DNA of 64,000 nt from Phycisphaerales bacterium. Lineage in GTDB: Bacteria; Planctomycetota; Phycisphaerae; Phycisphaerales; UBA1924. Each line of letters starts with the position of its first letter. The first letter of the stretch is position 1. Positions 1 through 64,000 of the stretch are shown here, one piece after another. The notes under the pieces were generated by a model, which worked only from the letters and a program-made list of their open reading frames with translations, searched no databases and had not been told where the DNA came from. The position numbers were made by a program, and so were the translations under genes. Location: assembly GCA_029260495.1 (NCBI GenBank), contig JAJDDD010000013.1, positions 1 to 64,000 on the forward strand. Direction: 5' to 3'.

Positions 1-722
1 GATGACGTTTCGATGTTTGTAGATGACCGGGCAGGTGTACTCGTACAGTTGATTTGATCGCGGCGGGATCACGGCTTCAATGCGACGTGTGTGAAGCCAC
101 GCTCGAATGCGTTGACAGCTGTACCCTTTGTCTCCGGCGACAGCGTCCGGTCGGCGGCGGCGTCGGATGTCGATGGTGTCCACAAGAGCTTCGAAGGACT
201 TCGATTCGTGCGCCTGACCCGCTGTCACAAGCGCGCCAAGCGGCACGCCAGCGCCGTCGGTCAGAAGATGAAGCTTCGTTCCAAAGCCTCCGCGGGATCG
301 TCCCAGGGCGAAGTCGTCGGGCTCTTTGATTCGTTTTTTTTCGAGATTTTCGCTCCCCCCGCCGCGTTGTGATGAGCGCGAATGTTCGTGCCGTCCACGT
401 TGAAAGCGCTCCAGTCGATGAAGCCATCTTCGTCCAACGTCACATGCAGCCGTTTGAGAATGCGATCGAAGAGTCCCTCTTCGCTCCATCGCCGGAAGCG
501 GCTGTACACCGTCTCCCACTTCCCGTATCGCTCGGGCATGTCGCGCCACGGAGCCCCCGAGTTGAGCACCCAGAACATCCCGTTGAGAATCGTTCGATGA
601 TCGGTCCATTTTCCGCCTCGCCCTTGCTTGGGAAGCAGCGGCTCAAGTCGCTCCCAGGCTTCATCAGTGAGTTCGTATCGACGACCTCGCCGCTTCGCCT
701 CGCCGCTCTTCTTCTTTGACAT
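1..722 (-). CDS. IS5-family transposase, read through a -1 frameshift, cut by window edge
   Basis: DDE transposase of an insertion sequence. The first frame starts at the ATG at 722-720, preceded by a good Shine-Dalgarno sequence (AAGGAGG). It encodes the usual IS5 N-terminal domain (YELTDEAWERLEPLLP, then GAPWRDMPERYG) and the first catalytic Asp region (FNVDGTNIRAHHN). This frame stops at 261. At the A8 run (341-334 on the minus strand) a -1 shift moves to a frame that stays open to base 1. That frame encodes KRIKEPDDFALGRSRGGFGTK, the second-Asp motif VAGDKGYS, and VIPPRSNQ followed by YKHRNVI. This is the normal IS5/IS427-subgroup layout, in which the full protein is made by frameshifting. 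The last Glu motif would lie beyond the left edge. Family assignment is firm. Whether the element is active cannot be judged because its left end is missing. Confidence 0.85.
334..341 (-). promoter_or_regulatory. A8 slippery run, probable programmed -1 frameshift site of the IS5 transposase
   Basis: The minus strand carries eight consecutive A residues, read as AAA AAA AAC in the upstream frame and followed by CGAATC. Re-reading one base joins the N-terminal frame exactly to the conserved C-terminal frame (KRIKEPDD...). Homopolymeric A runs at this position are known programmed frameshift or transcriptional slippage signals in several IS5 subgroups. A simple inactivating mutation is possible, but the intact long second frame argues against it. 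Confidence 0.7.
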
Positions 723-815
723 CGTCAGCCTCCTTGCCGACGATCAGCATCACATCATCACGACAATCGCGCAACCGAACGAGCGCCGAACAAACCATCC
801 ATCAAACACGGCCTA

Positions 816-842
816 GCATTAGAGGCTACGAGCCGCTAATGC
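816..842. repeat. Inverted repeat at the junction of IS5 and the membrane-protein gene
   Basis: The arms GCATTAG-x-GGCT and AGCC-x-CTAATGC flank a 3-base loop, giving a 12-bp stem with one mismatch. The stem spans the stop codon (828-826) of the minus-strand membrane-protein gene. It has no U tract on either side, so it is not a textbook intrinsic terminator. It could stop transcription between the sigma-factor unit and the IS, or lie next to the IS end. Confidence 0.4.
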
Positions 843-1326
843 CAAGATCAGTCAGTTCCTTCTTGTGGTCATCTCGCCACTTCGTGGAATCCACGCCTTG
901 CCTCCATGCGGAGAGCATGTTGGTGAACATGTTTTTCGCCTTCTGCTGACTCCGCTCAAGATGCTCTACTTCGGCACTAGCCTCTCGAACAGATTCGCGC
1001 ATTTCTGCGACTTCAAGCCTCAAATATGTGGCATATCTCGCAAAAGCAACAACATGCATACATGCAGAAAAGAGCGTAAATACTGCGGCTAGCGCAAAAA
1101 GCAATGTGACACCAAACGCCCAATCTTCATCTAATGTACGGCCCAGCACTATTACAACAAAGAGAACCAGTGTGACTAGTGCAGCAATGCTTGTAGCAAA
1201 GAAGGTTCTCCACATCTGGCGGTGAAGCGTGCCGCGGCCACTTCGCGCCAGGCGAATTGTCTTATCTGTGGTGGACACCTGATTGATGTCCTTGCCGTTT
1301 ACTGTTTTGGTGGTCAGCACATTCAT
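826..1326 (-). CDS. Two-helix membrane protein with cytoplasmic coiled-coil tail, downstream of ECF sigma factor
   Basis: A 166-residue protein of unrecognised family. A polar N-terminal stretch of about 40 residues is followed by two hydrophobic segments (roughly 44-64 and 70-93). The rest is a charged, heptad-like C-terminal region rich in Glu and Arg (about 98-140) that looks like a coiled coil. AAGG lies about 9 bases before the ATG. The gene starts 42 bases after the stop of the ECF sigma gene on the same strand, so the two are probably one transcript. That position suggests a membrane partner or anti-sigma role, but there is no HxxxCxxC zinc anti-sigma motif and no extracytoplasmic domain. 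The role is inference only. Confidence 0.6.
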   Translation of the reverse strand: MNVLTTKTVNGKDINQVSTTDKTIRLARSGRGTLHRQMWRTFFATSIAALVTLVLFVVIVLGRTLDEDWAFGVTLLFALAAVFTLFSACMHVVAFARYATYLRLEVAEMRESVREASAEVEHLERSQQKAKNMFTNMLSAWRQGVDSTKWRDDHKKELTDLGISGS

Positions 1327-1368
1327 GACACACCTTCTATTCTCATACTAAACATTGGCATAAAGAGA

Positions 1369-1977
1369 TTACGGATCGGTTTCCAGTGACCTTTCAATAC
1401 GGTGGATGGCCCTGCGCTTGATTCGATCAGCAGCCGATTTGGATAGGTCATGGCGCTTTGCGATATTGCGGATCGAGAGACCAGCGACGTGATCCAAGAA
1501 AACCGCCCGCTCTTGCGAGTCTGTGAGTGAATCAATGGCTTCCCATAACTCCTGTGCAAGCAAGCGTGTATCAACTGGTACAAACTGTGATTCTTTAGCA
1601 CGGAACGTGGCAAACAGATTTGGTAGTAAACGTCTCCGGGTGGATTCCATACGAATCTGATCGATTGCCTGATGACGAGCCACACGCGTGCAGTAGGAAA
1701 TAAATGCGGGTAGCTCATGAAATTCCAGTGCACGAGACTCCATCTTGCGCCAAACCACAAAGGCAGTCTGCTGCACCACATCGTCCAAGTCCATGTTTCG
1801 ACGACCGAGTTGACGCGATAGCACATGACGTATTCTGCGTTCGGCATCTGGCCACCAGTCGGTGAATTGGAAATTTGCTTCTTCCATGTGTTCATATAGA
1901 TAAAAACGGTCGAAACGAGCACGGTGTCCCGCTAAATTGCTCGTGTGTGGTTCAAACGTGTCTAAATTTTCTTCCAT
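1369..1977 (-). CDS. ECF-type RNA polymerase sigma factor
   Basis: Sigma-70 family, extracytoplasmic-function size (202 residues). Region 2 is recognisable around residues 60-115 (DLDDVVQQTAFVVWRK, then YCTRVARHQAIDQIR). Region 4 spans about 148-195 with a helix-turn-helix (LSIRNIAKRHDLSKSAADRI, then RRAIHRIE). The N-terminal 35 residues are not part of the conserved fold. Such factors direct RNA polymerase to a small regulon in response to a signal, usually under control of a partner encoded next door. Here the only candidate is the two-helix membrane protein immediately downstream. The gene lies in a region full of IS fragments, so it may be part of an acquired segment. Confidence 0.85.
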   Translation of the reverse strand: MEENLDTFEPHTSNLAGHRARFDRFYLYEHMEEANFQFTDWWPDAERRIRHVLSRQLGRRNMDLDDVVQQTAFVVWRKMESRALEFHELPAFISYCTRVARHQAIDQIRMESTRRRLLPNLFATFRAKESQFVPVDTRLLAQELWEAIDSLTDSQERAVFLDHVAGLSIRNIAKRHDLSKSAADRIKRRAIHRIERSLETDP

Positions 1978-2221
1978 ACGAGGAAACGTGATTTTGCGAA
2001 CACTAACAAGAGCCTATCAAAATACCGGTGAGATACAGAGGTAGTACGAGGGCGCGGCGGCCCACAACATCGGCCGAGAATCCTCAAGGCCCGAATCCAG
2101 CATGAGGGCACTGCTGAATAGGCGGCGAAACAAAAGAAAAGGCCCCATAAATAGAGACTCCATCAAGTGGCATTCCTTCGTAATCCGGTCCATTTCCAGT
2201 GATAGCCTGAAGTGGATTGTG

Positions 2222-2330
2222 CTTGTCCCCAAGCTTCTATGAAGCCGTGTTCGTCAAGTGTGTTCTCGAAGCTTCGTCCCCGATCGAATGATCCATCCAT
2301 GCTTCTATCCGAGCTGCTGCATGCGCTTGT
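2222..2330 (-). pseudogene. Short remnant of an IS5-family transposase
   Basis: The minus strand reads GSFDRG-(x)4-ENTLDEHGFIEAW. This lines up with GLFDRILKRLHVTLDEDGFIDW in the IS5 transposase at the left edge of the window, allowing a one-residue gap. Stops and frame changes flank it, and nothing else of the transposase is clear between 1978 and 2357. The rest of that stretch shows no gene. The match is short and found by eye, hence modest confidence. Confidence 0.4.
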
Positions 2331-2357
2331 CCCTAACCGCAGGTTGAGACTTGGACA

Positions 2358-2844
2358 TCATCCGGCCCATCGACCCTGGCCTGTATTCGCAGCGAATTCC
2401 CTCGGGGCCAGGTTGCCAAGGGCGCTATGGGGCCGATCGGTATTATAATGCAATTGCCAGTCCTTGACCTCTCGCTTGACATCGAGCAAGGATGCATGAG
2501 CGCTTGGCATGCGCAACGCTCGCTCACGTCGTATGTGACCTACGCCTTGCACGCCTTTGTCGCTGACATGATCAAGCCACCTTAGAGCCTCCCTGCGGCG
2601 CATCCATCGGGATTTACCGATCAAGGCTCAGGTTCTCAATCAGTTGGATGAGCTGGTATACCTTGGCCATACTCACCACCGCGCACTTCTTCTTCCACCG
2701 GTAGAACATCTGCTCGCTCACCCCCATCATCTGGCACATAGCCCTCACCGACGCGCCTTTTTCAACCTGCCTGATCGCAAACATAATCTGTTCTTCACTG
2801 AATTGAGTTTTCTTCATCAAATCAGTTCCCTTCATAGAGTTCAA
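2358..2844 (-). pseudogene. Deleted IS3-family insertion sequence (OrfA start joined to OrfB end)
   Basis: The upstream part (from the ATG at 2817) encodes an IS3/IS407-type OrfA N-terminus: MKKTQFSEEQIMFAIRQ, then a helix-turn-helix ending in SEQMFYRWKKK. It then runs through a shortened linker to ENLSLDR and a stop. A second frame, downstream from 2624, ends with the OrfB C-terminal signature (VKREVKDWQLHYNTDRPHSA, then LGNLAPREFAAN). Nearly all of the DDE core between them is missing. Both ends are recognisable, so this is a remnant with an internal deletion and frameshifts, not a functional transposase. Confidence 0.75.
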
Positions 2845-3065
2845 ATAATCCCAAAATTATCTCACTTTACGAATGGGTTGAAATTTGAATTTAGGCGCAT
2901 TTCAACAAAAAAATATTGCATGCGATCGCTAATAGTTATATTTTTATGTTAATCGCACTCTAACGCACTATTTTGCGATAGAACGTTTGGTGATGCTGCA
3001 AAAGCACAGATGTTGCTCATCGTAGTGGTTAGAGCGGCTCTGGGCTAAACGACGCGGATATTGAC
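2845..3065. other. AT-rich intergenic patch between IS remnants
   Basis: About 220 bases, clearly richer in A and T than the rest of the window (for example around 2880-2960), with no open frame that resembles a protein. It separates the IS3 remnant from the IS630 fragment. The composition suggests foreign origin. Confidence 0.4.
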
Positions 3066-3551
3066 ATGCACGTTGAAGACCATGAGCCAATCTCTGAGTT
3101 ACATCGCTGCGCGCGTATGAACACTGACCGACTTATCGTTGATCGGATTACTGCGGTCATTCAAGCACGAGAGGGCAAAATAGCGCGTGAGATCGCTGCG
3201 GATATTGGAAGGCACATTTCCGCTGTTCAAGAATGGATTCGTTGGTACAACGAACGAGGCATCTGCGGATTAATCGATCGCCAGCAAGGTGGGCCTACAA
3301 CTCTGCCACGCAGCCATGAAAAGGCCTTTATGGCATGCATCGATAAAGGCATAGAGGATGACGTTGGTTCAGTAGATGAAGAAGCAATTTGCAAAATTTT
3401 GAAGGAGAAGTTTGATGTGCAGTATTCCCCCTTGGGCGTGTTCACCTTAATGCACCGCCTTGGCTACAAATGGCGTCCGAGTAAATCCTCGCCCGATGAC
3501 GTTCATCGGAATACCTTCATAGAAGCAGTGCAAAATCAGCATAGTCGTTGA
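3066..3551 (+). pseudogene. N-terminal fragment of an IS630-type transposase
   Basis: 161 residues matching the DNA-binding half of IS630/Tc1-mariner-like transposases. An initial helix-turn-helix (EIAADIGRHISAVQEWIRWY, NERGICGLIDR) is followed by the winged-helix part (FDVQYSPLGVFTLMHRLGYK) and then the linker before the catalytic domain. The frame stops at FIEAVQNQHSR, where the DDE domain should begin, and no continuation was found downstream. The start could be 3066 or the ATG at 3117. It might persist as a DNA-binding protein, but a decayed IS is more likely given the neighbours. Confidence 0.65.
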
Positions 3552-4727
3552 TCGTAAATTCCAAAAAGAATCAAAAATTGGCGACGTTTCACTGCAGATG
3601 GCGGTCAATATAAAGACAGTGCCTCCGAAGCGTGGAGAGTTGGCGATATAGCGGGATGCCAACTTCAGCCGTGCCAAAGATGATCCAATCCGTGCCGTTG
3701 TGTCAGATCAAAACGTAGCAGGCTTGCTGTGTTCAATCGATCTGAGCAGATTGGCCGTTTTTTTAATGCCCCATGAGACTTCCAAGAGGAGGGAGGAGTA
3801 GAAAGCTCAGCAACTGATTGGGCCTGCCAAAGTCTTGGCGAAATAGCCCGATACGGATGAAACGGACGTTGCGCACACCAGCGCGCAACGCCCGGCAAGT
3901 CTCGACAATCAAACAGAATCTGCCTGACAGTGTCAAAACTCTGGTCATTGCTCATTTTAGCGTTTGCGCTTCAGGCGGGTTTTCCAATAAGGAAGGACGC
4001 TATTTTGCGCCACCATATAACTCCGGCTCAGCAAGAGATGCTTCGCCACCTCTTATGGGTGGTCATTGGCACATCCTGGATGGCATTGACTATCCAAATG
4101 CCAATACATGTTGCTTTTTGTCATTTCGGAATATCGGCGATCGGCACTGCCGACGGCCTTCTCTTGGGTGATTTCGCCATCTGGCTCCGACGGCGAATGC
4201 ACGGATGATCACCTGCAAATTTCACACAACAGATTGTCACGTCACGAAAAGCGAGCTCAATCAACCACGGATGCTTTGGATTGTAGAGGTCATCATGAAT
4301 CATAATAGGAGAAAAGGTTCATTCAAAAATGGAAAAACATCTAACGGCCATCAACTCTCGGAACTATTTGAAGCGGCCCGAAGCGCGAGTCACCGCGCCG
4401 CGATTACCAACAAGCCATCGGTGCTTGTCTAGCAAGGAAATCGCGCGGGCTGCTAGTGCATGGGCGGAAGTGAGAACGTAATCTATACCGAGAAGCAGCC
4501 AACTCGACTCTGTGTGAAGCATTTTCATCTTCTGATGCCGCTGCGCAGATGCGATGTTTTTCCGATGATCGTTTCGCTGCTTGTTTGGGCACGACTACTA
4601 ATCGTCGGTGCCATGTGGAGACAGGGGTTCTCTAGGTGGCGCCGGCGTGCTTGTTTGATCAAGGCGTCACATCGAGTGCAACGCCGCGACCACAAGTCAC
4701 CAATCTAAAACAACAAGAGACCACCTC
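3552..4727. other. Gene-poor stretch, no convincing coding sequence
   Basis: Nearly 1.2 kb in which all frames are short and none carries a motif I can place. The open frames are mutually overlapping and of ordinary random length (up to about 117 codons). It is probably decayed mobile-element sequence between the IS630 fragment and the integrase module. No tRNA-Lys 3'-end duplicate that could serve as the distal attachment site was seen here. Confidence 0.5.
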
Positions 4728-4919
4728 ATGTGTGAAATCGACACCTATCTCACCCTCGAAGAAGTCGCGGCGATGTACAAGACGAGCCCTGACACGATTA
4801 TGCGATCAGTGAAGGACGGAAAGTTACCTCAACCCATCCAGCTCCGCGATCGCTCATTCCGGTGGCGGCTTAGTGACCTGAAACGTTGGGAGGACGAGCA
4901 GCTCGGCCGTGCTGACTGA
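4728..4919 (+). CDS. AlpA/excisionase-type helix-turn-helix protein
   Basis: A 63-residue MerR-like winged-helix protein of the AlpA/excisionase type. YLTLEEVAAMYKTSPDTIMR forms the helix-turn-helix, KLPQPIQLRDRSFRW the wing, and SDLKRWEDEQL the closing helix. Its stop overlaps the integrase start as TGATG (4917-4921), so the two are translationally coupled. This is the usual arrangement of a recombination directionality factor or element regulator with its integrase. It probably steers excision or regulates the integrase. Confidence 0.75.
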   Translation: MCEIDTYLTLEEVAAMYKTSPDTIMRSVKDGKLPQPIQLRDRSFRWRLSDLKRWEDEQLGRAD

Positions 4920-6106
4920 TGGCGCCGCGGTTTCGCCCCACGCGTTTTCAAAACGTCCGCTGGCGCGGTGATGTTCTTTATTACCGCTATAACGATGAGA
5001 ACGGTCAGCGGCGTGAAGTTCGATTCGGCAAGGGCTCGCCGCGTGAGGCCCGCGACGCTCAAGAGGCGGCTCAGGAGCGCGCGGATCGAGCCCGCGCCGG
5101 ACTGATTGATCTTCGTGAAGAGCAGGTGCTGGAGCACTCTCGTAAGCCTATTGAAAACCACATAGAGGAATATCGCCAGCACCTCGTCGGCAAAGGAGAC
5201 TCAGAAAAGCACATCCGCGACACTCTGGCGTATATCAGAAGATGGGCCAGGGAATGCAGCGTTCGCCATCTCACTCAGGCAGACCCAGCGCAGCTCAATC
5301 AGTTCCTGATTGACCTCCATCGTTCAGCCCGTACACGCAACGCATATCGCCTCTCTATCCTCGGCCTCCTGCGCTGGGCCACCAACTACGGCAGGCTCAA
5401 GTTCAATCCCTGTCCGGCTGGATTGATTCAGAAGGCCAGTGAGAACGCTGACCGACGCCGACTGAGCAGGGCCATGACGCCGGAGGAGTTCCAGTCGCTT
5501 CTCGTAGTCGCACCGCCAAAGCGACGCGCGTATTACCTCCTTGCAGCGCTGACGGGACTGCGCTGGCGCGAGATCAGACGACTGCGCTGGGGAGATGTGG
5601 ACCTCCACGCCGGCATCGTCACTGCTCAAGCAAGTCAGACCAAGAACCAGCAGCGCGCTGACCTGCCGCTCCTTGATCCGGTCGTCGAAGCGCTCAAAGA
5701 GATTCGCCCAAGAACACCGCTGCTGAGCAATCCTATTTTCAGAGGCGAAGTGACATTGAAGACCTGGAGGCTGTACCTGCAGCGCGCCGGCGTTCTCGGA
5801 CCGAACATGGAGAACTATGTTGACGAGTTGGGAAGACAGCTCGACCGTAAATGCTTGCGTCTGACCTTCGCCACATGGCTCAAGGACGCGGGCGTTGATC
5901 TGCGCGATGCACAGAAACTCCTTCGCCACGCCGATCCCAAAACAACCATGACTCACTACGCTGATCTGCGCCTGGAAAACCTCCGCGCGGCCCTTGCCAA
6001 GCTCGAATCAAGCCTGGGTGAAACAGAACGGGAAGCACCCGCGCCCCTTCCGTTCGACACTCAAAACGACATCTCAATCGATCACCGATCGGATCGAAAT
6101 CGCTGA
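4919..6106 (+). CDS. Tyrosine recombinase (phage-type integrase)
   Basis: 395 residues: an N-terminal arm-type DNA-binding region, a SAM-like core-binding domain (about 75-165), and a catalytic domain (about 185-365). Visible catalytic residues are the first Arg in TGLRWREIRRL (about 214), a Lys in the following beta-hairpin (SQTKNQQ), Arg in KCLRLTFATWL (about 313), His in LRHADPKTT (about 336), and the Tyr nucleophile in MTHYAD (about 346). The His of the usual HxxR motif is Lys here. The gene points toward the 3' end of tRNA-Lys, about 150 bases away, which fits integration into that tRNA. It is followed by a good terminator. Confidence 0.85.
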   Translation: MAPRFRPTRFQNVRWRGDVLYYRYNDENGQRREVRFGKGSPREARDAQEAAQERADRARAGLIDLREEQVLEHSRKPIENHIEEYRQHLVGKGDSEKHIRDTLAYIRRWARECSVRHLTQADPAQLNQFLIDLHRSARTRNAYRLSILGLLRWATNYGRLKFNPCPAGLIQKASENADRRRLSRAMTPEEFQSLLVVAPPKRRAYYLLAALTGLRWREIRRLRWGDVDLHAGIVTAQASQTKNQQRADLPLLDPVVEALKEIRPRTPLLSNPIFRGEVTLKTWRLYLQRAGVLGPNMENYVDELGRQLDRKCLRLTFATWLKDAGVDLRDAQKLLRHADPKTTMTHYADLRLENLRAALAKLESSLGETEREAPAPLPFDTQNDISIDHRSDRNR

Positions 6107-6133
6107 GAAATCTTGCCCCCGTATTGCCCCATT

Positions 6134-6259
6134 TTGGAGCACTTCTTTGCCGATTCGAGCAATATCATGCTCCGATCCGGGGCGAAGGCCCCGACAATTT
6201 TTCTGCGAAGAATTCGTCGCAAATCCTTTTGGTGCAATCACTTGCGCCCTGTGCTCCAA
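6134..6259. repeat. Inverted repeat flanking the integrase-tRNA junction
   Basis: TTGGAGCAC at 6134-6142 and its exact complement GTGCTCCAA at 6251-6259. The second arm touches the discriminator base of tRNA-Lys. Between them lie an imperfect palindrome around 6152-6177 and the integrase terminator. Position and symmetry would suit recombinase binding at an attachment site, but this is inference. Confidence 0.35.
6178..6202 (+). terminator. Intrinsic terminator of the integrase unit
   Basis: CGGGGC-GAAG-GCCCCG forms a perfect 6-bp GC stem with a 4-base loop, followed by ACAATTTTT. It lies about 70 bases after the integrase stop and has the correct polarity for the plus strand. Confidence 0.7.
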
Positions 6260-6332
<73 letters not shown>

Positions 6333-6616
6333 GCGTGTTGTCTGGCGTCCGCCTCAAAAGGCATCGCGGCGGCGCCTTGTTTTCCTATCTGTCGAGTGGG
6401 GAGCGGGAAAACCACCCGCCGCCCAACTGAGCTCGAAAGTGTACCCGTTTCGGCGTTCCGGTCCAATGGGCACGCAAAATACCGAGAACCCCAACTGGCC
6501 CACCATTGAGAGTCTGGCTCGGGCGGGCAGAGGCGCTTCGAAACCGAGTCCTCAGTCCTCGAAATCATGCTGTTATTGGGCGCATAAGACAGACGGAATA
6601 GTGACCAATTGCCTAC

Positions 6617-9032
6617 TTATGGACCCCATGAACCAAGGAGTAAGGCAAGGTCGGCTGCGTTGGTCACGCCGTCGCTGTTGAAGTCCGCTGATCCTCCGCC
6701 AACCCCCCACGAGCCGAGGAGGATGGCGAGGTCCGTCGAGTTGATAAGCCCATCTCCATTGAGATCGGCACGGAAGGTCTCGTTGAGGTGGATCATCAGC
6801 TCGTTGCCGTCTGATGAAGCAGAGAGGATGTCGATATCGCCGTCGGCGTCGATGTCGACAGGAAAGGCCCCTCGGGCGCCGTCCAGAGTAGCGTTGGCGA
6901 TGTGCGCAATGAACACGGGCGGCTGACCGCCAGCGTTCCGGTACCAGCGAACCGGATCGCCGGCGTCTGAAGCTGCAACAATATCGATACGTCCATCATC
7001 ATCAATGTCGGCGGCGGAAACCGACCATACTTGTCCATCGAGGTTGCTGCTGAAGACAGTGTGCTCCTGGAACTGCGCCGGTGTGCCTCCGATGTTCTCA
7101 AGCCATCGCACAAGTTGAGTGCCACCGCCAGCGATGAGGATGTCTATATCGTTGTCGCTGTCGATATCAGCTGCGCCTACATTGAGAAAGCTGCCCGGCA
7201 CAATCAGGTCATGCGTGACAAATGATGGCGGGTCAAGGCCGTCATTCTCATGCCATCGAGCGCCGGTGCTTTGGCCGGTCTGCACCACGGACATAACGTC
7301 GACATCGCCATCTCCATCAATATCAGCGGCGTGCGTTCGTATAATACCTGGATCCGCAATCCAAATCGTTTGCGGCGTGAATGTCGGAACCGCAGCGCCA
7401 TCATTCTCAAACCACCGGACCCCTGTGGAGCCCTGGCCTGACACAACATCCAGATCGAGGTCGCCGCCCATATCCGCTGACGCTACCGAGAACGCGTCCC
7501 CGCCGCTCGTAATGACGTTGTGCGAGATGAACTGGGCAGGCGCGCCGCCGGTGTTCTCAAACCAGCGTAGCGATCCACCCAGCTGCGACGCTGACAGGAT
7601 ATCCGGGTCTGAATCGCCATCGATATCAGCGATCGCCACCGCCGACGCAAAGGCTTCAGCTGTGGAGATCACATGATCTCGAAACTGAAGCTCACCCATT
7701 GGAAGCTGCTCGTGCCAAGTGATCGAGTTGTCGAACGAGGCGGCGCTCACCGCGTCCACATCGCCATCGCCGTCAAGGTCAGCGGCGGCGACAGCGCGAG
7801 GCCCAGATGCGAAGGAAAGGTGAACATCAGAAAAGGGTGTGCCGCCCAGCGCGCTGTCTTGACGATACCAGCGAATGGTGTCATCCAGATCGCCGGCGGA
7901 GACGAGATCAAGGTCCATGTCGCCGTCGAGATCTCCGACCGAAACATGCCTCACCTGCGTCCCCGTCGAGACGATGTGCTGTGTGAAGGATGGATCGAGC
8001 TCACCATCATTCTCATGCCATTGAATAATGTTGGAGAACGTAATGCCGGAGACGATGTCAAGATCGCCGTCCTCATCGACATCGGCGGCGAAGACGTTTC
8101 CTATTCCTCCGGTGTCTGGAACGAGAAACTGCGCGGTGAATGTCGGCGGCGTGGCCCCATCATTCTCGTACCACCGAAGTGAGTTGTCGTCGATGACGCT
8201 TGTGAGAACATCCACATCGCCATCCCCGTCAACATCCGCGGCGGCGACCGATTTTACGCTATTGACACTTTCATCAATTGGATGCTCTGCAAATGTCGGC
8301 GGTGATGCGCCGTCGCTCTCCAACCACTTGAATCCGCCAGAGAAGCTACCCGCGACAATATCGAGGTTCCCGTCGCCATTAACATCTTCCAATCCGACGC
8401 TGTTGGCCTGTATCAACTCTGACGCAATCGTTCGTGTAATGAATATCGGAGGGCTTGCGCCATTGTTCTCATGCCAACGTATCATGTCGCCCAGCAACGA
8501 CACAGAAACAACATCCAGCTCGCCATCTTTGTTCATGTCAGCAATTGCCACTGCCGCCGGGTCGGCGACGCCAGCGGCGACAGTCCTCAGTGTGAATGTC
8601 GGATTAACGGCGCCGTCGTTCTCATACCAACGGATAGAATCCTCCCCGCCTTTGAGTGTCGCAAGGATGTCAAGATCACCGTCGCCGTCTAGATCGCTGG
8701 TCGCCACATAACTTGGCCGGCTGATGGGAATAACAGGGAGTGAATGCGGCGTGAATGATGGTGGAGTCTCCCCATTGTTCTCGTACCAACGTAGCGTGTC
8801 ATCCGGAGATGACGCAGAAAGAACATCAATGTCTCCGTCTCCATCAATATCTGCAGTCGTGACAGTATTTGCTCCATCCGCGTCCGTAAAGATGTCAAAG
8901 CGAGCTAAAAGAATGAATCCCGCCGCCCATCGCCGGCATGGAGGCGCCAAGCACACTACACAGCGCAATCACCAGTCTGGCGCGCAACAACTTCAATACT
9001 GGCCCTCCGATCCGCAGCGACGCCATCCTCAT
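6617..9032 (-). CDS. Secreted FG-GAP/VCBS-repeat protein with dockerin-type C-terminus; probable frameshift near its N-terminus
   Basis: About 14 repeats of the form DIDGDGDIDVLSAS-(x)n-RWYENNG-(x)n-PSFT, which form calcium-binding beta-propeller blades. They are followed by a C-terminal pair of Ca loops (DLNGDGLINSTDLAILLGSW and DFNSDGVTNAADLALLLGSW) typical of Phycisphaerae exported proteins. The repeat frame is open from 8968, but its first 25 residues do not form a signal peptide. A different frame from the ATG at 9032 (AAGG upstream) encodes a good one (LLRARLVIALCSVLGASMPA) and then stops at 8894. A one-base shift around 8895-8930 would join them. Either the gene is frameshifted or the base calls contain an indel. 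The role is unknown, probably extracellular or envelope binding. Confidence 0.75.
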
Positions 9033-9052
9033 AGCGCCTTATTCCAAAGAGC

Positions 9053-9943
9053 CTAGGCGCGCACCTGCCCCTCCGCGCCCAAACCCACGGCGCCATGCAT
9101 CTCCGCGCGGTGCAGCCGTGGCTCAATCCTCCCCAACCGTTCCATCATTACATCCACCGCCGCCGCGCTCTCATCAATCAACACCACATTCCGGCTCAGC
9201 TCCGCACCGGCTTCGCCTAGCGTCCCGCTTCCAGCGCACGGATCAAGCAACCGATCGCCCGGCCGCGAATGAACCTTCACAATCCGATCAATCACGCCGC
9301 GCGGCTTCTGCGTCGGATACCCTGTCTTTTCCTTCCCCGTCGGGCTCACGATCGTGTGCCACCACACATCCGTTGGTGTTTTTCCCCGCGCCGCCTTCTC
9401 CTTTGTCACAAGCCCCGGCGCCATGTAAGGAATCCGATCCATCTCTTCATAATTAAACGTATAGCGCGCAGGATCGACGGCGTACCACAAAATCGTGTCA
9501 TGCTTGGCGGACCATTTCTTCTTCGATCGCGCGCCGTAGTCATACGCCCAGATGATCTCATTCATAAAACTATCGCGACCAAATATTTGATCCAGCAACA
9601 CCTTGGCGTAATGCACCTCACGATAATCAAGATGAAGAAAAAAGCTCCCGTTCGGCTTCAGTAATCGTTGAGATTCAACCAATCGCAGCTCAAGAAATGC
9701 CAAAAAATCATCAAAGCTGTCCGCGAATGACTTTTCCCCGATGCGCACCGTGCGATATCGCTGCCCCTTGAAACCCTCGCGATCGCCCGCATCATCGCGC
9801 ATCATTTTGTTTCGGGTTCGAGCTTGACGTTTGCCAGTATTAAAAGGCGGGTCAATGTAGATGAGATCAAAAGTGTGCGCAGGCCAATCGCGCATAACAA
9901 CAAGGTTGTCGCCGTGATGAATGTCAATCGTTGGTGTTGGCAT
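9053..9943 (-). CDS. Site-specific DNA methyltransferase (beta class, orphan)
   Basis: A 296-residue amino-methyltransferase. The catalytic motif DPPFNTG lies near residue 31 and the AdoMet-binding motif DPCAGSGTLGEA near 240. This order (catalytic motif first) defines the beta class, which contains N6-adenine and N4-cytosine enzymes. Further conserved pieces are GSFFLHLDYREVHYAK and the TQKP motif (GYPTQKP) before the AdoMet site. The target-recognition region lies between them (about 130-210). No restriction endonuclease gene is adjacent: the neighbours on both sides are secreted dockerin-type proteins 20 bases away. The recognition sequence cannot be read from the protein. Confidence 0.85.
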   Translation of the reverse strand: MPTPTIDIHHGDNLVVMRDWPAHTFDLIYIDPPFNTGKRQARTRNKMMRDDAGDREGFKGQRYRTVRIGEKSFADSFDDFLAFLELRLVESQRLLKPNGSFFLHLDYREVHYAKVLLDQIFGRDSFMNEIIWAYDYGARSKKKWSAKHDTILWYAVDPARYTFNYEEMDRIPYMAPGLVTKEKAARGKTPTDVWWHTIVSPTGKEKTGYPTQKPRGVIDRIVKVHSRPGDRLLDPCAGSGTLGEAGAELSRNVVLIDESAAAVDVMMERLGRIEPRLHRAEMHGAVGLGAEGQVRA

Positions 9944-9964
9944 TCCCTGCCTTACGTTGAGTGG

Positions 9965-11416
9965 TTACGGACACGCGCCCCAGGCTCCGAGGAGTTGTGC
10001 TTGGTCAGCTGAACCGACATCGCCATCACCATCAAAGTCCGCCGGGCAGGACGGCACGCCTGCGCAACCCGGGTTGCCCCAAGAGCCTGCGAGGAGCGCA
10101 AGGTCGCCCGCGCCGACGGCGCCGTCACCGTTGAGATCCCACGGGCACGGCTTGGGCAGGATGTCACCAATAATGCAGAAGTTGTCCGTGTAGTTGTTGG
10201 TGGGGAGCCAGCCGGGGAGTTCTCCGGGCGTGGGATCACTGCCGATGATGGTGAAGACGCCGTCGCATGTAATAGCTGCGAGGATGGGAGCTGGGTCAGG
10301 AGCTGGGCTCATGAAGTCATTGACAGCCCGGCCATGACCAGCGAAGACACCGCCGCCGAGATCCGTTGCGATTTGACCGGGATAGATCTCGGTCCAGCCA
10401 AGCTCGAAGAACTGGAAGTCACGCTGATCATCGATCGTCGTGCCTGCTGAACCATCCGTCTGGCTGTCGCGCATAAAGACCCGAGTCGTTGACGTGGTAA
10501 GCTGCACCGCGACAGTAAACCATTCCTGAAGTTGAACGTGCTTCGTGGCAAGACCCGGCGCCGGATCGATCGGCGGAGCAAAGAACTGACCAAAAGTAAA
10601 CCCTCCTGCAGGTCCGAGGGTCTGCGGGCGGCGGATCTGGCCGTTGGGCTCTGCGAGCGGCGAACCGAAGGAATATCCCGTCATAAGAATACGAGTTACG
10701 ATAAAGTCTTCGAGGCTGGACGTGGGCGACCATGGAACGGAAGTTTCGTAGTCATCAAAATAGAAATCGGCGCACACGACCAACGCTTGAGATGGGCTGG
10801 GGATGAACACGTCATCTACCGTAAGGCTGTAGCCCAGGAACGTGCCGGTGAGGGCCGAACCGAACCACCCTTGACCATTGAGGAGCACCTGGTTTCTGGT
10901 GGGATCGACATCCCCGCCGGGAGGGGTGGCGCCGTTGAAGGGATCGCGAGGCTCTCCGAGAATCTGCGGCACATTCAGCGGATTGTCCCAATCGACGACA
11001 ATGAAGAAGGACGACGCATTGGCAGCGAGCCCCGAAGGCGAGATTTGGTCGTCCAGTTCAACGAAAACACCGTCGGAGGGATCCGGGTCGACTATATAAG
11101 ACTCGAACCCGTCGAAAAAATCGAACTCGACGCCCGCAATGTTATCGTTAACACCGCGCACGACACCGGAGTTGGGGAAGGGTTGGTCAAAGCGCCTGTT
11201 CATGGCGGCATTGGCGGTCAACGTCTTATAGCCAAGGCGATAGGCGTCGAGCAGGCACTGCGATGGATGAATCAGCCCCGCGTCGATCATCGCGCGGACT
11301 CTCTTGACCTCCGCATCAAACGCGGGCGTGCCCGGACGAGGCAGGTTTGTGTTCTGCGCCACTGCGGCGCCAGCCAAAGCGATCCCAACAGCTCCGACCG
11401 TTGTGTTCAGCTTCAT
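9965..11416 (-). CDS. Exported protein with dockerin-type C-terminus
   Basis: 483 residues from the ATG at 11416. This start is chosen because it gives a signal peptide (MKLNTTVGAVGIALAGAAVA) and has AGGA upstream, although the open frame extends further back. The middle region (about 80-400) is not a family I recognise. It is rich in Gly, Asp and aromatic residues and includes a stretch resembling lectin-like sandwich proteins (FFDGFESYIVDPDPSDG). The C-terminus has two Ca-loop repeats (DLNGDGAVGAGDLALLAGSW and DFDGDGDVGSADQAQLLGAW) ending in ACP. It is probably secreted and anchored through the repeats. Function unknown. Confidence 0.75.
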   Translation of the reverse strand: MKLNTTVGAVGIALAGAAVAQNTNLPRPGTPAFDAEVKRVRAMIDAGLIHPSQCLLDAYRLGYKTLTANAAMNRRFDQPFPNSGVVRGVNDNIAGVEFDFFDGFESYIVDPDPSDGVFVELDDQISPSGLAANASSFFIVVDWDNPLNVPQILGEPRDPFNGATPPGGDVDPTRNQVLLNGQGWFGSALTGTFLGYSLTVDDVFIPSPSQALVVCADFYFDDYETSVPWSPTSSLEDFIVTRILMTGYSFGSPLAEPNGQIRRPQTLGPAGGFTFGQFFAPPIDPAPGLATKHVQLQEWFTVAVQLTTSTTRVFMRDSQTDGSAGTTIDDQRDFQFFELGWTEIYPGQIATDLGGGVFAGHGRAVNDFMSPAPDPAPILAAITCDGVFTIIGSDPTPGELPGWLPTNNYTDNFCIIGDILPKPCPWDLNGDGAVGAGDLALLAGSWGNPGCAGVPSCPADFDGDGDVGSADQAQLLGAWGACP

Positions 11417-11528
11417 ATGAGATATCCTGGCTGCGAGACGGGGCTGTGTATTAGACCGCGCAAATCGGCCTGCTTGATTCCATTTCTTAGAAAAACGCGC
11501 TGGTTCGCATAGCATTGTTAGCAGAGAT

Positions 11529-14072
11529 TTACGGACACACACCCCACGAGCCCAGCATGATCGCCAAATCCGCGCTCGCCACCAACCCGTCGCCGTTCAA
11601 GTCCGCTGACGACCCTTCAAAGAATCCCCATGAGCCCAGCGCGATTGCAAAGTCAGTCGCGCCAACGAGTCCGTCGCCGTTGAGGTCCGCCGGGCATGGC
11701 GCGCGAATCACCGTGCGGAACATCCCGCGCCCGTGCGTTGCTGCGACGAGCCAGGTTCCGTTGTCTGAAGTGTTCCACAGAAAGAGTTCATCGACGATCG
11801 TGTTCGCCGGCCCGAGATTGTTTGTTCCCCAAGTCTGCCCATCGTTGTCGGAAAAGAGCACACCCAGGTCAGACCCCACGAACAGTCTGCCTGCTATATC
11901 GGGATCCAGCACAATGGAGTTCATCGGACACGCTGGAAGCGCGCCGGCGCCCATACCCGACACGCTCGCCCAACTCGTTCCGCCATCTTCCGTTTTCCAC
12001 ACATTGCCCAGCGAAAAACCGCTGAACGTGACGTAGACATGGTTATGATTCCCCGGATCAATCGCAAGGCGGGTCGCCCAACGATTGGGAAGAAACGTGC
12101 CATCATCCAAACGCTCCCACGTTGGCGCCGGGCTTGTCGCATCAACGCTCTTGTAGATGGATCCGTCGGTATGCGCGACATACATGAGGTCCGCGTCGCC
12201 AGGCGCAATCGCGATGGCGCTGACATTGGGGCCGATGCTTGGTTTGATAATGTCCCAATCAACGGGCACGCCGCGCGCATTGTTTGTGCGCCAGAGGCTG
12301 TCGCCTCCAAAAATGAGGCGGGCCTGATTGTTCGGGTCAAGAATAAATGGTGGGACAAAGTTAGAAGTTTGCGCTGCAACATCCGTCACGCCGTCAGCAA
12401 TATACACCCATGATTGGCCCTCGTTCTGCGACCGCACCATATTCCCATACTGCCACGCGCCATAAAAGTAGTTCGTCAGCTCTGAGTCCGCTGCAACGTA
12501 TGTTCCATCGCCCCCGACCATCGTAAACCAGGACTCCGAGTCGCCGTCGAAAACCAGCGTGCCATTGTCCTGCGTTCCCCCGAGCACGCGATCCGTGGCG
12601 TTCCCCGCCCCGGAATAGAACTGCGTCACCCCATAGTTGTTGTTCAGCTCCTGCCACAGCAAAAACGTGGAGACGTTGTAAACGTCAGACGTCATGTAGA
12701 CGCCGCCATCGTTGCCGAAGTAGACGGTTCGATTTGTCACGCCGTCATAATCGGGATGATGAATGATCCAGTGATTGTCCGCATGAGCAGACGAAGGCGC
12801 AAACTGCCACTGGCTGATGCGCGTCAGCGTCGCGCCGCCATCGCGCGAGCGCCACAGGTCAATCCCGCCCACCACGACCGTGTCCGCATCCGTCGGATCA
12901 ACCCAGATCGCATTGTCCCACCATCCCTGCGACGGCGACCCCGGGTGAGCCATGTAGTTCGTCGCGCTGGTTTGGGCAAACGTCGCGCCGCCATCATCTG
13001 ATCGATAAAGCCCGCTGTTCGCCACCGATGCATAGACAATGCTTGAGTTGGAGGGAGCGATGGCGATCTCAACACGTCCGCCGCCTGGAGAAATGCCGGT
13101 CGCGGTTTGCCATGTCGCCCCGCCATCAACGCTTGTGCGCACCTGATTGGAAGCCGAGCACACCACCTTCATCGCATCTGTCGGATCATACTCAACGTCA
13201 AAGATGCGCAGCGAGAGCATCTGCTGCATCGTATTGCCGGCGTCTTCCGTTAAAAACAAACCGCTGTTCGTCGCGACCATCGCTGTCGTGCTCGAACCTG
13301 GCGCAAACACAATGCGATTCACATAGTCAAATGCGTTCCCGGTTGTCGATGAGAGTTGACTGAATGTTGCGCCCCCGTCATTGCTTACAAACACCCCATC
13401 CCCGCGCGGCGAGCCGCCAATCACACCCTCGCCAGTGCCGATCCAAATCGTTTGTGAGTCATTGGGATCCATCGCGAGCGAGCCGATCTGAATCGACGCC
13501 AAAAAATCATTCAAAGGCGCCCACGAAGCGCCCCCATTCAAGGTCTTCCAGACGCCGCCGCTCACGCCCCCCGCATACATCACACTCGGATTCGCATGAT
13601 CAATCACGACCGCCCGCGTCCGCCCGCCGATATTCCCAGGCCCAAGCCATTCCCACGCGGAGATCGCCATACCCCGCGCTGGCGAAACCAGCCGATCCCG
13701 CTGCGCCTTCGCGATCATCAATGCGTCTTCCGGAATCTCACCCTTCTCATTCAGCCGCTGCCTGATGCGCCACTCCATCGCCTTGTCCGGCGAGGCGTCC
13801 TTGGCCTGTGTGAGGTTGCGAAGCGTCTTCGCGACGATCTGCTCAGGCAGCTCCATCATCATGGCGCTGGTCAGGTCTGCGTCCTCGTGCAGCCGCCGAA
13901 GATCATCCGCGCTCAGCCCGTATGCCCGCCGGATCTCCGCATCGCTCGCCGGTTCACCCTCAAAAGCCAGCCTCTCCGCCGACCCGCCCTGACACCCGCC
14001 GAGCGCCAGCCCCGCCATCAACCACCCGACGGCAGCTCCGCCCGCACCGACCAATCGCCGTCCAAATGCCAT
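11529..14072 (-). CDS. Sortilin-like (BNR/VPS10-type) beta-propeller lipoprotein with dockerin-type C-terminus
   Basis: 847 residues. The signal peptide ends in a lipobox (MAGLALGGC), so it is probably a lipoprotein. After a helical N-terminal region (about 35-135), the protein repeats short Asp-box-like motifs typical of sialidase/sortilin propellers: SNDGGATFSQL, SVDGGATWQTA, SDDGGATFAQT, KTEDGGTSWASV. It opens with WLGPGNIGGRTRAVVIDH. Two Ca loops close it (DLNGDGLVGATDFAIALGSW and DLNGDGLVASADLAIMLGSW). A paralogue with the same opening (ELGPGNIGGRTRTIVIDP) lies at 59923-62655. Expected at the cell surface or outside the cell; substrate unknown. Confidence 0.8.
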   Translation of the reverse strand: MAFGRRLVGAGGAAVGWLMAGLALGGCQGGSAERLAFEGEPASDAEIRRAYGLSADDLRRLHEDADLTSAMMMELPEQIVAKTLRNLTQAKDASPDKAMEWRIRQRLNEKGEIPEDALMIAKAQRDRLVSPARGMAISAWEWLGPGNIGGRTRAVVIDHANPSVMYAGGVSGGVWKTLNGGASWAPLNDFLASIQIGSLAMDPNDSQTIWIGTGEGVIGGSPRGDGVFVSNDGGATFSQLSSTTGNAFDYVNRIVFAPGSSTTAMVATNSGLFLTEDAGNTMQQMLSLRIFDVEYDPTDAMKVVCSASNQVRTSVDGGATWQTATGISPGGGRVEIAIAPSNSSIVYASVANSGLYRSDDGGATFAQTSATNYMAHPGSPSQGWWDNAIWVDPTDADTVVVGGIDLWRSRDGGATLTRISQWQFAPSSAHADNHWIIHHPDYDGVTNRTVYFGNDGGVYMTSDVYNVSTFLLWQELNNNYGVTQFYSGAGNATDRVLGGTQDNGTLVFDGDSESWFTMVGGDGTYVAADSELTNYFYGAWQYGNMVRSQNEGQSWVYIADGVTDVAAQTSNFVPPFILDPNNQARLIFGGDSLWRTNNARGVPVDWDIIKPSIGPNVSAIAIAPGDADLMYVAHTDGSIYKSVDATSPAPTWERLDDGTFLPNRWATRLAIDPGNHNHVYVTFSGFSLGNVWKTEDGGTSWASVSGMGAGALPACPMNSIVLDPDIAGRLFVGSDLGVLFSDNDGQTWGTNNLGPANTIVDELFLWNTSDNGTWLVAATHGRGMFRTVIRAPCPADLNGDGLVGATDFAIALGSWGFFEGSSADLNGDGLVASADLAIMLGSWGVCP

Positions 14073-14378
14073 GGTTCATCCTCGCCTACAAACCCCGGAT
14101 CCAGAGTTATTTACCCAGCCACGAGCAGTGTACCTCAGCCCCCGCCCCCGCCCGCAGCCTTCTTTTCATTTTTCCGTCACGCCCGAACCTGCCGATCCTT
14201 CTGTGCGTATCAGACTGGCCGCGTGGCCCCTGCGCGAGCATCCTACCCGGCGGGGGCATATCCTCCCCCTCTCAAGAGGCCACCCCGAGACGCCTCGCCC
14301 TCTTCCCGGCGGGTCTCCACCCGTTCCACCCGAGACTGCCCAAGCACACACCCTGCGACTCATTTCGGAGCCAGCACA
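14073..14378. other. Divergent intergenic region
   Basis: About 300 bases between the minus-strand propeller lipoprotein and the plus-strand metal ATPase. It must contain both promoters. I see no strong sigma-70 hexamers, no clear hairpin followed by T residues, and no binding-site dyad that stands out. Confidence 0.4.
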
Positions 14379-16457
14379 ATGCCCGACACGTCCTCCAGCA
14401 ATCACGCCGCCCCGACCAATTCTCCAATGTCAGCTCAGCCCACTCTCTCACCCGACCACGATCCCAACGATCCCTTGTGCTGCTCGCATCATGAAATCGA
14501 GTTCAACGATCGCAACATCTTCCTCTACCTCATCGGTGGCGTCTTTCTACTCGCCACGCTGGTCAGCAAAGCGATTCCAAGCATCAGCCCTGACATCGCC
14601 TCTATACCCGCGCTGATTGGCGCGATCGCCCTTGCTCTGCCTCTCTTCAAAGCTGCGTATGACGAGCTCCGCCGAGGCAAGCCCACCAGCTCCACACTTG
14701 TCGCACTCGCCATTCTCGCTGCCATCGCGATTCAGCATTATCTCACCGCAGGATTCCTTGCCTTCATCCTTCTTCTTTTCAACCAGATTCTCCGCCGCAC
14801 AGCATGGGGCGCCCAGCGCGCCATCGAACAACTCATCAAGCTCACGCCCAACATCGTGCGCATCGTCGAAGACGGCAGGGAACGCGAAGTCCCCGCAGCA
14901 CAAGTCCGCGTCGGACAAACTGTCCGCGTCCGTCCTGGTGAGAACCTCCCTGTGGACGGCGTCGTCAAATCAGGCAGTTCCACAATCAACCAGGCCTCCC
15001 TCACCGGCGAGTCCGCCCCCATCGAAGTCGAGCCCGGCGAGCCCGTCTACGCAGGCACCACCAACCTCACCGGCGGCATTGATCTCGAAGTCACCAGCGT
15101 CGGCGCCGACACAACCATCGGCAAAGTCACCCAACTCATCCGCGAAGCAGAGTCCGTGCGCACGCCGCGACAGGCGCTGATCGAGATGGTCGCCGCGCAT
15201 TTTGTCCCCGTCGCGCTCACCGTCGCCGGCCTTGTCTGGTTCTTCACTCGCGAGCTTGAAACAGCGATCACCGTGCTGGTCGTCGTCTGCCCATCAGCCC
15301 TGCTGCTCGCGAGCCCGACCGCAATGGTCGCTGCCTTCGCCGCTGCCGCCCGCCTTGGCATTATGGTCAAGCAGCCCAACTATCTCGAAGCCGCTGCCAA
15401 CATCGACACCGTCGTCCTCGACAAGACCGGTACACTCACGACCGGCGTCTTCGCCGTCTCGCGACTTGTTCCCACCGATGGCATCGAAGGCGCCGAGCTT
15501 CTCGAAGCCGCCGCCGACGCTGAGCAGCAATCAAACCATCCCCTCGCTCGCTCCATCATTCAAACCGCATCACAAGCCCGCATCGAGCCGCTCGAACAAA
15601 CCGCCTACGAAGAAATCCACGGTCGCGGAGTTCACGCCACCACGTCGCGCGGCCGGATCCACGCCGGACGCGCCAACTGGATCATCGAACTCAATCCCTC
15701 CGTCCGTGATGAAGTCCAATCCGTCGAACGCCGGATCGAAGGCATGTCCGGCGTCCACGTCATGCTCGATGACCGCTATCTCGGCGCCGTCGGCCTCGAA
15801 GACAAACTCCGCCCAAATGCCCGCGCCGTGGTCGAGCGTCTCCGCGAAGACGGCGTCCGCCGCATCGCCATTTTTACCGGCGACCGTGCAGATGTCGCCC
15901 GCCGGGTTGGCGCCGCCGTTGGCATCGATCACATCGAAGCTGAATGCCTCCCCGAAGAAAAACACGCTCGCCTTCAGGAGATGGTCACTCGCGGTCGCCG
16001 CACCCTCTTCGTCGGTGACGGCATCAACGACGGCCCCTGCCTGGCAACCGCTGATGTCGGCGTCGCGATGGGCCTCTCCGGCTCAGACATCGCGACCAAC
16101 TCCGCCGGCGTCGCCCTTATGAATGACGATCTCAGCCGCATCCCATTCCTCATTGAACTCGCTGGCAAGACTCGCACCGTGGTCACGCAAAACATCATCG
16201 CGTCCATCGTCATTGCAATTCTCGGCCTCGTGCTGGCTGCAACAGGTGTCTTCTCCGGCGTCGTCATTTTCGCCGCCATCTACCACTTCGTTGCGGACAT
16301 TTTCGTCATCGGCAACAGCTTCCGACTCATCCGTTTCGGCGAGGAATACGCCGACGCCGAACGTCGCGGCGCTCTGCCAACAGTTCCGTCAAGGACTCTT
16401 AAGCCATCCAGCGACCGCCTCGCGCCACAATCAGCGCTCGCGACAGCCTCGGCATAA
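14379..16457 (+). CDS. P1B-type heavy-metal-translocating ATPase with CPS motif
   Basis: 692 residues from the ATG at 14379 (GGAG upstream). The open frame extends 260 codons further back, opposite another gene. It has all catalytic P-type landmarks: LTGES (about 207), the phosphorylation motif DKTGTLT (about 348), the nucleotide-domain His-Pro in SNHPLARS (about 386), and GDGIND (about 546). Membrane helices fit the P1B layout. The metal-site motif in the sixth helix is CPS (VVVCPSALLLASP) instead of the common CPC. There is no HMA domain; a short Cys/His stretch (CCSHHE) precedes the first helix. It exports a metal ion, but which one is not clear. Confidence 0.85.
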   Translation: MPDTSSSNHAAPTNSPMSAQPTLSPDHDPNDPLCCSHHEIEFNDRNIFLYLIGGVFLLATLVSKAIPSISPDIASIPALIGAIALALPLFKAAYDELRRGKPTSSTLVALAILAAIAIQHYLTAGFLAFILLLFNQILRRTAWGAQRAIEQLIKLTPNIVRIVEDGREREVPAAQVRVGQTVRVRPGENLPVDGVVKSGSSTINQASLTGESAPIEVEPGEPVYAGTTNLTGGIDLEVTSVGADTTIGKVTQLIREAESVRTPRQALIEMVAAHFVPVALTVAGLVWFFTRELETAITVLVVVCPSALLLASPTAMVAAFAAAARLGIMVKQPNYLEAAANIDTVVLDKTGTLTTGVFAVSRLVPTDGIEGAELLEAAADAEQQSNHPLARSIIQTASQARIEPLEQTAYEEIHGRGVHATTSRGRIHAGRANWIIELNPSVRDEVQSVERRIEGMSGVHVMLDDRYLGAVGLEDKLRPNARAVVERLREDGVRRIAIFTGDRADVARRVGAAVGIDHIEAECLPEEKHARLQEMVTRGRRTLFVGDGINDGPCLATADVGVAMGLSGSDIATNSAGVALMNDDLSRIPFLIELAGKTRTVVTQNIIASIVIAILGLVLAATGVFSGVVIFAAIYHFVADIFVIGNSFRLIRFGEEYADAERRGALPTVPSRTLKPSSDRLAPQSALATASA

Positions 16458-16617
16458 GCATTATTGCCTACATTCTGTGCCAAGGGTCCTTAGCTTTCTG
16501 CCCTTGAAAATCAGAGATTGCGTGAGGGCGCGGTATACTGTCCGCCTCATAGAGAGCGACCCGAAGCGGCGCTGGAACGCATACGCTTGGTGAGCGGGTC
16601 GATGAGTGAGAGGCGAG

Positions 16618-17109
16618 ATGACTGCATACCCACAGGATGATTTGTGCGCCGAAGCTGCAGACTGTTTCAAGCGGATGGTCCAGTCTGTCGGCGTCCAGGT
16701 CTTCGCTGACTCCATGCATCTCTCAACCAGACAGATTAATCGCATGATTGCTGGCGCCCAACCCAACCCCGTCGTGCGGATAATTCTAGCCCTGCAAAGC
16801 TGTCAGCCCGACGTCGGTGATGAAGCCATGAGCTTTCTCTGCCAGGAAGCAGGAGGGTTCTTCATCAAGGACGATTGTGATCTCGATTCCGCCGCTGTCA
16901 GCGCAGTCCGCGAATGCGCAGAGGCCATCGCCGCCATCTCCGACGGAAACATTTCTAAACTCGATGAGCGAGAAGTGCGCGACGCAATCTGCGCCCTCAC
17001 CGCGTTGCTCCGAACTGTTCAGGCCCAGCGTCGCGAGCATCCGGATCAATCTGTCAAAATCACCGGCGCCGCCCATTTAGATGGAAAAATCGCCGCCCGC
17101 GAAGCGTGA
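16618..17109 (+). CDS. CII-like helix-turn-helix regulator
   Basis: A 163-residue protein with an N-terminal DNA-binding region resembling the phage CII (P2-type) regulatory family: FADSMHLSTRQINRMIAGAQ is the likely helix-turn-helix. It is followed by SFLCQEAGGFFI, a pattern I associate with that family, and an alpha-helical C-terminal half. The ATG at 16618 is preferred over the GTG four codons upstream. It stands alone between the metal ATPase and an SRPBCC gene, with no phage genes around it. The assignment is tentative. Confidence 0.5.
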   Translation: MTAYPQDDLCAEAADCFKRMVQSVGVQVFADSMHLSTRQINRMIAGAQPNPVVRIILALQSCQPDVGDEAMSFLCQEAGGFFIKDDCDLDSAAVSAVRECAEAIAAISDGNISKLDEREVRDAICALTALLRTVQAQRREHPDQSVKITGAAHLDGKIAAREA

Positions 17110-17265
17110 GCGAAAACTCCCCGCTCAACCAATGAGCATGGCGGTCACGACTCCAGACTTGATCAGCCATATCGACATTTGCCTGATCTTCCGCCCGATG
17201 TTGCGTCAACTGCGCAGGCATGCGACCCTATGAAATCGTGGAGACCCCTATCGAATCGGAGGTGA

Positions 17266-17742
17266 ATGATGGCACAATTTGGAATGTCAATTGACATTAA
17301 TGCATCGAAGGAAGATCTCTGGCCTTGGCTGACGGATGGCGAGAAGGTCATGCAGTGGATGGACGGGCTGATCGAGGTCACGCCCACGACCGAAGGCGGG
17401 CCGCGTGTCGGTGCGACGTCAACGATGAAGATTAAGGAAGGCCGGAAGGTGCATGAGTATCACGACCGCATTACCGCGTTCGAGCCTCACGAGCACTTCG
17501 CTATTGAACTCTGGGGAGGATGCTTCCCCGAGGGAATGAGCATGCAGGCGGATTACAGACTCTCCGCAGCAGCTCAGGGCGGAACACACATCGACTACCT
17601 CTGCTCATGGGAGGCGAAGGGATTCATGTGGAAGCTCATGGGTCCGGTCGGAAAACTCTTCGCCAAATTCCAGCAACGCAAGTTCTTCAGCAACCTCAAA
17701 CGAATCGTTGAATCCGACCGCAGCGTCGCAGCGACGGCATAA
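17266..17742 (+). CDS. SRPBCC (START-like) family protein
   Basis: 158 residues with the SRPBCC/polyketide-cyclase fold pattern. An opening beta strand and helix (GMSIDINASKEDLWPWLTDG) precede a WMDG segment. Further strands include TSTMKIKEGRKVHEYHDRIT, and a long C-terminal helix (GPVGKLFAKFQQRKFFSNLK, then RIVES) closes the cavity. Members bind hydrophobic ligands or act as small enzymes. Nothing here shows a specific ligand. It has no signal peptide and is probably cytoplasmic. Confidence 0.7.
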   Translation: MMAQFGMSIDINASKEDLWPWLTDGEKVMQWMDGLIEVTPTTEGGPRVGATSTMKIKEGRKVHEYHDRITAFEPHEHFAIELWGGCFPEGMSMQADYRLSAAAQGGTHIDYLCSWEAKGFMWKLMGPVGKLFAKFQQRKFFSNLKRIVESDRSVAATA

Positions 17743-17820
17743 GGGAACTCGGGCGCTTTCTTCTGTCGATCTCTCGTAAACAGAATGAGTGCGCATTATT
17801 GCGTCGATTACACTTCCAGC

Positions 17821-19095
17821 ATGGATGATGGGTGGGACATCGCAGTGGTCGGCGCCGGCGCCGCGGGATTGATGGCGGCAATCTGGGCGGGAAGGGAGTC
17901 GCCGGGCGCGCGCATACTCGCGCTCGACGGGGCGAAGACTCTCGGGGCGAAGATCCTCGTCGCCGGAGGCGGGCGTTGCAATGTGACGCATCATGAAGTC
18001 GACGAGCACAGCTTTGCGGGCTCATCTCAAAATGCAATTCGAAAGGTGCTGTTGCGGTTTGATGTGCCGCAAACGGTGCTTTTTTTCCGCGAGCTTGGCG
18101 TCACGCTGAAGCGTGAGGAGACGGGCAAGCTTTTTCCAATAACGGATCGCGCGCGCACAGTGCTGGACGCGCTGCTGAGTGCGGCGCGGGACGCGGGAGT
18201 CACGATTGAGCATCTTCAGAGGGTCCAGCGTGTGCGCGCGGATGAAGCAAGTGAGTTCGCTGTAGAGATAGGATCGGTGCGCACAATAGATCGCATTGTG
18301 CGCGCCAGGCGAGTTATTCTGGCGACGGGAGGAAAAAGCCTGCCCAAGTCCGGATCCGATGGCCACGGCCACGCGATGGCGCGATGGCTTGGACATACCG
18401 TGACGGACCGCATTTTTCCAGCCCTGGTTCCGCTGACGCTGCCGGACAAGCATTTTCTATGCGCACTGGGCGGCGTGTCGGCGCCGGTGCGGCTGAGTGT
18501 GCATAACGGAGCGAACAAGCGCCTGACGAGTGTGGAGGGTTCGATGTTGTGCGCGCATTTTGGCGTGACGGGCCCGGCGGCGCTCGATGTCAGTCGGCAC
18601 TTCACGGATGCGAAGCTGGATGATGCGCGCATCACACTGCGTGTGAACTGGATTCCTGGGCAGGCAGAGGAGCAGGTGCGCACAGCGATAGACACTCTGG
18701 GCTGGCAGAGCGTGTTAGCGTGGGTTCGACGGGAGCTGCCGGAACGATTGGCGCGGGCGATTCTTGAAGAGGCTGGGCTTGAGACAAACACAACAGGAGC
18801 GCAGCTTTCGCGCGCGCAGCGACAACAGCTTGTTACAGCGCTCACTGATATGGTGCTTCCCGTGACGGGGGATCGGGGATTCAAGATTGCAGAGGTGACA
18901 GCAGGGGGGGTTCCGCTTTCGGAAATTGCACTCAAGACGATGGAATCACGAAAGGCAGCGGGGCTTCACCTGTGTGGCGAAGTGTGCGATGTGGATGGTA
19001 GGATCGGTGGGTTCAACTTTCAGTGGGCATGGGCGAGCGGGTACGTCGCCGGCGTGGGGGCGGCGCGCGGCTTGAGCGCCGATGAGGAACGCTGA
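17821..19095 (+). CDS. NAD(P)/FAD-dependent oxidoreductase of the HI0933/YhiN family
   Basis: A flavoprotein of about 424 residues from the ATG at 17821, which puts the FAD-binding Rossmann motif (DIAVVGAGAAGLMAA) at the usual distance from the start. An alternative ATG lies at 17785. Other family landmarks are GGGRCNVTH after the first domain, ATGGKSLPKSGSDGHGHAMA, the central HFGVTGPAALDVS segment, and the C-terminal FAD-contact region FNFQWAWASGYVAG. The family includes proteins annotated as aminoacetone oxidases, but the physiological reaction is not settled. The gene ends 21 bases before the convergent glmS. Confidence 0.8.
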   Translation: MDDGWDIAVVGAGAAGLMAAIWAGRESPGARILALDGAKTLGAKILVAGGGRCNVTHHEVDEHSFAGSSQNAIRKVLLRFDVPQTVLFFRELGVTLKREETGKLFPITDRARTVLDALLSAARDAGVTIEHLQRVQRVRADEASEFAVEIGSVRTIDRIVRARRVILATGGKSLPKSGSDGHGHAMARWLGHTVTDRIFPALVPLTLPDKHFLCALGGVSAPVRLSVHNGANKRLTSVEGSMLCAHFGVTGPAALDVSRHFTDAKLDDARITLRVNWIPGQAEEQVRTAIDTLGWQSVLAWVRRELPERLARAILEEAGLETNTTGAQLSRAQRQQLVTALTDMVLPVTGDRGFKIAEVTAGGVPLSEIALKTMESRKAAGLHLCGEVCDVDGRIGGFNFQWAWASGYVAGVGAARGLSADEER

Positions 19096-19116
19096 CGCGT
19101 GTAGAGCGTTCAATCG

Positions 19117-20943
19117 CTATTCAACTGTGACACTTTTTGCAAGATTTCGTGGTTTGTCGACATCGTGCCCGCGAAGAACGGCGGCGTGGTAGGCGAGCAG
19201 TTGAAGTGGAACAACAGTGACAAGCGGACTGAGTGGGTCCGGCACATCGGGCACATAGAAGACATCTTCCGCGTAGTTTTTAATATCCTTATCGCCTTCG
19301 GTCGCGACAGCGATGACGCGTCCGCCGCGACTGCGCACCTGCTCGATGTTGCTGACGACTTTGTCGTATTGAGCGCCCCGATTGGCGATAAAGACGACCG
19401 GCATGCCATCGTTGATCAGCGCGATGGGCCCATGCTTGATCTCGGCTGCGGGCATGCCCTCAGCGTGGATATAGCTTATTTCCTTGAGCTTGAGCGCTCC
19501 CTCCATCGCGGTCGGGTAGTTGTAACCGCGTCCGAGAAAGAGCCAGTTCTCCCGGTCGATGTAGCGCTCTGTCACCTGGCGGATGCGATCGCTGTCAGCG
19601 AGCACCTGTTCGATCATCTTCGGAATGCACTCGAGGGCGCCGAGCAACTCGCGCGATTGCTCTGTGGACATGAAGCGCCTGCGTGCGATGAATAGGCTGA
19701 GCATCGCGAGCACCGCAACCTGACCAGTGAAGGCTTTGGTGGAAGCGACGCCAATCTCTGGACCGACGCGCAGGTAGACTCCGGCGTCTGTCTCGCGCGC
19801 GATGGATGAGCCAACAACGTTGACGACACCCAGTGTTAACGCGCCGCGCTCCTGCGCTTCATTCAGGGCGGCGAGTGTATCTGCGGTTTCGCCGGACTGG
19901 CTGACCGCGACGGCGACCGTCCCCTCTTCAATGATCGGATTTCGATAGCGAAACTCGCTGGCGTATTCGACCTCTGTGGGAACCTTGGCAAAGTCCTCCA
20001 GAAGGTATTCGCCGATCATGGCTGCGTGCAAGGCGGTTCCCTGGCCGAGCAGGATGATGCGTTTGGCTTTGACAAGATCGCGTGCGTATTGTCCGACGCC
20101 GCCGAGCACCACCCGGCCTTCGCGCAAATTAATCCTGCCGCGCATGGTGTTGCGCAGTGAGTTGGGCTGCTCAAAAATCTCCTTGTGCATGTAGTGCTGA
20201 TGCTCGCCAAGCTCAATTTGCTCAAGCTCCAGCTCAAGCTCCTGGACTCGCGGCGTGACATGCTCGTTGTCAATGGTGGATGTGCGAAAGCTCGTGGGCG
20301 TGAGCTTGCAAACCTGATAATCCTCAAGTGTAACAGCCTGGCTTGTGTGGGCGACAATGGCTGACGCATCGGATGCGACGACGTACTCATTGGCGCCGAC
20401 GCCAACGATCAGCGGCGAACCCTTGCGGGCTGCGACGAGCGTGTTGGGCTCTTTTTCACAGATGACTGCGATGGCATAAGCGCCGGTGACTTCACGCAGA
20501 GCGCCCTGTACAGCGGCTTCGAGATCGCCGTCGTAGAGCTCACTGATGAGCATGGTGAGCACTTCAGTGTCAGTTTCGCTGGCGAAAACATGGCCGCGTT
20601 CTTCGAGGTACTTGCGCAGCGATGTGTAGTTTTCGATGATGCCGTTATGAATGAGCGCGATGCCGTGGCGATCGTCGCGGTGTGGGTGGGCGTTGATTTC
20701 CGCGGGCTCGCCGTGTGTCGCCCAGCGTGTGTGGGCGATGCCGATCGTTCCTTCGAGCGAGCCAATTTCCTTGATGCGATCTTCAAGCACGCTGACGCGA
20801 CCAACGGTGCGCACGATCTGAAGTTGCCCGTTGATGATCGCGACCCCAGCGGAGTCATATCCGCGGTACTCGAGGCGTTTGAGGCCTTCAAGGAGGATCG
20901 GGGACGCCTGCTTGGCGCCAACATAGGCAATGATTCCGCACAT
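19117..20943 (-). CDS. glmS: Glutamine--fructose-6-phosphate aminotransferase (isomerizing)
   Basis: Makes glucosamine-6-phosphate from fructose-6-phosphate and glutamine, the first step toward UDP-GlcNAc for peptidoglycan-type polymers, lipopolysaccharide and exopolysaccharide. 608 residues. The start at 20943 is chosen because Met is then followed by the catalytic Cys (MCGIIAYVGA). The glutaminase domain shows LEYRGYDSAGVA and THNGIIENY-type motifs. The two SIS domains contain VSQSGETADTLAAL and GRGYNYPTAMEGALKLKEIS. The C-terminus ends in DKPRNLAKSVTVE as in the family. I saw no sign of the glmS ribozyme known from Firmicutes in the upstream 250 bases. The gene is divergent from rarA. Confidence 0.95.
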   Translation of the reverse strand: MCGIIAYVGAKQASPILLEGLKRLEYRGYDSAGVAIINGQLQIVRTVGRVSVLEDRIKEIGSLEGTIGIAHTRWATHGEPAEINAHPHRDDRHGIALIHNGIIENYTSLRKYLEERGHVFASETDTEVLTMLISELYDGDLEAAVQGALREVTGAYAIAVICEKEPNTLVAARKGSPLIVGVGANEYVVASDASAIVAHTSQAVTLEDYQVCKLTPTSFRTSTIDNEHVTPRVQELELELEQIELGEHQHYMHKEIFEQPNSLRNTMRGRINLREGRVVLGGVGQYARDLVKAKRIILLGQGTALHAAMIGEYLLEDFAKVPTEVEYASEFRYRNPIIEEGTVAVAVSQSGETADTLAALNEAQERGALTLGVVNVVGSSIARETDAGVYLRVGPEIGVASTKAFTGQVAVLAMLSLFIARRRFMSTEQSRELLGALECIPKMIEQVLADSDRIRQVTERYIDRENWLFLGRGYNYPTAMEGALKLKEISYIHAEGMPAAEIKHGPIALINDGMPVVFIANRGAQYDKVVSNIEQVRSRGGRVIAVATEGDKDIKNYAEDVFYVPDVPDPLSPLVTVVPLQLLAYHAAVLRGHDVDKPRNLAKSVTVE

Positions 20944-21198
20944 CGATCGTGTCCTTCCATGATGGCGCATTCGAGGGCGCTGCAGACCAGACTACTACGC
21001 TCGCGTGTAAGAAAAGGATCGGCCATTCTCGAATGAGCGTTATTGAAAAGATATTCTGAACACAATCCGAACAAATGCCGTATATACTACGCTGGAGAGC
21101 GGTCGTGTTCTCGGACGGAGTGACGGATGGAAGCGATACAGATTGGCGGGTGGTGGCGCGTGCGTTGACTGTTTGCCACACCATTGAGGATTTGTGCA

Positions 21199-22545
21199 AT
21201 GTCCGATCTTTTTGCGGAGAAGCGTCGTCAGGCCCGCGCGGCTGCCGAGCCGTTGGCGGTGAGGATGCGGCCGCGCAGGCTTGATGAGGTGGCGGGACAG
21301 GAGCACATTTTGGGGGACGGGTGTTTGCTTCCTCGGATGTTGCGGGCGGATGCTCTCTCTTCGATTATTTTGCACGGACCGCCTGGGACGGGGAAGACGA
21401 CACTGGCGGAGGTGATCGCGGCGCACACGAAGAGTGTGTTTGTGCGCGAGAACGCTGCCTCAGTGGGGGTGAAGCGGATTCGCGAGATCATCGAAGAGGC
21501 GACGGGGCGCCTGGAGACTTCCGGCGGGCGGACGATCGTCTTTCTGGATGAGATTCATCGCTTTACGCGGGCGCAGCAGGATGTGCTGCTGGAGGACGTG
21601 GAACGCGGAGTCATCATACTCATTGGAGCGACGACGGAGAATCCGTTGTTCACGGTGAACTCAGCTCTTGTGAGCCGAAGCGCGCTGTTTCGGCTGGAGC
21701 CTTTGAGTGAAGAATCAATTGTTGGGCTGCTTCGACGGGCGATTGAAGATGAAGAGCGCGGGTATGGGGGGATAGAGGTGCGCGCGGCTGACGATGCTCT
21801 TGCGCACTGGGCGCGGTCATCTGATGGCGACGCCCGGCGGGCTTTGAACGCTCTTGAGATCGCCGTGCGCTCATCGGAGGCGCGCGAGGGAGAGCCAGTC
21901 GTCATTGATCTGACGACGGCGCAGGAATCAATCCAGCTCAAGGCGCTGGTATACGATGGCGCTGGGGATGAGCATTACGACATCATTAGCGCGATGATCA
22001 AGTCGGTGCGAGGGTCGGACCCGGATGCAGCGGTGTACTGGATCGCTCGGATGCTGGAGGCTGGGGAGGATCCGCGGTTCATTGCACGGCGGTTGGCGAT
22101 TCTCGCTTCGGAAGACATTGGCAACGCGGATCCGCGTGCGTTGAGCATTGGAGATGCGTGTTTTTCGCTCGTTGAAAAGCTCGGAATGCCCGAGGCGCGG
22201 ATTCCATTGGCGCAGACTGCGATTTATCTGGCTCTGGCGCCGAAGAGCAACGCGAGCTACCGCGCGATTGACGCTGCGCTTTCGGATGTGCGCGAGGGAA
22301 GAACGGTCGGTGTTCCGACGCATCTGCGCGATGCGCATAAGGTGGAAAGTGTGGGATCAGTCAAGGATGGCGTGGGGTATGAGTATGCGCACAACAGTGA
22401 GACGATCACAAGCATCGGACCGGTGGCGCAGCAGGACTATCTTGGCGTTAATAAGCGGTACTACGAGCCAACGGAGCATGGGGCGGAGCGGATTCTGAAG
22501 GATCGGCTGGCGGAGGTGCGCAAGGCGCTGGGGCGTGAGGAATAG
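21199..22545 (+). CDS. rarA: Replication-associated recombination protein A (AAA+ ATPase)
   Basis: A 448-residue homologue of RarA/MgsA and of eukaryotic WRNIP1, which acts at stalled replication forks. The start at 21199 gives MSDLFAEKRRQA. Visible parts are RMRPRRLDEVAGQEHIL, Walker A GPPGTGKTT, Walker B FLDEIHRF, sensor 1 IGATTENP, and the arginine-finger region SALVSRSALFRLEPLS. The C-terminal part forms the tetramerisation domain, including IARMLEAGEDPRFIARRL and HLRDAH near the end. Length and motif spacing are normal. Confidence 0.93.
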   Translation: MSDLFAEKRRQARAAAEPLAVRMRPRRLDEVAGQEHILGDGCLLPRMLRADALSSIILHGPPGTGKTTLAEVIAAHTKSVFVRENAASVGVKRIREIIEEATGRLETSGGRTIVFLDEIHRFTRAQQDVLLEDVERGVIILIGATTENPLFTVNSALVSRSALFRLEPLSEESIVGLLRRAIEDEERGYGGIEVRAADDALAHWARSSDGDARRALNALEIAVRSSEAREGEPVVIDLTTAQESIQLKALVYDGAGDEHYDIISAMIKSVRGSDPDAAVYWIARMLEAGEDPRFIARRLAILASEDIGNADPRALSIGDACFSLVEKLGMPEARIPLAQTAIYLALAPKSNASYRAIDAALSDVREGRTVGVPTHLRDAHKVESVGSVKDGVGYEYAHNSETITSIGPVAQQDYLGVNKRYYEPTEHGAERILKDRLAEVRKALGREE

Positions 22546-22568
22546 GGGAACGGCTTGGGTTGGCAGGT

Positions 22569-24020
22569 TTACACCGTGTGATGCGCGGGGTCTTCGGCGG
22601 ATTCACGCGGGCGGGGGGGTTGCTCTGCGGCGCGTTGTTTTTCGGGGCGGTGCTTGCCGTTGGTTGTTTTGCGTGAAACACTGAGTCTTTTGGCGAGCTT
22701 GCCGCCGGCGGCTGCTGCTTGTTCCTCGATAATTTTTCGTCGGGCGATTTTGACAGCCGTCACGCCGATATAGCTGGCGAGCACGAGAGCGATCGCGTAG
22801 GCGACGCGAGCGCGACCGAGTGAGAGCAGGACGCCGAGCCCAACGAAAGCGAACGTCATGCCGTAGAGGGAAAAGACGGCGCCTTTGACTCCGAGTGAGC
22901 GCTTAAGCATGTGATGCAGATGCTGATCGTCAGCGTCACCGATGCTCTTGCGCTGCATTTTTCTGCGGACGATCGCGAGTGTCGTGTCAATGATGGGAAC
23001 GGAGTAGATCAACAAGCCGGCGATCACAAACTGTGTTTTTCCGGTGTCGCCGAGCATGAGGATGATGACGATGGCCATGTATCCGAGCAGCATGGAGCCG
23101 CAATCGCCGAGAAAAATGGAGGCGGGATTGAAGTTGTGCGGCAGAAAGCCGAGGCAGGCGCCAAGAAGAGCGAGGCAGAGGACGATGCGGGCGGAGTCGA
23201 GCGGACCATCGAAGCTGGAAGCCATCCCCAGCGCCAGGAGGAGTAGGCCTCCGGCGACAATCGCGGTGACGCCGGAGCACAGGCCATCCAGCCCGTCGAT
23301 GAGATTGCTGGCGTTGCACGAACCGAGAATAAAGACCGCGATGATGGCGGTGCCGACCCAATAAATGATGTTAATAGGGATGACGATTGTTGGGTCGGCG
23401 ACGCCGATGGTGTCGAGGAGCCAGATGGGCGGGTTGATATCAATGGTGTAAAAAAGGCTTTCGTTGCCGATCAGTCTTCCGAGCGGTCGCAGGACGCCCG
23501 ATGCGACTTTAACACCAACATCGCTGATTGCGAGCGCGGCGGCGGCGATGAGTTGCATCGAGATCTTGATGCGAGGTGAAACCCCAACGACATCATCAAG
23601 AAGACCGGCGAGCATGATGAGCATCATGCCAAGCAGAACGGAGAAGGGAACGGGACTCTGTTGAACTTCATGTGCGCCAGTGAGTGGAAACGTCGTATAG
23701 GCTGCGTAGCTGTAGCCGACGCCTGCCAGAAGCCCGAGGAACACCGCGACGCCGCCAAGGTAAGCGACGGGGATGCGATGGACCTTTCGCGGATCAGAAG
23801 GCTGATCGATGATCCCGTTGGCTAGCGCTAAACGGCGCATGAAAGGCGTGGCGATCATCGTGACGAGGAATGCAGCGACAAAGACACCCATGTAGCCATG
23901 AAAGAGCTCAAGGCGCGAGAAAATAGTCAGCGTCCCGGGGGCGGAATCGATGATATCGGGCAGGGATCCAGGCGCGATGGGCGCTTCACCGACCAGGGGA
24001 TTGAGCGGCGTGGTCACCAC
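22569..24020 (-). CDS. WecA/TagO-like undecaprenyl-phosphate sugar-1-phosphate transferase
   Basis: A polytopic membrane enzyme of the MraY/WecA superfamily, 483 residues with about ten or eleven helices. Catalytic signatures are present: LAGLLDDVVGVSP (Asp-Asp), NASNLIDGLDGL, FLGDCGSM, and the HLHHMLKR histidine motif. These enzymes transfer a sugar-1-phosphate, usually GlcNAc-1-P, to undecaprenyl phosphate and so begin a cell-surface polysaccharide. The hydrophilic tail of about 60 residues is longer than usual and rich in Arg, Lys and Pro. It is the last gene of the minus-strand exopolysaccharide locus. Confidence 0.88.
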   Translation of the reverse strand: MVTTPLNPLVGEAPIAPGSLPDIIDSAPGTLTIFSRLELFHGYMGVFVAAFLVTMIATPFMRRLALANGIIDQPSDPRKVHRIPVAYLGGVAVFLGLLAGVGYSYAAYTTFPLTGAHEVQQSPVPFSVLLGMMLIMLAGLLDDVVGVSPRIKISMQLIAAAALAISDVGVKVASGVLRPLGRLIGNESLFYTIDINPPIWLLDTIGVADPTIVIPINIIYWVGTAIIAVFILGSCNASNLIDGLDGLCSGVTAIVAGGLLLLALGMASSFDGPLDSARIVLCLALLGACLGFLPHNFNPASIFLGDCGSMLLGYMAIVIILMLGDTGKTQFVIAGLLIYSVPIIDTTLAIVRRKMQRKSIGDADDQHLHHMLKRSLGVKGAVFSLYGMTFAFVGLGVLLSLGRARVAYAIALVLASYIGVTAVKIARRKIIEEQAAAAGGKLAKRLSVSRKTTNGKHRPEKQRAAEQPPRPRESAEDPAHHTV

Positions 24021-24227
24021 GAGCGGCTCTCCAGGGCGAGGGCGAAAGCAACGCGCAAGTAAGGCGACGTTATTCCCTGACGTCGCATGATCTTCTTAAA
24101 AGACAGGCTGATCACATTGCTCTCTTTCTTCCGGCACTTTCTTTGGCAAGGCGCGCCCCGTTCGGAACGCAAGTCAGCGGGGGATGGAGCCTTTTTCTTC
24201 GCAAAATATTGAGGCTGACGATCGTGG

Positions 24228-26609
24228 TCAGTCGTTTGATTTTTCGTAATCCTGATCTTCGACATCGTCCGCATCAGTGGAAAGAGCGCTGATGTCGCCA
24301 TTGCGTTGTGGCGCAGCGTCGGCGTCTTCCGAATCCTCAAAGAGATCGCCGCGACGGCCCTTGCGTTTCTTGCGGCGAGGCTCTCGCTCTTCAGAAAAGA
24401 CGCCGTTGTTGTTGAGATAGTCATGGGTCGCGCGGAAGTTGCGCCGGAAGTAGCCGCCGGCAGCGCCGCGGACACCGTTGATGATTACGCCGAGGAACTC
24501 AGTGTTGGTTTCGTCAATCTGGTTGCGCATACGGGCGACGAGGCCGCGCTTCTCAGCCATGGCGCGAACAACGAGGACTGTAGCGTCGCAATGTCCTGCG
24601 AGCATAATCGCATCGCTGGACACAACGGCGGGGGCGACATCGAGCAGGACGATGTCGTATTTTTCGCGTGCCTCGTTAAGGAGGTTGGCCATTGCGGAAG
24701 TGGTGAGGCGCTCGTACGTTCTGCTGTCAGTGGCGCCGGCGGGAAGAACATCAACGCCCATCGAAGACGTTGCGATCGCGTCGTCCAGCGTCATGGATCC
24801 AGAGATCGCTTCGCTTAGGCCGGGTGTTTCGGGAACTTCAAGCACGTCATGAAGACGCGGCCGGCGGAGATTGGCGTCAATCAGTAGAACTTTGCGATCA
24901 CAGGCGGCGCAGCTAAGCGCGAAGTTGATGATGGTGCTCGTGGCGCCAGATTCGGGCATTCCGCCGATTATCAGAAGAATTTTATGTCCGCCGCGCCCGA
25001 GCTTTCGGAATATCTCGCTGCGCATCTGCCTGACGCATTCAGCGATGACGCCAGTGGGTCGATCGCGGACGGCGGTTTCGATTGCCTCGGGGCGAGAGGG
25101 GTCTTCTGAGACATTGGGGATAAGCCCGAGCACACGGGTGCGTGGGATCATGGTGATATCTGAGGGGCCGCGCACGCGCTGCTCCAGCGCCTCGCGCAGG
25201 ACTATCACCGAGACAACAGAGAAGACTGTGAGCAGGAAAACAATCGGAATTAGCACATGTGGTTGAGGAAAGGCGGGCTCGCTTGGAATTTCACCGTCAG
25301 CGAGAATGCGAACGCGACTTGCGGTGCTGAGCTCATTTCTCGCCTGAACTTCCGCGATTCGGTTGCTCAGTTCCTGAGCTTCGTCGGCCAGACGTTTGGC
25401 GTCTTCTTCAAGTGTGAGGTGCTGTTGACGCATACGATTGATATTGGTGAGGCTGTCGCGAGCTTCTTCCAGACTTTGTGTTGTTTCACGTTCGACGGCG
25501 TCGAGCTGTCGAATCTGACTGCGAAGAAGCTCCATCGACTGGTCAAATTTCTCGTTTTGGAGCCTTTCTTGCTGCGCGTCGAGTTGCTGCTTTGTGACAC
25601 GGAGGTTCCGTTCGATTTGCTTAACCGAGCGATGATTCACCCCGAGGCTCTCAAGCGCGGAGCGTTTCGCGAGCTCCAGGCTGTTGAGTTGATTCTTCAG
25701 ATCAAGAACTGTTGAATCCTGCTCAACAGCGAGCTTGATGTCTTCGGGGACGATTGGGCCGCCATCTGCAGCTTTGAACTCTTTGTATTCCTCAAATCGC
25801 TCTCGAAGAAGTTGAAGGTTGTATTGGGTGGAAACCAGCGAGGGAAGTAGTTGATCAATTTCGTTAACAGATACAGAGTAGCGCTCGTCGAGCGACTCGA
25901 TCCCAGCCTCACCGAAGAGTCGCTCCATGCGCTCTTCCATCCGGCGTCGCCCCTCCATCGCCGTGTTCAGTCGGCGATTCAAGCGTTCGAGAACTTCCTG
26001 CGAGTCGATTTGATTGGAGTCGCGCAGATGTTCGAGGAAGACGAGCTTGATTGCATTAACGAGCGTAGCGGCGTCATTCTTATCTGTCGTGCGGACGCGC
26101 AACTGAACAATGTTGGTGTCGGGAAGGTTGGCCGCATTGGCGATCTCAGAAAGCTCGATTGAGGCCTCGATGACGTCCGGACGCCCGCCAACCATGAACT
26201 GCTTGAGCCATTTGGTGTCCTGACGGACGGGGCGCGAGGCGACGGCCTGCCTTAGGATGGCGTCTGAGGTCATAACCTCAATTTGCGTTCCCATAAAGCG
26301 TTCAATTTCCTCGTCGCCGCCCTTGCCGACACTGGTCTGAGCATTGTCCACCTCATCGATAGCGCTCAGGAATTCAAACCAGACTTTGCCATCGTAGAGC
26401 GGGTAGAGCTTGAGTAAGGCAAAATAGAGCACAACACCAAGAACGAGGCCGACAACGCCGGATCCGATGAACCAGGGCCAGTATTGACAAAAGATCTTGC
26501 GCGGATCAATGGTGACTGCAGTGGGCGCCTGCTGCGTTGGCCTCGCGGGCGCAGGGCGCGATCGCCCTCCGGCGGGCTTCTGCGTCGTTGTGGGGGTCGT
26601 GGGCGTCAT
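24228..26609 (-). CDS. Wzc-like chain-length determinant protein with degenerate kinase domain
   Basis: 793 residues from the ATG at 26609 (AAGGA upstream). A Pro/Thr-rich cytoplasmic start precedes a membrane helix (about 45-68), a long periplasmic coiled-coil region (about 75-450), a second helix around 460-480, and a C-terminal BY-kinase-like domain. The kinase fold is recognisable: GGMPESGATSTIINFALS, VLLIDANLRRPRLHD, YDIVLLDVAPAVVSSDA. However, the Walker A Lys is replaced (GATST instead of GKST) and Walker A' reads DAN instead of DAD. No Tyr-rich C-terminal cluster is seen; the tail is basic and acidic. It probably regulates polymer length and export, perhaps without kinase activity. 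Confidence 0.85.
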   Translation of the reverse strand: MTPTTPTTTQKPAGGRSRPAPARPTQQAPTAVTIDPRKIFCQYWPWFIGSGVVGLVLGVVLYFALLKLYPLYDGKVWFEFLSAIDEVDNAQTSVGKGGDEEIERFMGTQIEVMTSDAILRQAVASRPVRQDTKWLKQFMVGGRPDVIEASIELSEIANAANLPDTNIVQLRVRTTDKNDAATLVNAIKLVFLEHLRDSNQIDSQEVLERLNRRLNTAMEGRRRMEERMERLFGEAGIESLDERYSVSVNEIDQLLPSLVSTQYNLQLLRERFEEYKEFKAADGGPIVPEDIKLAVEQDSTVLDLKNQLNSLELAKRSALESLGVNHRSVKQIERNLRVTKQQLDAQQERLQNEKFDQSMELLRSQIRQLDAVERETTQSLEEARDSLTNINRMRQQHLTLEEDAKRLADEAQELSNRIAEVQARNELSTASRVRILADGEIPSEPAFPQPHVLIPIVFLLTVFSVVSVIVLREALEQRVRGPSDITMIPRTRVLGLIPNVSEDPSRPEAIETAVRDRPTGVIAECVRQMRSEIFRKLGRGGHKILLIIGGMPESGATSTIINFALSCAACDRKVLLIDANLRRPRLHDVLEVPETPGLSEAISGSMTLDDAIATSSMGVDVLPAGATDSRTYERLTTSAMANLLNEAREKYDIVLLDVAPAVVSSDAIMLAGHCDATVLVVRAMAEKRGLVARMRNQIDETNTEFLGVIINGVRGAAGGYFRRNFRATHDYLNNNGVFSEEREPRRKKRKGRRGDLFEDSEDADAAPQRNGDISALSTDADDVEDQDYEKSND

Positions 26610-26711
26610 CCAAACAGTCCTTACTGACTCATGCTCCGGCCGGCGCTTTGTTAGAGCGCCGTCTGCAACTGACTTATCGGCCCTCGGCGCGCACGCCAAG
26701 CGCCTGGTGAT

Positions 26712-29700
26712 TTATTCGGCCTGATTGAGCTTCGCCATCAGGTCATCAAGATCCTTCTGATATTCCACTCGGAAGTTGGGGTTGTCCTTGAGCTTCTTCC
26801 TGACTTCATCGGCGGATTTTCGGGCCTCTGCGAACATGTCGCCGGCAGTGACGTTTCGCCCTTCTGTTCGTAATTGGGCGGCATAACGTTCGAGGGCCTG
26901 GCCGCGGTGCAAGTAGGCGGGGATCAGTTCGCGTGCGAAGGTCGAGTTTTCGACAGCCTTCAGCAAAACGCCCTGGGACTGCTCGTATCGTCCGAGAAGG
27001 AAATAGACCCAGCCGAGCGTGTCGAGCGCAATCGGGTTCGATGGCTCAAGCTCGACCGCCTTCTCCGCCGCCGTCAGCGCGCCTTGTGGATCATCCAGAT
27101 GTTTTGCCCGTGTATAAGCGAGGTTGTTGTTGAACTCGAGATCATTCGGAGCGATCGCCAGGCCCTTGGCAAATGCATCGGCGGCGAGTGAATAGTCCTG
27201 CATCTCCGGCATGTAATAAATCGTGCCCATGACGCGATAAAGGTCCGCAAGCTCCTGATCGTTGGCTTCTGATTCAACTGCCTTGAGTCTTTCAATTAAG
27301 TCCGAGTGAACCGAGAGCTGCGGCAACTGAAGGCGGGCGAGTTCAATCACATATGCAACCCGCACTTTCTCTGGCGGCGTCAGGCCTTGCATGAAAATAG
27401 CGATTGGCGCGGTGGATTGCCCTGAGAACAGTCGCTTGGTCTGATCAAACCAGTTGTTGATCTTTCCTCGTGTATCGCACATCGCGAGAGCCTCGACCGC
27501 GGCGGCGTGGGCATCCTCTTCGTCTCCGGTCGCCCGGAGCGCTCGAGCTTTGATAATCAACAAGTGCGGATCGGTGTTCACCTGCTCCTGATCGATATCA
27601 TCAATCACGCGCCGCGCTTCATTGGCGTTGCGCGTTGAGTTATCAATGAGATCCAGATCAAGCAACGTGCGCGCCAGGCGATAGGAATATTCCGGACGAG
27701 CCTCCACAGCGACCGCCTGGCGAAATAACTCTGTAGCCCGAGTAAAATCGTTGCGAGCCTGACCAAGGCGGTTGGGATCCCTCTCAGCTTCCGATGCGGC
27801 GCGGACGAATATGTCGCCGGCAAACATGAGCCAGTACGATTTTCCAGGGCGATCCTTGACAACCTGATTGGCGGCAAGTTTGGCATCGTCTAGCCGGCGC
27901 ATGACAACCAACTGCCTGAGCAGAAGAATACGGAGGTCGTCCGATTGGAGGTTGGCTTGCACACCACCGCGTAGGGCGGAGAGCGCATCATTGGGGCGCC
28001 CGCGACTATTGAACAGGTCGGCCTGCATGCGGTAGGCCGAGACAGCTGAGGGAACCAGCCGCACCACCTGCTGAAGGTCCGCGATGACGTCACGGAACAA
28101 CTCTGGCGTTTCGAGATTGAACTCGGCCCGCTTCAGAAACGGACGATGATCAGATGGCGCCATCTCAACAGCTTGATCAAGAAGTTTGCTTGCTGTCAGG
28201 CGATCACCCTGTCCCTTTGCAATTTCCGCTTGAAGCAGAACGACGCGCAGGTCGTCGGCAAAGCTGGGACCGAGCAGATTGATCGTCTCGGAAGCGGCGC
28301 TGTACTGTGACTCGCGCACCAACGCTTCGATGCGCCGGAGTGTGAAGTACTTTTCTTCTGTGTCAGCCCCCGCATCGATGATCTTCTCATAGACACTTGC
28401 CGCTTCGGCGTACCGGCCGTGGCCGAACAGATACTCCCCGCGCAGGCGGTCGGCCTCCATTTCCTCACTTTGATACTTGGCTGCCTGCTCGTATGCAGCG
28501 AGCCCCTGTTCTTCCAAATCATGGTCAAGAAGATAGGAAGCGAGCGCTGAGTAGGGCTTGGTGTCCATTTCGTCCGCTTTGATCGTGCCGATGTGCTCGC
28601 GAATGACATCGCGCCCCGCCAACACGCCCTCTTTACCTTGAACAGCATGCCACTCCGCATCCAGAACAACCGCATCCAGATTCTGAGGATCCTGGGCTCG
28701 GACTTCATCGAGCAGTCTTCTGGCGTTATCGCGCTGTTCCTGGGCCATGTAGATGCGTGTTAGCGCCAACGCATTGGTGATGTTCGTCGGATTGCTCGCG
28801 TAAATCTCTTCGCGGAGGCCAATGGCTGACGTCGCGTCGCCCACAGCCTCTTCGAGGACCAGCCACATTTCCTGGATTACATCGTTGGTCGGATGGAACT
28901 CGCGAGCTCGCCGCACAGTCGTCAGCGCAAGCGGCAACCGCTGCAGGCGCATGAGCGACTGGATATAAATTTGCGTAATCGCGGGATCTTCAGGTTGATA
29001 CTTGTATGCGAGCTCAAGCGACTTGACAGCGTTTTCAACACGACCAAGGGTCAGTTGAACCTGACCAAGCAATCGCCAGCCGAGTGGTGAATAAGGCAAC
29101 TTCTCGACAGCGCGTTCGAGCGTGGCGGCCGCCTCTTCCGCGTTTCCTTGCGCAATCTCAAGACGAGCCTGGAACATCAAACCATCTGCCTGATCGACGT
29201 TCAGCCTTGCCGCCCGCTGAGCGATAAGGGTGGCGTCTTCCCATCGTTCTTGCTGGATCGCATCGAGAAAGATCATGTCGATCACTGCAGGATTATCCGG
29301 TGCGATCTTCTCAGCCTCCACACGAGCCTGAAACGCTTCGTCATCCATCTTGAATCGTTTGTAAACGATGTGCTTGCGAACGAGCTTGATTGCGGGTGGA
29401 TCGTCGGATTCCTCGATCAAACGAATCACTGTTCCGGCTTTGTCGTCGCTGGCTGCAACTCGCAGCTGCTGTTGATACTCCCGGAACCTTTTCACATTGG
29501 GGAATCGCTCGACCGCGTCATCGGCTATCGCCATGAGCGAAGACATTTCGCCATGCGCCGCTTCGATGCTCAGAAGACGGGCCATAAGTCGCGAGTCTTT
29601 CGGGTGCTCCTTGAGCATTGCGTTCAGTTCGCGTCGCGCCAGGTCAGGATCCTGATCCGCTTTTTCGGAGAGAGCGATCATCTGGAGAAGGAGCGGATCG

Positions 29701-31397
29701 GTGATTTCTTCGATATCGCTGTCCTGATTTGCATAGGAATTGCGAATTGCAAGCAGGCGATCATCATTGACTCGAAGCTTGAGGGCCCTGTCAATCATCG
29801 CGATTGCCTGAGTTCGGTCGTGCAGTTTCAAATGCACGCGAGCGGCGTCAATCATCGCCGGAATGTTCACACTCTGTAGTGAGAGGATGCGCTGATATTG
29901 CACGAGTGCGGCGCCGTTGCGGTTGGTCTCTTCGAGTGAGTGTCCAAGAAGGCGCAGCGCCTCGAGCTTGAGGCTCTCGGTGTCCGCAGTGCGTTCATCA
30001 AGCTCCGTAAGCCTTGCGATCGCAACAGGATAATTTTCTTCCGCCAGAGCCAACTTTGAATCGAGCAACAACGCGACGCGCGAATCCTCACCCTGCGTCA
30101 TGCGCTGCGCAATGGCGTCACGCTTGATTTTGGCTTGTTCTAGAGCTGCCGTCGCGGTCGCGACGTTGCCCTCCGCTTTTTGTTGGTCGTGGATGGAGAG
30201 CCAACTCTGAGCCTGTTGGTAAATTGCGTCCTCGCGCAGACTGCGCAGAATGAGTCCGTCAAGGCTTACGGGTAGATCAGGCATATCGACGATTTTTTGG
30301 AAGACGTCAATTGCTTCTTCGTACCGGCCGAGTTCCGCAAGCAGGGCGCCGCGATGTCGGACGAGCTGCGCATTGTTAGGGGATTGCTTGAGCATGCGAT
30401 CTGTCAGGCGCAGCGTGACGTCGGAGACCTGTTCGGGCCGTAGGAGGACGAGGATCCGGCGAAGCCTGCCGAGCAAATCGATGTCGATGTCGTCGGGGTC
30501 CGCCTTCTCGAGCGCTTCAATGATGACGGCTTCAGATCCTTTGAGTTTGTTGACAGCCGCCAGGCGTTCGGGGATTTCCGTTTCGCTGCTGATCGCCTGA
30601 TCGAGACGAACTTCCAGATTTGTAATGAGAATTGCCGGATTATTGGGGTGCTTGACAAGGAGCCTGTCAATCTCCTCCTGCACGCGATCGAGCGCCTCGT
30701 GTGTCTCCTGAGTACGCCGAGTGTTGCGAAGCGAGGCCCACTCAAGAACATGCCAGCGAACAACGCCGATGGCGGACTCCATATCGTCGGGGTCAGCAGC
30801 GGCGGCGGCTTCAAGATCCTCAAGCGCATCGCGCCGATTCGCACCTTCCTCCGGAAGCATGCTGATGAGCCAAAGTCTCGCCAAACCTCGATATCGGCGA
30901 AGTGATTCTCGTTCGTCTTCCGACTCAGGCGCATCAACGCGTTCGTACGCTTCGGTCACAATGTCGACAAAGCGCGTCCACGAGGGCGGACCGGCGCCGG
31001 CGAGCTTGTTCTGGCGGTACACCGCGTCGAGATAGGCGCGCTGGGGCTCAACGTCATATTCTTGAAGCTGGGCGATCTGCCCGAGAATTTGCAGGTAATA
31101 GTTGTTGTACGCCTTCTTGTATTCAACTTCAGTTTCAGGCGTGCTCTTGGTGACTGCATCCAGCCATTTTTCAAGCCAGATAATATTCGTGCGCTCGTGG
31201 TTCACAGCGCGGGCGTAATCTTCGCCGGCGTCTTGAAACTCGCCCGCTTCGTAGTGGGCGTCGCCCATGCGTATGTAGTCCGCGCCCGACTTCGTGAGCA
31301 CGGTGTACCCAAGCCAGGCAACGACTGCGAAACCCGCCACAAGCACTGTGGCGAGCAGAACAACGAACTTGACATTGACGCGAGAAGCCATGGTCAT
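26712..31397 (-). CDS. Giant membrane-anchored TPR protein of the exosortase/EPS locus
   Basis: 1561 residues with one N-terminal membrane helix (FVVLLATVLVAGFAVVAWLG, about 11-31), then TPR-like helical repeats almost to the end. Recognisable units include YYEAGEF-like and YMRMGDAHYEAGEFQDAGED, RHRGALLAELGRYEEAIDVF, LGRVENAVKSLELAYKYQPE, and the last pair LAIAPNDLEFNNNLAYTRAK and LDTLGWVYFLLGRYEQSQGV. It resembles the PrsT-type TPR proteins of PEP-CTERM/exosortase loci but has no lipobox. Its start may be the second ATG at 31391. It probably forms a periplasmic scaffold for polysaccharide export, as TPR proteins do in alginate and cellulose systems. Confidence 0.8.
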   Translation of the reverse strand: MTMASRVNVKFVVLLATVLVAGFAVVAWLGYTVLTKSGADYIRMGDAHYEAGEFQDAGEDYARAVNHERTNIIWLEKWLDAVTKSTPETEVEYKKAYNNYYLQILGQIAQLQEYDVEPQRAYLDAVYRQNKLAGAGPPSWTRFVDIVTEAYERVDAPESEDERESLRRYRGLARLWLISMLPEEGANRRDALEDLEAAAAADPDDMESAIGVVRWHVLEWASLRNTRRTQETHEALDRVQEEIDRLLVKHPNNPAILITNLEVRLDQAISSETEIPERLAAVNKLKGSEAVIIEALEKADPDDIDIDLLGRLRRILVLLRPEQVSDVTLRLTDRMLKQSPNNAQLVRHRGALLAELGRYEEAIDVFQKIVDMPDLPVSLDGLILRSLREDAIYQQAQSWLSIHDQQKAEGNVATATAALEQAKIKRDAIAQRMTQGEDSRVALLLDSKLALAEENYPVAIARLTELDERTADTESLKLEALRLLGHSLEETNRNGAALVQYQRILSLQSVNIPAMIDAARVHLKLHDRTQAIAMIDRALKLRVNDDRLLAIRNSYANQDSDIEEITDPLLLQMIALSEKADQDPDLARRELNAMLKEHPKDSRLMARLLSIEAAHGEMSSLMAIADDAVERFPNVKRFREYQQQLRVAASDDKAGTVIRLIEESDDPPAIKLVRKHIVYKRFKMDDEAFQARVEAEKIAPDNPAVIDMIFLDAIQQERWEDATLIAQRAARLNVDQADGLMFQARLEIAQGNAEEAAATLERAVEKLPYSPLGWRLLGQVQLTLGRVENAVKSLELAYKYQPEDPAITQIYIQSLMRLQRLPLALTTVRRAREFHPTNDVIQEMWLVLEEAVGDATSAIGLREEIYASNPTNITNALALTRIYMAQEQRDNARRLLDEVRAQDPQNLDAVVLDAEWHAVQGKEGVLAGRDVIREHIGTIKADEMDTKPYSALASYLLDHDLEEQGLAAYEQAAKYQSEEMEADRLRGEYLFGHGRYAEAASVYEKIIDAGADTEEKYFTLRRIEALVRESQYSAASETINLLGPSFADDLRVVLLQAEIAKGQGDRLTASKLLDQAVEMAPSDHRPFLKRAEFNLETPELFRDVIADLQQVVRLVPSAVSAYRMQADLFNSRGRPNDALSALRGGVQANLQSDDLRILLLRQLVVMRRLDDAKLAANQVVKDRPGKSYWLMFAGDIFVRAASEAERDPNRLGQARNDFTRATELFRQAVAVEARPEYSYRLARTLLDLDLIDNSTRNANEARRVIDDIDQEQVNTDPHLLIIKARALRATGDEEDAHAAAVEALAMCDTRGKINNWFDQTKRLFSGQSTAPIAIFMQGLTPPEKVRVAYVIELARLQLPQLSVHSDLIERLKAVESEANDQELADLYRVMGTIYYMPEMQDYSLAADAFAKGLAIAPNDLEFNNNLAYTRAKHLDDPQGALTAAEKAVELEPSNPIALDTLGWVYFLLGRYEQSQGVLLKAVENSTFARELIPAYLHRGQALERYAAQLRTEGRNVTAGDMFAEARKSADEVRKKLKDNPNFRVEYQKDLDDLMAKLNQAE

Positions 31398-31424
31398 TGA
31401 TCCTCGACGGCGACTAGCAGGCCG

Positions 31425-32378
31425 TCAGATGATTGCGTTCAGATCCAACTTTCGATAACGATGCACATCGACGTCGGCCCCGTGCCATACGGGCTCCGAC
31501 GCGGCGCGTGAACCATCCGTGTCAGCAGCGCCCCCACCCTCCGGATACCGCCCCTCCTCAACCTCCACCCAGGGCGGCACGCGAAGCATAATCTCTGGGA
31601 GCATTTCGTTCAGGAAATCCGCCGCCAAATCCGCCAGTTCCTCAGCCGAATCCACCACCGGGCTCATGACCTGAACCTTCGCATAGTACGCGTAGGTGTC
31701 CTTCAGGTTGAACGCGAGAAAACGAACATCGTCCGCCGTCGGCACGGAGCCGCCGTTGGCGATGAAGAAATAGCCTGCCAGGAGGCTGTTCCCTTCCAGA
31801 TCCTCAAATCGCGTCACGTTCATGCTTAGCTTGTGGATGTTACGAAAAAGGTGAATGCGCTGGCCCTCTCGCTCGCCCGAGAGCCGCGCCCGGCGAATCT
31901 CACCGTGCGCCGCTGCATCGACTGAGGGATCAATGGGGAAGCGCTCAAGGTCCAGGGGAACATTGACGACTCGGCTCGGACCGTCGATCTGCATCCCGCC
32001 GCTTCCGACAAAGCATCGCTCCGGAACATGAGGAACCGTGTCGATCATTCCAGTGTAGTACGCAGTATGAAGCTGGAGCGTGCGCGGTCTTGTTCCGGCT
32101 GCCGGCTCCTTCTCCTGATACCAGCGGCTCAGATAGTTCGACGTGCCCAGTGATTCGAGCACCTCAGCCGTCAGCGGCTCCTCGTCCGGGCCAAGCTGCT
32201 TCCAGTTCGGGAGATCCCGCGGAAGGGTGTGGAATTTTGCGGAGTTGGGCGCTTCGATGGGGAGTTTGTCGAGGTGGGCCTCCATCGCCCACACGACGAC
32301 ACGATGTCCGATTGCCCCGCCGAATAAAAGCACGAGGGCAACCAAAAATCCCGGACTAGTGAGACGACGCCAGTTCAC
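31425..32378 (-). CDS. EpsI-like exosortase-associated protein
   Basis: 317 residues with an N-terminal membrane anchor (FLVALVLLFGGAIGHRVVVW) and a periplasmic domain of the EpsI family found next to exosortases. The conserved Cys-containing segment reads VPHVPERCFVGSGGMQ, matching the family's H-P-x-x-C-(x)2-G-G pattern. It starts with GTG at 32378, overlapping the exosortase stop by 4 bases (GTGA), so translation is coupled. In related systems EpsI is fused or adjacent to the exosortase and needed for EPS production; its biochemical role is not defined. The acidic, Gly/Ala-rich insert before the C-terminus looks lineage-specific. Confidence 0.82.
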   Translation of the reverse strand: MNWRRLTSPGFLVALVLLFGGAIGHRVVVWAMEAHLDKLPIEAPNSAKFHTLPRDLPNWKQLGPDEEPLTAEVLESLGTSNYLSRWYQEKEPAAGTRPRTLQLHTAYYTGMIDTVPHVPERCFVGSGGMQIDGPSRVVNVPLDLERFPIDPSVDAAAHGEIRRARLSGEREGQRIHLFRNIHKLSMNVTRFEDLEGNSLLAGYFFIANGGSVPTADDVRFLAFNLKDTYAYYAKVQVMSPVVDSAEELADLAADFLNEMLPEIMLRVPPWVEVEEGRYPEGGGAADTDGSRAASEPVWHGADVDVHRYRKLDLNAII

Positions 32379-33385
32379 GTGTGAACCTCTGGAGGAGTCG
32401 AGTGCGATGTTTGGCTCGTTTGGGCGAGCTTCTTCTTCAGCTGCACCTTTCCTTCAGGCGAAGACGCTGGCGATTCCTCATGCACCATCTTGTTGAGCGC
32501 CCACACAACGCTCATAAAGAGGAGAAAAGCAGGGAGGAGCCAGAGCACGCCAATGAACATATGAGCTTCGCCCTTTGAGAGTTCAGCGTTGTAGACGCTC
32601 GCGATGCCCAGCGTGGTGACCCGAAGCACATTTACGAAAATTGCGATGGGCCCCACCAGCATCAGCAGCGCGATGCGCTGCCACCAGTGCTTGCATGAGA
32701 GAAACGCAACCGCAGCTCCCAGTGCGAAGAACGCCACAACCATCCGCATGCCTGAGCACGCGTCAGCGACATTCAGCGGAAACTCGCCGCGATCAGTGAT
32801 GATGGTGAGCGTATTGCCCAAACGCTCCGTCGTGAAGCCGATGATATTGAGCAGCAGGTGTGAACCCCACGACGCCCATTCCTGCAGCCTCGCGGTCACC
32901 TTGAGCATCACCATCTCAGCGATCGTCACACCGAATCCGAGGTAGGCGATCGGAAAAGTGACAAGCGGCAGCATCCGCGGTCCAAGCAGCAGCAGGACGA
33001 TTCCGAAAATCGTCAGCACCAGCGAAAAACCCTGAAACATATGGTTGGAATAGCCAACGGTGAAGAAGTAATAGCACGCCACGCCCATCGCCAAAGGGAG
33101 CGCGCCAGGCCAAAAGATTTCGGGCCTGAGCTTTTCGATTCGCTCCCGGCTGCGCCAGAGCACATAGCCGCTGATGAGCGGAACAATGTAGGCGTGTGAC
33201 CAATCCTCGTTCCCGAAACTGTGCTTGTTTTGTTTAAGAAACCAGTTATAGAAAAGAGCGATAAGCCCGATGGCGAGCCCGGCAATCATCACCCGCGTGG
33301 AAGGAGCGCCGAGCAACTCGCCCACGGTCTTGCCGCGATCGCGTAAAGCAGTCGGCGCGATGGTGGCAGAAGCGTGGCTCATCAT
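32375..33385 (-). CDS. Exosortase/archaeosortase-family transpeptidase
   Basis: A polytopic membrane protein of about 336 residues with the exosortase catalytic triad. Cys lies in NVADACSGMRMVV, Arg in FVNVLRVTTLGIA, and His in KGEAHMFIGVLW, each at a membrane-helix edge as in the family. The N-terminal region carries the SYEDWSHAY-like NEDWSHAYIVPLIS motif. Exosortases are thought to cut and anchor proteins with PEP-CTERM-like C-terminal signals and are usually encoded in exopolysaccharide loci, as here. The ATG at 33385 is preferred over a TTG nine bases upstream; another ATG follows directly. No clear PEP-CTERM substrate is encoded in this window. Confidence 0.88.
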   Translation of the reverse strand: MMSHASATIAPTALRDRGKTVGELLGAPSTRVMIAGLAIGLIALFYNWFLKQNKHSFGNEDWSHAYIVPLISGYVLWRSRERIEKLRPEIFWPGALPLAMGVACYYFFTVGYSNHMFQGFSLVLTIFGIVLLLLGPRMLPLVTFPIAYLGFGVTIAEMVMLKVTARLQEWASWGSHLLLNIIGFTTERLGNTLTIITDRGEFPLNVADACSGMRMVVAFFALGAAVAFLSCKHWWQRIALLMLVGPIAIFVNVLRVTTLGIASVYNAELSKGEAHMFIGVLWLLPAFLLFMSVVWALNKMVHEESPASSPEGKVQLKKKLAQTSQTSHSTPPEVHT

Positions 33386-33536
33386 GGGTTCCAATACACC
33401 AGACCGGGCAGGTGGCTCTCAAGGTCCACACAATCCATTCGTTCTCTCCAGCGACGGCCCTGCCTGCTCGACACAGGCGAACCGACTCCTCCGACCTGCA
33501 TCCCGACTCGCCTCGATCCGGCCGGCGACAAAATGA

Positions 33537-33560
33537 CCACAACGACCCACGATGTTGTGG
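33537..33560. repeat. Dyad between the Wza-like gene and the exosortase gene
   Basis: CCACAAC at 33537-33543 and GTTGTGG at 33554-33560 form a perfect 7-bp inverted repeat with a 10-base centre, in the 305-base gap upstream of the exosortase gene. It could be an operator or an mRNA hairpin. No T tract follows on the minus strand, so it is not a standard terminator. The rest of this gap shows no gene. Confidence 0.35.
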
Positions 33561-33690
33561 GGCTCGGCTCTTTCTACGCGAGGCGAAACAAGATTGTTCG
33601 GCATCCTGCCAGCAATTTATACCGACGCACGATCCATCGATCGCGTCAGCCCATCCAACCCGGACAACCCGTCAACCTGCTCAGCCTCAA

Positions 33691-35277
33691 TCAGAAGCCG
33701 CGATTCGACGGTGGGGCGCCGAACACATCATTGCCAAAGTTCCTGTCCAGCAGGAAGCCGAAGCCGTAGCTCATGCGAAAACCATTACGAATGACGGCGA
33801 GCGGGGTGGCGAAGAAGTTCGTGCCCACGTTAATGACATCATCGGGCTTGAGGAAGATATCAGGCTGGGTGCCCTCGAAGATGGCCCGAGCATTGAGCCG
33901 GATCGTCGCCTGTCGGTCGTCCCCGACCATCCGAGTGAGGTCAAGCCTCTCCGGGATCGCGATCTGACTGAGGCCTCCAGCCGAGATAATGGCCTTGGTG
34001 AGCGTCAGACGCCCATTTTGCGGAAGGGAATAGACCCCCGCCCGCGCGATGCCGGGACCGCCGACGTACACCAGGCCGGAGATAGGCGGCGGGATGCGGA
34101 TTACATCGCCGGGACGGATCACAATGTTGAACTCAGCCTTCCCCTGAAGCAGGGGGGCTGTCGGGATCTCAATAATGCGCTGCGTGACGAGGTCCGATGG
34201 CTGCAGCCCCTCCAGAGCGTCAGCCCCTTCGGGTAGGGAGTCAACTCCCGCATTCGTCCGCCTGGCGACCCGCACCCATTCTCCATTCAGGAACATCCAC
34301 CGGCCCGCCGCCTGAACCTGCTGTCCTTCTTCAAGGCCGAGCGGCGCGACAGGGTTCGCAGCAGGCTGAGAGTCACCTTCGATCAGTTGAATCACCGCTT
34401 CCGGATCCTGAGGCTGATCCTGATCCACCTGAGCGAGCAGGATGGAGGAGTGAGCGTCATTTTGGTCAGCAAAGAAGCCAGGCGATGGTTCTCCATCCTC
34501 TTCCGGACGGGTGAGCCCCTCGATGAGTTGTTCAAGACCGATGCCGGGCTGCTCGGCATCTCCGTCGGGAGTATTGATTGGCATCACCGGCTTGTCAGCA
34601 GGCGTGACGCCCATGCCGCGCTCGGCAGCATCGGTGAGAGGCACCTGACGGATCACATAGACCTTGCGGATGATCGGCGACAGGCCGCCCGCTTCGGTCA
34701 GTGCTTCCAGCAGGCGATAATCCGGCTGAGGAATGAAATACCGCCCGACGCCGGATATGGCGCCGAACACGGAGAAAGTCTGCTCGCGCTGAGCTGTAAT
34801 TGTGACTGAGACGAGAGCATCCTCAATGAGCCCGGCCTCTCGCAGCGCGATTCGGACAGCCTCACGAATTTCGTCTGCCGTCAGCCCGAGAATATTGAGC
34901 CGGCCAATCTGGGGCACATCGACAAAGCCGCGAGAATCAACATTCCGGGCAAGCTGCGCCGGCGTGCCCGTCTCGTAAAGGTCAAAGATCTCCATCAGCA
35001 CCTGATCGCCCGCACCAACTTCGTAATCGGTCACCTCGGGGATCAGATCGTCAGCCTGGATCGAACTGGTCTCGACGAAATCCCCGGTGTCGCGCTCGAT
35101 GACTTCAATGCGATCAAGGATCGGAACCGCTGTCGGCGTATGCTCCCAGCGACCGACAACGCTTGGGTCGAACATCCAGCCATCAACTTCGCAGCCGGTG
35201 AAAAGTGTTGTAGACGCCAGCAGGCCGGCGGTGAGGGCGCTTGCGCTGATGAAGCGCGTGAACATTGTCCGATTCAT
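33691..35277 (-). CDS. Wza-like polysaccharide export lipoprotein (SLBB domains)
   Basis: 528 residues from the ATG at 35277. This start gives a signal peptide ending in a lipobox (LLASTTLFTGC); the open frame continues 68 codons upstream without a signal. The polysaccharide-export domain begins at about residue 80 (YEVGAGDQVLMEIFDLYETG) and is followed by SLBB-type segments (TFSVFGAISGVGRYFIPQPD; VYVGGPGIARAGVYSLPQNG). An acidic, low-complexity insert of about 130 residues separates them. The C-terminus runs to a region close to the outer-membrane helix of Wza-type proteins but ends FGAPPSNRGF. Such proteins form the outer-membrane channel for capsule or EPS export. It is the first gene of the minus-strand EPS locus. 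Confidence 0.85.
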   Translation of the reverse strand: MNRTMFTRFISASALTAGLLASTTLFTGCEVDGWMFDPSVVGRWEHTPTAVPILDRIEVIERDTGDFVETSSIQADDLIPEVTDYEVGAGDQVLMEIFDLYETGTPAQLARNVDSRGFVDVPQIGRLNILGLTADEIREAVRIALREAGLIEDALVSVTITAQREQTFSVFGAISGVGRYFIPQPDYRLLEALTEAGGLSPIIRKVYVIRQVPLTDAAERGMGVTPADKPVMPINTPDGDAEQPGIGLEQLIEGLTRPEEDGEPSPGFFADQNDAHSSILLAQVDQDQPQDPEAVIQLIEGDSQPAANPVAPLGLEEGQQVQAAGRWMFLNGEWVRVARRTNAGVDSLPEGADALEGLQPSDLVTQRIIEIPTAPLLQGKAEFNIVIRPGDVIRIPPPISGLVYVGGPGIARAGVYSLPQNGRLTLTKAIISAGGLSQIAIPERLDLTRMVGDDRQATIRLNARAIFEGTQPDIFLKPDDVINVGTNFFATPLAVIRNGFRMSYGFGFLLDRNFGNDVFGAPPSNRGF

Positions 35278-35747
35278 TCGCCCGCTGTTGTCGATCACCG
35301 CTGACTCCTTCGCGACCCACTTCTCAACCCCGGTGTCTGACCCCGTTTTTACCTTCCGGGACACACATGAAGCACAGCCAGCGTCGTGCAGCAAGTCCTT
35401 CCCTGGGAAGGGTCGCCACGGTATCACCCGGCTTGTCACTGTCAAACAACCCATCGACGCAACGGGCGGGGCGCCCGCCAAAGAACGTCAACGTCTCCGA
35501 ACCATCGACCGAAACCCCCCATCCGGTTCACCCGAGAGCCTTCTTGGGACCGCAAAAAACCGGCTTCTTCACTGATAGCCTTTGACGGACCTTCTGGTTC
35601 GCTCGGGACGACGACTTGGTAGGCGATACAGAGTGATGCAGATCGTGGCTCACTTGCTGCAGATTTTCGCCGATTCCTGATAGATGAGGGAATGGCCAGC
35701 GTTCCCGTCGCCTTCGCCCCTCAGAGCCTGGCTACACTCAACTGCTC
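35278..35747. other. Divergent intergenic region upstream of the EPS locus and lipA
   Basis: About 470 bases that must hold the promoters of the EPS locus (minus) and lipA (plus). Two short perfect hairpins are visible: TCCTTCC-CT-GGGAAGG-type around 35397-35411 and GGCGGG-GCG-CCCGCC around 35464-35478. Neither is followed by a T tract. I found no match by eye to a c-di-GMP riboswitch or another known leader. The frame that extends the Wza-like gene upstream to 35481 lacks a signal peptide and is probably untranslated. Confidence 0.4.
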
Positions 35748-36854
35748 ATGTCCACCATCCCCCGACCATCGCAACCTCTCACCGCCTCCGACCCCGACCG
35801 AGTCGCCAGGACACTCGCGCGCCATCCGCGCCCGCTTGGCGGCGATCCTGTTCGCCGGCTGGAAAAGCCCGTCGTCAGCCTCTCCGGGCTCGTTCTCAAT
35901 AATGCCGCCGGCGCCACGCAAACCACACTCTTGAAGCGCAAGCCCAAGTGGCTCCGCGCCAAGCTCCCCGGCGGCCCCGCCTTCAACAAGCTTCGCTCCA
36001 TCATCGACGAGCACGATCTGCACACCGTTTGCGAAGAGGCCGGATGTCCCAATATGGGTGAATGCTGGGCTCGCGGCGTCGCGACCATCATGATTCTCGG
36101 CGACACCTGCACCCGCTCCTGCGGCTTCTGCAACGTAAAAACCGGCAAACCCCCCGTGTACGATGAAGATGAGCCGCGCCGAGTCGCTGAATCACTCCGG
36201 CTCATGCGCGAGGGCGCCGGGCTCAGGCATGTGGTCATCACCTCGGTCGATCGCGATGAACTGCCCGACTGCGGCGCCGGCATCTGGGCTGAAACCATCC
36301 GCCGCACGCGCGACGCCTGCCCGGGTATGTCCATCGAAGCGCTCATCCCCGACTTCCTTGGGGATCAAGCCGCCCTGCAGCTTGTCATCGACGCCCGTCC
36401 GGAAATTCTCAATCACAATCTCGAAACCGTCCGCCGGATGTATCCCGCTGTGCGCCCGCAGGCGAAGTTCGATCGCTCGCTGCAACTGCTCGCCCGATGC
36501 AAAAAGGCCGGGCTTGTCACGAAAACCGGCGTCATGGTCGGCATCGGCGAACGCGATGAGGAAGTCCTCGAACTCATGGACGATGTCTGCGCCGCTACGA
36601 GCACCGACATCCTCACCATCGGCCAATACCTTCAGCCCACACCCAACCACCTGCCCATCGACCGCTTCGTTGAGCCCGCCCGCTTCGAGGACTACAAGAA
36701 GCAGGGTCTCGCTCGCGGATTCAAGGTTGTCGAGTCCGGCCCGATGGTGCGTTCAAGCTACCACGCTGATATGCAGGTCGATGAACTGTACGGCGAAGAG
36801 CGGGAAAGCTATCAACGCGTGCAGAGCCTGATTGACGGCGCACAAACGGCGTAG
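35748..36854 (+). CDS. lipA: Lipoyl synthase
   Basis: Radical-SAM enzyme that inserts two sulfur atoms into octanoyl groups on lipoyl domains of pyruvate dehydrogenase, glycine cleavage and related complexes. 368 residues. The auxiliary cluster motif is CEEAGCPNMGEC (about 95-106), the radical-SAM motif CTRSCGFCNV (about 121-130), and the C-terminal cluster ligand motif is RSSYHAD near residue 338. An N-terminal extension of about 65 residues precedes the conserved KPKWLRAKLPGG and is longer than in most homologues. An internal Met may be the true start, but no better one is close to the core. lipB is not in the window. Confidence 0.95.
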   Translation: MSTIPRPSQPLTASDPDRVARTLARHPRPLGGDPVRRLEKPVVSLSGLVLNNAAGATQTTLLKRKPKWLRAKLPGGPAFNKLRSIIDEHDLHTVCEEAGCPNMGECWARGVATIMILGDTCTRSCGFCNVKTGKPPVYDEDEPRRVAESLRLMREGAGLRHVVITSVDRDELPDCGAGIWAETIRRTRDACPGMSIEALIPDFLGDQAALQLVIDARPEILNHNLETVRRMYPAVRPQAKFDRSLQLLARCKKAGLVTKTGVMVGIGERDEEVLELMDDVCAATSTDILTIGQYLQPTPNHLPIDRFVEPARFEDYKKQGLARGFKVVESGPMVRSSYHADMQVDELYGEERESYQRVQSLIDGAQTA

Positions 36855-36865
36855 TTGGCTACCGG

Positions 36866-37327
36866 GTGAGCATGTTGACCAATCAAAAAGAAATCAAACA
36901 CGACATGGAATCCGACCGCGCATTTCTTGCAGCCTTTCGATCGGGAGACATCCCGATCAAAGACTGGAGCCATCGCGGCCATCTTCGCATGGCCTTTGTC
37001 CTGATCTGTGACATGACTCCCGAAGACGCGCTCCCAATCGCGCGCGACGGGCTCAAGCAACTCCTCGATAAGGCCAAGGCCCAGGGCGAGCCGCTGCGCG
37101 TGGGATATCACGAAACAATCACGCTGGCTTGGCTCAAAATCATGGCTCACGCGCAGACTGATCTTAAACGCGAACAAGCAAACAACCCAACGTTTGAAAA
37201 ACTTCTGGAAGCTTGTCCTGATCTCTTCGACAAGGGGCTGCTGCTCAAGCACTACTCACGCGAGCTTCTGGAAAGTCCCTTAGCCCGTGAGTCTTTCATA
37301 AAGCCCGACATCGCGCCACTGCCTTGA
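36866..37327 (+). CDS. Conserved protein of unknown function
   Basis: A 153-residue, probably cytoplasmic alpha-helical protein. It shows a pattern I have seen in uncharacterised proteins: an N-terminal F-x-W-x-H-R-x-H-L-R-M-A block (IKDWSHRGHLRMAFVLI) and a downstream GYHETITLAWLKIM block. The conserved His residues could bind a ligand or metal, but no function is established. The start is uncertain: GTG at 36866, ATG at 36872 or ATG at 36905. It follows lipA by 11 bases and may be co-transcribed with it. Confidence 0.6.
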   Translation: MSMLTNQKEIKHDMESDRAFLAAFRSGDIPIKDWSHRGHLRMAFVLICDMTPEDALPIARDGLKQLLDKAKAQGEPLRVGYHETITLAWLKIMAHAQTDLKREQANNPTFEKLLEACPDLFDKGLLLKHYSRELLESPLARESFIKPDIAPLP

Positions 37328-37352
37328 TCGCCAGTTGTGCCAACCTATGCGC

Positions 37353-39704
37353 TCAGGATCGTAGCCTCGCTGCTTCCCAATACGCGCGGGCTTTTCTTCG
37401 CGCCGCCTCAATCAACGTATCACCGCGCTCGCCAGTTAGCAGCGCCAGCGCGTCAAGCACATTGGAAACCGCATACACGCCAAAGCACCCGTCGGCGCAC
37501 GCCTCAACTACATCTTCTCGCAGCATCAAATCGGACACATTGGATTGCGGGATAATGCACCCGTGATGGTCGCCGTCACAAAGCTCGGTGCATGCGTCGA
37601 AGAATCCTTCAATCTTCTCATTCACAGCCCCAATTGCCATCAGGTGTCCTTTCTGATCAATCGCGCCGGTCATCGCCAGATCCTGTCTGAGCGTCGCTCC
37701 TGTCAGCGCGCTCAGCAAGCAACACATCTCAGCGCCCGACGCAGAATCCCCATCAATCCCGCCATACGACTGCTCAAACGCAAGTGACGCATCAAATGTC
37801 AACGGGTGCTCCGCCTGCAGCAACGAACGCAACAGCCCCGCGAGTATGTAAAACCCCTTCGTATGGATCGAACCCGAAAGATCAGCCTCCCGATCGATAT
37901 TGATGACGCCGCCACCGCCCGGCCCCGCCGTTGCTGTAATTCGCTGTGGAAACCCATAGACAAGCGGCCCCGCATGCACCACCGCGAGTCCATTAATCTG
38001 TCCAACTTCTACGCCATCAAGCTGGACTTGAATGGTTCCATCAGCGATCAGTCGCCGAAATCGCCGCGCAGGAAGATCCGCCCGATCCTTCGTTCGTTGG
38101 ATCGCCTGAGAGACATGCTCGCCCGTGACGGTCGTGTCTCCCGTCCCCTGGGCGACAAACACAGCCTCCCTTGCAATATCTCCAATGCGCGCAAAACGGG
38201 ACGTCAGTTTCTCCGCCTCTGCTGCAATCCGAGCACCGTGCTCCGCCAGGCGAGCAACAGCGCTCGCGTCAAAAGCAGGGAGGCTCTCCTCTCGTGCAAT
38301 CCGAGCCAGCACCCCCGCGTACAGCCGAACCGAATCCTCCGTGCGCGGCATCGTCGTCGCAAAGTCCGCCAGCACCTTAAAAAGATGCGGAAAATCAGGG
38401 TCATACGCATCCAGCATGTAGTACGTCTCAGCATCGCCAACCAGCACAACCTTCACGTTGATGTCGATCGCCTCAGGCTTAATGCTCGGCCCCGACCACG
38501 GACCCTCAAGCTCCGGCGGCACAATCTCTAGCATCCCCGTGCGCAGCGTGCGCACAAGCAGGCGCCACGCCGTGGGCTCTGTCAGCACATCCCGCGCATC
38601 CAGCAGCAGAAATCCTCCGTCAGCCCTCAAGAGCGAACCCGCCCGAATCATCATGTGATCCGATCGAACCTCCCCGGAACTGAACATGTCCCGATCAATC
38701 GTTCCGAGCAGATTCGGCAGCGAAGGTGTGATCTCCGCAATCGTCGGACACGCTGCGCTTTCGTGATGAACGATCAAATTCACACGATACAGCCGGGAAA
38801 AATCTTTCCCCTCTTCAACCGCTTGCAACCGCTTGTTCGTGACATCTGCAACCAGTTCATCAAGAAACTCGCGGATAACTGGCGTGTCAAACTCCTTGAG
38901 AACTCGTTCTGTAAACGGAGCAAGCAACGAGCGAACCTGCTCCTGCAGCAACTCCTGAAGCCTTGCCTGATGCTCCGTCTGCAATCGCTGCGCCTGCGAG
39001 CCGACCTGATCCAGCTCAACCGAAAGTTCTTCAATCTGTTCAGTCAACTTCTGAGCCTGCTTCGCAGAAAGCTTCTTCTCCCCAACGACTTCTTCGAAGG
39101 ATTCAGGCAGCACCGGTTCGCCCTTCACCAGCGCCGCAATTCGCGGCTGCGTCACCGGACCCATGTTAATCGTCACCAGCCCAAGCCCCGCCGTGCGCAG
39201 CCGATCTTCAAATGGTTGGGTAAGTTCACGAACCTCTCGCTGGACAGCATCCTGAACACGCTGCCGCTCGAGTTTCAGCACATCCGCTTCAAGTGAAGTC
39301 TTGAGTCCATCACGCGTGAAGTTCGCCACATCATCAATCAGCCTGACAAACAACCGTCCCTGTCCGCGCGGCAAATTGATCAACCGAGGACGATCAGGCT
39401 GATCAAAATTGTGCGCATAACACCGATCCATCGATTCAGGACACGCAGGCGTAATTTCCTCCATCAATCTGCGAATCAGCGTGATCCTGCCTGTCCCAAG
39501 AAGACCACGCACATACACATGATGACCCGGAGCGTTTGTCGCAAGGCCGAATCGCAGAGCTTCGACAGCGTTGTCCTGCCCGATCACGCCCTGGACAGGA
39601 TCAAGTTCAGCGGTCGTCGCAAATCCCAGCGACGCCGCGTCGCAGCGCCAGCGAAGCTGCTCAGTTGGAACTGGCGTTAGTGGAGAAGAATGATTGGTGC
39701 TCAT
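37353..39704 (-). CDS. Lon-like ATP-dependent serine protease (LonB/YcbZ type)
   Basis: 783 residues. The N-terminal ATPase region carries the family's variant Walker A (GLLGTGRITLIRRL, near residue 70) and a long coiled-coil insertion (about 140-290). The C-terminal Lon protease domain shows the catalytic Ser in GIDGDSASGAEM (about 652) and the Lys in GAVNEKIEGFF (about 696), about 44 residues apart as in Lon. The variant Walker A with Arg is normal for this subfamily, which is annotated as putative ATP-dependent proteases. No Lon N-terminal substrate domain is present. It converges on the small conserved gene after lipA. Confidence 0.88.
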   Translation of the reverse strand: MSTNHSSPLTPVPTEQLRWRCDAASLGFATTAELDPVQGVIGQDNAVEALRFGLATNAPGHHVYVRGLLGTGRITLIRRLMEEITPACPESMDRCYAHNFDQPDRPRLINLPRGQGRLFVRLIDDVANFTRDGLKTSLEADVLKLERQRVQDAVQREVRELTQPFEDRLRTAGLGLVTINMGPVTQPRIAALVKGEPVLPESFEEVVGEKKLSAKQAQKLTEQIEELSVELDQVGSQAQRLQTEHQARLQELLQEQVRSLLAPFTERVLKEFDTPVIREFLDELVADVTNKRLQAVEEGKDFSRLYRVNLIVHHESAACPTIAEITPSLPNLLGTIDRDMFSSGEVRSDHMMIRAGSLLRADGGFLLLDARDVLTEPTAWRLLVRTLRTGMLEIVPPELEGPWSGPSIKPEAIDINVKVVLVGDAETYYMLDAYDPDFPHLFKVLADFATTMPRTEDSVRLYAGVLARIAREESLPAFDASAVARLAEHGARIAAEAEKLTSRFARIGDIAREAVFVAQGTGDTTVTGEHVSQAIQRTKDRADLPARRFRRLIADGTIQVQLDGVEVGQINGLAVVHAGPLVYGFPQRITATAGPGGGGVINIDREADLSGSIHTKGFYILAGLLRSLLQAEHPLTFDASLAFEQSYGGIDGDSASGAEMCCLLSALTGATLRQDLAMTGAIDQKGHLMAIGAVNEKIEGFFDACTELCDGDHHGCIIPQSNVSDLMLREDVVEACADGCFGVYAVSNVLDALALLTGERGDTLIEAARRKARAYWEAARLRS

Positions 39705-39815
39705 AGTTGCGTCCGGGTCCTAGGGCGACAGGTGAAGTTCAGCGTCATCCACAGACGCTATGTAAGTTCAAGAATAAGAAACAGTACCGATCCAGACCCG
39801 CTCTATCACCAGTGA

Positions 39816-39959
39816 CTATTCTTCATCATCAAATAGTACGCGCGACGCAGGCGTCTCGAGGTCATCAAACTGACCCGATCTCGCTGCCCAGATGAATGCG
39901 ATCACCGCTGCTGCAGCAATGACAAGGGCGATCGGCAGCACAATATACAGAGTTGACAT
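39816..39959 (-). CDS. ccoS: cbb3-type cytochrome oxidase assembly protein CcoS
   Basis: A 47-residue single-helix protein. The sequence starts [20 protein letters not shown], continues with [13 protein letters not shown], and ends in an acidic LFDDEE tail, all typical of CcoS. The family motif W-A-x-x-(S/N)-G-Q-F-D-D-L is complete. Its ATG overlaps the stop of ccoI as TGATG (39961-39957). CcoS is needed to load copper and heme into the cbb3 oxidase together with CcoI. It is the last gene of the cco operon. Confidence 0.9.
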
Positions 39960-42421
39960 CACTTCTCCCCGAACGTGCGGCATCGATAGGAAAGCGTCAC
40001 CACGCTGAATGAACTGAGCGGCATGAGAATCGCCGCAATCAATGGGTTAATAATGCCAGCGATCGCCATCGCCGCGCTGATGACATTGTAAAGAATCGAG
40101 ACGGTGAAGTTCCGCCGGATGACGCCGACTGTCCGATTCGATCCTTCAATCAGTTCAACCAGCGGCGAGAGGCCGGGGTTCGAAAGGTACACATCCGCCG
40201 CCGCGAGACTCGCCTCGGCCCCCCCTTGCACCGCGACGCCCACAGTCGCCGCCGCCAGCGCCGCAGCGTCATTCACTCCATCGCCCACCATCACCACCGT
40301 GCCAGCGGCAGCGTGTGTGCCCACCAACGCGAGCTTATCTTCCGGCGACATCGCGCCAAAGCATGAATGCTCATCCAGACCCACCTCACGCGCTACCGCG
40401 CTCACAACCTGTGGATGGTCTCCCGAGGCGATCAATACACTCCATCCGAAACGCCGAAGCTGATCTATCGCAGACGCGGTGTCTGTGCGCACAGGATCGC
40501 CAAACGCTGCGACAGCGACAATGCGCCCCTCCATCGCGATCAGCACCGGTGTTTGCGCCGAGCTCGCCGCCTCCGCGATCGCCTCCGCAACCCAGCTTGG
40601 CTCAGTCGTCGCAATCATGCGCACAAATGCCGGAGATCCAACGCGAACGCACTGCCCATCAACGAGACCCTCAACACCCGAACCAACAGCATGTTTCACC
40701 TCTGTCGCCCGCAGCCCGGTGTCGTCGAACTCCAGGCAAAACGCCCGGGCGATCGGATGCGCGCTCTCCGATTCAAGCGCTCGAGCGAGTGGTTTGGCGG
40801 ACTCTTCGCCGCGCCACCAGGCGATCTGCTGCATTCCCGCGGTGATGGTCCCGGTCTTATCAAGGATGACAACACCCGGGCGATGCAGCGATTCCAACGC
40901 ATCTCCGCCTTTAATGAGGATTCCCCGCCGAGCAGCCCGTCCGATCGCGACGACCACTGCAAGCGGCGTCGCAATCCCAAGCGCACAAGGACATGTCACG
41001 ATAAGCAGCGCCGAAACATTATTCACCGCCTGACCCCGATCCAGGAAGAGCCACAGCGCCGCGGTCATCGCTGCCAGCGCCAGCACCGCCGCCACAAAAA
41101 AGCCAGCCAGCCGATCCGCCATGCGCACAATTGGCGCTCGCTCGTTGGCGCACCGCTCCATCAGCGCCATAAGCCGCCCAACGCGCGTGTCTTGTCCTGC
41201 TGCCTCAGCGCAAATCGTGAGCGCTGCTTCGACATTGATCGCTCCCGCTTCAACGCGATCGCCAACCCCAACAGAAATCGGGGCCGACTCACCAGTGAGG
41301 AGCGCACGATTGATCGTGGATTCGCCCTGGATCACGGCGCCGTCAATAGGAATCGTCTCTCCCGCGAGCGCCTCGATCGTGCATCCCGGGGTGATCGATT
41401 CAATAGGTTTCTCTTGCGCCACGCCATCTTCAATCACCCTCGCCGTCGCCGGAGTCAGCGCGAAAAGCGCTTCGACCGCATCCGCTGCCCGCCGGCGCTG
41501 GCGCTGTTGAATCCACCGCCCGATGAGAAGCAAAAAGACAATCGCGGTCACCGACTCAAAATAAACATCGCCCACCCCGCGAATAGTGTTCGCAGCCCCC
41601 CAAATCGCGCCCACGCCCAACCCCAGCGCCACCGGAAGGTCCATGTGCAGCGAGCCTGTGCGCAGGGCTGCGATCGCACCTCGAAAAAACACCCGGCCCG
41701 GCCACGCAAGGCATAAGAATGTCAACACCAAACTCACCCATCGAAAGAGCGCAGCATGTTCATCTGCGATCCCGTGCAGCATCCCGCCGTAGAGCGCGAA
41801 GGCGATCGCCATCACATTCCCCGCGATCGCGCCGGCGACGGCGATGCGCACCATCATCCGCCGATCTTCACGTCGATGGATGTCGCGCTGCCGCACGCCC
41901 GATGCAGGATGCGCGGGATAGCCAAGTGAGCCGAGCTTGGATGCAATCGCTGACAACCGCACCACGCGATCATCCCAGCGAACATGCACAATGCCCCGTC
42001 GCATCTCAAGCCGGGTTTCGAGCACGCCATCGAGAATTGTTGGCAGCTTTTCGATGAGCCAGACGCACGCGGGGCAGTGAACGCCTTCGAGCTGCAAGTC
42101 AACGGCGCACATTCCGCCTGCATCTTCGCGGATATAAAGCGACCGAAACGCCGGGCTGTCGAGTGCTTCATACCGACGCCGCCCCGAGGCGGCCCGTTGC
42201 GGTTTGTCAGCGAAACGATCCCGCAGCTTGTAGTAGCCATCCAGCCCTGATGCGTGGATCACCTCGTAGACCGTTCGGCATCCATTGCAGCAAAACTGTT
42301 GTTCCGCGTCCGCATCTACCAGTCCTGAGGGAACAGGAAGCGAGCAATGTGCGCACATGACGGCGGCAGCGCCCGACCTCGTGCGCACCGCGTCGGTTGG
42401 TTGGATCGCTTCACTCAACAT
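39959..42421 (-). CDS. ccoI: Copper-transporting P1B ATPase for cbb3 oxidase (CcoI/FixI)
   Basis: 820 residues from the ATG at 42421, which overlaps the upstream SafE-like gene by 11 bases. It has an N-terminal Cys cluster ([10 protein letters not shown], then [11 protein letters not shown]), an HMA-like metal-binding domain with HCPAC in [16 protein letters not shown], and eight membrane helices. The copper motif CPCALG lies in the sixth helix ([14 protein letters not shown]). [27 protein letters not shown] and [10 protein letters not shown] complete the P-type core. It delivers copper to the periplasmic side for assembly of the CcoN copper B centre. Position next to ccoG, ccoH and ccoS supports the CcoI assignment over a general copper exporter. 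Confidence 0.93.
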
Positions 42422-43178
42422 CGCAACAGGGGAGAGTCGCCTGATCGATGCGCTCAACGCGGTCGATCGCCGCCGCAGGCTGAGCGATCGCCGGATCCAT
42501 GCGCATGGAGGCGATGCTCGCGCGCGAGAACACAGTGAACAGGCCGACGGCAATTAATAGGATTCCAGCGATCTGAGGCGCGCGGCTGCGAAGCGGGCCG
42601 AGGAGTTTCTGGGCGCCAACACCGACGGCGATGAGCGCGGGGAGTGTGCCGGCCCAGAATGCGATCATGGCGCCGGCGCCGAACAAGGGGTCAGCCGTCC
42701 CGGCGGCGACGATCGCGAAGGCATACAACCACCCACAGGGGAGCAGGGTGGTGAGCAGACCGATGACGCCGGCGCGCACGAAGGGTGTGCGTCGGGCGGC
42801 GAAGCGGTTGCCGCGACTGACGATTGCGCGCACGCCGGGGGGGAGTGGGGCGCGGGCGATGCGCACACCGGAAGCGCGCAGGAGCGCGATGGCGCCGAAG
42901 CCGATCATCATTGCGCCGGCGAGGGCGGCGGCAGCGCGCTGGAGGCCGAGCAGTTGACCACCGAGATCGAGGGCGGCGCCGAGCAGGCCTGCGACAGCGC
43001 CGAGCAGTGTGTAGGTGATGAGTCGTCCGCCGTTGTAGGCGACGTGGAGACGTGTGGCTTGGTGATTGTTTGCGGGATCGCCTCCGACTGCAAGAGCGAC
43101 GAAGGCGCCGCACATGCCGGCGCAGTGCATGCTGCCCATGAGGCTGGCGAAGAAGACAGCGCCTGCGAGAGCGATCAT
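42411..43178 (-). CDS. SafE/TauE-like membrane protein of the cco cluster
   Basis: 255 residues with six or seven helices. The signature Cys motifs of this branch are present: SMHCAGMCGAFVAL near the start and LLTTLLPCGWLYAF in the middle. Relatives are annotated as sulfite exporter TauE/SafE or UreH-domain proteins and often sit in ccoGHIS clusters or next to metal ATPases, where they are thought to move metal ions. The start overlaps the ccoH stop by 4 bases, and its 3' end overlaps the likely ccoI start. It probably assists copper handling during oxidase assembly (inference from context). Confidence 0.82.
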   Translation of the reverse strand: MIALAGAVFFASLMGSMHCAGMCGAFVALAVGGDPANNHQATRLHVAYNGGRLITYTLLGAVAGLLGAALDLGGQLLGLQRAAAALAGAMMIGFGAIALLRASGVRIARAPLPPGVRAIVSRGNRFAARRTPFVRAGVIGLLTTLLPCGWLYAFAIVAAGTADPLFGAGAMIAFWAGTLPALIAVGVGAQKLLGPLRSRAPQIAGILLIAVGLFTVFSRASIASMRMDPAIAQPAAAIDRVERIDQATLPCCDVE

Positions 43179-43672
43179 CGGTTGTTCTCCGCGGGCCAGA
43201 CGTGGAGGCGCTCGCCGGTGGTGAAGAGGTCAGAGCCACGGCGAATCTCAAAGTCGAGCTGCCACCACCCGGGACGACGCAACCGGGCTTCGCCGTGGTA
43301 AGCGCCGTCTTCGGCGCGGGAAAGGGTGACCACCTGGCGGTCCGCAGCACGGGCGTTGTGGTAGAGGGTGAGTGTGACGAGATCAGCTTCGAGTGGGACG
43401 CCGTCAGTGTCTTCGATGCGCACGATGAGGGAAGCTATGGAGAGTGTTCCCTTTGGCACGAGTTTGTTCACTTCGATGCGCCAGCCGAGCTGTTTGTTGT
43501 GCGCAAGTTGCGCACGATGCTCATCCCAGTGGACGCCCTTCTCGTAGTAATCGTCTTCAACAGCAAAGCCGGGGTCAGTGTGGGCGAAGTAGATGAGGGC
43601 TGCGGTCGCGATGATGTGCATTGAGAAGAGGCCGAGCACGAGCGCGATCCAGAAAGCGCCTTTGTTTTTCAT
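43175..43672 (-). CDS. ccoH: FixH/CcoH family protein
   Basis: 165 residues with one N-terminal membrane helix (FWIALVLGLFSMHIIATAAL) and a periplasmic beta-rich domain. The family segment DDYYEKGVHWDEHRAQLAHN follows the helix. The C-terminus has the usual RRPGWWQLDFEI pattern. FixH/CcoH is needed for stable assembly of cbb3 oxidase and interacts with CcoI or the CcoN complex. It overlaps the ccoG stop and the SafE-like start by 4 bases each, showing tight coupling. Confidence 0.88.
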   Translation of the reverse strand: MKNKGAFWIALVLGLFSMHIIATAALIYFAHTDPGFAVEDDYYEKGVHWDEHRAQLAHNKQLGWRIEVNKLVPKGTLSIASLIVRIEDTDGVPLEADLVTLTLYHNARAADRQVVTLSRAEDGAYHGEARLRRPGWWQLDFEIRRGSDLFTTGERLHVWPAENNR

Positions 43673-45192
43673 TGGTCTTCCTCGGGGGAGGGCGTTGCAG
43701 AGTTGGCGCCGCGGCGCGAAGCGCCGGCGGGTCCGAGCAAACGATAAGGCCGCTCCTCGTGGAAGTCAGCGTCACTTGTGATAACAAGCATGACACGCGT
43801 GGAACCATCAGTAAATGCATCAGGGGGGAGAGCGATCTGGAGAGCTTGCAGAGCGGTTTCGCCCGGCGCGATGGTGACGAGGGTGTCTTCCATTGGGATG
43901 AGTCGCGCGTCGGGCGCATTTGCGAGGGTGATCGTGTAGGTCGCCGTCTCGGGACTTCGATTGACGATTTTTATGCGCACCTGATTGGCAATTTCACCGG
44001 TGGCGAGCTGGGCGAAGGGCCGGCCCATGCCTCGGAGGATGGTGATGTCGGCGGCGGAGCGGGCGCCGATGAGAGTGATGAATGTGGTGAGCAAGACGAG
44101 AAGAATAATGGGATAGATGAGAATGCGCGGGCGGAAAATGCGCGGGCGTTCACCGGCGATCGCAGCTTCGGAACTGTAGCGGATCAGCCCTCGGGGCTTG
44201 CCGATCTTGTCCATGACGGTGTCGCAGGCGTCGATGCACTGGGCGCAGCCGACGCATTCAAGCTGGAGACCTTCGCGGATGTCGATGCCTGTGGGGCATG
44301 TGGTGACGCACATGTGGCAATCAATGCAGTCGCCATTGGCTAGCTCTTCGTGGGCGACTTTGAGATGAATGTCCTGTTTGTGCTGTGTTTTTTTCTTGCG
44401 ACGAAGTTTTCCGCGCGGTTCGCCGCGTTGGTTGTCGTAGCTGACGATGAGAGAGTTGCGGTCGAGCATGACAGACTGAAAGCGTCCGTATGGGCATGCG
44501 ACGATGCATGTTTGCTCACGGAAAAAGGAGAAATCGAACATCATCAATGCGGTGACAGACATCATCACGAGAAAGGATGTTGGGTGTTCGATGGGAGATC
44601 GCTGCATCCACTGGAAGAGCTGATCGACGCCGACAAAGTAGGAGAGGAAGATGTGTGCGAGGAGCATTGAGCAGAGCAGATAGACGGCGTACTTGGCGAT
44701 CTTGCGAAGAGCTGCGGGCCCTTTGAGGGGGCGTTTTCTGCCTGGGGCGCCTTCAAAGAGGCGCTCGATGGGGCGGTAGAGGAACTCCATGTACACGGTT
44801 TGCGGGCAAGCCCAGCCGCACCAGATTCGGCCCAAGAGGGCAGTGACCAGGAAGACAGCGACAAAGACGGTGACGATGAGAATCGCGAGAAGCAAAGTGT
44901 CGGTGGGTAGGAAGGTGGCGCCGAAGAAGGTGAACTCTCGATTGATGATGTCGAGGAGGATGAGAGGCTTGGCGTTGATCTTGAAGTAGGGGATGAGTGC
45001 GAAGATTGCGATGAGCATGTAGGCGACGATTCTGCGGCGCAGGAGAAATCTGCCGGGGGAAAGGCGCGGGCGAAGCCAATGGCGGGAGCCATCTGTATTG
45101 AGAGTCGAGAGAACACGCTCGTCAGTAGTTGGCGCGTCGGTTCTGCGGGATTGCGTTGTTTGTTGTTGAGTTGGCGGCGCTGTGTTCGTCAT
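43669..45192 (-). CDS. ccoG: Cytochrome c oxidase accessory protein CcoG (FixG/RdxA)
   Basis: 507 residues from the ATG at 45192, chosen for the strong GGAGG six bases upstream. It has five or six membrane helices (for example RRRIVAYMLIAIFALIPYFK) and two ferredoxin-type 4Fe-4S motifs: CIDCHMCVTTCPTGIDI and CVGCAQCIDACDTVMD. CGWACPQTVYMEFLYRPIER precedes them, and a C-terminal immunoglobulin-like periplasmic domain follows. CcoG is implicated in copper reduction during cbb3 assembly. The N-terminal 50 residues are Thr/Gln-rich and poorly conserved. Confidence 0.93.
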   Translation of the reverse strand: MTNTAPPTQQQTTQSRRTDAPTTDERVLSTLNTDGSRHWLRPRLSPGRFLLRRRIVAYMLIAIFALIPYFKINAKPLILLDIINREFTFFGATFLPTDTLLLAILIVTVFVAVFLVTALLGRIWCGWACPQTVYMEFLYRPIERLFEGAPGRKRPLKGPAALRKIAKYAVYLLCSMLLAHIFLSYFVGVDQLFQWMQRSPIEHPTSFLVMMSVTALMMFDFSFFREQTCIVACPYGRFQSVMLDRNSLIVSYDNQRGEPRGKLRRKKKTQHKQDIHLKVAHEELANGDCIDCHMCVTTCPTGIDIREGLQLECVGCAQCIDACDTVMDKIGKPRGLIRYSSEAAIAGERPRIFRPRILIYPIILLVLLTTFITLIGARSAADITILRGMGRPFAQLATGEIANQVRIKIVNRSPETATYTITLANAPDARLIPMEDTLVTIAPGETALQALQIALPPDAFTDGSTRVMLVITSDADFHEERPYRLLGPAGASRRGANSATPSPEEDQ

Positions 45193-45243
45193 TCGTCCTC
45201 CGGTGGCGCCTGTGTATAGATGCGTCAAAGATTAGGGGCGCGG

Positions 45244-45858
45244 TTAGCCGGCGTCTTCAGATTCATCCTCGAAAGAGAGCATGGGATGATCGGGCCAGGG
45301 GGGGAGTTGTTCGCCTTCAGCGGCCTTGGCGCCGGGGAGGGGCTGGGCGCCGCGCAGTGAGGCGATGTAGGCAGAGAGAAGAACGAGCTGGTTTGGTCCG
45401 AGTTGTCGCCCCCATGCGGGCATGCCTTTCGCGACGACGCCTTCGCTGATGACGCGGTGGATTTCTTCGATAGTTTTGATGTTTTTGTAGAAGTCATCGG
45501 TCATGTTCGGGCCGACGAGACCTTCGCCGGACTTGCCATGGCAGGAGGCACATTTGACCTGATATGTGCCTGCGGTGGCGGCCATATAGTTTTCGTTGAG
45601 CATGAGGCCGACGATGGTTGCTTCGTCCGATTCGAGCTGACCAAATTTTGCGAACTTGGCCTGGTAAAATGCAGCGATTTCGGAGTCGTAAGCATCATGG
45701 ACGGACCAGCCCATGGGGCTGAAGTGGAAGAAGAATGCGTAGGGGATGGCGAAAAAGATCGAGATCCAGAAGATGACGTGCCACCAGGCGGGGGTGGGGT
45801 TGTCATATTCCTTGATGCCGTCGTATTCGTGTTCGAGGAGGCATTCCTGCTCACTCAT
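45244..45858 (-). CDS. ccoP: cbb3 oxidase subunit III, CcoP-like, with a single heme c site
   Basis: 204 residues. The N-terminal CcoP domain has one helix (WWHVIFWISIFFAIPYAFFF) after the typical YDGIKEYDNPTPAW. It is followed by one cytochrome c domain with CASCH (about 103) and a distal Met in GVVAKGMPAWG. Standard CcoP has two cytochrome c domains; only one CxxCH is present here. The Pro/Glu-rich tail shows no second site. It overlaps ccoQ by 4 bases. It accepts electrons from soluble or membrane cytochromes and passes them toward the CcoO heme. Confidence 0.9.
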   Translation of the reverse strand: MSEQECLLEHEYDGIKEYDNPTPAWWHVIFWISIFFAIPYAFFFHFSPMGWSVHDAYDSEIAAFYQAKFAKFGQLESDEATIVGLMLNENYMAATAGTYQVKCASCHGKSGEGLVGPNMTDDFYKNIKTIEEIHRVISEGVVAKGMPAWGRQLGPNQLVLLSAYIASLRGAQPLPGAKAAEGEQLPPWPDHPMLSFEDESEDAG

Positions 45859-46085
45859 GAGAACGTCTCTCCCTTCTTTTTGAGCGCGGCGTGTTGTGAG
45901 TTGTTTGCAGCTTCAGCGGCGGGGTCATCATCGAGGGCGAGTTGTGCGAATTTTTGCGCATCACTGCTTCGAAGTTTGAGCAGCACGCGCAACGAGATGA
46001 GCAGGAAGACGCCGAGAAAGAGAATCATGGCGATTTGTGGATAGATAGAGAGTTCGGCGCCGCTCATGATTTCGGTGAGGCTCAT
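45855..46085 (-). CDS. ccoQ: cbb3 oxidase small subunit CcoQ
   Basis: A 76-residue protein with one membrane helix (IAMILFLGVFLLISLRVLL) and a charged cytoplasmic tail (LRSSDAQKFAQLALDDDP), the layout of CcoQ/FixQ. It overlaps both ccoNO upstream and ccoP downstream by 4 bases. The tail is somewhat longer than usual. CcoQ stabilises the association of CcoP with the core complex. Confidence 0.85.
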   Translation of the reverse strand: MSLTEIMSGAELSIYPQIAMILFLGVFLLISLRVLLKLRSSDAQKFAQLALDDDPAAEAANNSQHAALKKKGETFS

Positions 46086-48328
46086 GGTGCGGCTCCTGTT
46101 GCAGCATCTTCATCGATCGGTTTGTTGATGTCGGCGCCGAGGCGCTGAAGGTATGCGACGAGGGCGATGATTTTTTTATCATCGAGGTCGAGATAGCCGC
46201 CTTGTTCTTCGAGTTCGCGGGCGATTTGTGACGCTTGAGCGCGGGCCATTTCGGGGGCGTTTTCCAGAGCGTCGCCATAGGGGACGCCGAGCATGGCCAT
46301 GACGTTGACGCGGCGCTGGATGGCTTCAAAGTTGATGTTCTCGGTGAGAAGATGCGGGTAGGCGGGCATGATGGAGTTTTCGATGAGTTGCCTCGGATCC
46401 TCGAGATGGCGGACATGCCAGTCGTGCGAATACTTGCCGCCGACGCGGTGGAGGTCCGGGCCGATCCGGCGCGAGCCCCACTGGAAGGGGTGGTCATAGA
46501 CGAACTCGCCGGGCTTGGAGTATTCGCCGTAGCGCTCGGTTTCGGCGCGCATGGGGCGGACCATTTGTGAGTGGCAGTTGTAGCAGCCTTCCGCGATGTA
46601 AACATCTCGGCCGGCGAGTTCGAGGGGCGTGTAGGGCTCAACTGAGGCGATGGTCGGGACGTTGGACTTGATAAGGAAGGTTGGGATCGCTTCAAAGAGC
46701 GATGCAGCGGCGACTACGATGAGCACCCAGATGGTGAATCGCAAGGGGAGACGTTCCCATCGGCGATGCCAGCCGCCGTGGAGGAAGAGCTCACCTTTGC
46801 GCGCAAACTCGACGTTGGCGGTGTAGACGGTTGGGGGCGGAGCGGGGTCTTCGTACTTGCGGGTGAGGGCGGGGGCGTAGTGGACCGGCTCGTCGTATTT
46901 TTCCGGGCGGTTGCGCCAGGTTTTGTAGATGTTGACGCCGAGCAGGACGACGCCTGTGAGGTAGAGGGTTCCGCCGAGCGCGCGGATCCAATACATGGGC
47001 ATGAGTGCGATGGTTGTTTCGACGAAGTCGGGATATTTGAGTGCGCCGGTGGCGTCGAAGGCGCGCCACATGAGTCCCTGGGTGATGCCGGCGGTGTAGA
47101 TGGAGAGGACGTAGAGAAGGATGCCGCTGGTCCCGATCCAGAAGTGGGCGGTGGCGAGCTTGGTGCTCCAGAGTTTGGTTTGGAAGAGGCGCGGGGCGAG
47201 CCAGTAGACCATGCCGAACGTCATGAAGCCGTTCCACCCGAGTGTTCCGGAGTGGACGTGGGCGATGATCCAGTCGGTGTAGTGGGCGAGGGAGTTGACG
47301 CTTTTTATGGAGAGCATGGGCCCTTCGAAGGTGGACATGCCGTAGAAGGTGATTCCGACAACGAAGAACTTGAGGACGGGGTCGACGGCGACCTTGTTCC
47401 AGGCGCCGCGGAGTGTGAGCAGGCCGTTGATCATGCCGCCCCAGGAGGGCATCCAGAGCATGAGAGAGAAGAGCATGCCGAGTGTTGAAGCCCACGCGGG
47501 AAGGGCGGTGTAATGCAGGTGGTGCGGGCCGGCCCAGATGTAGATGAAGACGAGCGACCAGAAGTGGATGATGGAGAGTTTGTAGGAAAAGACCGGGCGG
47601 TTGGTGGCCTTGGGGAGGAAGTAGTACATGAGGCCGAGGAAGGGCGTTGTCAGGAAGAAGGCGACGGCGTTGTGGCCATACCACCACTGCATGAAGGCGT
47701 CCTGTACACCTGCGTAGACGGGATAGCTCTTGAGCCCGAAGACGGGGGCGGAGAGACTGTTGAAAACGTGGAGCAATGCAACGGTGATGATGGTTGCGAT
47801 ATAGAACCAGAGGGCGACGTACATGTGGCGTTCGCGTCGGCGCATGAGTGTGCCGAAAAAGTTGACGCCGAAGAAACCGACCCAAACGACTGCGATGGCA
47901 ATATCAATTGGCCACTCGAGTTCTGCGTATTCTTTTGCTTGAGTGAAGCCGAGCGGGAGCGTGATGGCTGCGGATGCGATGATCCCCTGCCACCCCCAGA
48001 AGTGGAGATTGCTGAGCCTGTCGCTGAACATGCGGCACTTACACAGGCGCTGTGTTGAGTAGTAGACAGCGGTGAAGATGGCGTTGCCGCCGAACGCGAA
48101 GATGGCGGCGTTGGTGTGGAGGGGGCGAAGCCTGCCGAAAGTGAGCCATGGCGGGAGGTTGAGCTCGGGTGCGCCGAGTTGGAGAGCGATGATCAAGCCG
48201 ACGAGCATCGCAACGAACCCCCAGATGAGGGTCGCGAGCATGAATTTGCGGACGATGGCGTCGTCATAGACGAAGGCTTCGAGTTCGTCGGTGGTGGTGT
48301 GGCCGTTGGCCTCCGCCTGGGTGCTCAT
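46082..48328 (-). CDS. ccoNO: Fused cbb3 oxidase subunits I and II (CcoN-CcoO)
   Basis: 748 residues from the ATG at 48328 (AGGAG upstream). The N-terminal 470 or so residues are CcoN, with twelve helices. Heme and copper ligand histidines lie in RPLHTNAAIFAFGG, YGHNAVAFFLTTPF, WAGPHHLHYTALP and IAHVHSGTLGWNGF. After a short linker and one helix (FTIWVLIVVAAASLFEAIP), the CcoO part begins: YIAEGCYNCHSQMVRPM holds the single heme c site (about 580), followed by GPDLHRVGGKYSHDWHVRH and a Met-containing NSIMPAYPHL. Fusion of the two subunits is known in some phyla. It is the terminal, high-affinity, proton-pumping oxygen reductase for microaerobic respiration. Confidence 0.95.
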   Translation of the reverse strand: MSTQAEANGHTTTDELEAFVYDDAIVRKFMLATLIWGFVAMLVGLIIALQLGAPELNLPPWLTFGRLRPLHTNAAIFAFGGNAIFTAVYYSTQRLCKCRMFSDRLSNLHFWGWQGIIASAAITLPLGFTQAKEYAELEWPIDIAIAVVWVGFFGVNFFGTLMRRRERHMYVALWFYIATIITVALLHVFNSLSAPVFGLKSYPVYAGVQDAFMQWWYGHNAVAFFLTTPFLGLMYYFLPKATNRPVFSYKLSIIHFWSLVFIYIWAGPHHLHYTALPAWASTLGMLFSLMLWMPSWGGMINGLLTLRGAWNKVAVDPVLKFFVVGITFYGMSTFEGPMLSIKSVNSLAHYTDWIIAHVHSGTLGWNGFMTFGMVYWLAPRLFQTKLWSTKLATAHFWIGTSGILLYVLSIYTAGITQGLMWRAFDATGALKYPDFVETTIALMPMYWIRALGGTLYLTGVVLLGVNIYKTWRNRPEKYDEPVHYAPALTRKYEDPAPPPTVYTANVEFARKGELFLHGGWHRRWERLPLRFTIWVLIVVAAASLFEAIPTFLIKSNVPTIASVEPYTPLELAGRDVYIAEGCYNCHSQMVRPMRAETERYGEYSKPGEFVYDHPFQWGSRRIGPDLHRVGGKYSHDWHVRHLEDPRQLIENSIMPAYPHLLTENINFEAIQRRVNVMAMLGVPYGDALENAPEMARAQASQIARELEEQGGYLDLDDKKIIALVAYLQRLGADINKPIDEDAATGAAP

Positions 48329-48419
48329 GGGGGCGGGTCTCCTGGTTCCTGGCAAGCTCAATCAATCCTGCTTGTTGAGACGGGTTGCTGTTTTGCGGGA
48401 ATCTACCATATTCCGAGAA

Positions 48420-48441
48420 GTATATCTTGATATCGAATATA
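48420..48441. promoter_or_regulatory. AT-rich partial dyad between ccoNO and the Rrf2 gene
   Basis: The only AT-rich segment in this 223-base divergent region reads TATATCTTGATATCGAATAT around 48421-48440, centred on GATATC with imperfect symmetry. Its place between the oxidase operon and an Rrf2-type regulator makes it a plausible binding site for that protein. It does not match the FNR consensus TTGAT-N4-ATCAA well. Confidence 0.35.
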
Positions 48442-48551
48442 GTGCATGGCGGTGGAAGCCTTCCATAGGCATAAAGGATGGATCGGCAGGACGGCGTGAC
48501 GATCCACCTGCTTTTGGATGGCGGGTCTCGTGTTTGGCGCCGTGTCGCACC

Positions 48552-48986
48552 ATGTCTGAACTGATTCGATCCACTTTGAACTGGCGACCCATTGGGCCGC
48601 TCTCGCGGACAGCGGAATACGCTTTGCGCGGTCTGGTGGCGTTGGCGCGCCATCCAGGGCCATGGGTCTCGGCGGAGCAGATTGCCGCCGACGCGATGCT
48701 GCCAGCCGGCTATCTCTCGAAGGTCTTAAATACATTGGCGCAGCGCGGCGTGCTGCGATCGCGGCGGGGGCCGAGCGGTGGTTTTGCCTTAATTCGCCCT
48801 GCAGACGAAATCACAGTTCTTGAGATCGCGAAGGTGATCGATCCTTGGTCCGACACGGATAGATGCGCTCAGTGCGCGGCGCTGGTGGGGCGTCGATGCG
48901 CTTTGCATGCACATATCGAGTGGATGACGAGCGTCTGCGAGAGGTATCTCGAGGCGGTGACAATCGAGGATCTCGCGAGCGCTTGA
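48552..48986 (+). CDS. Rrf2-family transcriptional regulator with three conserved cysteines
   Basis: 144 residues from the ATG at 48552; the open frame extends upstream without support. The winged helix-turn-helix reads LSRTAEYALRGLVALARHP, then ISAEQ-like VSAEQIAADAMLPAGYLSKV, with the wing RSRRGPSGGFALIRP. The cluster-binding loop carries three Cys in DRCAQCAALVGRRCALH, as in Fe-S-binding Rrf2 proteins such as IscR and NsrR. It therefore probably senses iron-sulfur status, nitric oxide or redox state. It is divergent from the cbb3 operon and not near isc or suf genes, so oxidase control is the natural hypothesis. Confidence 0.85.
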   Translation: MSELIRSTLNWRPIGPLSRTAEYALRGLVALARHPGPWVSAEQIAADAMLPAGYLSKVLNTLAQRGVLRSRRGPSGGFALIRPADEITVLEIAKVIDPWSDTDRCAQCAALVGRRCALHAHIEWMTSVCERYLEAVTIEDLASA

Positions 48987-49121
48987 CGCCGAGTTTGGAA
49001 GACCTTTGGAAGTGTCTTTCTCACCCCCGTTTTTGAGAGCAGGCGGGCGATGTGTTGCCGGCCCATGGTCATGTCTGGCGGCATCTTCTGAAAGAGGGAT
49101 GCGTGGGGGGGAAAAGTCTGG

Positions 49122-49149
49122 TTGCACGGGCGCTGATTGTCGATATATT
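49122..49149 (+). promoter_or_regulatory. Possible sigma-70 promoter of the porin gene
   Basis: TTGCAC at 49122-49127 and TATATT at 49144-49149, separated by 16 bases, lie about 115 bases before the porin ATG. They match the -35 and -10 consensus at four and five of six positions. The remaining leader contains no open frame of note. Confidence 0.4.
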
Positions 49150-49263
49150 TATCCGTAATAGGCGTCAGCTCTCGAGGGCGCCCAGGGGAGACGAGTCCTG
49201 CTCTTGACGCGTGGTCAGCGGGGCGTTTCCCGGCCAGAAATATAGAGACAGGAGTGTGGACAG

Positions 49264-50589
49264 ATGAATGCTCCCAACAGACTGACGGTGATTGCCCTGG
49301 CAGCGGGTGCTGCAGCGGGTATGGCGCCTGTGTGTGCTGCGGATGGGACGGCTCGTTCGGGGACGGATTGGCCTGGAGCGACAAGCGCTGACGAGGTGCG
49401 CGCTTTGGTTGCGGAGATGCTGTCGGACGCGGAAACGCGGTCGAGTTTGCTGCAATCCGGGGCGGGCGCCGGGCACGACGGGAAGTTTTTTCTCGCGTCG
49501 CCTGACGGAACATTCCGGCTGAACGTCAGTGGACAGGTGCAGTTTCGGTACACCGCGAACTTTCGCGATGATGAGTTGTTTGATTCTGACGACGATGGGG
49601 TGGCTGACACCGAACGCGATGACTTTGAAGGTGGCTTCCAGACAACGCGCATGGCGCTGCGTTTTGATGGCCACATCTATGAAAAGTTTATTTACGGCAT
49701 TCAAGGTGTTTTTGATCGAAGCGGCGGACGCTTTACTCTTGAGGATGCCTTCGCGGGCTACACGTTTGACAATGGTTTGATACTCATCGCCGGACAGTAC
49801 CGTGAACCCATTTTGTGGGAAGAGGTCATCAACGACACCCATGCGCTCGCGGTGGATCAGTCGGTTGTGAACGCAGTCTTCAACCAGGGGCGCTCGCAGG
49901 GGGTGTGGCTGCACTATCAGGCTGATGACTGGCGTATGTGGGTGGGTGTGAATGACGGCATTCGCTCTGCGAACACTGATCTTGGCGCGGACCCCGCGGA
50001 TATTGGCGCGACGACGCGCTGGGAGATGAAGTTCGGGGGCGATTGGGCCCAGTTCAACAGCTTCTCATCACCGCCTGATTCGGAGATGGCGGTCAAGCTC
50101 GGCGGCGGCGCGCATTATGAGATTGGCGCGCATCGTCCGGGTGTGGCGGACTTCGATCTCTTTGCCTACACCGGCGATGTGATGGTGCAGGGTGATGGCT
50201 GGAATGTTTTCGCGATGGGTGTCGGGCTTTATATGGATCCGGACACGGGCCCGAGCTTTAATGACTACGGATTTATGGTGCAGGGCGGGTTCTTTGTTGA
50301 TGAACAACTCGAGCCATTTGTGCGGTATGACGTTGTTGTGCCGGACTCAGATCGAGCGGGTGATGATTCGTTCAACACGGTGACATTCGGAGCGAACTAC
50401 TACCTGCATGGACATGCTGCGAAGCTGACGGTTGATGTTCAGTGGTTCCTTGATGACACGGTCAACAATGATCTTGTTTCGGGAGTAGCGACCGGCGCGT
50501 CGGGGAGCACGGGAAATCGCATCGGGTTGCTGCCGTCGGGTGAAGAGGATCAGGTGGCGCTGCGATTGCAGTTCCAGTTGCTCTTTTAA
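49264..50589 (+). CDS. Outer-membrane porin, OprO/OprP (phosphate-selective porin) type
   Basis: 441 residues with a signal peptide (NRLTVIALAAGAAAGMAPVC, cleaved near Ala-Asp). A short helical segment (about 45-65) precedes the beta-barrel, which starts DGTFRLNVSGQVQFRYTANF. An acidic DDGVAD stretch is probably a loop. Alternating hydrophobic strands continue to the C-terminus, which ends in an aromatic residue (LRLQFQLLF) as outer-membrane barrels require. The strands resemble the Porin O/P family. The solute is not evident. It is followed by a clear terminator and so forms a single-gene unit. Confidence 0.82.
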   Translation: MNAPNRLTVIALAAGAAAGMAPVCAADGTARSGTDWPGATSADEVRALVAEMLSDAETRSSLLQSGAGAGHDGKFFLASPDGTFRLNVSGQVQFRYTANFRDDELFDSDDDGVADTERDDFEGGFQTTRMALRFDGHIYEKFIYGIQGVFDRSGGRFTLEDAFAGYTFDNGLILIAGQYREPILWEEVINDTHALAVDQSVVNAVFNQGRSQGVWLHYQADDWRMWVGVNDGIRSANTDLGADPADIGATTRWEMKFGGDWAQFNSFSSPPDSEMAVKLGGGAHYEIGAHRPGVADFDLFAYTGDVMVQGDGWNVFAMGVGLYMDPDTGPSFNDYGFMVQGGFFVDEQLEPFVRYDVVVPDSDRAGDDSFNTVTFGANYYLHGHAAKLTVDVQWFLDDTVNNDLVSGVATGASGSTGNRIGLLPSGEEDQVALRLQFQLLF

Positions 50590-50652
50590 ATTGTTGAAAA
50601 TGCTTGCTGTTTGAACGCAGCAGATTGATAGTTCAATTGCTGGTTTGGAAGT

Positions 50653-50690
50653 CGGCTCCGATGTTGTGGGGGGCCGGTTTCCTTTTTTGT
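50653..50690 (+). terminator. Intrinsic terminator after the porin gene
   Basis: CGGCTCC (50653-50659) pairs with GGGGCCG (50670-50676), with one G-U pair and a 10-base loop. Six T residues follow at 50683-50688. It lies about 65 bases after the porin stop. Confidence 0.6.
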
Positions 50691-50700
50691 CGGGCTGTGG

Positions 50701-51144
50701 TCAGGCTTGAGATCGAAGGGTGAAGCGCCAGTAGTCTTGATTCGCTGTGAGGTCTGCCCGGGCGCCATGGTACTCGATGGGCGCAGCGGGAGCGCCGGTC
50801 CAGATTCCGAGGAGCCAGAGTGCGTCGTGTGTTTCCGCGATGATCTGGCAGGCGCCGGCGGCGAGTTGGGTGATGGCGCCGCGGTTCTCAGTGAGCTGGC
50901 CTTCGAAGTCGAGGTAGAGAGCCCGGTGGTCGGCGATGCGCTCGGCGAGGAAGTCTGCTTCGGGCGCCCCTGGAATCCCCGGTGCTCCCAGCTTGATCTC
51001 GTCGACGCGGAGTTCGGTTCGGAATGTGATGAGAGAATAATCGTTGGGGTGGGGGGGCGGCCGCTCGATGAGCCAGTCGAAGTGCGGGGGACACCCGGGG
51101 GGTTCGTGTCGGAGCAGGACCATGCGTAGGGGGAGTGAATCCAC
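50701..51144 (-). CDS. Stand-alone LigD phosphoesterase (PE)-domain-like protein
   Basis: 147 residues (GTG at 51144; alternative ATG at 51123, which starts directly at the conserved part). The pattern R-M-V-L-L-R-H-E-P-P then HFDWLIERP resembles the opening of the 3'-phosphoesterase domain of bacterial DNA ligase D. RIADHRALYLDFEGQLTENR and GAITQLAAGACQI match its downstream beta strands. Planctomycetes often encode this domain as a separate protein. The catalytic His/Asp set should be checked against LigD-PE before assuming activity. No Ku or ligase gene is nearby. Confidence 0.6.
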   Translation of the reverse strand: MDSLPLRMVLLRHEPPGCPPHFDWLIERPPPHPNDYSLITFRTELRVDEIKLGAPGIPGAPEADFLAERIADHRALYLDFEGQLTENRGAITQLAAGACQIIAETHDALWLLGIWTGAPAAPIEYHGARADLTANQDYWRFTLRSQA

Positions 51145-51284
51145 AGGTTGAGCATAGTCAGGAACGTGGACGCGTCGTCAGGCGGCCTGCCAGACAGACT
51201 TCACGCCGGCGGATTGAGTACACTGAGCCTTCTCGTCGATACCATCTTATGAGAGATTGACTGATAGAAGCCAAGGGAGGCCTT

Positions 51285-51959
51285 GTGATGAAATGGATTT
51301 CAACAGCGGTCATGCTTTCGATATTTGTCGGCGTCCTGGCGGGATGCCAGGCGTGGGACACGCGCTCTGTGCAGAGCTATCGCAATAGCGGGGATCGGGC
51401 GTTTGAGCGTGGGGAATACACGCAGGCGGCGGCTGAGTATGGAGCGGTTGTGGATCGCATGCCGTCAGACTGGCGGGTGCGAGTTGCTCTAGCCAAGACG
51501 CTACTCGTGCTTGAAAAGCCCGTGGCTGCGCGCGAGCATCTTGAGGTGGCGCACAACATCCAGCCTCGCGATGAGGAAGTTGTGGATCTGCTGGCGCAGG
51601 CGATGCTTGAAAGTGACGACGAAGCGTCGCTCTTCAGTTTTTTGCATCATCGCACGCGTTCGCATCGGACTGTTGGGGAGTTCATGCGGCTGGGCTTTTT
51701 TGCGGAGCGAGCTGGCGATATTGACGAAGCGGAGCGTGCGTATCTGACGGCGGCGCGTCTTGATGGCGGCGTGACGGTCGAACCGCAGGTGGCGTTGGCG
51801 GACTTATACGCGCACTCTGGCGATGAGGAGGCGGCGATTCGGAGATTGCGGATGGCGAGCTACATTGAGCCTGAGAATCCGCAGATTCGGGAGAGGCTGC
51901 GTGCGCTGGGCGTGGTGCCGGGACCGACACTGGCGCTGGAGCCGGATGAGGCGAACTGA
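51285..51959 (+). CDS. TPR-repeat lipoprotein
   Basis: 224 residues with a lipoprotein signal peptide (STAVMLSIFVGVLAGC). Three to five TPR-like helical pairs follow, for example YRNSGDRAFERGEYTQAAAE, LVLEKPVAAREHLEVAHNIQ and LADLYAHSGDEEAAIRRLRM. GGGAGG-type ribosome binding sequence (AGGGAGG) lies just before the ATG. It probably acts as a periplasmic protein-interaction module. The partner is unknown. Confidence 0.75.
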   Translation: MMKWISTAVMLSIFVGVLAGCQAWDTRSVQSYRNSGDRAFERGEYTQAAAEYGAVVDRMPSDWRVRVALAKTLLVLEKPVAAREHLEVAHNIQPRDEEVVDLLAQAMLESDDEASLFSFLHHRTRSHRTVGEFMRLGFFAERAGDIDEAERAYLTAARLDGGVTVEPQVALADLYAHSGDEEAAIRRLRMASYIEPENPQIRERLRALGVVPGPTLALEPDEAN

Positions 51960-52004
51960 GTTGCTTCTTTGAAGACGCGTCGAAACGAATCATTTCAAGC
52001 ATGT

Positions 52005-54050
52005 TTATGGCGTGGCAGTGTTCCAGGCGCCGAGCAAGATCGCGAGATCGAGCGCATTGACGCGCTGGTCTCCGGAGAGATCCGCATCACAGGGCGCACC
52101 GGCCTGACAGGGACCCCAGGCGCCGAGCATGATTGCGAGATCGATACCTGTCAGATTGCCGTCGCGATTCAGGTCGCCCATAGAGCCGTATTGAAAAGCA
52201 CCGTAGCGCCCGTCATAGGAAAACCCATTGACGCCCGGGCGGGCGCTCTCTGGGAGGATGTTTTGTGAGTTGCGAATCGGGCTGCCGGGCGTTCCTTCAA
52301 GGTCGCGTGGGGCGTCACGGAAGCCGGGCGTGATGTCGTAGACGCCGTCAGGGTCGATGAGCGTCAACCAATCTGCTTTGGTGCGGAGGGGGCCGCTTGC
52401 CGCATAGGCGCCGGGGTCAATGTTGTTGTACCAGCAATGCTTGAAATCAACTGCCTGTGCAGTGGCGCCAGCGCCGCTGATGAGTTCGCCTGATGAAGCG
52501 CGGGCGAAGATAGCGCCGCTGGCTGCAACAGAAGCATCGGCGCCGACCCAGAAGATTTCATTGGTCGTGGACTGGGCGACGCCATCGAAGTAGAGCGTAT
52601 TTGACTCCGCGAGATCGACACGGGCGCTTCGCGTGATGAGCATGAACGAGACGTGCGAGGTTGACGCGCCAGACCCGCGAATTATACAGCTTTCAAAGTG
52701 GAGTAAGCTCCCCTCGCCGTCGCGTAAACCTGCTCCAATTGCGATGTGAGCGCCGATGCCGCCGACCGTGAGACCGATGGGCTCAAGGTTTCGACGAGTC
52801 AAGTCAAAGTCGCATTGAATAAAGGCGGCGTGGGCTTTTCTCGCCATGGAGAAGCCAGTGCAGTTGATGGCTCGCAGCCGGACATACCGCACGGGGAAGG
52901 ACTCTGCGAGCGAAGGGTCGGCAGCATCGACGCTATTCCCAGAATCGCCGATGGGCGCTGAGAGATGTCCGTCGTATCCATAGCAGCGGATGTCGCGCCA
53001 TTCGAGGTCCTTGATCTGTCCAGCCTGGTGACCGGTGTGCTGAAATGTACCGATGATGTTTCTGTTTGAGTTGAGGGAAGCGCCTGTCCAGTCCAGCGTG
53101 CCGTAGAGATGGAGATCGCAATCAATCGCAGCGCAATCGGTCGTGAAGGCGGGGGTTGTCGAACTGGCGTTAAAAAAGACAAGGTGATTCTGTCCGAAAG
53201 GGCCGCCGTGCAAGCCGAAGCACTGGAGGCGCAGCATCGTATTGCCGGCGTTATCGACCGGCACATTGGTTGTTGTAAAGCCGAAGCTGTGCACGCCGCA
53301 GTCGTAGGCGACGCAATCACGGAATGTGCAGTCCGTGCAGACCTCAGCGCGGATGGCGTAGCCGATCGACGATATGTTTCCAGACCAAAGATAGCCGTGC
53401 ATATTTTCGACGATGACGCCGGCGCAGTACGCGAGACCGAGCCCCCAGCGTTCGTTGCCGACCCATGCGTAGACATCTGCGCCTGGTGTTGTCGGCGGCG
53501 CGGCGTCAGGCGGGGGATGGATTGTCACCTGCGCGCCCTGTTGAAACCAGGAGCCTGCATTGCTTGCGACAGACGCCATTGAGTTGTGTTCGCGCAGATG
53601 TCCGAAGTGAGCGCCCGGGATGCCGGTAATCGCGCCGTCGGGATCGAAGTTCTTATCCCAGTTCCAGACGACCGTTGAGAGAATCTCGCCGGGCGGGAGC
53701 GCCGCTGTGAAGGTTCCGTCATTGTTGTCGATCCATTGAGCCGGCGGGACAACTCGATCACCACGCAGGATCCACGGCACTTCGGGATCCCAGCTTGTCA
53801 GCGTCCAGTTGCGAAGGCTCACTAACTGCACAGTCTCGCGAAACTCTCCGCGCAGATGAACCACGCCGCCACTGGCTGCGATTGGCCCGATGGTCTGTTT
53901 GAGGTCGGCGAGTGACGAGAGGGGCGCTTCCTGGGAGCCATCGCCGCCGGCGGGGGCGTCAGCATCGACCCATAGCACAGCTGCGCGCACTCCGGAACAT
54001 GCGAGCGCAACGATCATGCAGATCAGAATGTGCAGACGTTTCCTGTGCAA
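52005..54050 (-). CDS. Secreted parallel beta-helix protein with dockerin-type C-terminus
   Basis: 681 residues with a signal peptide (LHILICMIVALACSGVRAAV). The following VLWVDADAPAGGDGSQEAPL segment is typical of the start of right-handed beta-helix proteins. Long runs of short strands with stacked Cys/Asp/Asn residues (CTDCTFRDCVAYDCGVHSFG) fit the helix up to about residue 480. Two C-terminal Ca loops (DLNRDGNLTGIDLAIMLGAW and DLSGDQRVNALDLAILLGAW) close the protein. Beta-helix proteins often bind or cut polysaccharides, but no catalytic residues can be assigned by eye. Confidence 0.75.
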   Translation of the reverse strand: MHRKRLHILICMIVALACSGVRAAVLWVDADAPAGGDGSQEAPLSSLADLKQTIGPIAASGGVVHLRGEFRETVQLVSLRNWTLTSWDPEVPWILRGDRVVPPAQWIDNNDGTFTAALPPGEILSTVVWNWDKNFDPDGAITGIPGAHFGHLREHNSMASVASNAGSWFQQGAQVTIHPPPDAAPPTTPGADVYAWVGNERWGLGLAYCAGVIVENMHGYLWSGNISSIGYAIRAEVCTDCTFRDCVAYDCGVHSFGFTTTNVPVDNAGNTMLRLQCFGLHGGPFGQNHLVFFNASSTTPAFTTDCAAIDCDLHLYGTLDWTGASLNSNRNIIGTFQHTGHQAGQIKDLEWRDIRCYGYDGHLSAPIGDSGNSVDAADPSLAESFPVRYVRLRAINCTGFSMARKAHAAFIQCDFDLTRRNLEPIGLTVGGIGAHIAIGAGLRDGEGSLLHFESCIIRGSGASTSHVSFMLITRSARVDLAESNTLYFDGVAQSTTNEIFWVGADASVAASGAIFARASSGELISGAGATAQAVDFKHCWYNNIDPGAYAASGPLRTKADWLTLIDPDGVYDITPGFRDAPRDLEGTPGSPIRNSQNILPESARPGVNGFSYDGRYGAFQYGSMGDLNRDGNLTGIDLAIMLGAWGPCQAGAPCDADLSGDQRVNALDLAILLGAWNTATP

Positions 54051-54169
54051 AGGGCCTGTCTCCGCCAGTCAGATTACGCTGAATTTGTCAGTTCGCAAGG
54101 CTGGAGGGCCGAAAAAGTGGGCTTCGATGGAGACAGCAGCCTTGACGCCTGGCCCTAGCTTCCTACACT

Positions 54170-54189
54170 TCATCCGGATAAACGGATGA
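54170..54189. promoter_or_regulatory. Operator-like inverted repeat over the start of the ArsR-methyltransferase gene
   Basis: TCATCCG at 54170-54176 and CGGATGA at 54183-54189 are perfect 7-bp arms separated by 6 bases. The right arm includes the ATG start codon at 54186. ArsR-family proteins bind such short dyads near their own promoters, so this is a candidate autoregulatory site. A weaker, similarly spaced pattern (TCATCGC-N6-GCGAAAC) lies at about 55280-55299 before ahcY. Confidence 0.45.
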
Positions 54190-55193
54190 TACAAAAAGCT
54201 CCCACTAACTTGGATCACGCTTCCGACGCTCAGAGTCCGCCGGTGACTGATCAGCTGGCTGCGCTGGCGGAGGCTGATCGGCTACGCATTCTTCGGCTAT
54301 TGGAGCGTGAAGAGCTTTCGGTGGGTGAGTTGGCGAAGGTTCTCCAGCTGCCGCAGTCAACACTGAGCCGGCGACTGAAGTTGTTGGCTGACGCTGGCTG
54401 GGTGGAGCGCCGCGCGGAAGGGGCTGCGAGCCTATATCTCCTGGCGGTGGACACTCTTCCCGAGTTGATGCGACAACTCTGGCATGCGGTCCGGGCGCAG
54501 ATGACAGGCGACGAGATCGAACGGCAGCTTCAGGCGGACAGCCTGCGGCTTGCGTCTGTGCTCGCAGAGCGTCGAGCGAACAGCCAGACTTACTTCGGGC
54601 GCATCGCGGGCGAGTGGGATGTGATTCGTCGAGAGTTGTTTGGCTCGGGGTTTACTGCTCGCGCGCTGCTTGCGTTGCTACCGAGTCACTGGATCGTGGC
54701 GGATCTTGGATGCGGAACGGGCAATGCGGCGGAACATCTGGCGCCCTTCGTGAAGCGCGTTGTCGCGGTTGATTTTTCAGAGCCAATGCTGGAAGCGGCG
54801 CAGAAGCGTCTTGCTGCATTTGACAATATTGATTTTGTTCAAGGTGACTTGGCGGCGCTCCCTCTTGAGGACGAGAGTGTGAACGCTGCAGTCTGTGTTC
54901 TCGTGTTGCACCACCTTGACAACCCAATACAGGCGCTGCGTGAGATGGCTCGCGTCCTGAAGCCTGGCGGAAAAGGGCTGCTGATCGAAATGCAGGCGCA
55001 TGATCGGCGTGAGTATCGAACAACGATGGGGCACAAACATCTTGGATTTACTGATGATGCGATCTCGGAGTTGCTGCGAGAAGCAGGATTTCAGAATCCG
55101 CAGCTTACAGTTGTCTCCGGCGCCCCTGATGCGAAGGGACCGAATTTGCTGCTCGTGATGGCGGAGCGAGCTGAGAAAGATCAACAACGGTAA
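54186..55193 (+). CDS. ArsR-type regulator fused to a SAM-dependent methyltransferase
   Basis: 335 residues. The N-terminal winged helix-turn-helix (about 18-95) includes [20 protein letters not shown] and [21 protein letters not shown]-terminal class I methyltransferase domain (about 150-320) follows, with the AdoMet-binding motif [15 protein letters not shown]. Further motifs are [15 protein letters not shown] and [15 protein letters not shown]. No metal-binding Cys motif of ArsR sensors is seen. It lies directly upstream of ahcY and near metF, so it probably senses SAM or SAH through the methyltransferase-like domain and controls methyl-cycle genes, by analogy with the SAH-responsive ArsR-type regulator SahR. 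Whether it methylates anything is unknown. Confidence 0.82.
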
Positions 55194-55204
55194 TAAAGCG
55201 GCGC

Positions 55205-55265
55205 AGGCTCATCGGTTGAGCCTCGCTGGGTTTATAGAGTATTTCACACGCCTGCAGCACAGGCG
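55205..55265 (+). promoter_or_regulatory. Structured leader (two hairpins) before ahcY
   Basis: Two perfect hairpins fill the gap before ahcY: AGGCTCA-TCGGT-TGAGCCT (55205-55223) and CGCCTG-CAGCA-CAGGCG (55249-55265). An AT-rich linker separates them and the ribosome binding site follows 40 bases later. The first could end the upstream transcript, but no T tract follows. SAH riboswitches occur in this position in other bacteria; I could not match the known SAH consensus by eye. Confidence 0.45.
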
Positions 55266-55314
55266 GACAACAAAGAGATTCATCGCTCACATGCGAAACT
55301 TAAAGGAGAAAACT

Positions 55315-56823
55315 GTGACCACTGCGACGGCGTCCGCCGGAATCAAGACCGAGCCTTATAAAATTGCAGATATTTCATTGGCGGATTTCGGCCGCAAGGA
55401 AATTGATCTCGCGGAGCATGAGATGCCCGGACTCATGCAAACGCGCGAAGAATATGCAAAGGATCAGCCGCTGAAGGGATCGCGCATCATGGGCTCGCTG
55501 CACATGACGGTGCAGACTGCGGTGCTGATCGAAACACTTGCCGATCTTGGCGCAGATGTGCGTTGGGCGTCGTGCAATATTTTCAGCACGCAGGACCATG
55601 CAGCGGCTGCGATCGCCAAAGGTCGCGCTGGCAAGGCTGATGTCCCCGTCTTTGCGTGGAAGGGTGAGACACTTGAGGAATACTGGTGGTGCACGATGCA
55701 GGCGCTCACATTCCCAGCGGATGAGAACGGATCCAATGGTCCTTACATCATTGTTGACGACGGTGGGGACGCGACGCTTCTGATTCACGAGGGAGTTAAA
55801 GCGGAAGAAGCCTTTGAAAAGAACGGCGAGCTTCCCGATCCGAACTCAACGGACAATCCTGAGTTCAAGGTTGTGCTTTCGGTGTTGCGCGAAAAGGTGC
55901 AGGAGGACGGCACATTCTGGCGCCGGATGGTTCCTTATGTTCGCGGCGTTAGCGAAGAAACGACGACCGGTGTGCACCGGCTTTATCAGTTCGCTGAGCA
56001 GGGCAAGCTTCTCTTTCCAGCGATCAATGTCAACGACTCGGTGACGAAGAGCAAGTTTGACAATGTGTACGGCTGCCGGCATTCGCTGGTGGACGGCATC
56101 ATGCGCGCGACGGATGTGCTGCTGTCGGGCAAGCGGGCTGTCATTTGCGGGTATGGCGATGTGGGCAAGGGCTGTGCGCAGTCGCTCGCTGGCCAGAAGT
56201 GCCGCGTGCATGTGACGGAGATCGATCCGATTTGTGCGCTGCAGGCATGCATGGACGGCTATGCCGTGCAGCCGATCGAAGACATGATTGCCGAGGCTGA
56301 CATCTTCGTCACCGCGACGGGCAATAAGGACATCATCACGGCTGAGCATATGTCGAAGATGAAGCACAATGCGATCGTTGGCAACATCGGACACTTTGAC
56401 AATGAGATCGACATGGCGGGCATTTATAAGCTTATCGAGCAGGGCAAGGTCGAGCATATTAATATCAAGGATCAGGTGGATGAGTTCCACTTCAAGGCGG
56501 ACCCGTCGCGCGGCGTGAAAGAGCACTCCGTCATTGTGCTGGCGGAAGGGCGCCTCTTGAATCTTGGGTGCGCGACTGGGCATCCATCATTCGTGATGAG
56601 CAACAGTTTTACGAACCAGACACTGGCGCAGATCGAACTGTGGCAGCACACGGATCGCTACGAAAAGCAGGTGTATACGTTGCCCAAGCATCTTGATGAG
56701 AAGGTCGCCCGGCTGCATCTTTCGCAGCTCGGCGCCAAGCTCACTGAACTGAGCAAGGATCAGGCGGACTACATTAGTGTGCCTGTGGAAGGGCCGTACA
56801 AGCCGGATCATTACCGGTATTGA
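55315..56823 (+). CDS. ahcY: Adenosylhomocysteinase (S-adenosyl-L-homocysteine hydrolase)
   Basis: Converts S-adenosylhomocysteine to homocysteine and adenosine in the methyl cycle. 502 residues, beginning with the GTG at 55315. This start is set by AAAGGAG at 55302-55308, six bases before it; the frame is open upstream but unsupported. Family landmarks are [20 protein letters not shown], the NAD-binding [33 protein letters not shown], and the C-terminal KPDHYRY. The length includes the roughly 40-residue insert seen in many bacterial forms. A terminator follows. Confidence 0.95.
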
Positions 56824-56838
56824 TGTATTTGATCGTGT

Positions 56839-56874
56839 GCGCCGCTCGTGAAGGCGGGCGGCGCGTATTTTATT
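56839..56874 (+). terminator. Intrinsic terminator after ahcY
   Basis: GCGCCGC (56839-56845) pairs with GCGGCGC (56858-56864) across a 12-base loop, followed by GTATTTTATT. It begins 16 bases after the ahcY stop and should end most transcripts from that gene. Confidence 0.6.
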
Positions 56875-56910
56875 GTGTTATCGATCAGGACGATCCATCG
56901 GAGCTTCAAT

Positions 56911-57384
56911 ATGGCGGCGCGATTCTTCACTCCACTCGCTCATGTGCAGGTTGTATTTTTTCTTCGCCAGTTGATTGGATTCTGGTTTTTCATGCTGGGC
57001 CGTTGGAAAGTGTTTGATGCGCATGAGGAAAACGGCGCAAACATGATTGTCGAAATGTTCCGTGACCATAAAGCAGGCACATGGATTCCCGAGTGGATGC
57101 TGGTAGCGGGCGGCTATTTCGACATGTACGCGGAGTTTCTCTGCGGGCTGATGTTGATTTTCGGCCTGGGCGTTCGGGCTGCGACTTGGATTCTTATGGC
57201 GTTGCTCGTGATGGTGACGTTTGGGCATCAGGCACAGAACGCAACCTACGGGCTCGGTGATCACGTCATGCCGGCGGCGCTGGGTCTTGTGGGGATTGCG
57301 ATTCTCGCTGGCCCGGGCGATAAGATTTCTCTCGATCATGCGCTTCGCATTCTGCTCAACAAACGCAAGCCTTCAGCGAGCTAA
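56911..57384 (+). CDS. DoxX-family membrane protein
   Basis: 157 residues from the ATG at 56911 (GGAG seven bases upstream); the frame is open further back into the terminator. Four membrane helices fit the DoxX fold, starting with VVFFLRQLIGFWFFMLGRWK and followed by YAEFLCGLMLIFGLGVRAAT and ALGLVGIAILAGPG. DoxX proteins have varied roles, including subunits of quinol-linked oxidoreductases and redox homeostasis. Nothing specific is evident here. Seven bases separate it from metF, so the two may be co-transcribed. Confidence 0.75.
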   Translation: MAARFFTPLAHVQVVFFLRQLIGFWFFMLGRWKVFDAHEENGANMIVEMFRDHKAGTWIPEWMLVAGGYFDMYAEFLCGLMLIFGLGVRAATWILMALLVMVTFGHQAQNATYGLGDHVMPAALGLVGIAILAGPGDKISLDHALRILLNKRKPSAS

Positions 57385-57391
57385 TCGCGCC

Positions 57392-58318
57392 ATGCATATT
57401 CAGGATATTTTTAAGCAGCACAAGACAACGTTTTCCTTCGAGTTTTTTCCGCCGAAGACCGAGGCGGGGTGGGAAAAGTTGTTTCGGAACATCATTGAGC
57501 TTGAGGCGCTGAAGCCGTCGTTTGTGAGTGTGACGTATGGCGCCGGGGGCGCTGCGCGCGATTACACGCACGATCTTGTGATGCGCATCAGCCGGGAGAC
57601 GAATCTTGTTGCGATTCCTCATCTGACGTGTGTATGCCAGACCGAGGCGGAGATTTACGACATTCTTGAGCGCTACGCTGAAGCGGGTATTCACAACATC
57701 ATGGCGCTGGGTGGCGATCCGCCGCGCGACAAGCCTGATTACGATCGAACTCGCGATGCGTTTCGCTATGCGGATGACCTTGTTCATTTTCTGCGTGAGT
57801 TTCCGAACAGGCACGGCGGGCGACATCTCAAAGATCCGCGCGGATTTGGCATTGGTGTGGCGGGGTTTCCGGAAGGGCACCCGGCGACGCCGAATCGCAT
57901 CCATGAGATGGACTACCTGAAACAGAAAGTGGATTCAGGCGCGGACTTCATCACGACGCAGTTATTCTTTGACAACCATGATTTTTATGATTTTCGTGAG
58001 CGATGCGATCTTGCGGGTATTGATGTTCCCATTGTCGCCGGCGTCATGCCCATCACGAGCAGTTCCGGCATGGGTCGGATGGCGGAGCTTGCGCTTGGAG
58101 CGCGGTTCCCAGCGAAACTGGTCCGTGCGGTGCAGCGAGCCGGCGATGACAAAGAGGCAGTCCGTCGCGTCGGCGTGCATTGGGCGACGCAGCAGTGCCT
58201 GGATCTTCTTGACAACGGTGTTGCCGGGATTCATTTTTACACACTCAACAGCTCAAGCGCAACGCGGGAAATCTACGCCAATCTTGGCGTGAAGGACTCG
58301 ATTGCACTTGCGAAGTGA
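57392..58318 (+). CDS. metF: Methylenetetrahydrofolate reductase
   Basis: Reduces 5,10-methylenetetrahydrofolate to 5-methyltetrahydrofolate, the methyl donor for methionine synthesis. 308 residues from the ATG at 57392, which gives the standard MHIQDIFKQHKTTFSFEFFP start; the open frame extends 57 codons upstream into the DoxX gene. Other landmarks of the TIM barrel are SVTYGAGGAARDYTHDLVMR, HLTCVC, IMALGGDPPRDKPDY, GFPEGHPA, and QLFFDNHDFYDFRERC. With ahcY and the ArsR-methyltransferase it forms a methyl-cycle cluster. Confidence 0.94.
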   Translation: MHIQDIFKQHKTTFSFEFFPPKTEAGWEKLFRNIIELEALKPSFVSVTYGAGGAARDYTHDLVMRISRETNLVAIPHLTCVCQTEAEIYDILERYAEAGIHNIMALGGDPPRDKPDYDRTRDAFRYADDLVHFLREFPNRHGGRHLKDPRGFGIGVAGFPEGHPATPNRIHEMDYLKQKVDSGADFITTQLFFDNHDFYDFRERCDLAGIDVPIVAGVMPITSSSGMGRMAELALGARFPAKLVRAVQRAGDDKEAVRRVGVHWATQQCLDLLDNGVAGIHFYTLNSSSATREIYANLGVKDSIALAK

Positions 58319-58356
58319 TCCACGCAGCTAATTGAGTTTGACAAGTGCGCGAAGCC

Positions 58357-58929
58357 TTATTGTTCGTCGTCTACGCCAGCCAGGTTGTTCGCACCGTCGT
58401 TGGGCTCATTCACAAAGTGAAGTCTTGGTGTTTGGGCGGCGCCGACGGTCCACGCCCGGCTGCTTTCGACTCGCCACGGCCGCAAACCTCCGCGCAGGCG
58501 CAGTGTGATGGTTTGGTGGACCGGACCGGCGTCAGGCCCGCGTAGTGAGGCGACTGGGCGCTGGATATCGACTTCTGCTTCGTCGCCGCGCACCCAGACG
58601 CGCGAGACATGGTAGGTGGGCAGGTCGACAACCTCGCGCGTCATCATGTGCGCTCTGGGGTCCTTGATTCGAGCAAGAATGCTTTGAGCTCGATCTTCAC
58701 CCGTCCGCGCCGGCAGATTGATAGCGAACTCGCCGCGGGCTGGATATCGATCGAGCGTGAACCGCATCGAGCGAACGAGCAAATCCTCCATGAGCAGCGA
58801 GTTGGTGTCGTGAAATGCGGTGTCGCCTTCAATGGGCGGGTAATTGTTGTACCCGGCGCATCCGTCGAGGGCGAAAGCCGTCGTGCCAAGAAGAACTGCT
58901 GTAATTGCGTTGAACGTCCATGTTCTCAT
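58357..58929 (-). CDS. Small lipoprotein of unknown function
   Basis: 190 residues with a lipoprotein signal peptide ending in FALDGC. The mature part has no family I recognise. It contains a predicted beta-rich region, including YHVSRVWVRGDEAEVDIQRP and TITLRLRGGLRPWRVESSRA, that could be a small NTF2-like or lipocalin-like domain. It converges on metF and lies 87 bases downstream of rpe on the same strand. Confidence 0.65.
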   Translation of the reverse strand: MRTWTFNAITAVLLGTTAFALDGCAGYNNYPPIEGDTAFHDTNSLLMEDLLVRSMRFTLDRYPARGEFAINLPARTGEDRAQSILARIKDPRAHMMTREVVDLPTYHVSRVWVRGDEAEVDIQRPVASLRGPDAGPVHQTITLRLRGGLRPWRVESSRAWTVGAAQTPRLHFVNEPNDGANNLAGVDDEQ

Positions 58930-59015
58930 CGTTCGCTCCTTCGATGAATATCTGCTGATTGCATCACGTCATGTATCGTTGCCGCTGGCATTCTTGCCAG
59001 GGTGGCTTATTCAGT

Positions 59016-59768
59016 CTACTCCATCGGACCATGTCGCAGGGAGGCGATGATGTTGCCGCGCTCATCTGCCGGCCGATTGAAAATGGCGCTGGCTGCGACC
59101 AGCACGTCGCAGCCGGCCTCGCGCACTGAGGCAGCGTTTTCGGTGGAGACTCCGCCATCCATCTCCAGACGCTGGTCGTCGCGCAGGAGTTCTCTCACGC
59201 ATCGCGTAGTGTTCAGCGAATCCGCAATGAAGGCCTGCCCGCTGAACCCCGGGTTTACGCTCATGACGAGGATCATGTCGAACGCTGGAATGTGCTTTTC
59301 GATGTGCTCGAATGGTGTTGGTGGATTGATCGCGAGTCCCGCGGTCATGCCAGCGGCCCGAGTTGCTTCCGCGACATGTTCCACGTCATAGCCTTTGCCG
59401 AGCAGGCCACCTCCGGCGCCGGTCGGTGAGCGATAGTGGGGGACGGCAGGCTCGATGTGAAAGGTCAGATGATTCGCTCCCGCCCGGGCGAACGGCTCGA
59501 TGTATAGCTGCGGGTTGGTCACCATCAGATGAACATCCAGCAGCGTCTTGGGAAACGCCTGCCGAAGCGAGCGACACAGCGCCGGCCCCATCGTGACGTT
59601 TGGAACAAAGTGCCCGTCCATCACATCAAGATGGAGTAAGTCCGCAGGCTCCCCGTATTTTGGCGCCAGCACGCTCATGCACTCCGCCTCCATGCGCGCA
59701 AAATCGGCTGAGAGTATGGAAGGGGCGATCAGCGGCGAGGATGTGGGATTGCGAATCAGTTCTCGCAT
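59016..59768 (-). CDS. rpe: Ribulose-phosphate 3-epimerase
   Basis: Interconverts ribulose-5-phosphate and xylulose-5-phosphate in the pentose phosphate pathway. A 250-residue TIM barrel. LIAPSILSADFARME, LLHLDVMDGHFVPNVTMGP, LDVHLMVTNP and MSVNPGFSGQAFI contain the usual metal-binding and catalytic residues, and LEMDGGVSTENAASV the phosphate site. After HIEPAVPHYRS there is an extra segment of about 15 residues (PTGAGGGLLGKGYDV) where most homologues have a short loop. Otherwise length and motifs are normal. Confidence 0.93.
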   Translation of the reverse strand: MRELIRNPTSSPLIAPSILSADFARMEAECMSVLAPKYGEPADLLHLDVMDGHFVPNVTMGPALCRSLRQAFPKTLLDVHLMVTNPQLYIEPFARAGANHLTFHIEPAVPHYRSPTGAGGGLLGKGYDVEHVAEATRAAGMTAGLAINPPTPFEHIEKHIPAFDMILVMSVNPGFSGQAFIADSLNTTRCVRELLRDDQRLEMDGGVSTENAASVREAGCDVLVAASAIFNRPADERGNIIASLRHGPME

Positions 59769-59850
59769 CGCGACAGCTTAGCGGATGTTTGAGTCTGCCC
59801 GACGAAGATCGCGTTTCTGTGGGTTTATGATGGTGGTGGAGCTCAGTTTT

Positions 59851-59881
59851 TTGTTTTCGTTCAGCCTGTCCGGAGTATAAT
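59851..59881 (+). promoter_or_regulatory. Possible promoter of the second sortilin-like gene
   Basis: A perfect -10 hexamer, TATAAT, at 59876-59881 lies about 40 bases before the ATG at 59923. TTGTTT at 59851-59856 could be the -35, though the 19-base spacer is long. Confidence 0.4.
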
Positions 59882-59922
59882 CAGGGTGGAACAAACTGAG
59901 CTCTTTGGCGAGAGGACGACAA

Positions 59923-62655
59923 ATGAAGATTCAAGATCGATTGGCGTGCGGTGGCGCTGGCGCGGATGTTGCAGCTTTGCTGCTTCTGTTGATCGCCATG
60001 GCGGTGTTTCCGGTGTTTATTGCCGGCTGCGCCGCGGAGCGGGTCGCACAGAAGATGGACGGATCCGCCAGCTCGCCAATTGCGCATATGCCTCCGAACG
60101 TCCATCATGTTCAAACTCATGAGGAGATGTTCAGCTCCCGCGAGATTCATGCAGAAGAGGACTTTCGCAAGTTCGACCAACCTGATGAAGCTGCGAACTT
60201 CTTCCTGCAGCAACGCCTCGCGCCCGGCGCTTCGGAGCTTCCACTTGAACATCTGGTTGCCGAAGCAAAGAAACTGCGGGAACGACAGGCGCAGCGCGCG
60301 GCGCTGCGTGGTGCGTCATCGTCGGGTGATATCGACCAATGGCAAGAGCTTGGGCCGGGCAACATTGGCGGGCGGACGCGCACGATTGTCATCGATCCAA
60401 CCGCGCCAGACACGATGTACGCAGCGGGTGTGAACGGTGGCATCTGGAAGTCGTTCGACGCCGGGGCGACCTGGACGCCGTTGGATGATTTCCTGCCGAA
60501 TTTGGCCGTCAGCGCCCTGACAATGGACCCGACGAACACAAACATTCTGTACGCGGGCACTGGAGAAGGTGTATTTCCGGGAACAAGCTCGCCTCGCGGC
60601 ATGGGCATATTCAAATCGGTGGATGCTGGCGCCACATGGAATCTTCTGGATGGAACGGTGAATGTGACGCCTGCAAACGCTTTCCAGTATGTGCACAAAG
60701 TCGTCATTAGTCCGAATGATTCAGATCGAATCTATGCAGGGACGCGCACCGGCGTGTGGCGCAGTCTGGACGGCGGCGTGAGCTGGTCTGTTGTGCTTTC
60801 CAACCCGCGTTTCATTGGCGGTTTTCCCAGCACCAATGGATGCGATGTCGGCTGTATTGATCTCGTCCTTCGGAGTGATTCCAACCCGGACATTCTTTTT
60901 GCTGCGTTCGGCAGCTTTGAGAATGATGGGCTCTATCGCTCTCTCGATGGCGGCGACACATGGGTCGAGTTTGTCACCGGAACGAACCAGGGCCGGATGT
61001 CGCTCGCGATTGCTCCCAGCAATAACGACGTGATTTACATCTCGATGGCGGACAACGGAACGGGTGGCGCCGTCGGGCAACTTGTCAATATTTTTCGTTC
61101 AATCGACGGCGGCGACACCTATGAGGGGCGCGTCGACTTCCAAAGCCTGGTGGGGCCGTGGCTCCTGAGCAACCTGGCGCTCGCGACTGGATGCATTCCG
61201 GCGCCGGTGTATTCACAGGGCTGGCATGACAACGCGATCGCTGTGGACCCAGTTGATCCTGACAGTGTCTGGGTTGGCGGCATTGATCTTTTCCGCTCCG
61301 ATGACGGCGGCCAGACGTTTGGCATCACCGGCTATTGGTTCGCAGACCAGACCAGTCTCATCCCCAACGAAAAGTATCTTCACGCGGATCAGCATTTCGT
61401 CGTGTTTCACCCTGATTACGACGGCGTCGCCAATCAGACCATGTATGTCGGCGACGATGGCGGTGTGTTTCGGACGCCGAACGCCCGAGCAGCGACGAGT
61501 CAGGAGGATTGCCCGCATGTCGGCGCAGGGGCGCTTCCCGCAATCGAATGGATTGACGTCAACAACGGCTACGGCGTAACGCAGTTTTATCACGGCGACA
61601 GCGCCAAAGAAACAAGTGCATTCGCAGGCGGCACGCAGGACAACGGGACGAATCAGGTTCTCGCTGTCGGAGCGCCCAACAGTTGGAGTCGGATATTCGG
61701 TGGTGACGGCGGCTATGTTGCTATCGATCCATTCAACGCTCAAACAATGTACGTTGAGATTCAGTTTTTCCCCGAGATTCGGAAGTCAATAGATGGAGGC
61801 TTGACGTTTACCCTCGCGGTGGACGGCATCACAGACACCGATGGGCTTTTTATTACGCCCTTCGCGATGGATCAGAACGATCCGCAAGTATTGTGGACCG
61901 GTGGGCGCCGGCCTTGGCGCACCATGAATGGCGCTGCGTCATGGGAGACTGCGGGGCCTGATTTTCTCGGGGCGGCAACGATCTCTGCCTTCGGAATCTC
62001 ACCGACCGATGGCAACGACGTCTATCTTGGTTTCAATAATGGGTTTGTCGCGCGGTCGACCAATGCGCTTTCCGCATCGCCTACTTGGACTGTCTCCAGC
62101 TCCGGACTGCTTATCGGAGGATGGGTCAGCAGCGTGAATGTCGATCCCGTGAATCCGGAGATCGCCTATTGCACATACTCAAACTTCAATGTGCCGCACG
62201 TGTTCCGGACCACGAATGGCGGCGCCACATGGGCTTCGATAGATGGCTTTGGCGCCGGAGCCCTGCCGGATATTCCAGCTCACTGGATTGAGGTTCGTCC
62301 GACCAACTCGAATCAGCTGTATCTCGCGACGGAACTGGGCGTATTTGCGTCGGATGACGCCGGCGCGACATGGAACCCCGCGAGTCCGAATCTGCCGACG
62401 ACGGTTGTGGAGTCGCTTGATTTCAAGGACAACAACACACTGGTTGCCTTCACCCATGGCCGCGGGGCGTTTCTGGCGTCGTTGGCCGGCTGTGTGGGGG
62501 ATCTCAATGGAGATGGCTTTGTCGGGAGCGCCGATCAGGCCCTTCTCCTGGGTCAATGGGGCGGCAGTTCGGGAACTGGGGATATCAACGGCGATGGAAA
62601 TGTCGGGAGCGCGGACTTGGCCATGCTGCTCGGTGGTTGGGGCGCCTGCCCATAA
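59923..62655 (+). CDS. Sortilin-like (BNR/VPS10-type) beta-propeller lipoprotein with dockerin-type C-terminus, second copy
   Basis: 910 residues from the ATG at 59923 (AGAGGA upstream). The signal peptide ends in a lipobox (VFPVFIAGC). The propeller opens ELGPGNIGGRTRTIVIDPTA and repeats Asp-box motifs such as KSVDAGATWNLL, RSLDGGVSWSVV, RSLDGGDTWVEF, RTTNGGATWASI and SDDAGATWNPA. The C-terminal Ca loops are DLNGDGFVGSADQALLLGQW and DINGDGNVGSADLAMLLGGW, ending in ACP. It is a clear paralogue of the gene at 11529-14072, sharing the domain order, the WYFDGDG-like centre and the ending. Probably surface-attached; ligand or enzyme activity unknown. Confidence 0.8.
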   Translation: MKIQDRLACGGAGADVAALLLLLIAMAVFPVFIAGCAAERVAQKMDGSASSPIAHMPPNVHHVQTHEEMFSSREIHAEEDFRKFDQPDEAANFFLQQRLAPGASELPLEHLVAEAKKLRERQAQRAALRGASSSGDIDQWQELGPGNIGGRTRTIVIDPTAPDTMYAAGVNGGIWKSFDAGATWTPLDDFLPNLAVSALTMDPTNTNILYAGTGEGVFPGTSSPRGMGIFKSVDAGATWNLLDGTVNVTPANAFQYVHKVVISPNDSDRIYAGTRTGVWRSLDGGVSWSVVLSNPRFIGGFPSTNGCDVGCIDLVLRSDSNPDILFAAFGSFENDGLYRSLDGGDTWVEFVTGTNQGRMSLAIAPSNNDVIYISMADNGTGGAVGQLVNIFRSIDGGDTYEGRVDFQSLVGPWLLSNLALATGCIPAPVYSQGWHDNAIAVDPVDPDSVWVGGIDLFRSDDGGQTFGITGYWFADQTSLIPNEKYLHADQHFVVFHPDYDGVANQTMYVGDDGGVFRTPNARAATSQEDCPHVGAGALPAIEWIDVNNGYGVTQFYHGDSAKETSAFAGGTQDNGTNQVLAVGAPNSWSRIFGGDGGYVAIDPFNAQTMYVEIQFFPEIRKSIDGGLTFTLAVDGITDTDGLFITPFAMDQNDPQVLWTGGRRPWRTMNGAASWETAGPDFLGAATISAFGISPTDGNDVYLGFNNGFVARSTNALSASPTWTVSSSGLLIGGWVSSVNVDPVNPEIAYCTYSNFNVPHVFRTTNGGATWASIDGFGAGALPDIPAHWIEVRPTNSNQLYLATELGVFASDDAGATWNPASPNLPTTVVESLDFKDNNTLVAFTHGRGAFLASLAGCVGDLNGDGFVGSADQALLLGQWGGSSGTGDINGDGNVGSADLAMLLGGWGACP

Positions 62656-62708
62656 AGGGCCTTTTCTGTATGAGATTGGCGGTAGCAAATGGCTGCGTCT
62701 TGCGCCTG

Positions 62709-62760
62709 AGGGCGCCGCTGCGCGTAAGAGCTGGAAGAAAAGGCGCCCTGAGGGAGTTTA
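62709..62760 (+). terminator. Weak terminator-like hairpin after the second sortilin-like gene
   Basis: AGGGCGCC (62709-62716) and GGCGCCCT (62742-62749) are perfect 8-bp arms with a 25-base loop, followed after GAGGGAG by TTTATTATT. The large loop and the spacing before the T tract make it a weak candidate. The rest of the 266-base gap shows no gene. Confidence 0.35.
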
Positions 62761-62921
62761 TTATTCTGGCAATTTCACTGGTTGTGTATGAGGGATCGTG
62801 CGGGCTACGATGGACTATCCGCCCGAGCTGTCGACGCTCGATCAGGTACAGAGTGAACAATCGGCCTGCGACCTTGTCCCGAAGACGCGGCCCTCATAGA
62901 TCGCAAGATCGGAGCGAAATC

Positions 62922-64000
62922 ATGACCCGTTGTTTGACCTCAACGCTTCTTTGTGCCGGCGCCTGTTGTGTCATGGCGCCGACCGCAGCCGCCCAGCCGG
63001 AACTTTTTGCCATCGCATCTCAGTTCTTCCGCGCAGGCGAAAACTTTGGAGAGCGGTTCGGGGCAGCGGTTGCATCCGTTGAAGACGTCAACGGCGATGG
63101 CGTGCGCGAGCCAGTCGCCGGCGCCTTTTTGCATCAGGAGCCAAACACACGCGGCGGCAAGGTCTACGTCATCAATAGCGCGAATGCAATGAATATCGGA
63201 ACCTTCCAAACAGGCGATACCTTAGATTCTGAATGGCTCGGTTTTGCGCTCGCCGGCGGTGACGGCCACCGCCTGGCTAGCGGCGCTCCATGCTTTGACG
63301 GCCCCAGTCAGGGCACGGGACGGGCGTACATTTATGACGCCTCGATTGGTCAGTCCATATTTACACTCGATCCACCTGCTCCCGCCACATTCGATTACGC
63401 CGGCGCTGATGTCGCGATCGTTGATGATGTCACCAATGACGGCATTAAAGACTTCCTGGTCGGCGCTTTCGGAGAACTCGGCGCCGGCGGGCCTGGAAAC
63501 ATCAGCGCCGGGCGCGCACACGCTTACAGCGGAGCCAACGGCTCGCGCATCTGGACATCAACAGGCGAGAACGACGGTGATAAATACGGCAATGCAGTCG
63601 CTGTCATCGGAGACATCACCGGCAATGGCTTTCCGGATGTGGCTGTCGGCGCTCCGGACTTTGACGGCGAAGATGGGGCCGTAGGCGCTGGTAAGGTTTA
63701 TCTTTTTGAAGGCTTCACCTTCTTCCCCATTGACACCATTGCATCAGATGTCGCCGGCGCGGAGTTCGGCTTCACCATTGTCGGGGTTGGCGATATAAAT
63801 CAAGACAAGACCCCGGACTTTGCAGTGGGCGCCCCCGGCGTTGATGAAGTCATTCTCTATTCCGGCGCCGACCTATCAGTCATTCGCACATTGGCTCCTG
63901 GGGCGCCCGGGCGCTTCGGAAGATCAATGGCGCTCGCTGGCGATCTGAACGGCGACGACCTTGAAGAGCTCGCCATCGGCGCCCCCGAGTTTGGAAACAA
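62922..64000 (+). CDS. Secreted FG-GAP (integrin-alpha-like) repeat protein, cut by window edge
   Basis: At least 359 codons, open to the right edge. The ATG at 62922 has GGAG seven bases upstream. It gives a signal peptide (CLTSTLLCAGACCVMAPTAA) cleaved before QPELFAIASQF. FG-GAP repeats follow with the classic F-G-x-(x)-V-A...D-x-N-G-D-G pattern: ERFGAAVASVEDVNGDGVRE, DKYGNAVAVIGDITGNGFPD, EFGFTIVGVGDINQDKTPD, RFGRSMALAGDLNGDDLEE, each ending in G-A-P. These form a Ca-binding beta-propeller. Given its relatives, a dockerin-type C-terminus beyond the window is likely. Confidence 0.8.
   Translation, partial: MTRCLTSTLLCAGACCVMAPTAAAQPELFAIASQFFRAGENFGERFGAAVASVEDVNGDGVREPVAGAFLHQEPNTRGGKVYVINSANAMNIGTFQTGDTLDSEWLGFALAGGDGHRLASGAPCFDGPSQGTGRAYIYDASIGQSIFTLDPPAPATFDYAGADVAIVDDVTNDGIKDFLVGAFGELGAGGPGNISAGRAHAYSGANGSRIWTSTGENDGDKYGNAVAVIGDITGNGFPDVAVGAPDFDGEDGAVGAGKVYLFEGFTFFPIDTIASDVAGAEFGFTIVGVGDINQDKTPDFAVGAPGVDEVILYSGADLSVIRTLAPGAPGRFGRSMALAGDLNGDDLEELAIGAPEFGN

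Follow-up and report, generated by a model that had tools for sequence, protein, structure and literature searches.

The window, which is the whole 64,000-nucleotide stretch analysed, carries on its minus strand an exosortase-linked polysaccharide operon that includes a Wzc-like protein of 793 aa. The plus-strand frame across the same positions (24228..26609) is broken by stops. The operon genes and the features of the protein are as follows:

22569..24020, minus strand: family 4 glycosyltransferase (WecA/MraY-like; PF00953, 1.5e-30)
24228..26609, minus strand: open reading frame of the Wzc-like PCP-2a protein, with a BY-kinase-like domain lacking the catalytic Lys
24405..24455, minus strand: C-terminal segment GGY...Y, residues 719-735, with Tyr720 and Tyr731
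24639..24659, minus strand: Walker B strand YDIVLLD, residues 651-657, Asp657 retained
24858..24878, minus strand: A' motif DANLRRP, residues 578-584 (alignment and orthologue comparison)
24933..24965, minus strand: degenerate Walker A loop, residues 549-559 (HMMER alignment and orthologue comparison)
25020..25040, minus strand: E-x2-R-x2-R motif, residues 524-530, the octamer interface of known BY-kinases
25185..25262, minus strand: second transmembrane helix, about residues 450-475 (hydropathy; model helix 450-475)
26412..26468, minus strand: first transmembrane helix, about residues 48-66 (hydropathy; model helix 44-68)
26712..31397, minus strand: PrsT-like giant TPR protein, 1561 aa (TIGR02917, 5.5e-44, under its cut-off)
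31425..32378, minus strand: EpsI/DUF3485 protein (PF11984)
32375..33394, minus strand: exosortase (PF09721, 2.6e-46; TIGR02602 above cut-off)
33691..35481, minus strand: outer-membrane polysaccharide export (OPX, Wza-like) protein (PF02563)

A scan of named genomes retained 80 of 384 loci. Matches among the 80 named loci show that the operon neighbours have largely been retained, including the TPR protein (76/80), the exosortase (66/80), the OPX protein (63/80), and the EpsI protein (44/80). The family 4 glycosyltransferase was matched in 76 of the 80 loci and in none of 20 loci from other orders. The OPX, glycosyltransferase, and exosortase context would be compatible with a role in polymer length or export.

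Hydropathy peaks in the protein start at residues 48 and 452, with a weaker third at 653 inside the kinase core, and the single chain has the PCP-2a architecture, in which two transmembrane helices flank an extensive periplasmic region of helices and a kinase fold forms the C-terminus. An AlphaFold model of one chain (mean pLDDT 86, pTM 0.55; the ring lies outside the model) returned Wzc chains as the top Foldseek matches (prob 1.00). The kinase domain superposes on that of octameric Wzc (3la6) at 1.8 Å over 248 residues, while full-length Wzc aligns across residues 34-735 (Z 34.1) with a loose rmsd of 10.5 Å over 464 residues. Neither Pfam Wzz (PF02706) nor GNVR (PF13807) was found in the 793-aa protein at E ≤ 0.001, though both are matched by the canonical kinase that this genome also encodes; assignment of the N-terminal part as a probable co-polymerase rests on topology, weak TIGR03017/TIGR03007 matches, and the predicted fold.

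The Walker A loop reads G-M-P-E-S-G-A-T-S-T, placing Ala556 (GCC, 24942-24944) at the BY-kinase Lys position, and the A' motif reads D-A-N-L-R-R-P, with Asn580 (AAT, 24870-24872) in place of the second Asp. In Wzc numbering, by HMMER alignment, A556 corresponds to 540, T557 to 541, N580 to D564, and D657 to D642. Among the marks of an active BY-kinase, the Walker A Lys and the A' D-x-D-x-R (here D-A-N-L-R) are missing and the Walker B Asp is present. The sequence-only reading had described a Walker A loop without Lys (PESGATSTI) and a persisting Walker B Asp, both of which are borne out; its loss of the A' Asp holds for the second Asp alone, as Asp578 is still in place. The protein matches the BY pseudokinase type proposed for EcpK/HfsB, a BY-kinase fold lacking catalytic residues and a Tyr-rich tail, although its Walker B Asp is retained.

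Both substitutions are shared by 59/59 orthologues (59 of 61 genomes, own genome included; one row, L043, is a partial ORF), and alignment to homologues thus rules out the sequencing error allowed for at the outset, as well as a local oddity. One orthologue (L062) has also lost the first A' Asp (G-G-N), and in the two other genomes (G048 and G060) the best matches are other superfamily proteins only. The named-genome scan added 64 rows, one of them a ParA-like ORF, its other loci duplicating rows from the other genome set, and Lys is missing in all 63 distinct PCP rows new to the scan; its search pattern demanded D-x-N, making it uninformative on the Asn. Mean pairwise identity (70 rows) is 0.51 for the kinase-like domain compared to 0.25 for the periplasmic part, approximately a twofold difference in conservation.

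In a wider sample, 230 distinct domain rows divide into 40 with DxD, all of which possess the Lys, and 190 with DxN, in which the Lys position is occupied by Lys (n = 42), Arg (n = 12), or a small residue (n = 136; A77, T26, S17, G6, V5, C3, N2). Of the DxD rows, 37 score >100 bits and three are weak; Lys is missing in 0/37, and its loss is seen only in a DxN background. Trees were built without the motif and tail columns and rooted or read with the DxD rows as outside; parsimony counts are minima. FastTree (225 rows, with a warning about long branches meeting among the DxD rows) gave two changes between Asp and Asn and four between Lys/Arg and other residues, and IQ-TREE gave the same counts for 88 of the 225 rows (random rows plus named rows, with five long or divergent DxD rows excluded). 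By parsimony, the Asp-to-Asn change appears to have occurred a single time, at the root of an orthologue that spans the class, with four losses of the Lys afterwards. A DxD row (L222) lies deep inside the DxN clade next to L217 (support 98/86, IQ-TREE) and is read as a reversal or an error. Apparent intermediates, with Lys plus Asn or Arg plus Asn, survive in living lineages.

The tail of the 793-aa protein contains Tyr720, Tyr731, and one more Tyr near the end, short of a tyrosine cluster. Median tail tyrosines fall from six in DxD rows to four in DxN rows with Lys or Arg and to two in Lys-less rows, of which 14/136 still have at least four tyrosines within 20 tail residues; Tyr720 and Tyr731 are invariant among the Lys-less rows (Tyr731, 136/136). 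The E-x2-R-x2-R motif, an octamer interface in known BY-kinases (PMC3795738), is conserved in the same rows (E, 134/136; R527, 136/136; R530, 120/136). Within the pocket, the Mg-site residues Thr/Ser557 and Asp657 are each present in 136/136 rows and Asn711, equivalent to an Asn within 4 Å of ADP in BceF, in 132/136, while the second A' Asp is Asn in all 136. Position 583 is Arg or Lys in 135/136 and corresponds to BceF Arg590, a residue proposed to stabilise the phosphate of the nucleotide, which faces the site in just one of the two BceF chains (PMC8394532). An acidic residue two positions ahead of the missing Lys is retained in 1/136, the Walker B Ser/Thr of the open-state network in 43/136, and Ser/Thr at position 548, its closed-state partner, in just 14/136. 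A column-by-column comparison of the three groups for a replacement Lys revealed none that is newly invariant; Arg583, Arg688, and Arg693 are candidates for a hidden substitute, but Arg688 and Arg693 are also common in Lys-bearing rows.

A separate active BY-kinase, which the sequence-only reading had suggested seeking, has a plausible representative in the genome itself but not in many of its relatives. On contig 20, a second, canonical-looking BY-kinase (GKT and DADLRKP) occurs in a separate polysaccharide locus with Wzy-like, Wzx-like, and OPX genes, and the genome has two low-molecular-weight phosphatase matches. In 26/60 relatives there is no TIGR01007 match at E ≤ 1e-12 other than the pseudokinase. 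Twenty of these 26 genomes are ≥90% complete and six are <90%, with one (G036) a single contig. An active partner kinase as a general rule is rejected on this basis. Three of the 26 (G005, G011, G051) have weak matches to the 793-aa protein in open frames of 327-340 residues.

These observations are best explained, with a probability of about 0.7, by a fused PCP-2a co-polymerase whose BY-kinase-like domain does not transfer phosphate and acts as a phosphorylation-independent scaffold ring, like Wzc K540M. Mutation of K540 abolishes phosphorylation in Wzc, and K540M forms octamers (PMC8285477). In Wzc, a bridge from the Walker A Lys to the Walker B Asp keeps the domain open; the closed state, which accompanies the octamer, depends on an Asp-Thr contact (PMC8517177). 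With the Lys lost and the Thr, Asp, ring motif, and tail Tyr kept, the domain should likewise favour the ring, and the conserved Tyr could serve in docking. The protein would sit in the inner membrane by its two helices, with the long helical domain in the periplasm, and would partner the OPX protein and the glycosyltransferase, setting chain growth or export or coupling them, while ring opening would be governed by something other than phosphorylation. The pseudokinase with a structural role that the sequence-only reading proposed has good inferential support (fixation of both substitutions throughout the order as sampled, fewer tyrosines, fold and ring motif kept). The argument from the open/closed switch is not clean, given the Ser/Thr frequencies at Walker B and position 548, and a fixed ring alone is not expected to work in E. 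coli, as the current model considers the phosphorylation cycle essential to PCP-2 function (PMC12004946). Also counted against the scaffold ring are the tyrosine-rich tails in 14/136 rows, the pTM of 0.55, the loose match to full-length Wzc, and the undetected Wzz and GNVR.

A refinement, for which the odds are a little short of even, is that the pocket can still take up ADP or ATP together with Mg and that occupancy, not phosphate transfer, opens and closes the ring. Loss of nucleotide binding is not to be assumed, since the family keeps the ADP-touching Asn along with the Thr and Asp of the Mg site, and the Lys-to-Met mutants of CapB (K55M, co-purified; PMC3795738) and Wzc (K540M, by structure; PMC8285477) both hold ADP-Mg. 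The restriction to small residues at the Lys position fits such gating, but loop geometry alone could explain it, and the acidic residue two positions ahead of the Lys has been lost. Where Arg occupies the Lys position, residue 583 is Gln in 7/12 rows, a pattern that would suit a pocket requiring a single strong positive charge, though these charge-swap rows are related to one another. A fuller version, offered tentatively and with the balance tilting against it, would have an exosortase-linked Wzc turned from a tyrosine autokinase into a closed-state ring, locked or gated by nucleotide occupancy: the tyrosine-receiving Asp would have become Asn once at the class base and the open-state Lys been dropped four times thereafter, with the Mg site, the ring motif, a single tyrosine for docking, and the Arg that faces the phosphate all kept.

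It is unlikely that the protein is instead an inactive partner in trans, its tail phosphorylated by the genome's canonical kinase or its ring joined by chains of that kinase; the contig 20 kinase, the phosphatase matches, and the invariant Tyr720 and Tyr731 would suit this, but that kinase belongs to another locus and the pseudokinase is the sole TIGR01007 match at E ≤ 1e-12 in 26/60 relatives. In WNK kinases another residue stands in for the Lys. A still active kinase of comparably unusual chemistry is very improbable here: Arg583, Arg688, and Arg693 hardly vary among the rows that lack the Lys, but the tail tyrosines are fewer, no Lys is newly invariant, and the A' Asp taken as a marker beside the incoming Tyr (Wzc D564; PMC11986026) is Asn in 136/136. 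The 'different nucleotide chemistry' raised in the sequence-only reading found no support. Least probable of all is a decaying, functionless domain; four Lys losses following one Asp loss would accord with decay, but the kinase-like domain is better conserved than the periplasmic part, and the reading frames persist, as do most of the neighbouring operon genes.

Compared to E. coli Wzc, the protein shares the two transmembrane helices, the periplasmic helical domain, the fused kinase fold, and E-x2-R-x2-R, but has Ala for Lys540, Asn for Asp564, no tyrosine cluster, and a periplasmic part that superposes only loosely. A kinase-dead BY fold serving a co-polymerase is described for EcpK/EpsV of Myxococcus xanthus and HfsB/HfsA of Caulobacter (PMC12004946), though as two separate proteins rather than one chain, and EcpK is described there without any Walker motif, whereas the nucleotide pocket is mostly kept here. 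PssP2 of Rhizobium leguminosarum, from another phylum and compared by description, fuses a co-polymerase acting in chain-length determination to an inactive kinase domain, but is reported to lack the Walker A, A', B, and Y-cluster motifs (PMC4182512); SMc01795, BCETI_6000729, Mlr8439, and VV1_2305 are further fused pseudokinase co-polymerases of other phyla, by description (Cuthbertson et al. via PMC12004946). XrtA/PEP-CTERM exopolysaccharide loci have the same exosortase, EpsI-like, PrsT-like TPR, and OPX neighbours, but NCBIfam models their chain-length protein (TIGR03007) and tyrosine autokinase (TIGR03018) separately; the fused protein falls far short of either cut-off (31.7 against 278.85 bits and 105.3 against 230.65 bits). 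Among the matches listed from the open-licence PMC literature, no title or abstract reports a BY pseudokinase from Phycisphaerae or from any planctomycete. BY pseudokinases are already known from EcpK, HfsB, and PssP2, and it is the fused, order-wide form with surviving intermediates that looks new.

EcpK and HfsB raise the question of how a co-polymerase works without a phosphorylation cycle. If the closed-state ring reading is true, this family would be a phosphorylation-free variant of the Wzc cycle, and the occurrence of the same operon gene with Lys plus DxN, Arg plus DxN, or neither Lys nor Arg makes the order and cost of kinase loss testable. The curated kinase model TIGR01007 (polysaccharide biosynthesis tyrosine autokinase) admits proteins without the catalytic Lys: the 793-aa protein scores 112.6 bits, over the cut-off of 108.05, as do 44/59 Lys-less orthologues, so the model's name overstates their function and such genes are probably mislabelled as tyrosine autokinases.

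The C-terminal domain of P0001, the 793-residue Wzc-like protein encoded on the minus strand (24228–26609), matches NCBIfam TIGR01007 (112.6 bits; cut-off, 108.05) and, in a profile alignment, aligns with the solved kinase domains of BceF, Etk, Wzc, VpsO, and CapB. The equivalences read from this alignment are A556 with Wzc 540, T557 with 541, N580 with D564, and D657 with D642, and the two substituted residues named in the sequence-only reading (the Walker A lysine and the A′ aspartate) are thus correct by alignment to Wzc 540 and D564 (codons GCC for Ala556 and AAT for Asn580). Loss in the A′ motif is limited to the second aspartate, with Asp578 retained.

P0001 was searched in 61 genomes (its own and 60 relatives), the best matches were retrieved, and their motifs were read. 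Matches were present in all 61 genomes and an orthologue in 59 (L043 being partial); in G048 and G060, superfamily members other than the orthologue were the sole matches. The homologue alignment that had been proposed as a check found both changes common to 59/59 orthologues, with Ala, Gly, Ser, Thr, Cys, or Val at the Lys position and Asn at the second acidic position of the A′ motif (DxN, as opposed to DxD); in L062, the first A′ aspartate is lost as well. The TIGR01007 cut-off is exceeded by 44 of the 59 Lys-less orthologues. A named genome collection held 384 stretches encoding relatives, of which the best 80 were used, nearly all filed as Phycisphaerales, Phycisphaeraceae, Phycisphaerae, Planctomycetaceae, or Planctomycetota, and these titles are the basis for calling the order Phycisphaerales and the class Phycisphaerae. 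As the scan pattern included D-x-N-x-R-R-P, only the Lys position is informative in these loci, and lysine was absent from 63/63 distinct PCP rows first met in the best 80 of 384; a 64th row, a ParA-like ORF, lies outside the 63.

Beyond the order, searches with an alignment of 31 orthologues as query returned a match at E ≤ 1e-30 in all 120 genomes of the class. Motifs were read in 62 of 101 genomes from its other orders (Lys + DxN, 41; Arg + DxN, 12; other residue + DxN, 8; Lys + DxD, 1). A sample of 99 genomes from the phylum gave 39 with a match at E ≤ 1e-60, including 33 from outside the class; all 24 loci read among the latter carried Lys + DxD. Overall, 230 distinct domain rows comprised 190 DxN (Lys, 42; Arg, 12; small residue, 136) and 40 DxD, the latter all with Lys (37 scoring >100 bits and three weak). 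A record filed as the cyanobacterium Leptolyngbya sp. PLA1 (L176) bears a Phycisphaerae-type gene and looks misnamed. The 42 Lys + DxN rows include L067, an additional PCP gene of a genome that belongs to the same family as the window's (G008 contig 79, 7.8 kb); it groups with a row from another order in the IQ-TREE phylogeny and may therefore reflect contamination or transfer.

Trees were built without the motif and tail columns. A FastTree phylogeny of 225 full-length rows gave two changes for Asp/Asn and four for Lys-or-Arg versus other, and united the DxN rows in one group (support, 99) with a single DxD row (L222) inside. An IQ-TREE phylogeny of the kinase-like domain only, for 88 of the 225 rows, again gave two and four changes (bootstrap range for the Lys-less label, 4 to 4; DxN clade support, 98/94). 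Four Lys-less groups were resolved: the window's order (126 rows; support, 100), a six-row group in which Gly-Gly-Gly precedes the Lys position, L184, and L100. By parsimony, these change counts and groups suggest that Asp was replaced by Asn once, before the class diversified, and that Lys was lost later, several times, and only in a DxN background. L222 (G084 contig 5; DADFRRP), nested deep among the DxN rows and adjoining L217, is a possible Asn-to-Asp reversal or sequence error.

Tail tyrosines, counted from residue 711 onward, had a median of 6 in DxD (n = 37), 4 in Lys + DxN (n = 42), 4 in Arg + DxN (n = 12), and 2 in Lys-less rows (n = 136), though counter to this trend 14 of the 136 have at least four tyrosines within 20 residues. 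An acidic residue two before the Lys position occurs in 34/37, 37/42, 12/12, and 1/136 of these rows, respectively. The Lys-less rows (n = 136) hold the remaining pocket (Thr/Ser557, 136; Asp/Glu578, 135; Arg/Lys583, 135; Asp657, 136; Asn711, 132), the E-x2-R-x2-R positions (Glu524, 134; Arg527, 136; Arg530, 120), and, in every row, Tyr720 and Tyr731. Mean pairwise identity over 70 rows was 0.51 for the kinase-like domain compared to 0.25 for the periplasmic part. Orthologues with Arg at the Lys position include L226, L095, L103, L239, and L252. Gln at 583 was found in 7/12 Arg-bearing rows compared to 1/42 Lys + DxN and 1/136 Lys-less DxN rows, pointing to pocket charges at 556 and 583 that balance each other and may have been swapped, though the count is no test of this because the Arg-bearing rows are mutually related.

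A separate BY-kinase, which the sequence-only reading had advised looking for, was located in the same genome: a canonical-looking protein on contig 20 (GKT, DADLRKP), in a locus containing Wzy-like, Wzx-like, OPX, and UDP-sugar genes. The genome's third Wzc-like protein, encoded on contig 9, has GKT but DADLVGH; it lies with an exosortase-like gene and a TPR protein at 5973–15560 of L071 (contig 9, 444000–462000), possibly a second exosortase-linked polysaccharide locus. Among the 60 relatives, 26 had no TIGR01007 match at E ≤ 1e-12 besides the pseudokinase (20 of these genomes ≥90% complete, and G036 a single contig), and so an active partner in trans appears not to be generally detectable.

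An AlphaFold2 model from the 70-row alignment (mean pLDDT, 86; pTM, 0.55; kinase-like domain mostly >90) shows a pair of membrane helices, long helices in the periplasmic part, and a last helix at 720–734. The 28 best Foldseek matches were all full-length Wzc chains, the K540M mutant in most. A second aligner gave 1.8 Å over 248 residues against the octameric Wzc domain 3la6, 2.0 Å over 251 residues against CapAB K55M, and a loose match to full-length Wzc (10.5 Å over 464 residues). The active site of Wzc K540M is described as occupied by Tyr717, and a pocket by Tyr715 (PMC8285477); Tyr731 of the model falls near Wzc 715–717, an approximate placing from the ends of the structural alignments, and may dock likewise.

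Mutation of Wzc Lys540 is reported to abolish phosphorylation, and K540M, solved with ADP-Mg, to form homogeneous octamers (PMC8285477); ADP-Mg is also described in CapB K55M, though never added (PMC3795738). In simulations, the lysine has a second role: when the domain is open, it bridges to the Walker B Asp, which in the octamer-stabilised closed state contacts the Walker A Thr instead (PMC8517177). Wzc D564, Asn in P0001, is presented as a marker for approach of the neighbour's tyrosine (PMC11986026). By analogy, the P0001 family would have retained the requirements of the ring and Mg site and dropped those of catalysis and the open state, and we infer a ring that forms independently of phosphorylation cycling and may still be gated by nucleotide. 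In Lys-less rows, the position just past the Walker B Asp has Ser/Thr in 43/136 and its closed-state partner at 548 has Ser/Thr in 14/136. Neither position follows the simple switch prediction, which weakens the detailed switch argument and leaves the pseudokinase reading unaffected.

The established BY pseudokinases EcpK and HfsB are separate proteins (PMC12004946), whereas the P0001 family is a fused chain; that paper also mentions inactive forms that are fused, and PssP2 is described as one (PMC4182512). What appears new here is a fused pseudokinase that is fixed in the order as sampled, a forerunner found throughout the class that bears one of the two changes, together with the putative order of losses, an exosortase operon setting, and a nucleotide pocket apparently reshaped, not erased.

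On the minus strand of the window, the genes run in the order OPX, exosortase, EpsI, a giant TPR protein (PrsT-like), P0001, and a family 4 glycosyltransferase. Partner matches in the best 80 of 384 named loci (glycosyltransferase, 76; TPR, 76; exosortase, 66; OPX, 63; EpsI, 44) denote presence, not adjacency, and some loci end early. In 20 chosen loci of other orders, read over 16–20 kb, the partners recur (TPR, 19; exosortase, 19; EpsI, 17; OPX, 16) except for the glycosyltransferase (0), and the OPX–exosortase–EpsI–TPR–PCP order therefore looks inherited across the class; the family 4 glycosyltransferase appears particular to the window's order. PEP-CTERM signals are scarce in the genome (three matches over cut-off; best E, 5.7e-4). 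Elsewhere in the window, two large proteins (52005–54050 and 59905–62655) have dockerin type I matches close to the C-terminus, one with sortilin/BNR matches too, and an oxidase cluster (39959–48361) has COX1 and FixO matches within a single ORF (46082–48361), near FixG, FixH, a DsbD-like protein, and a heavy-metal-type E1-E2 ATPase.
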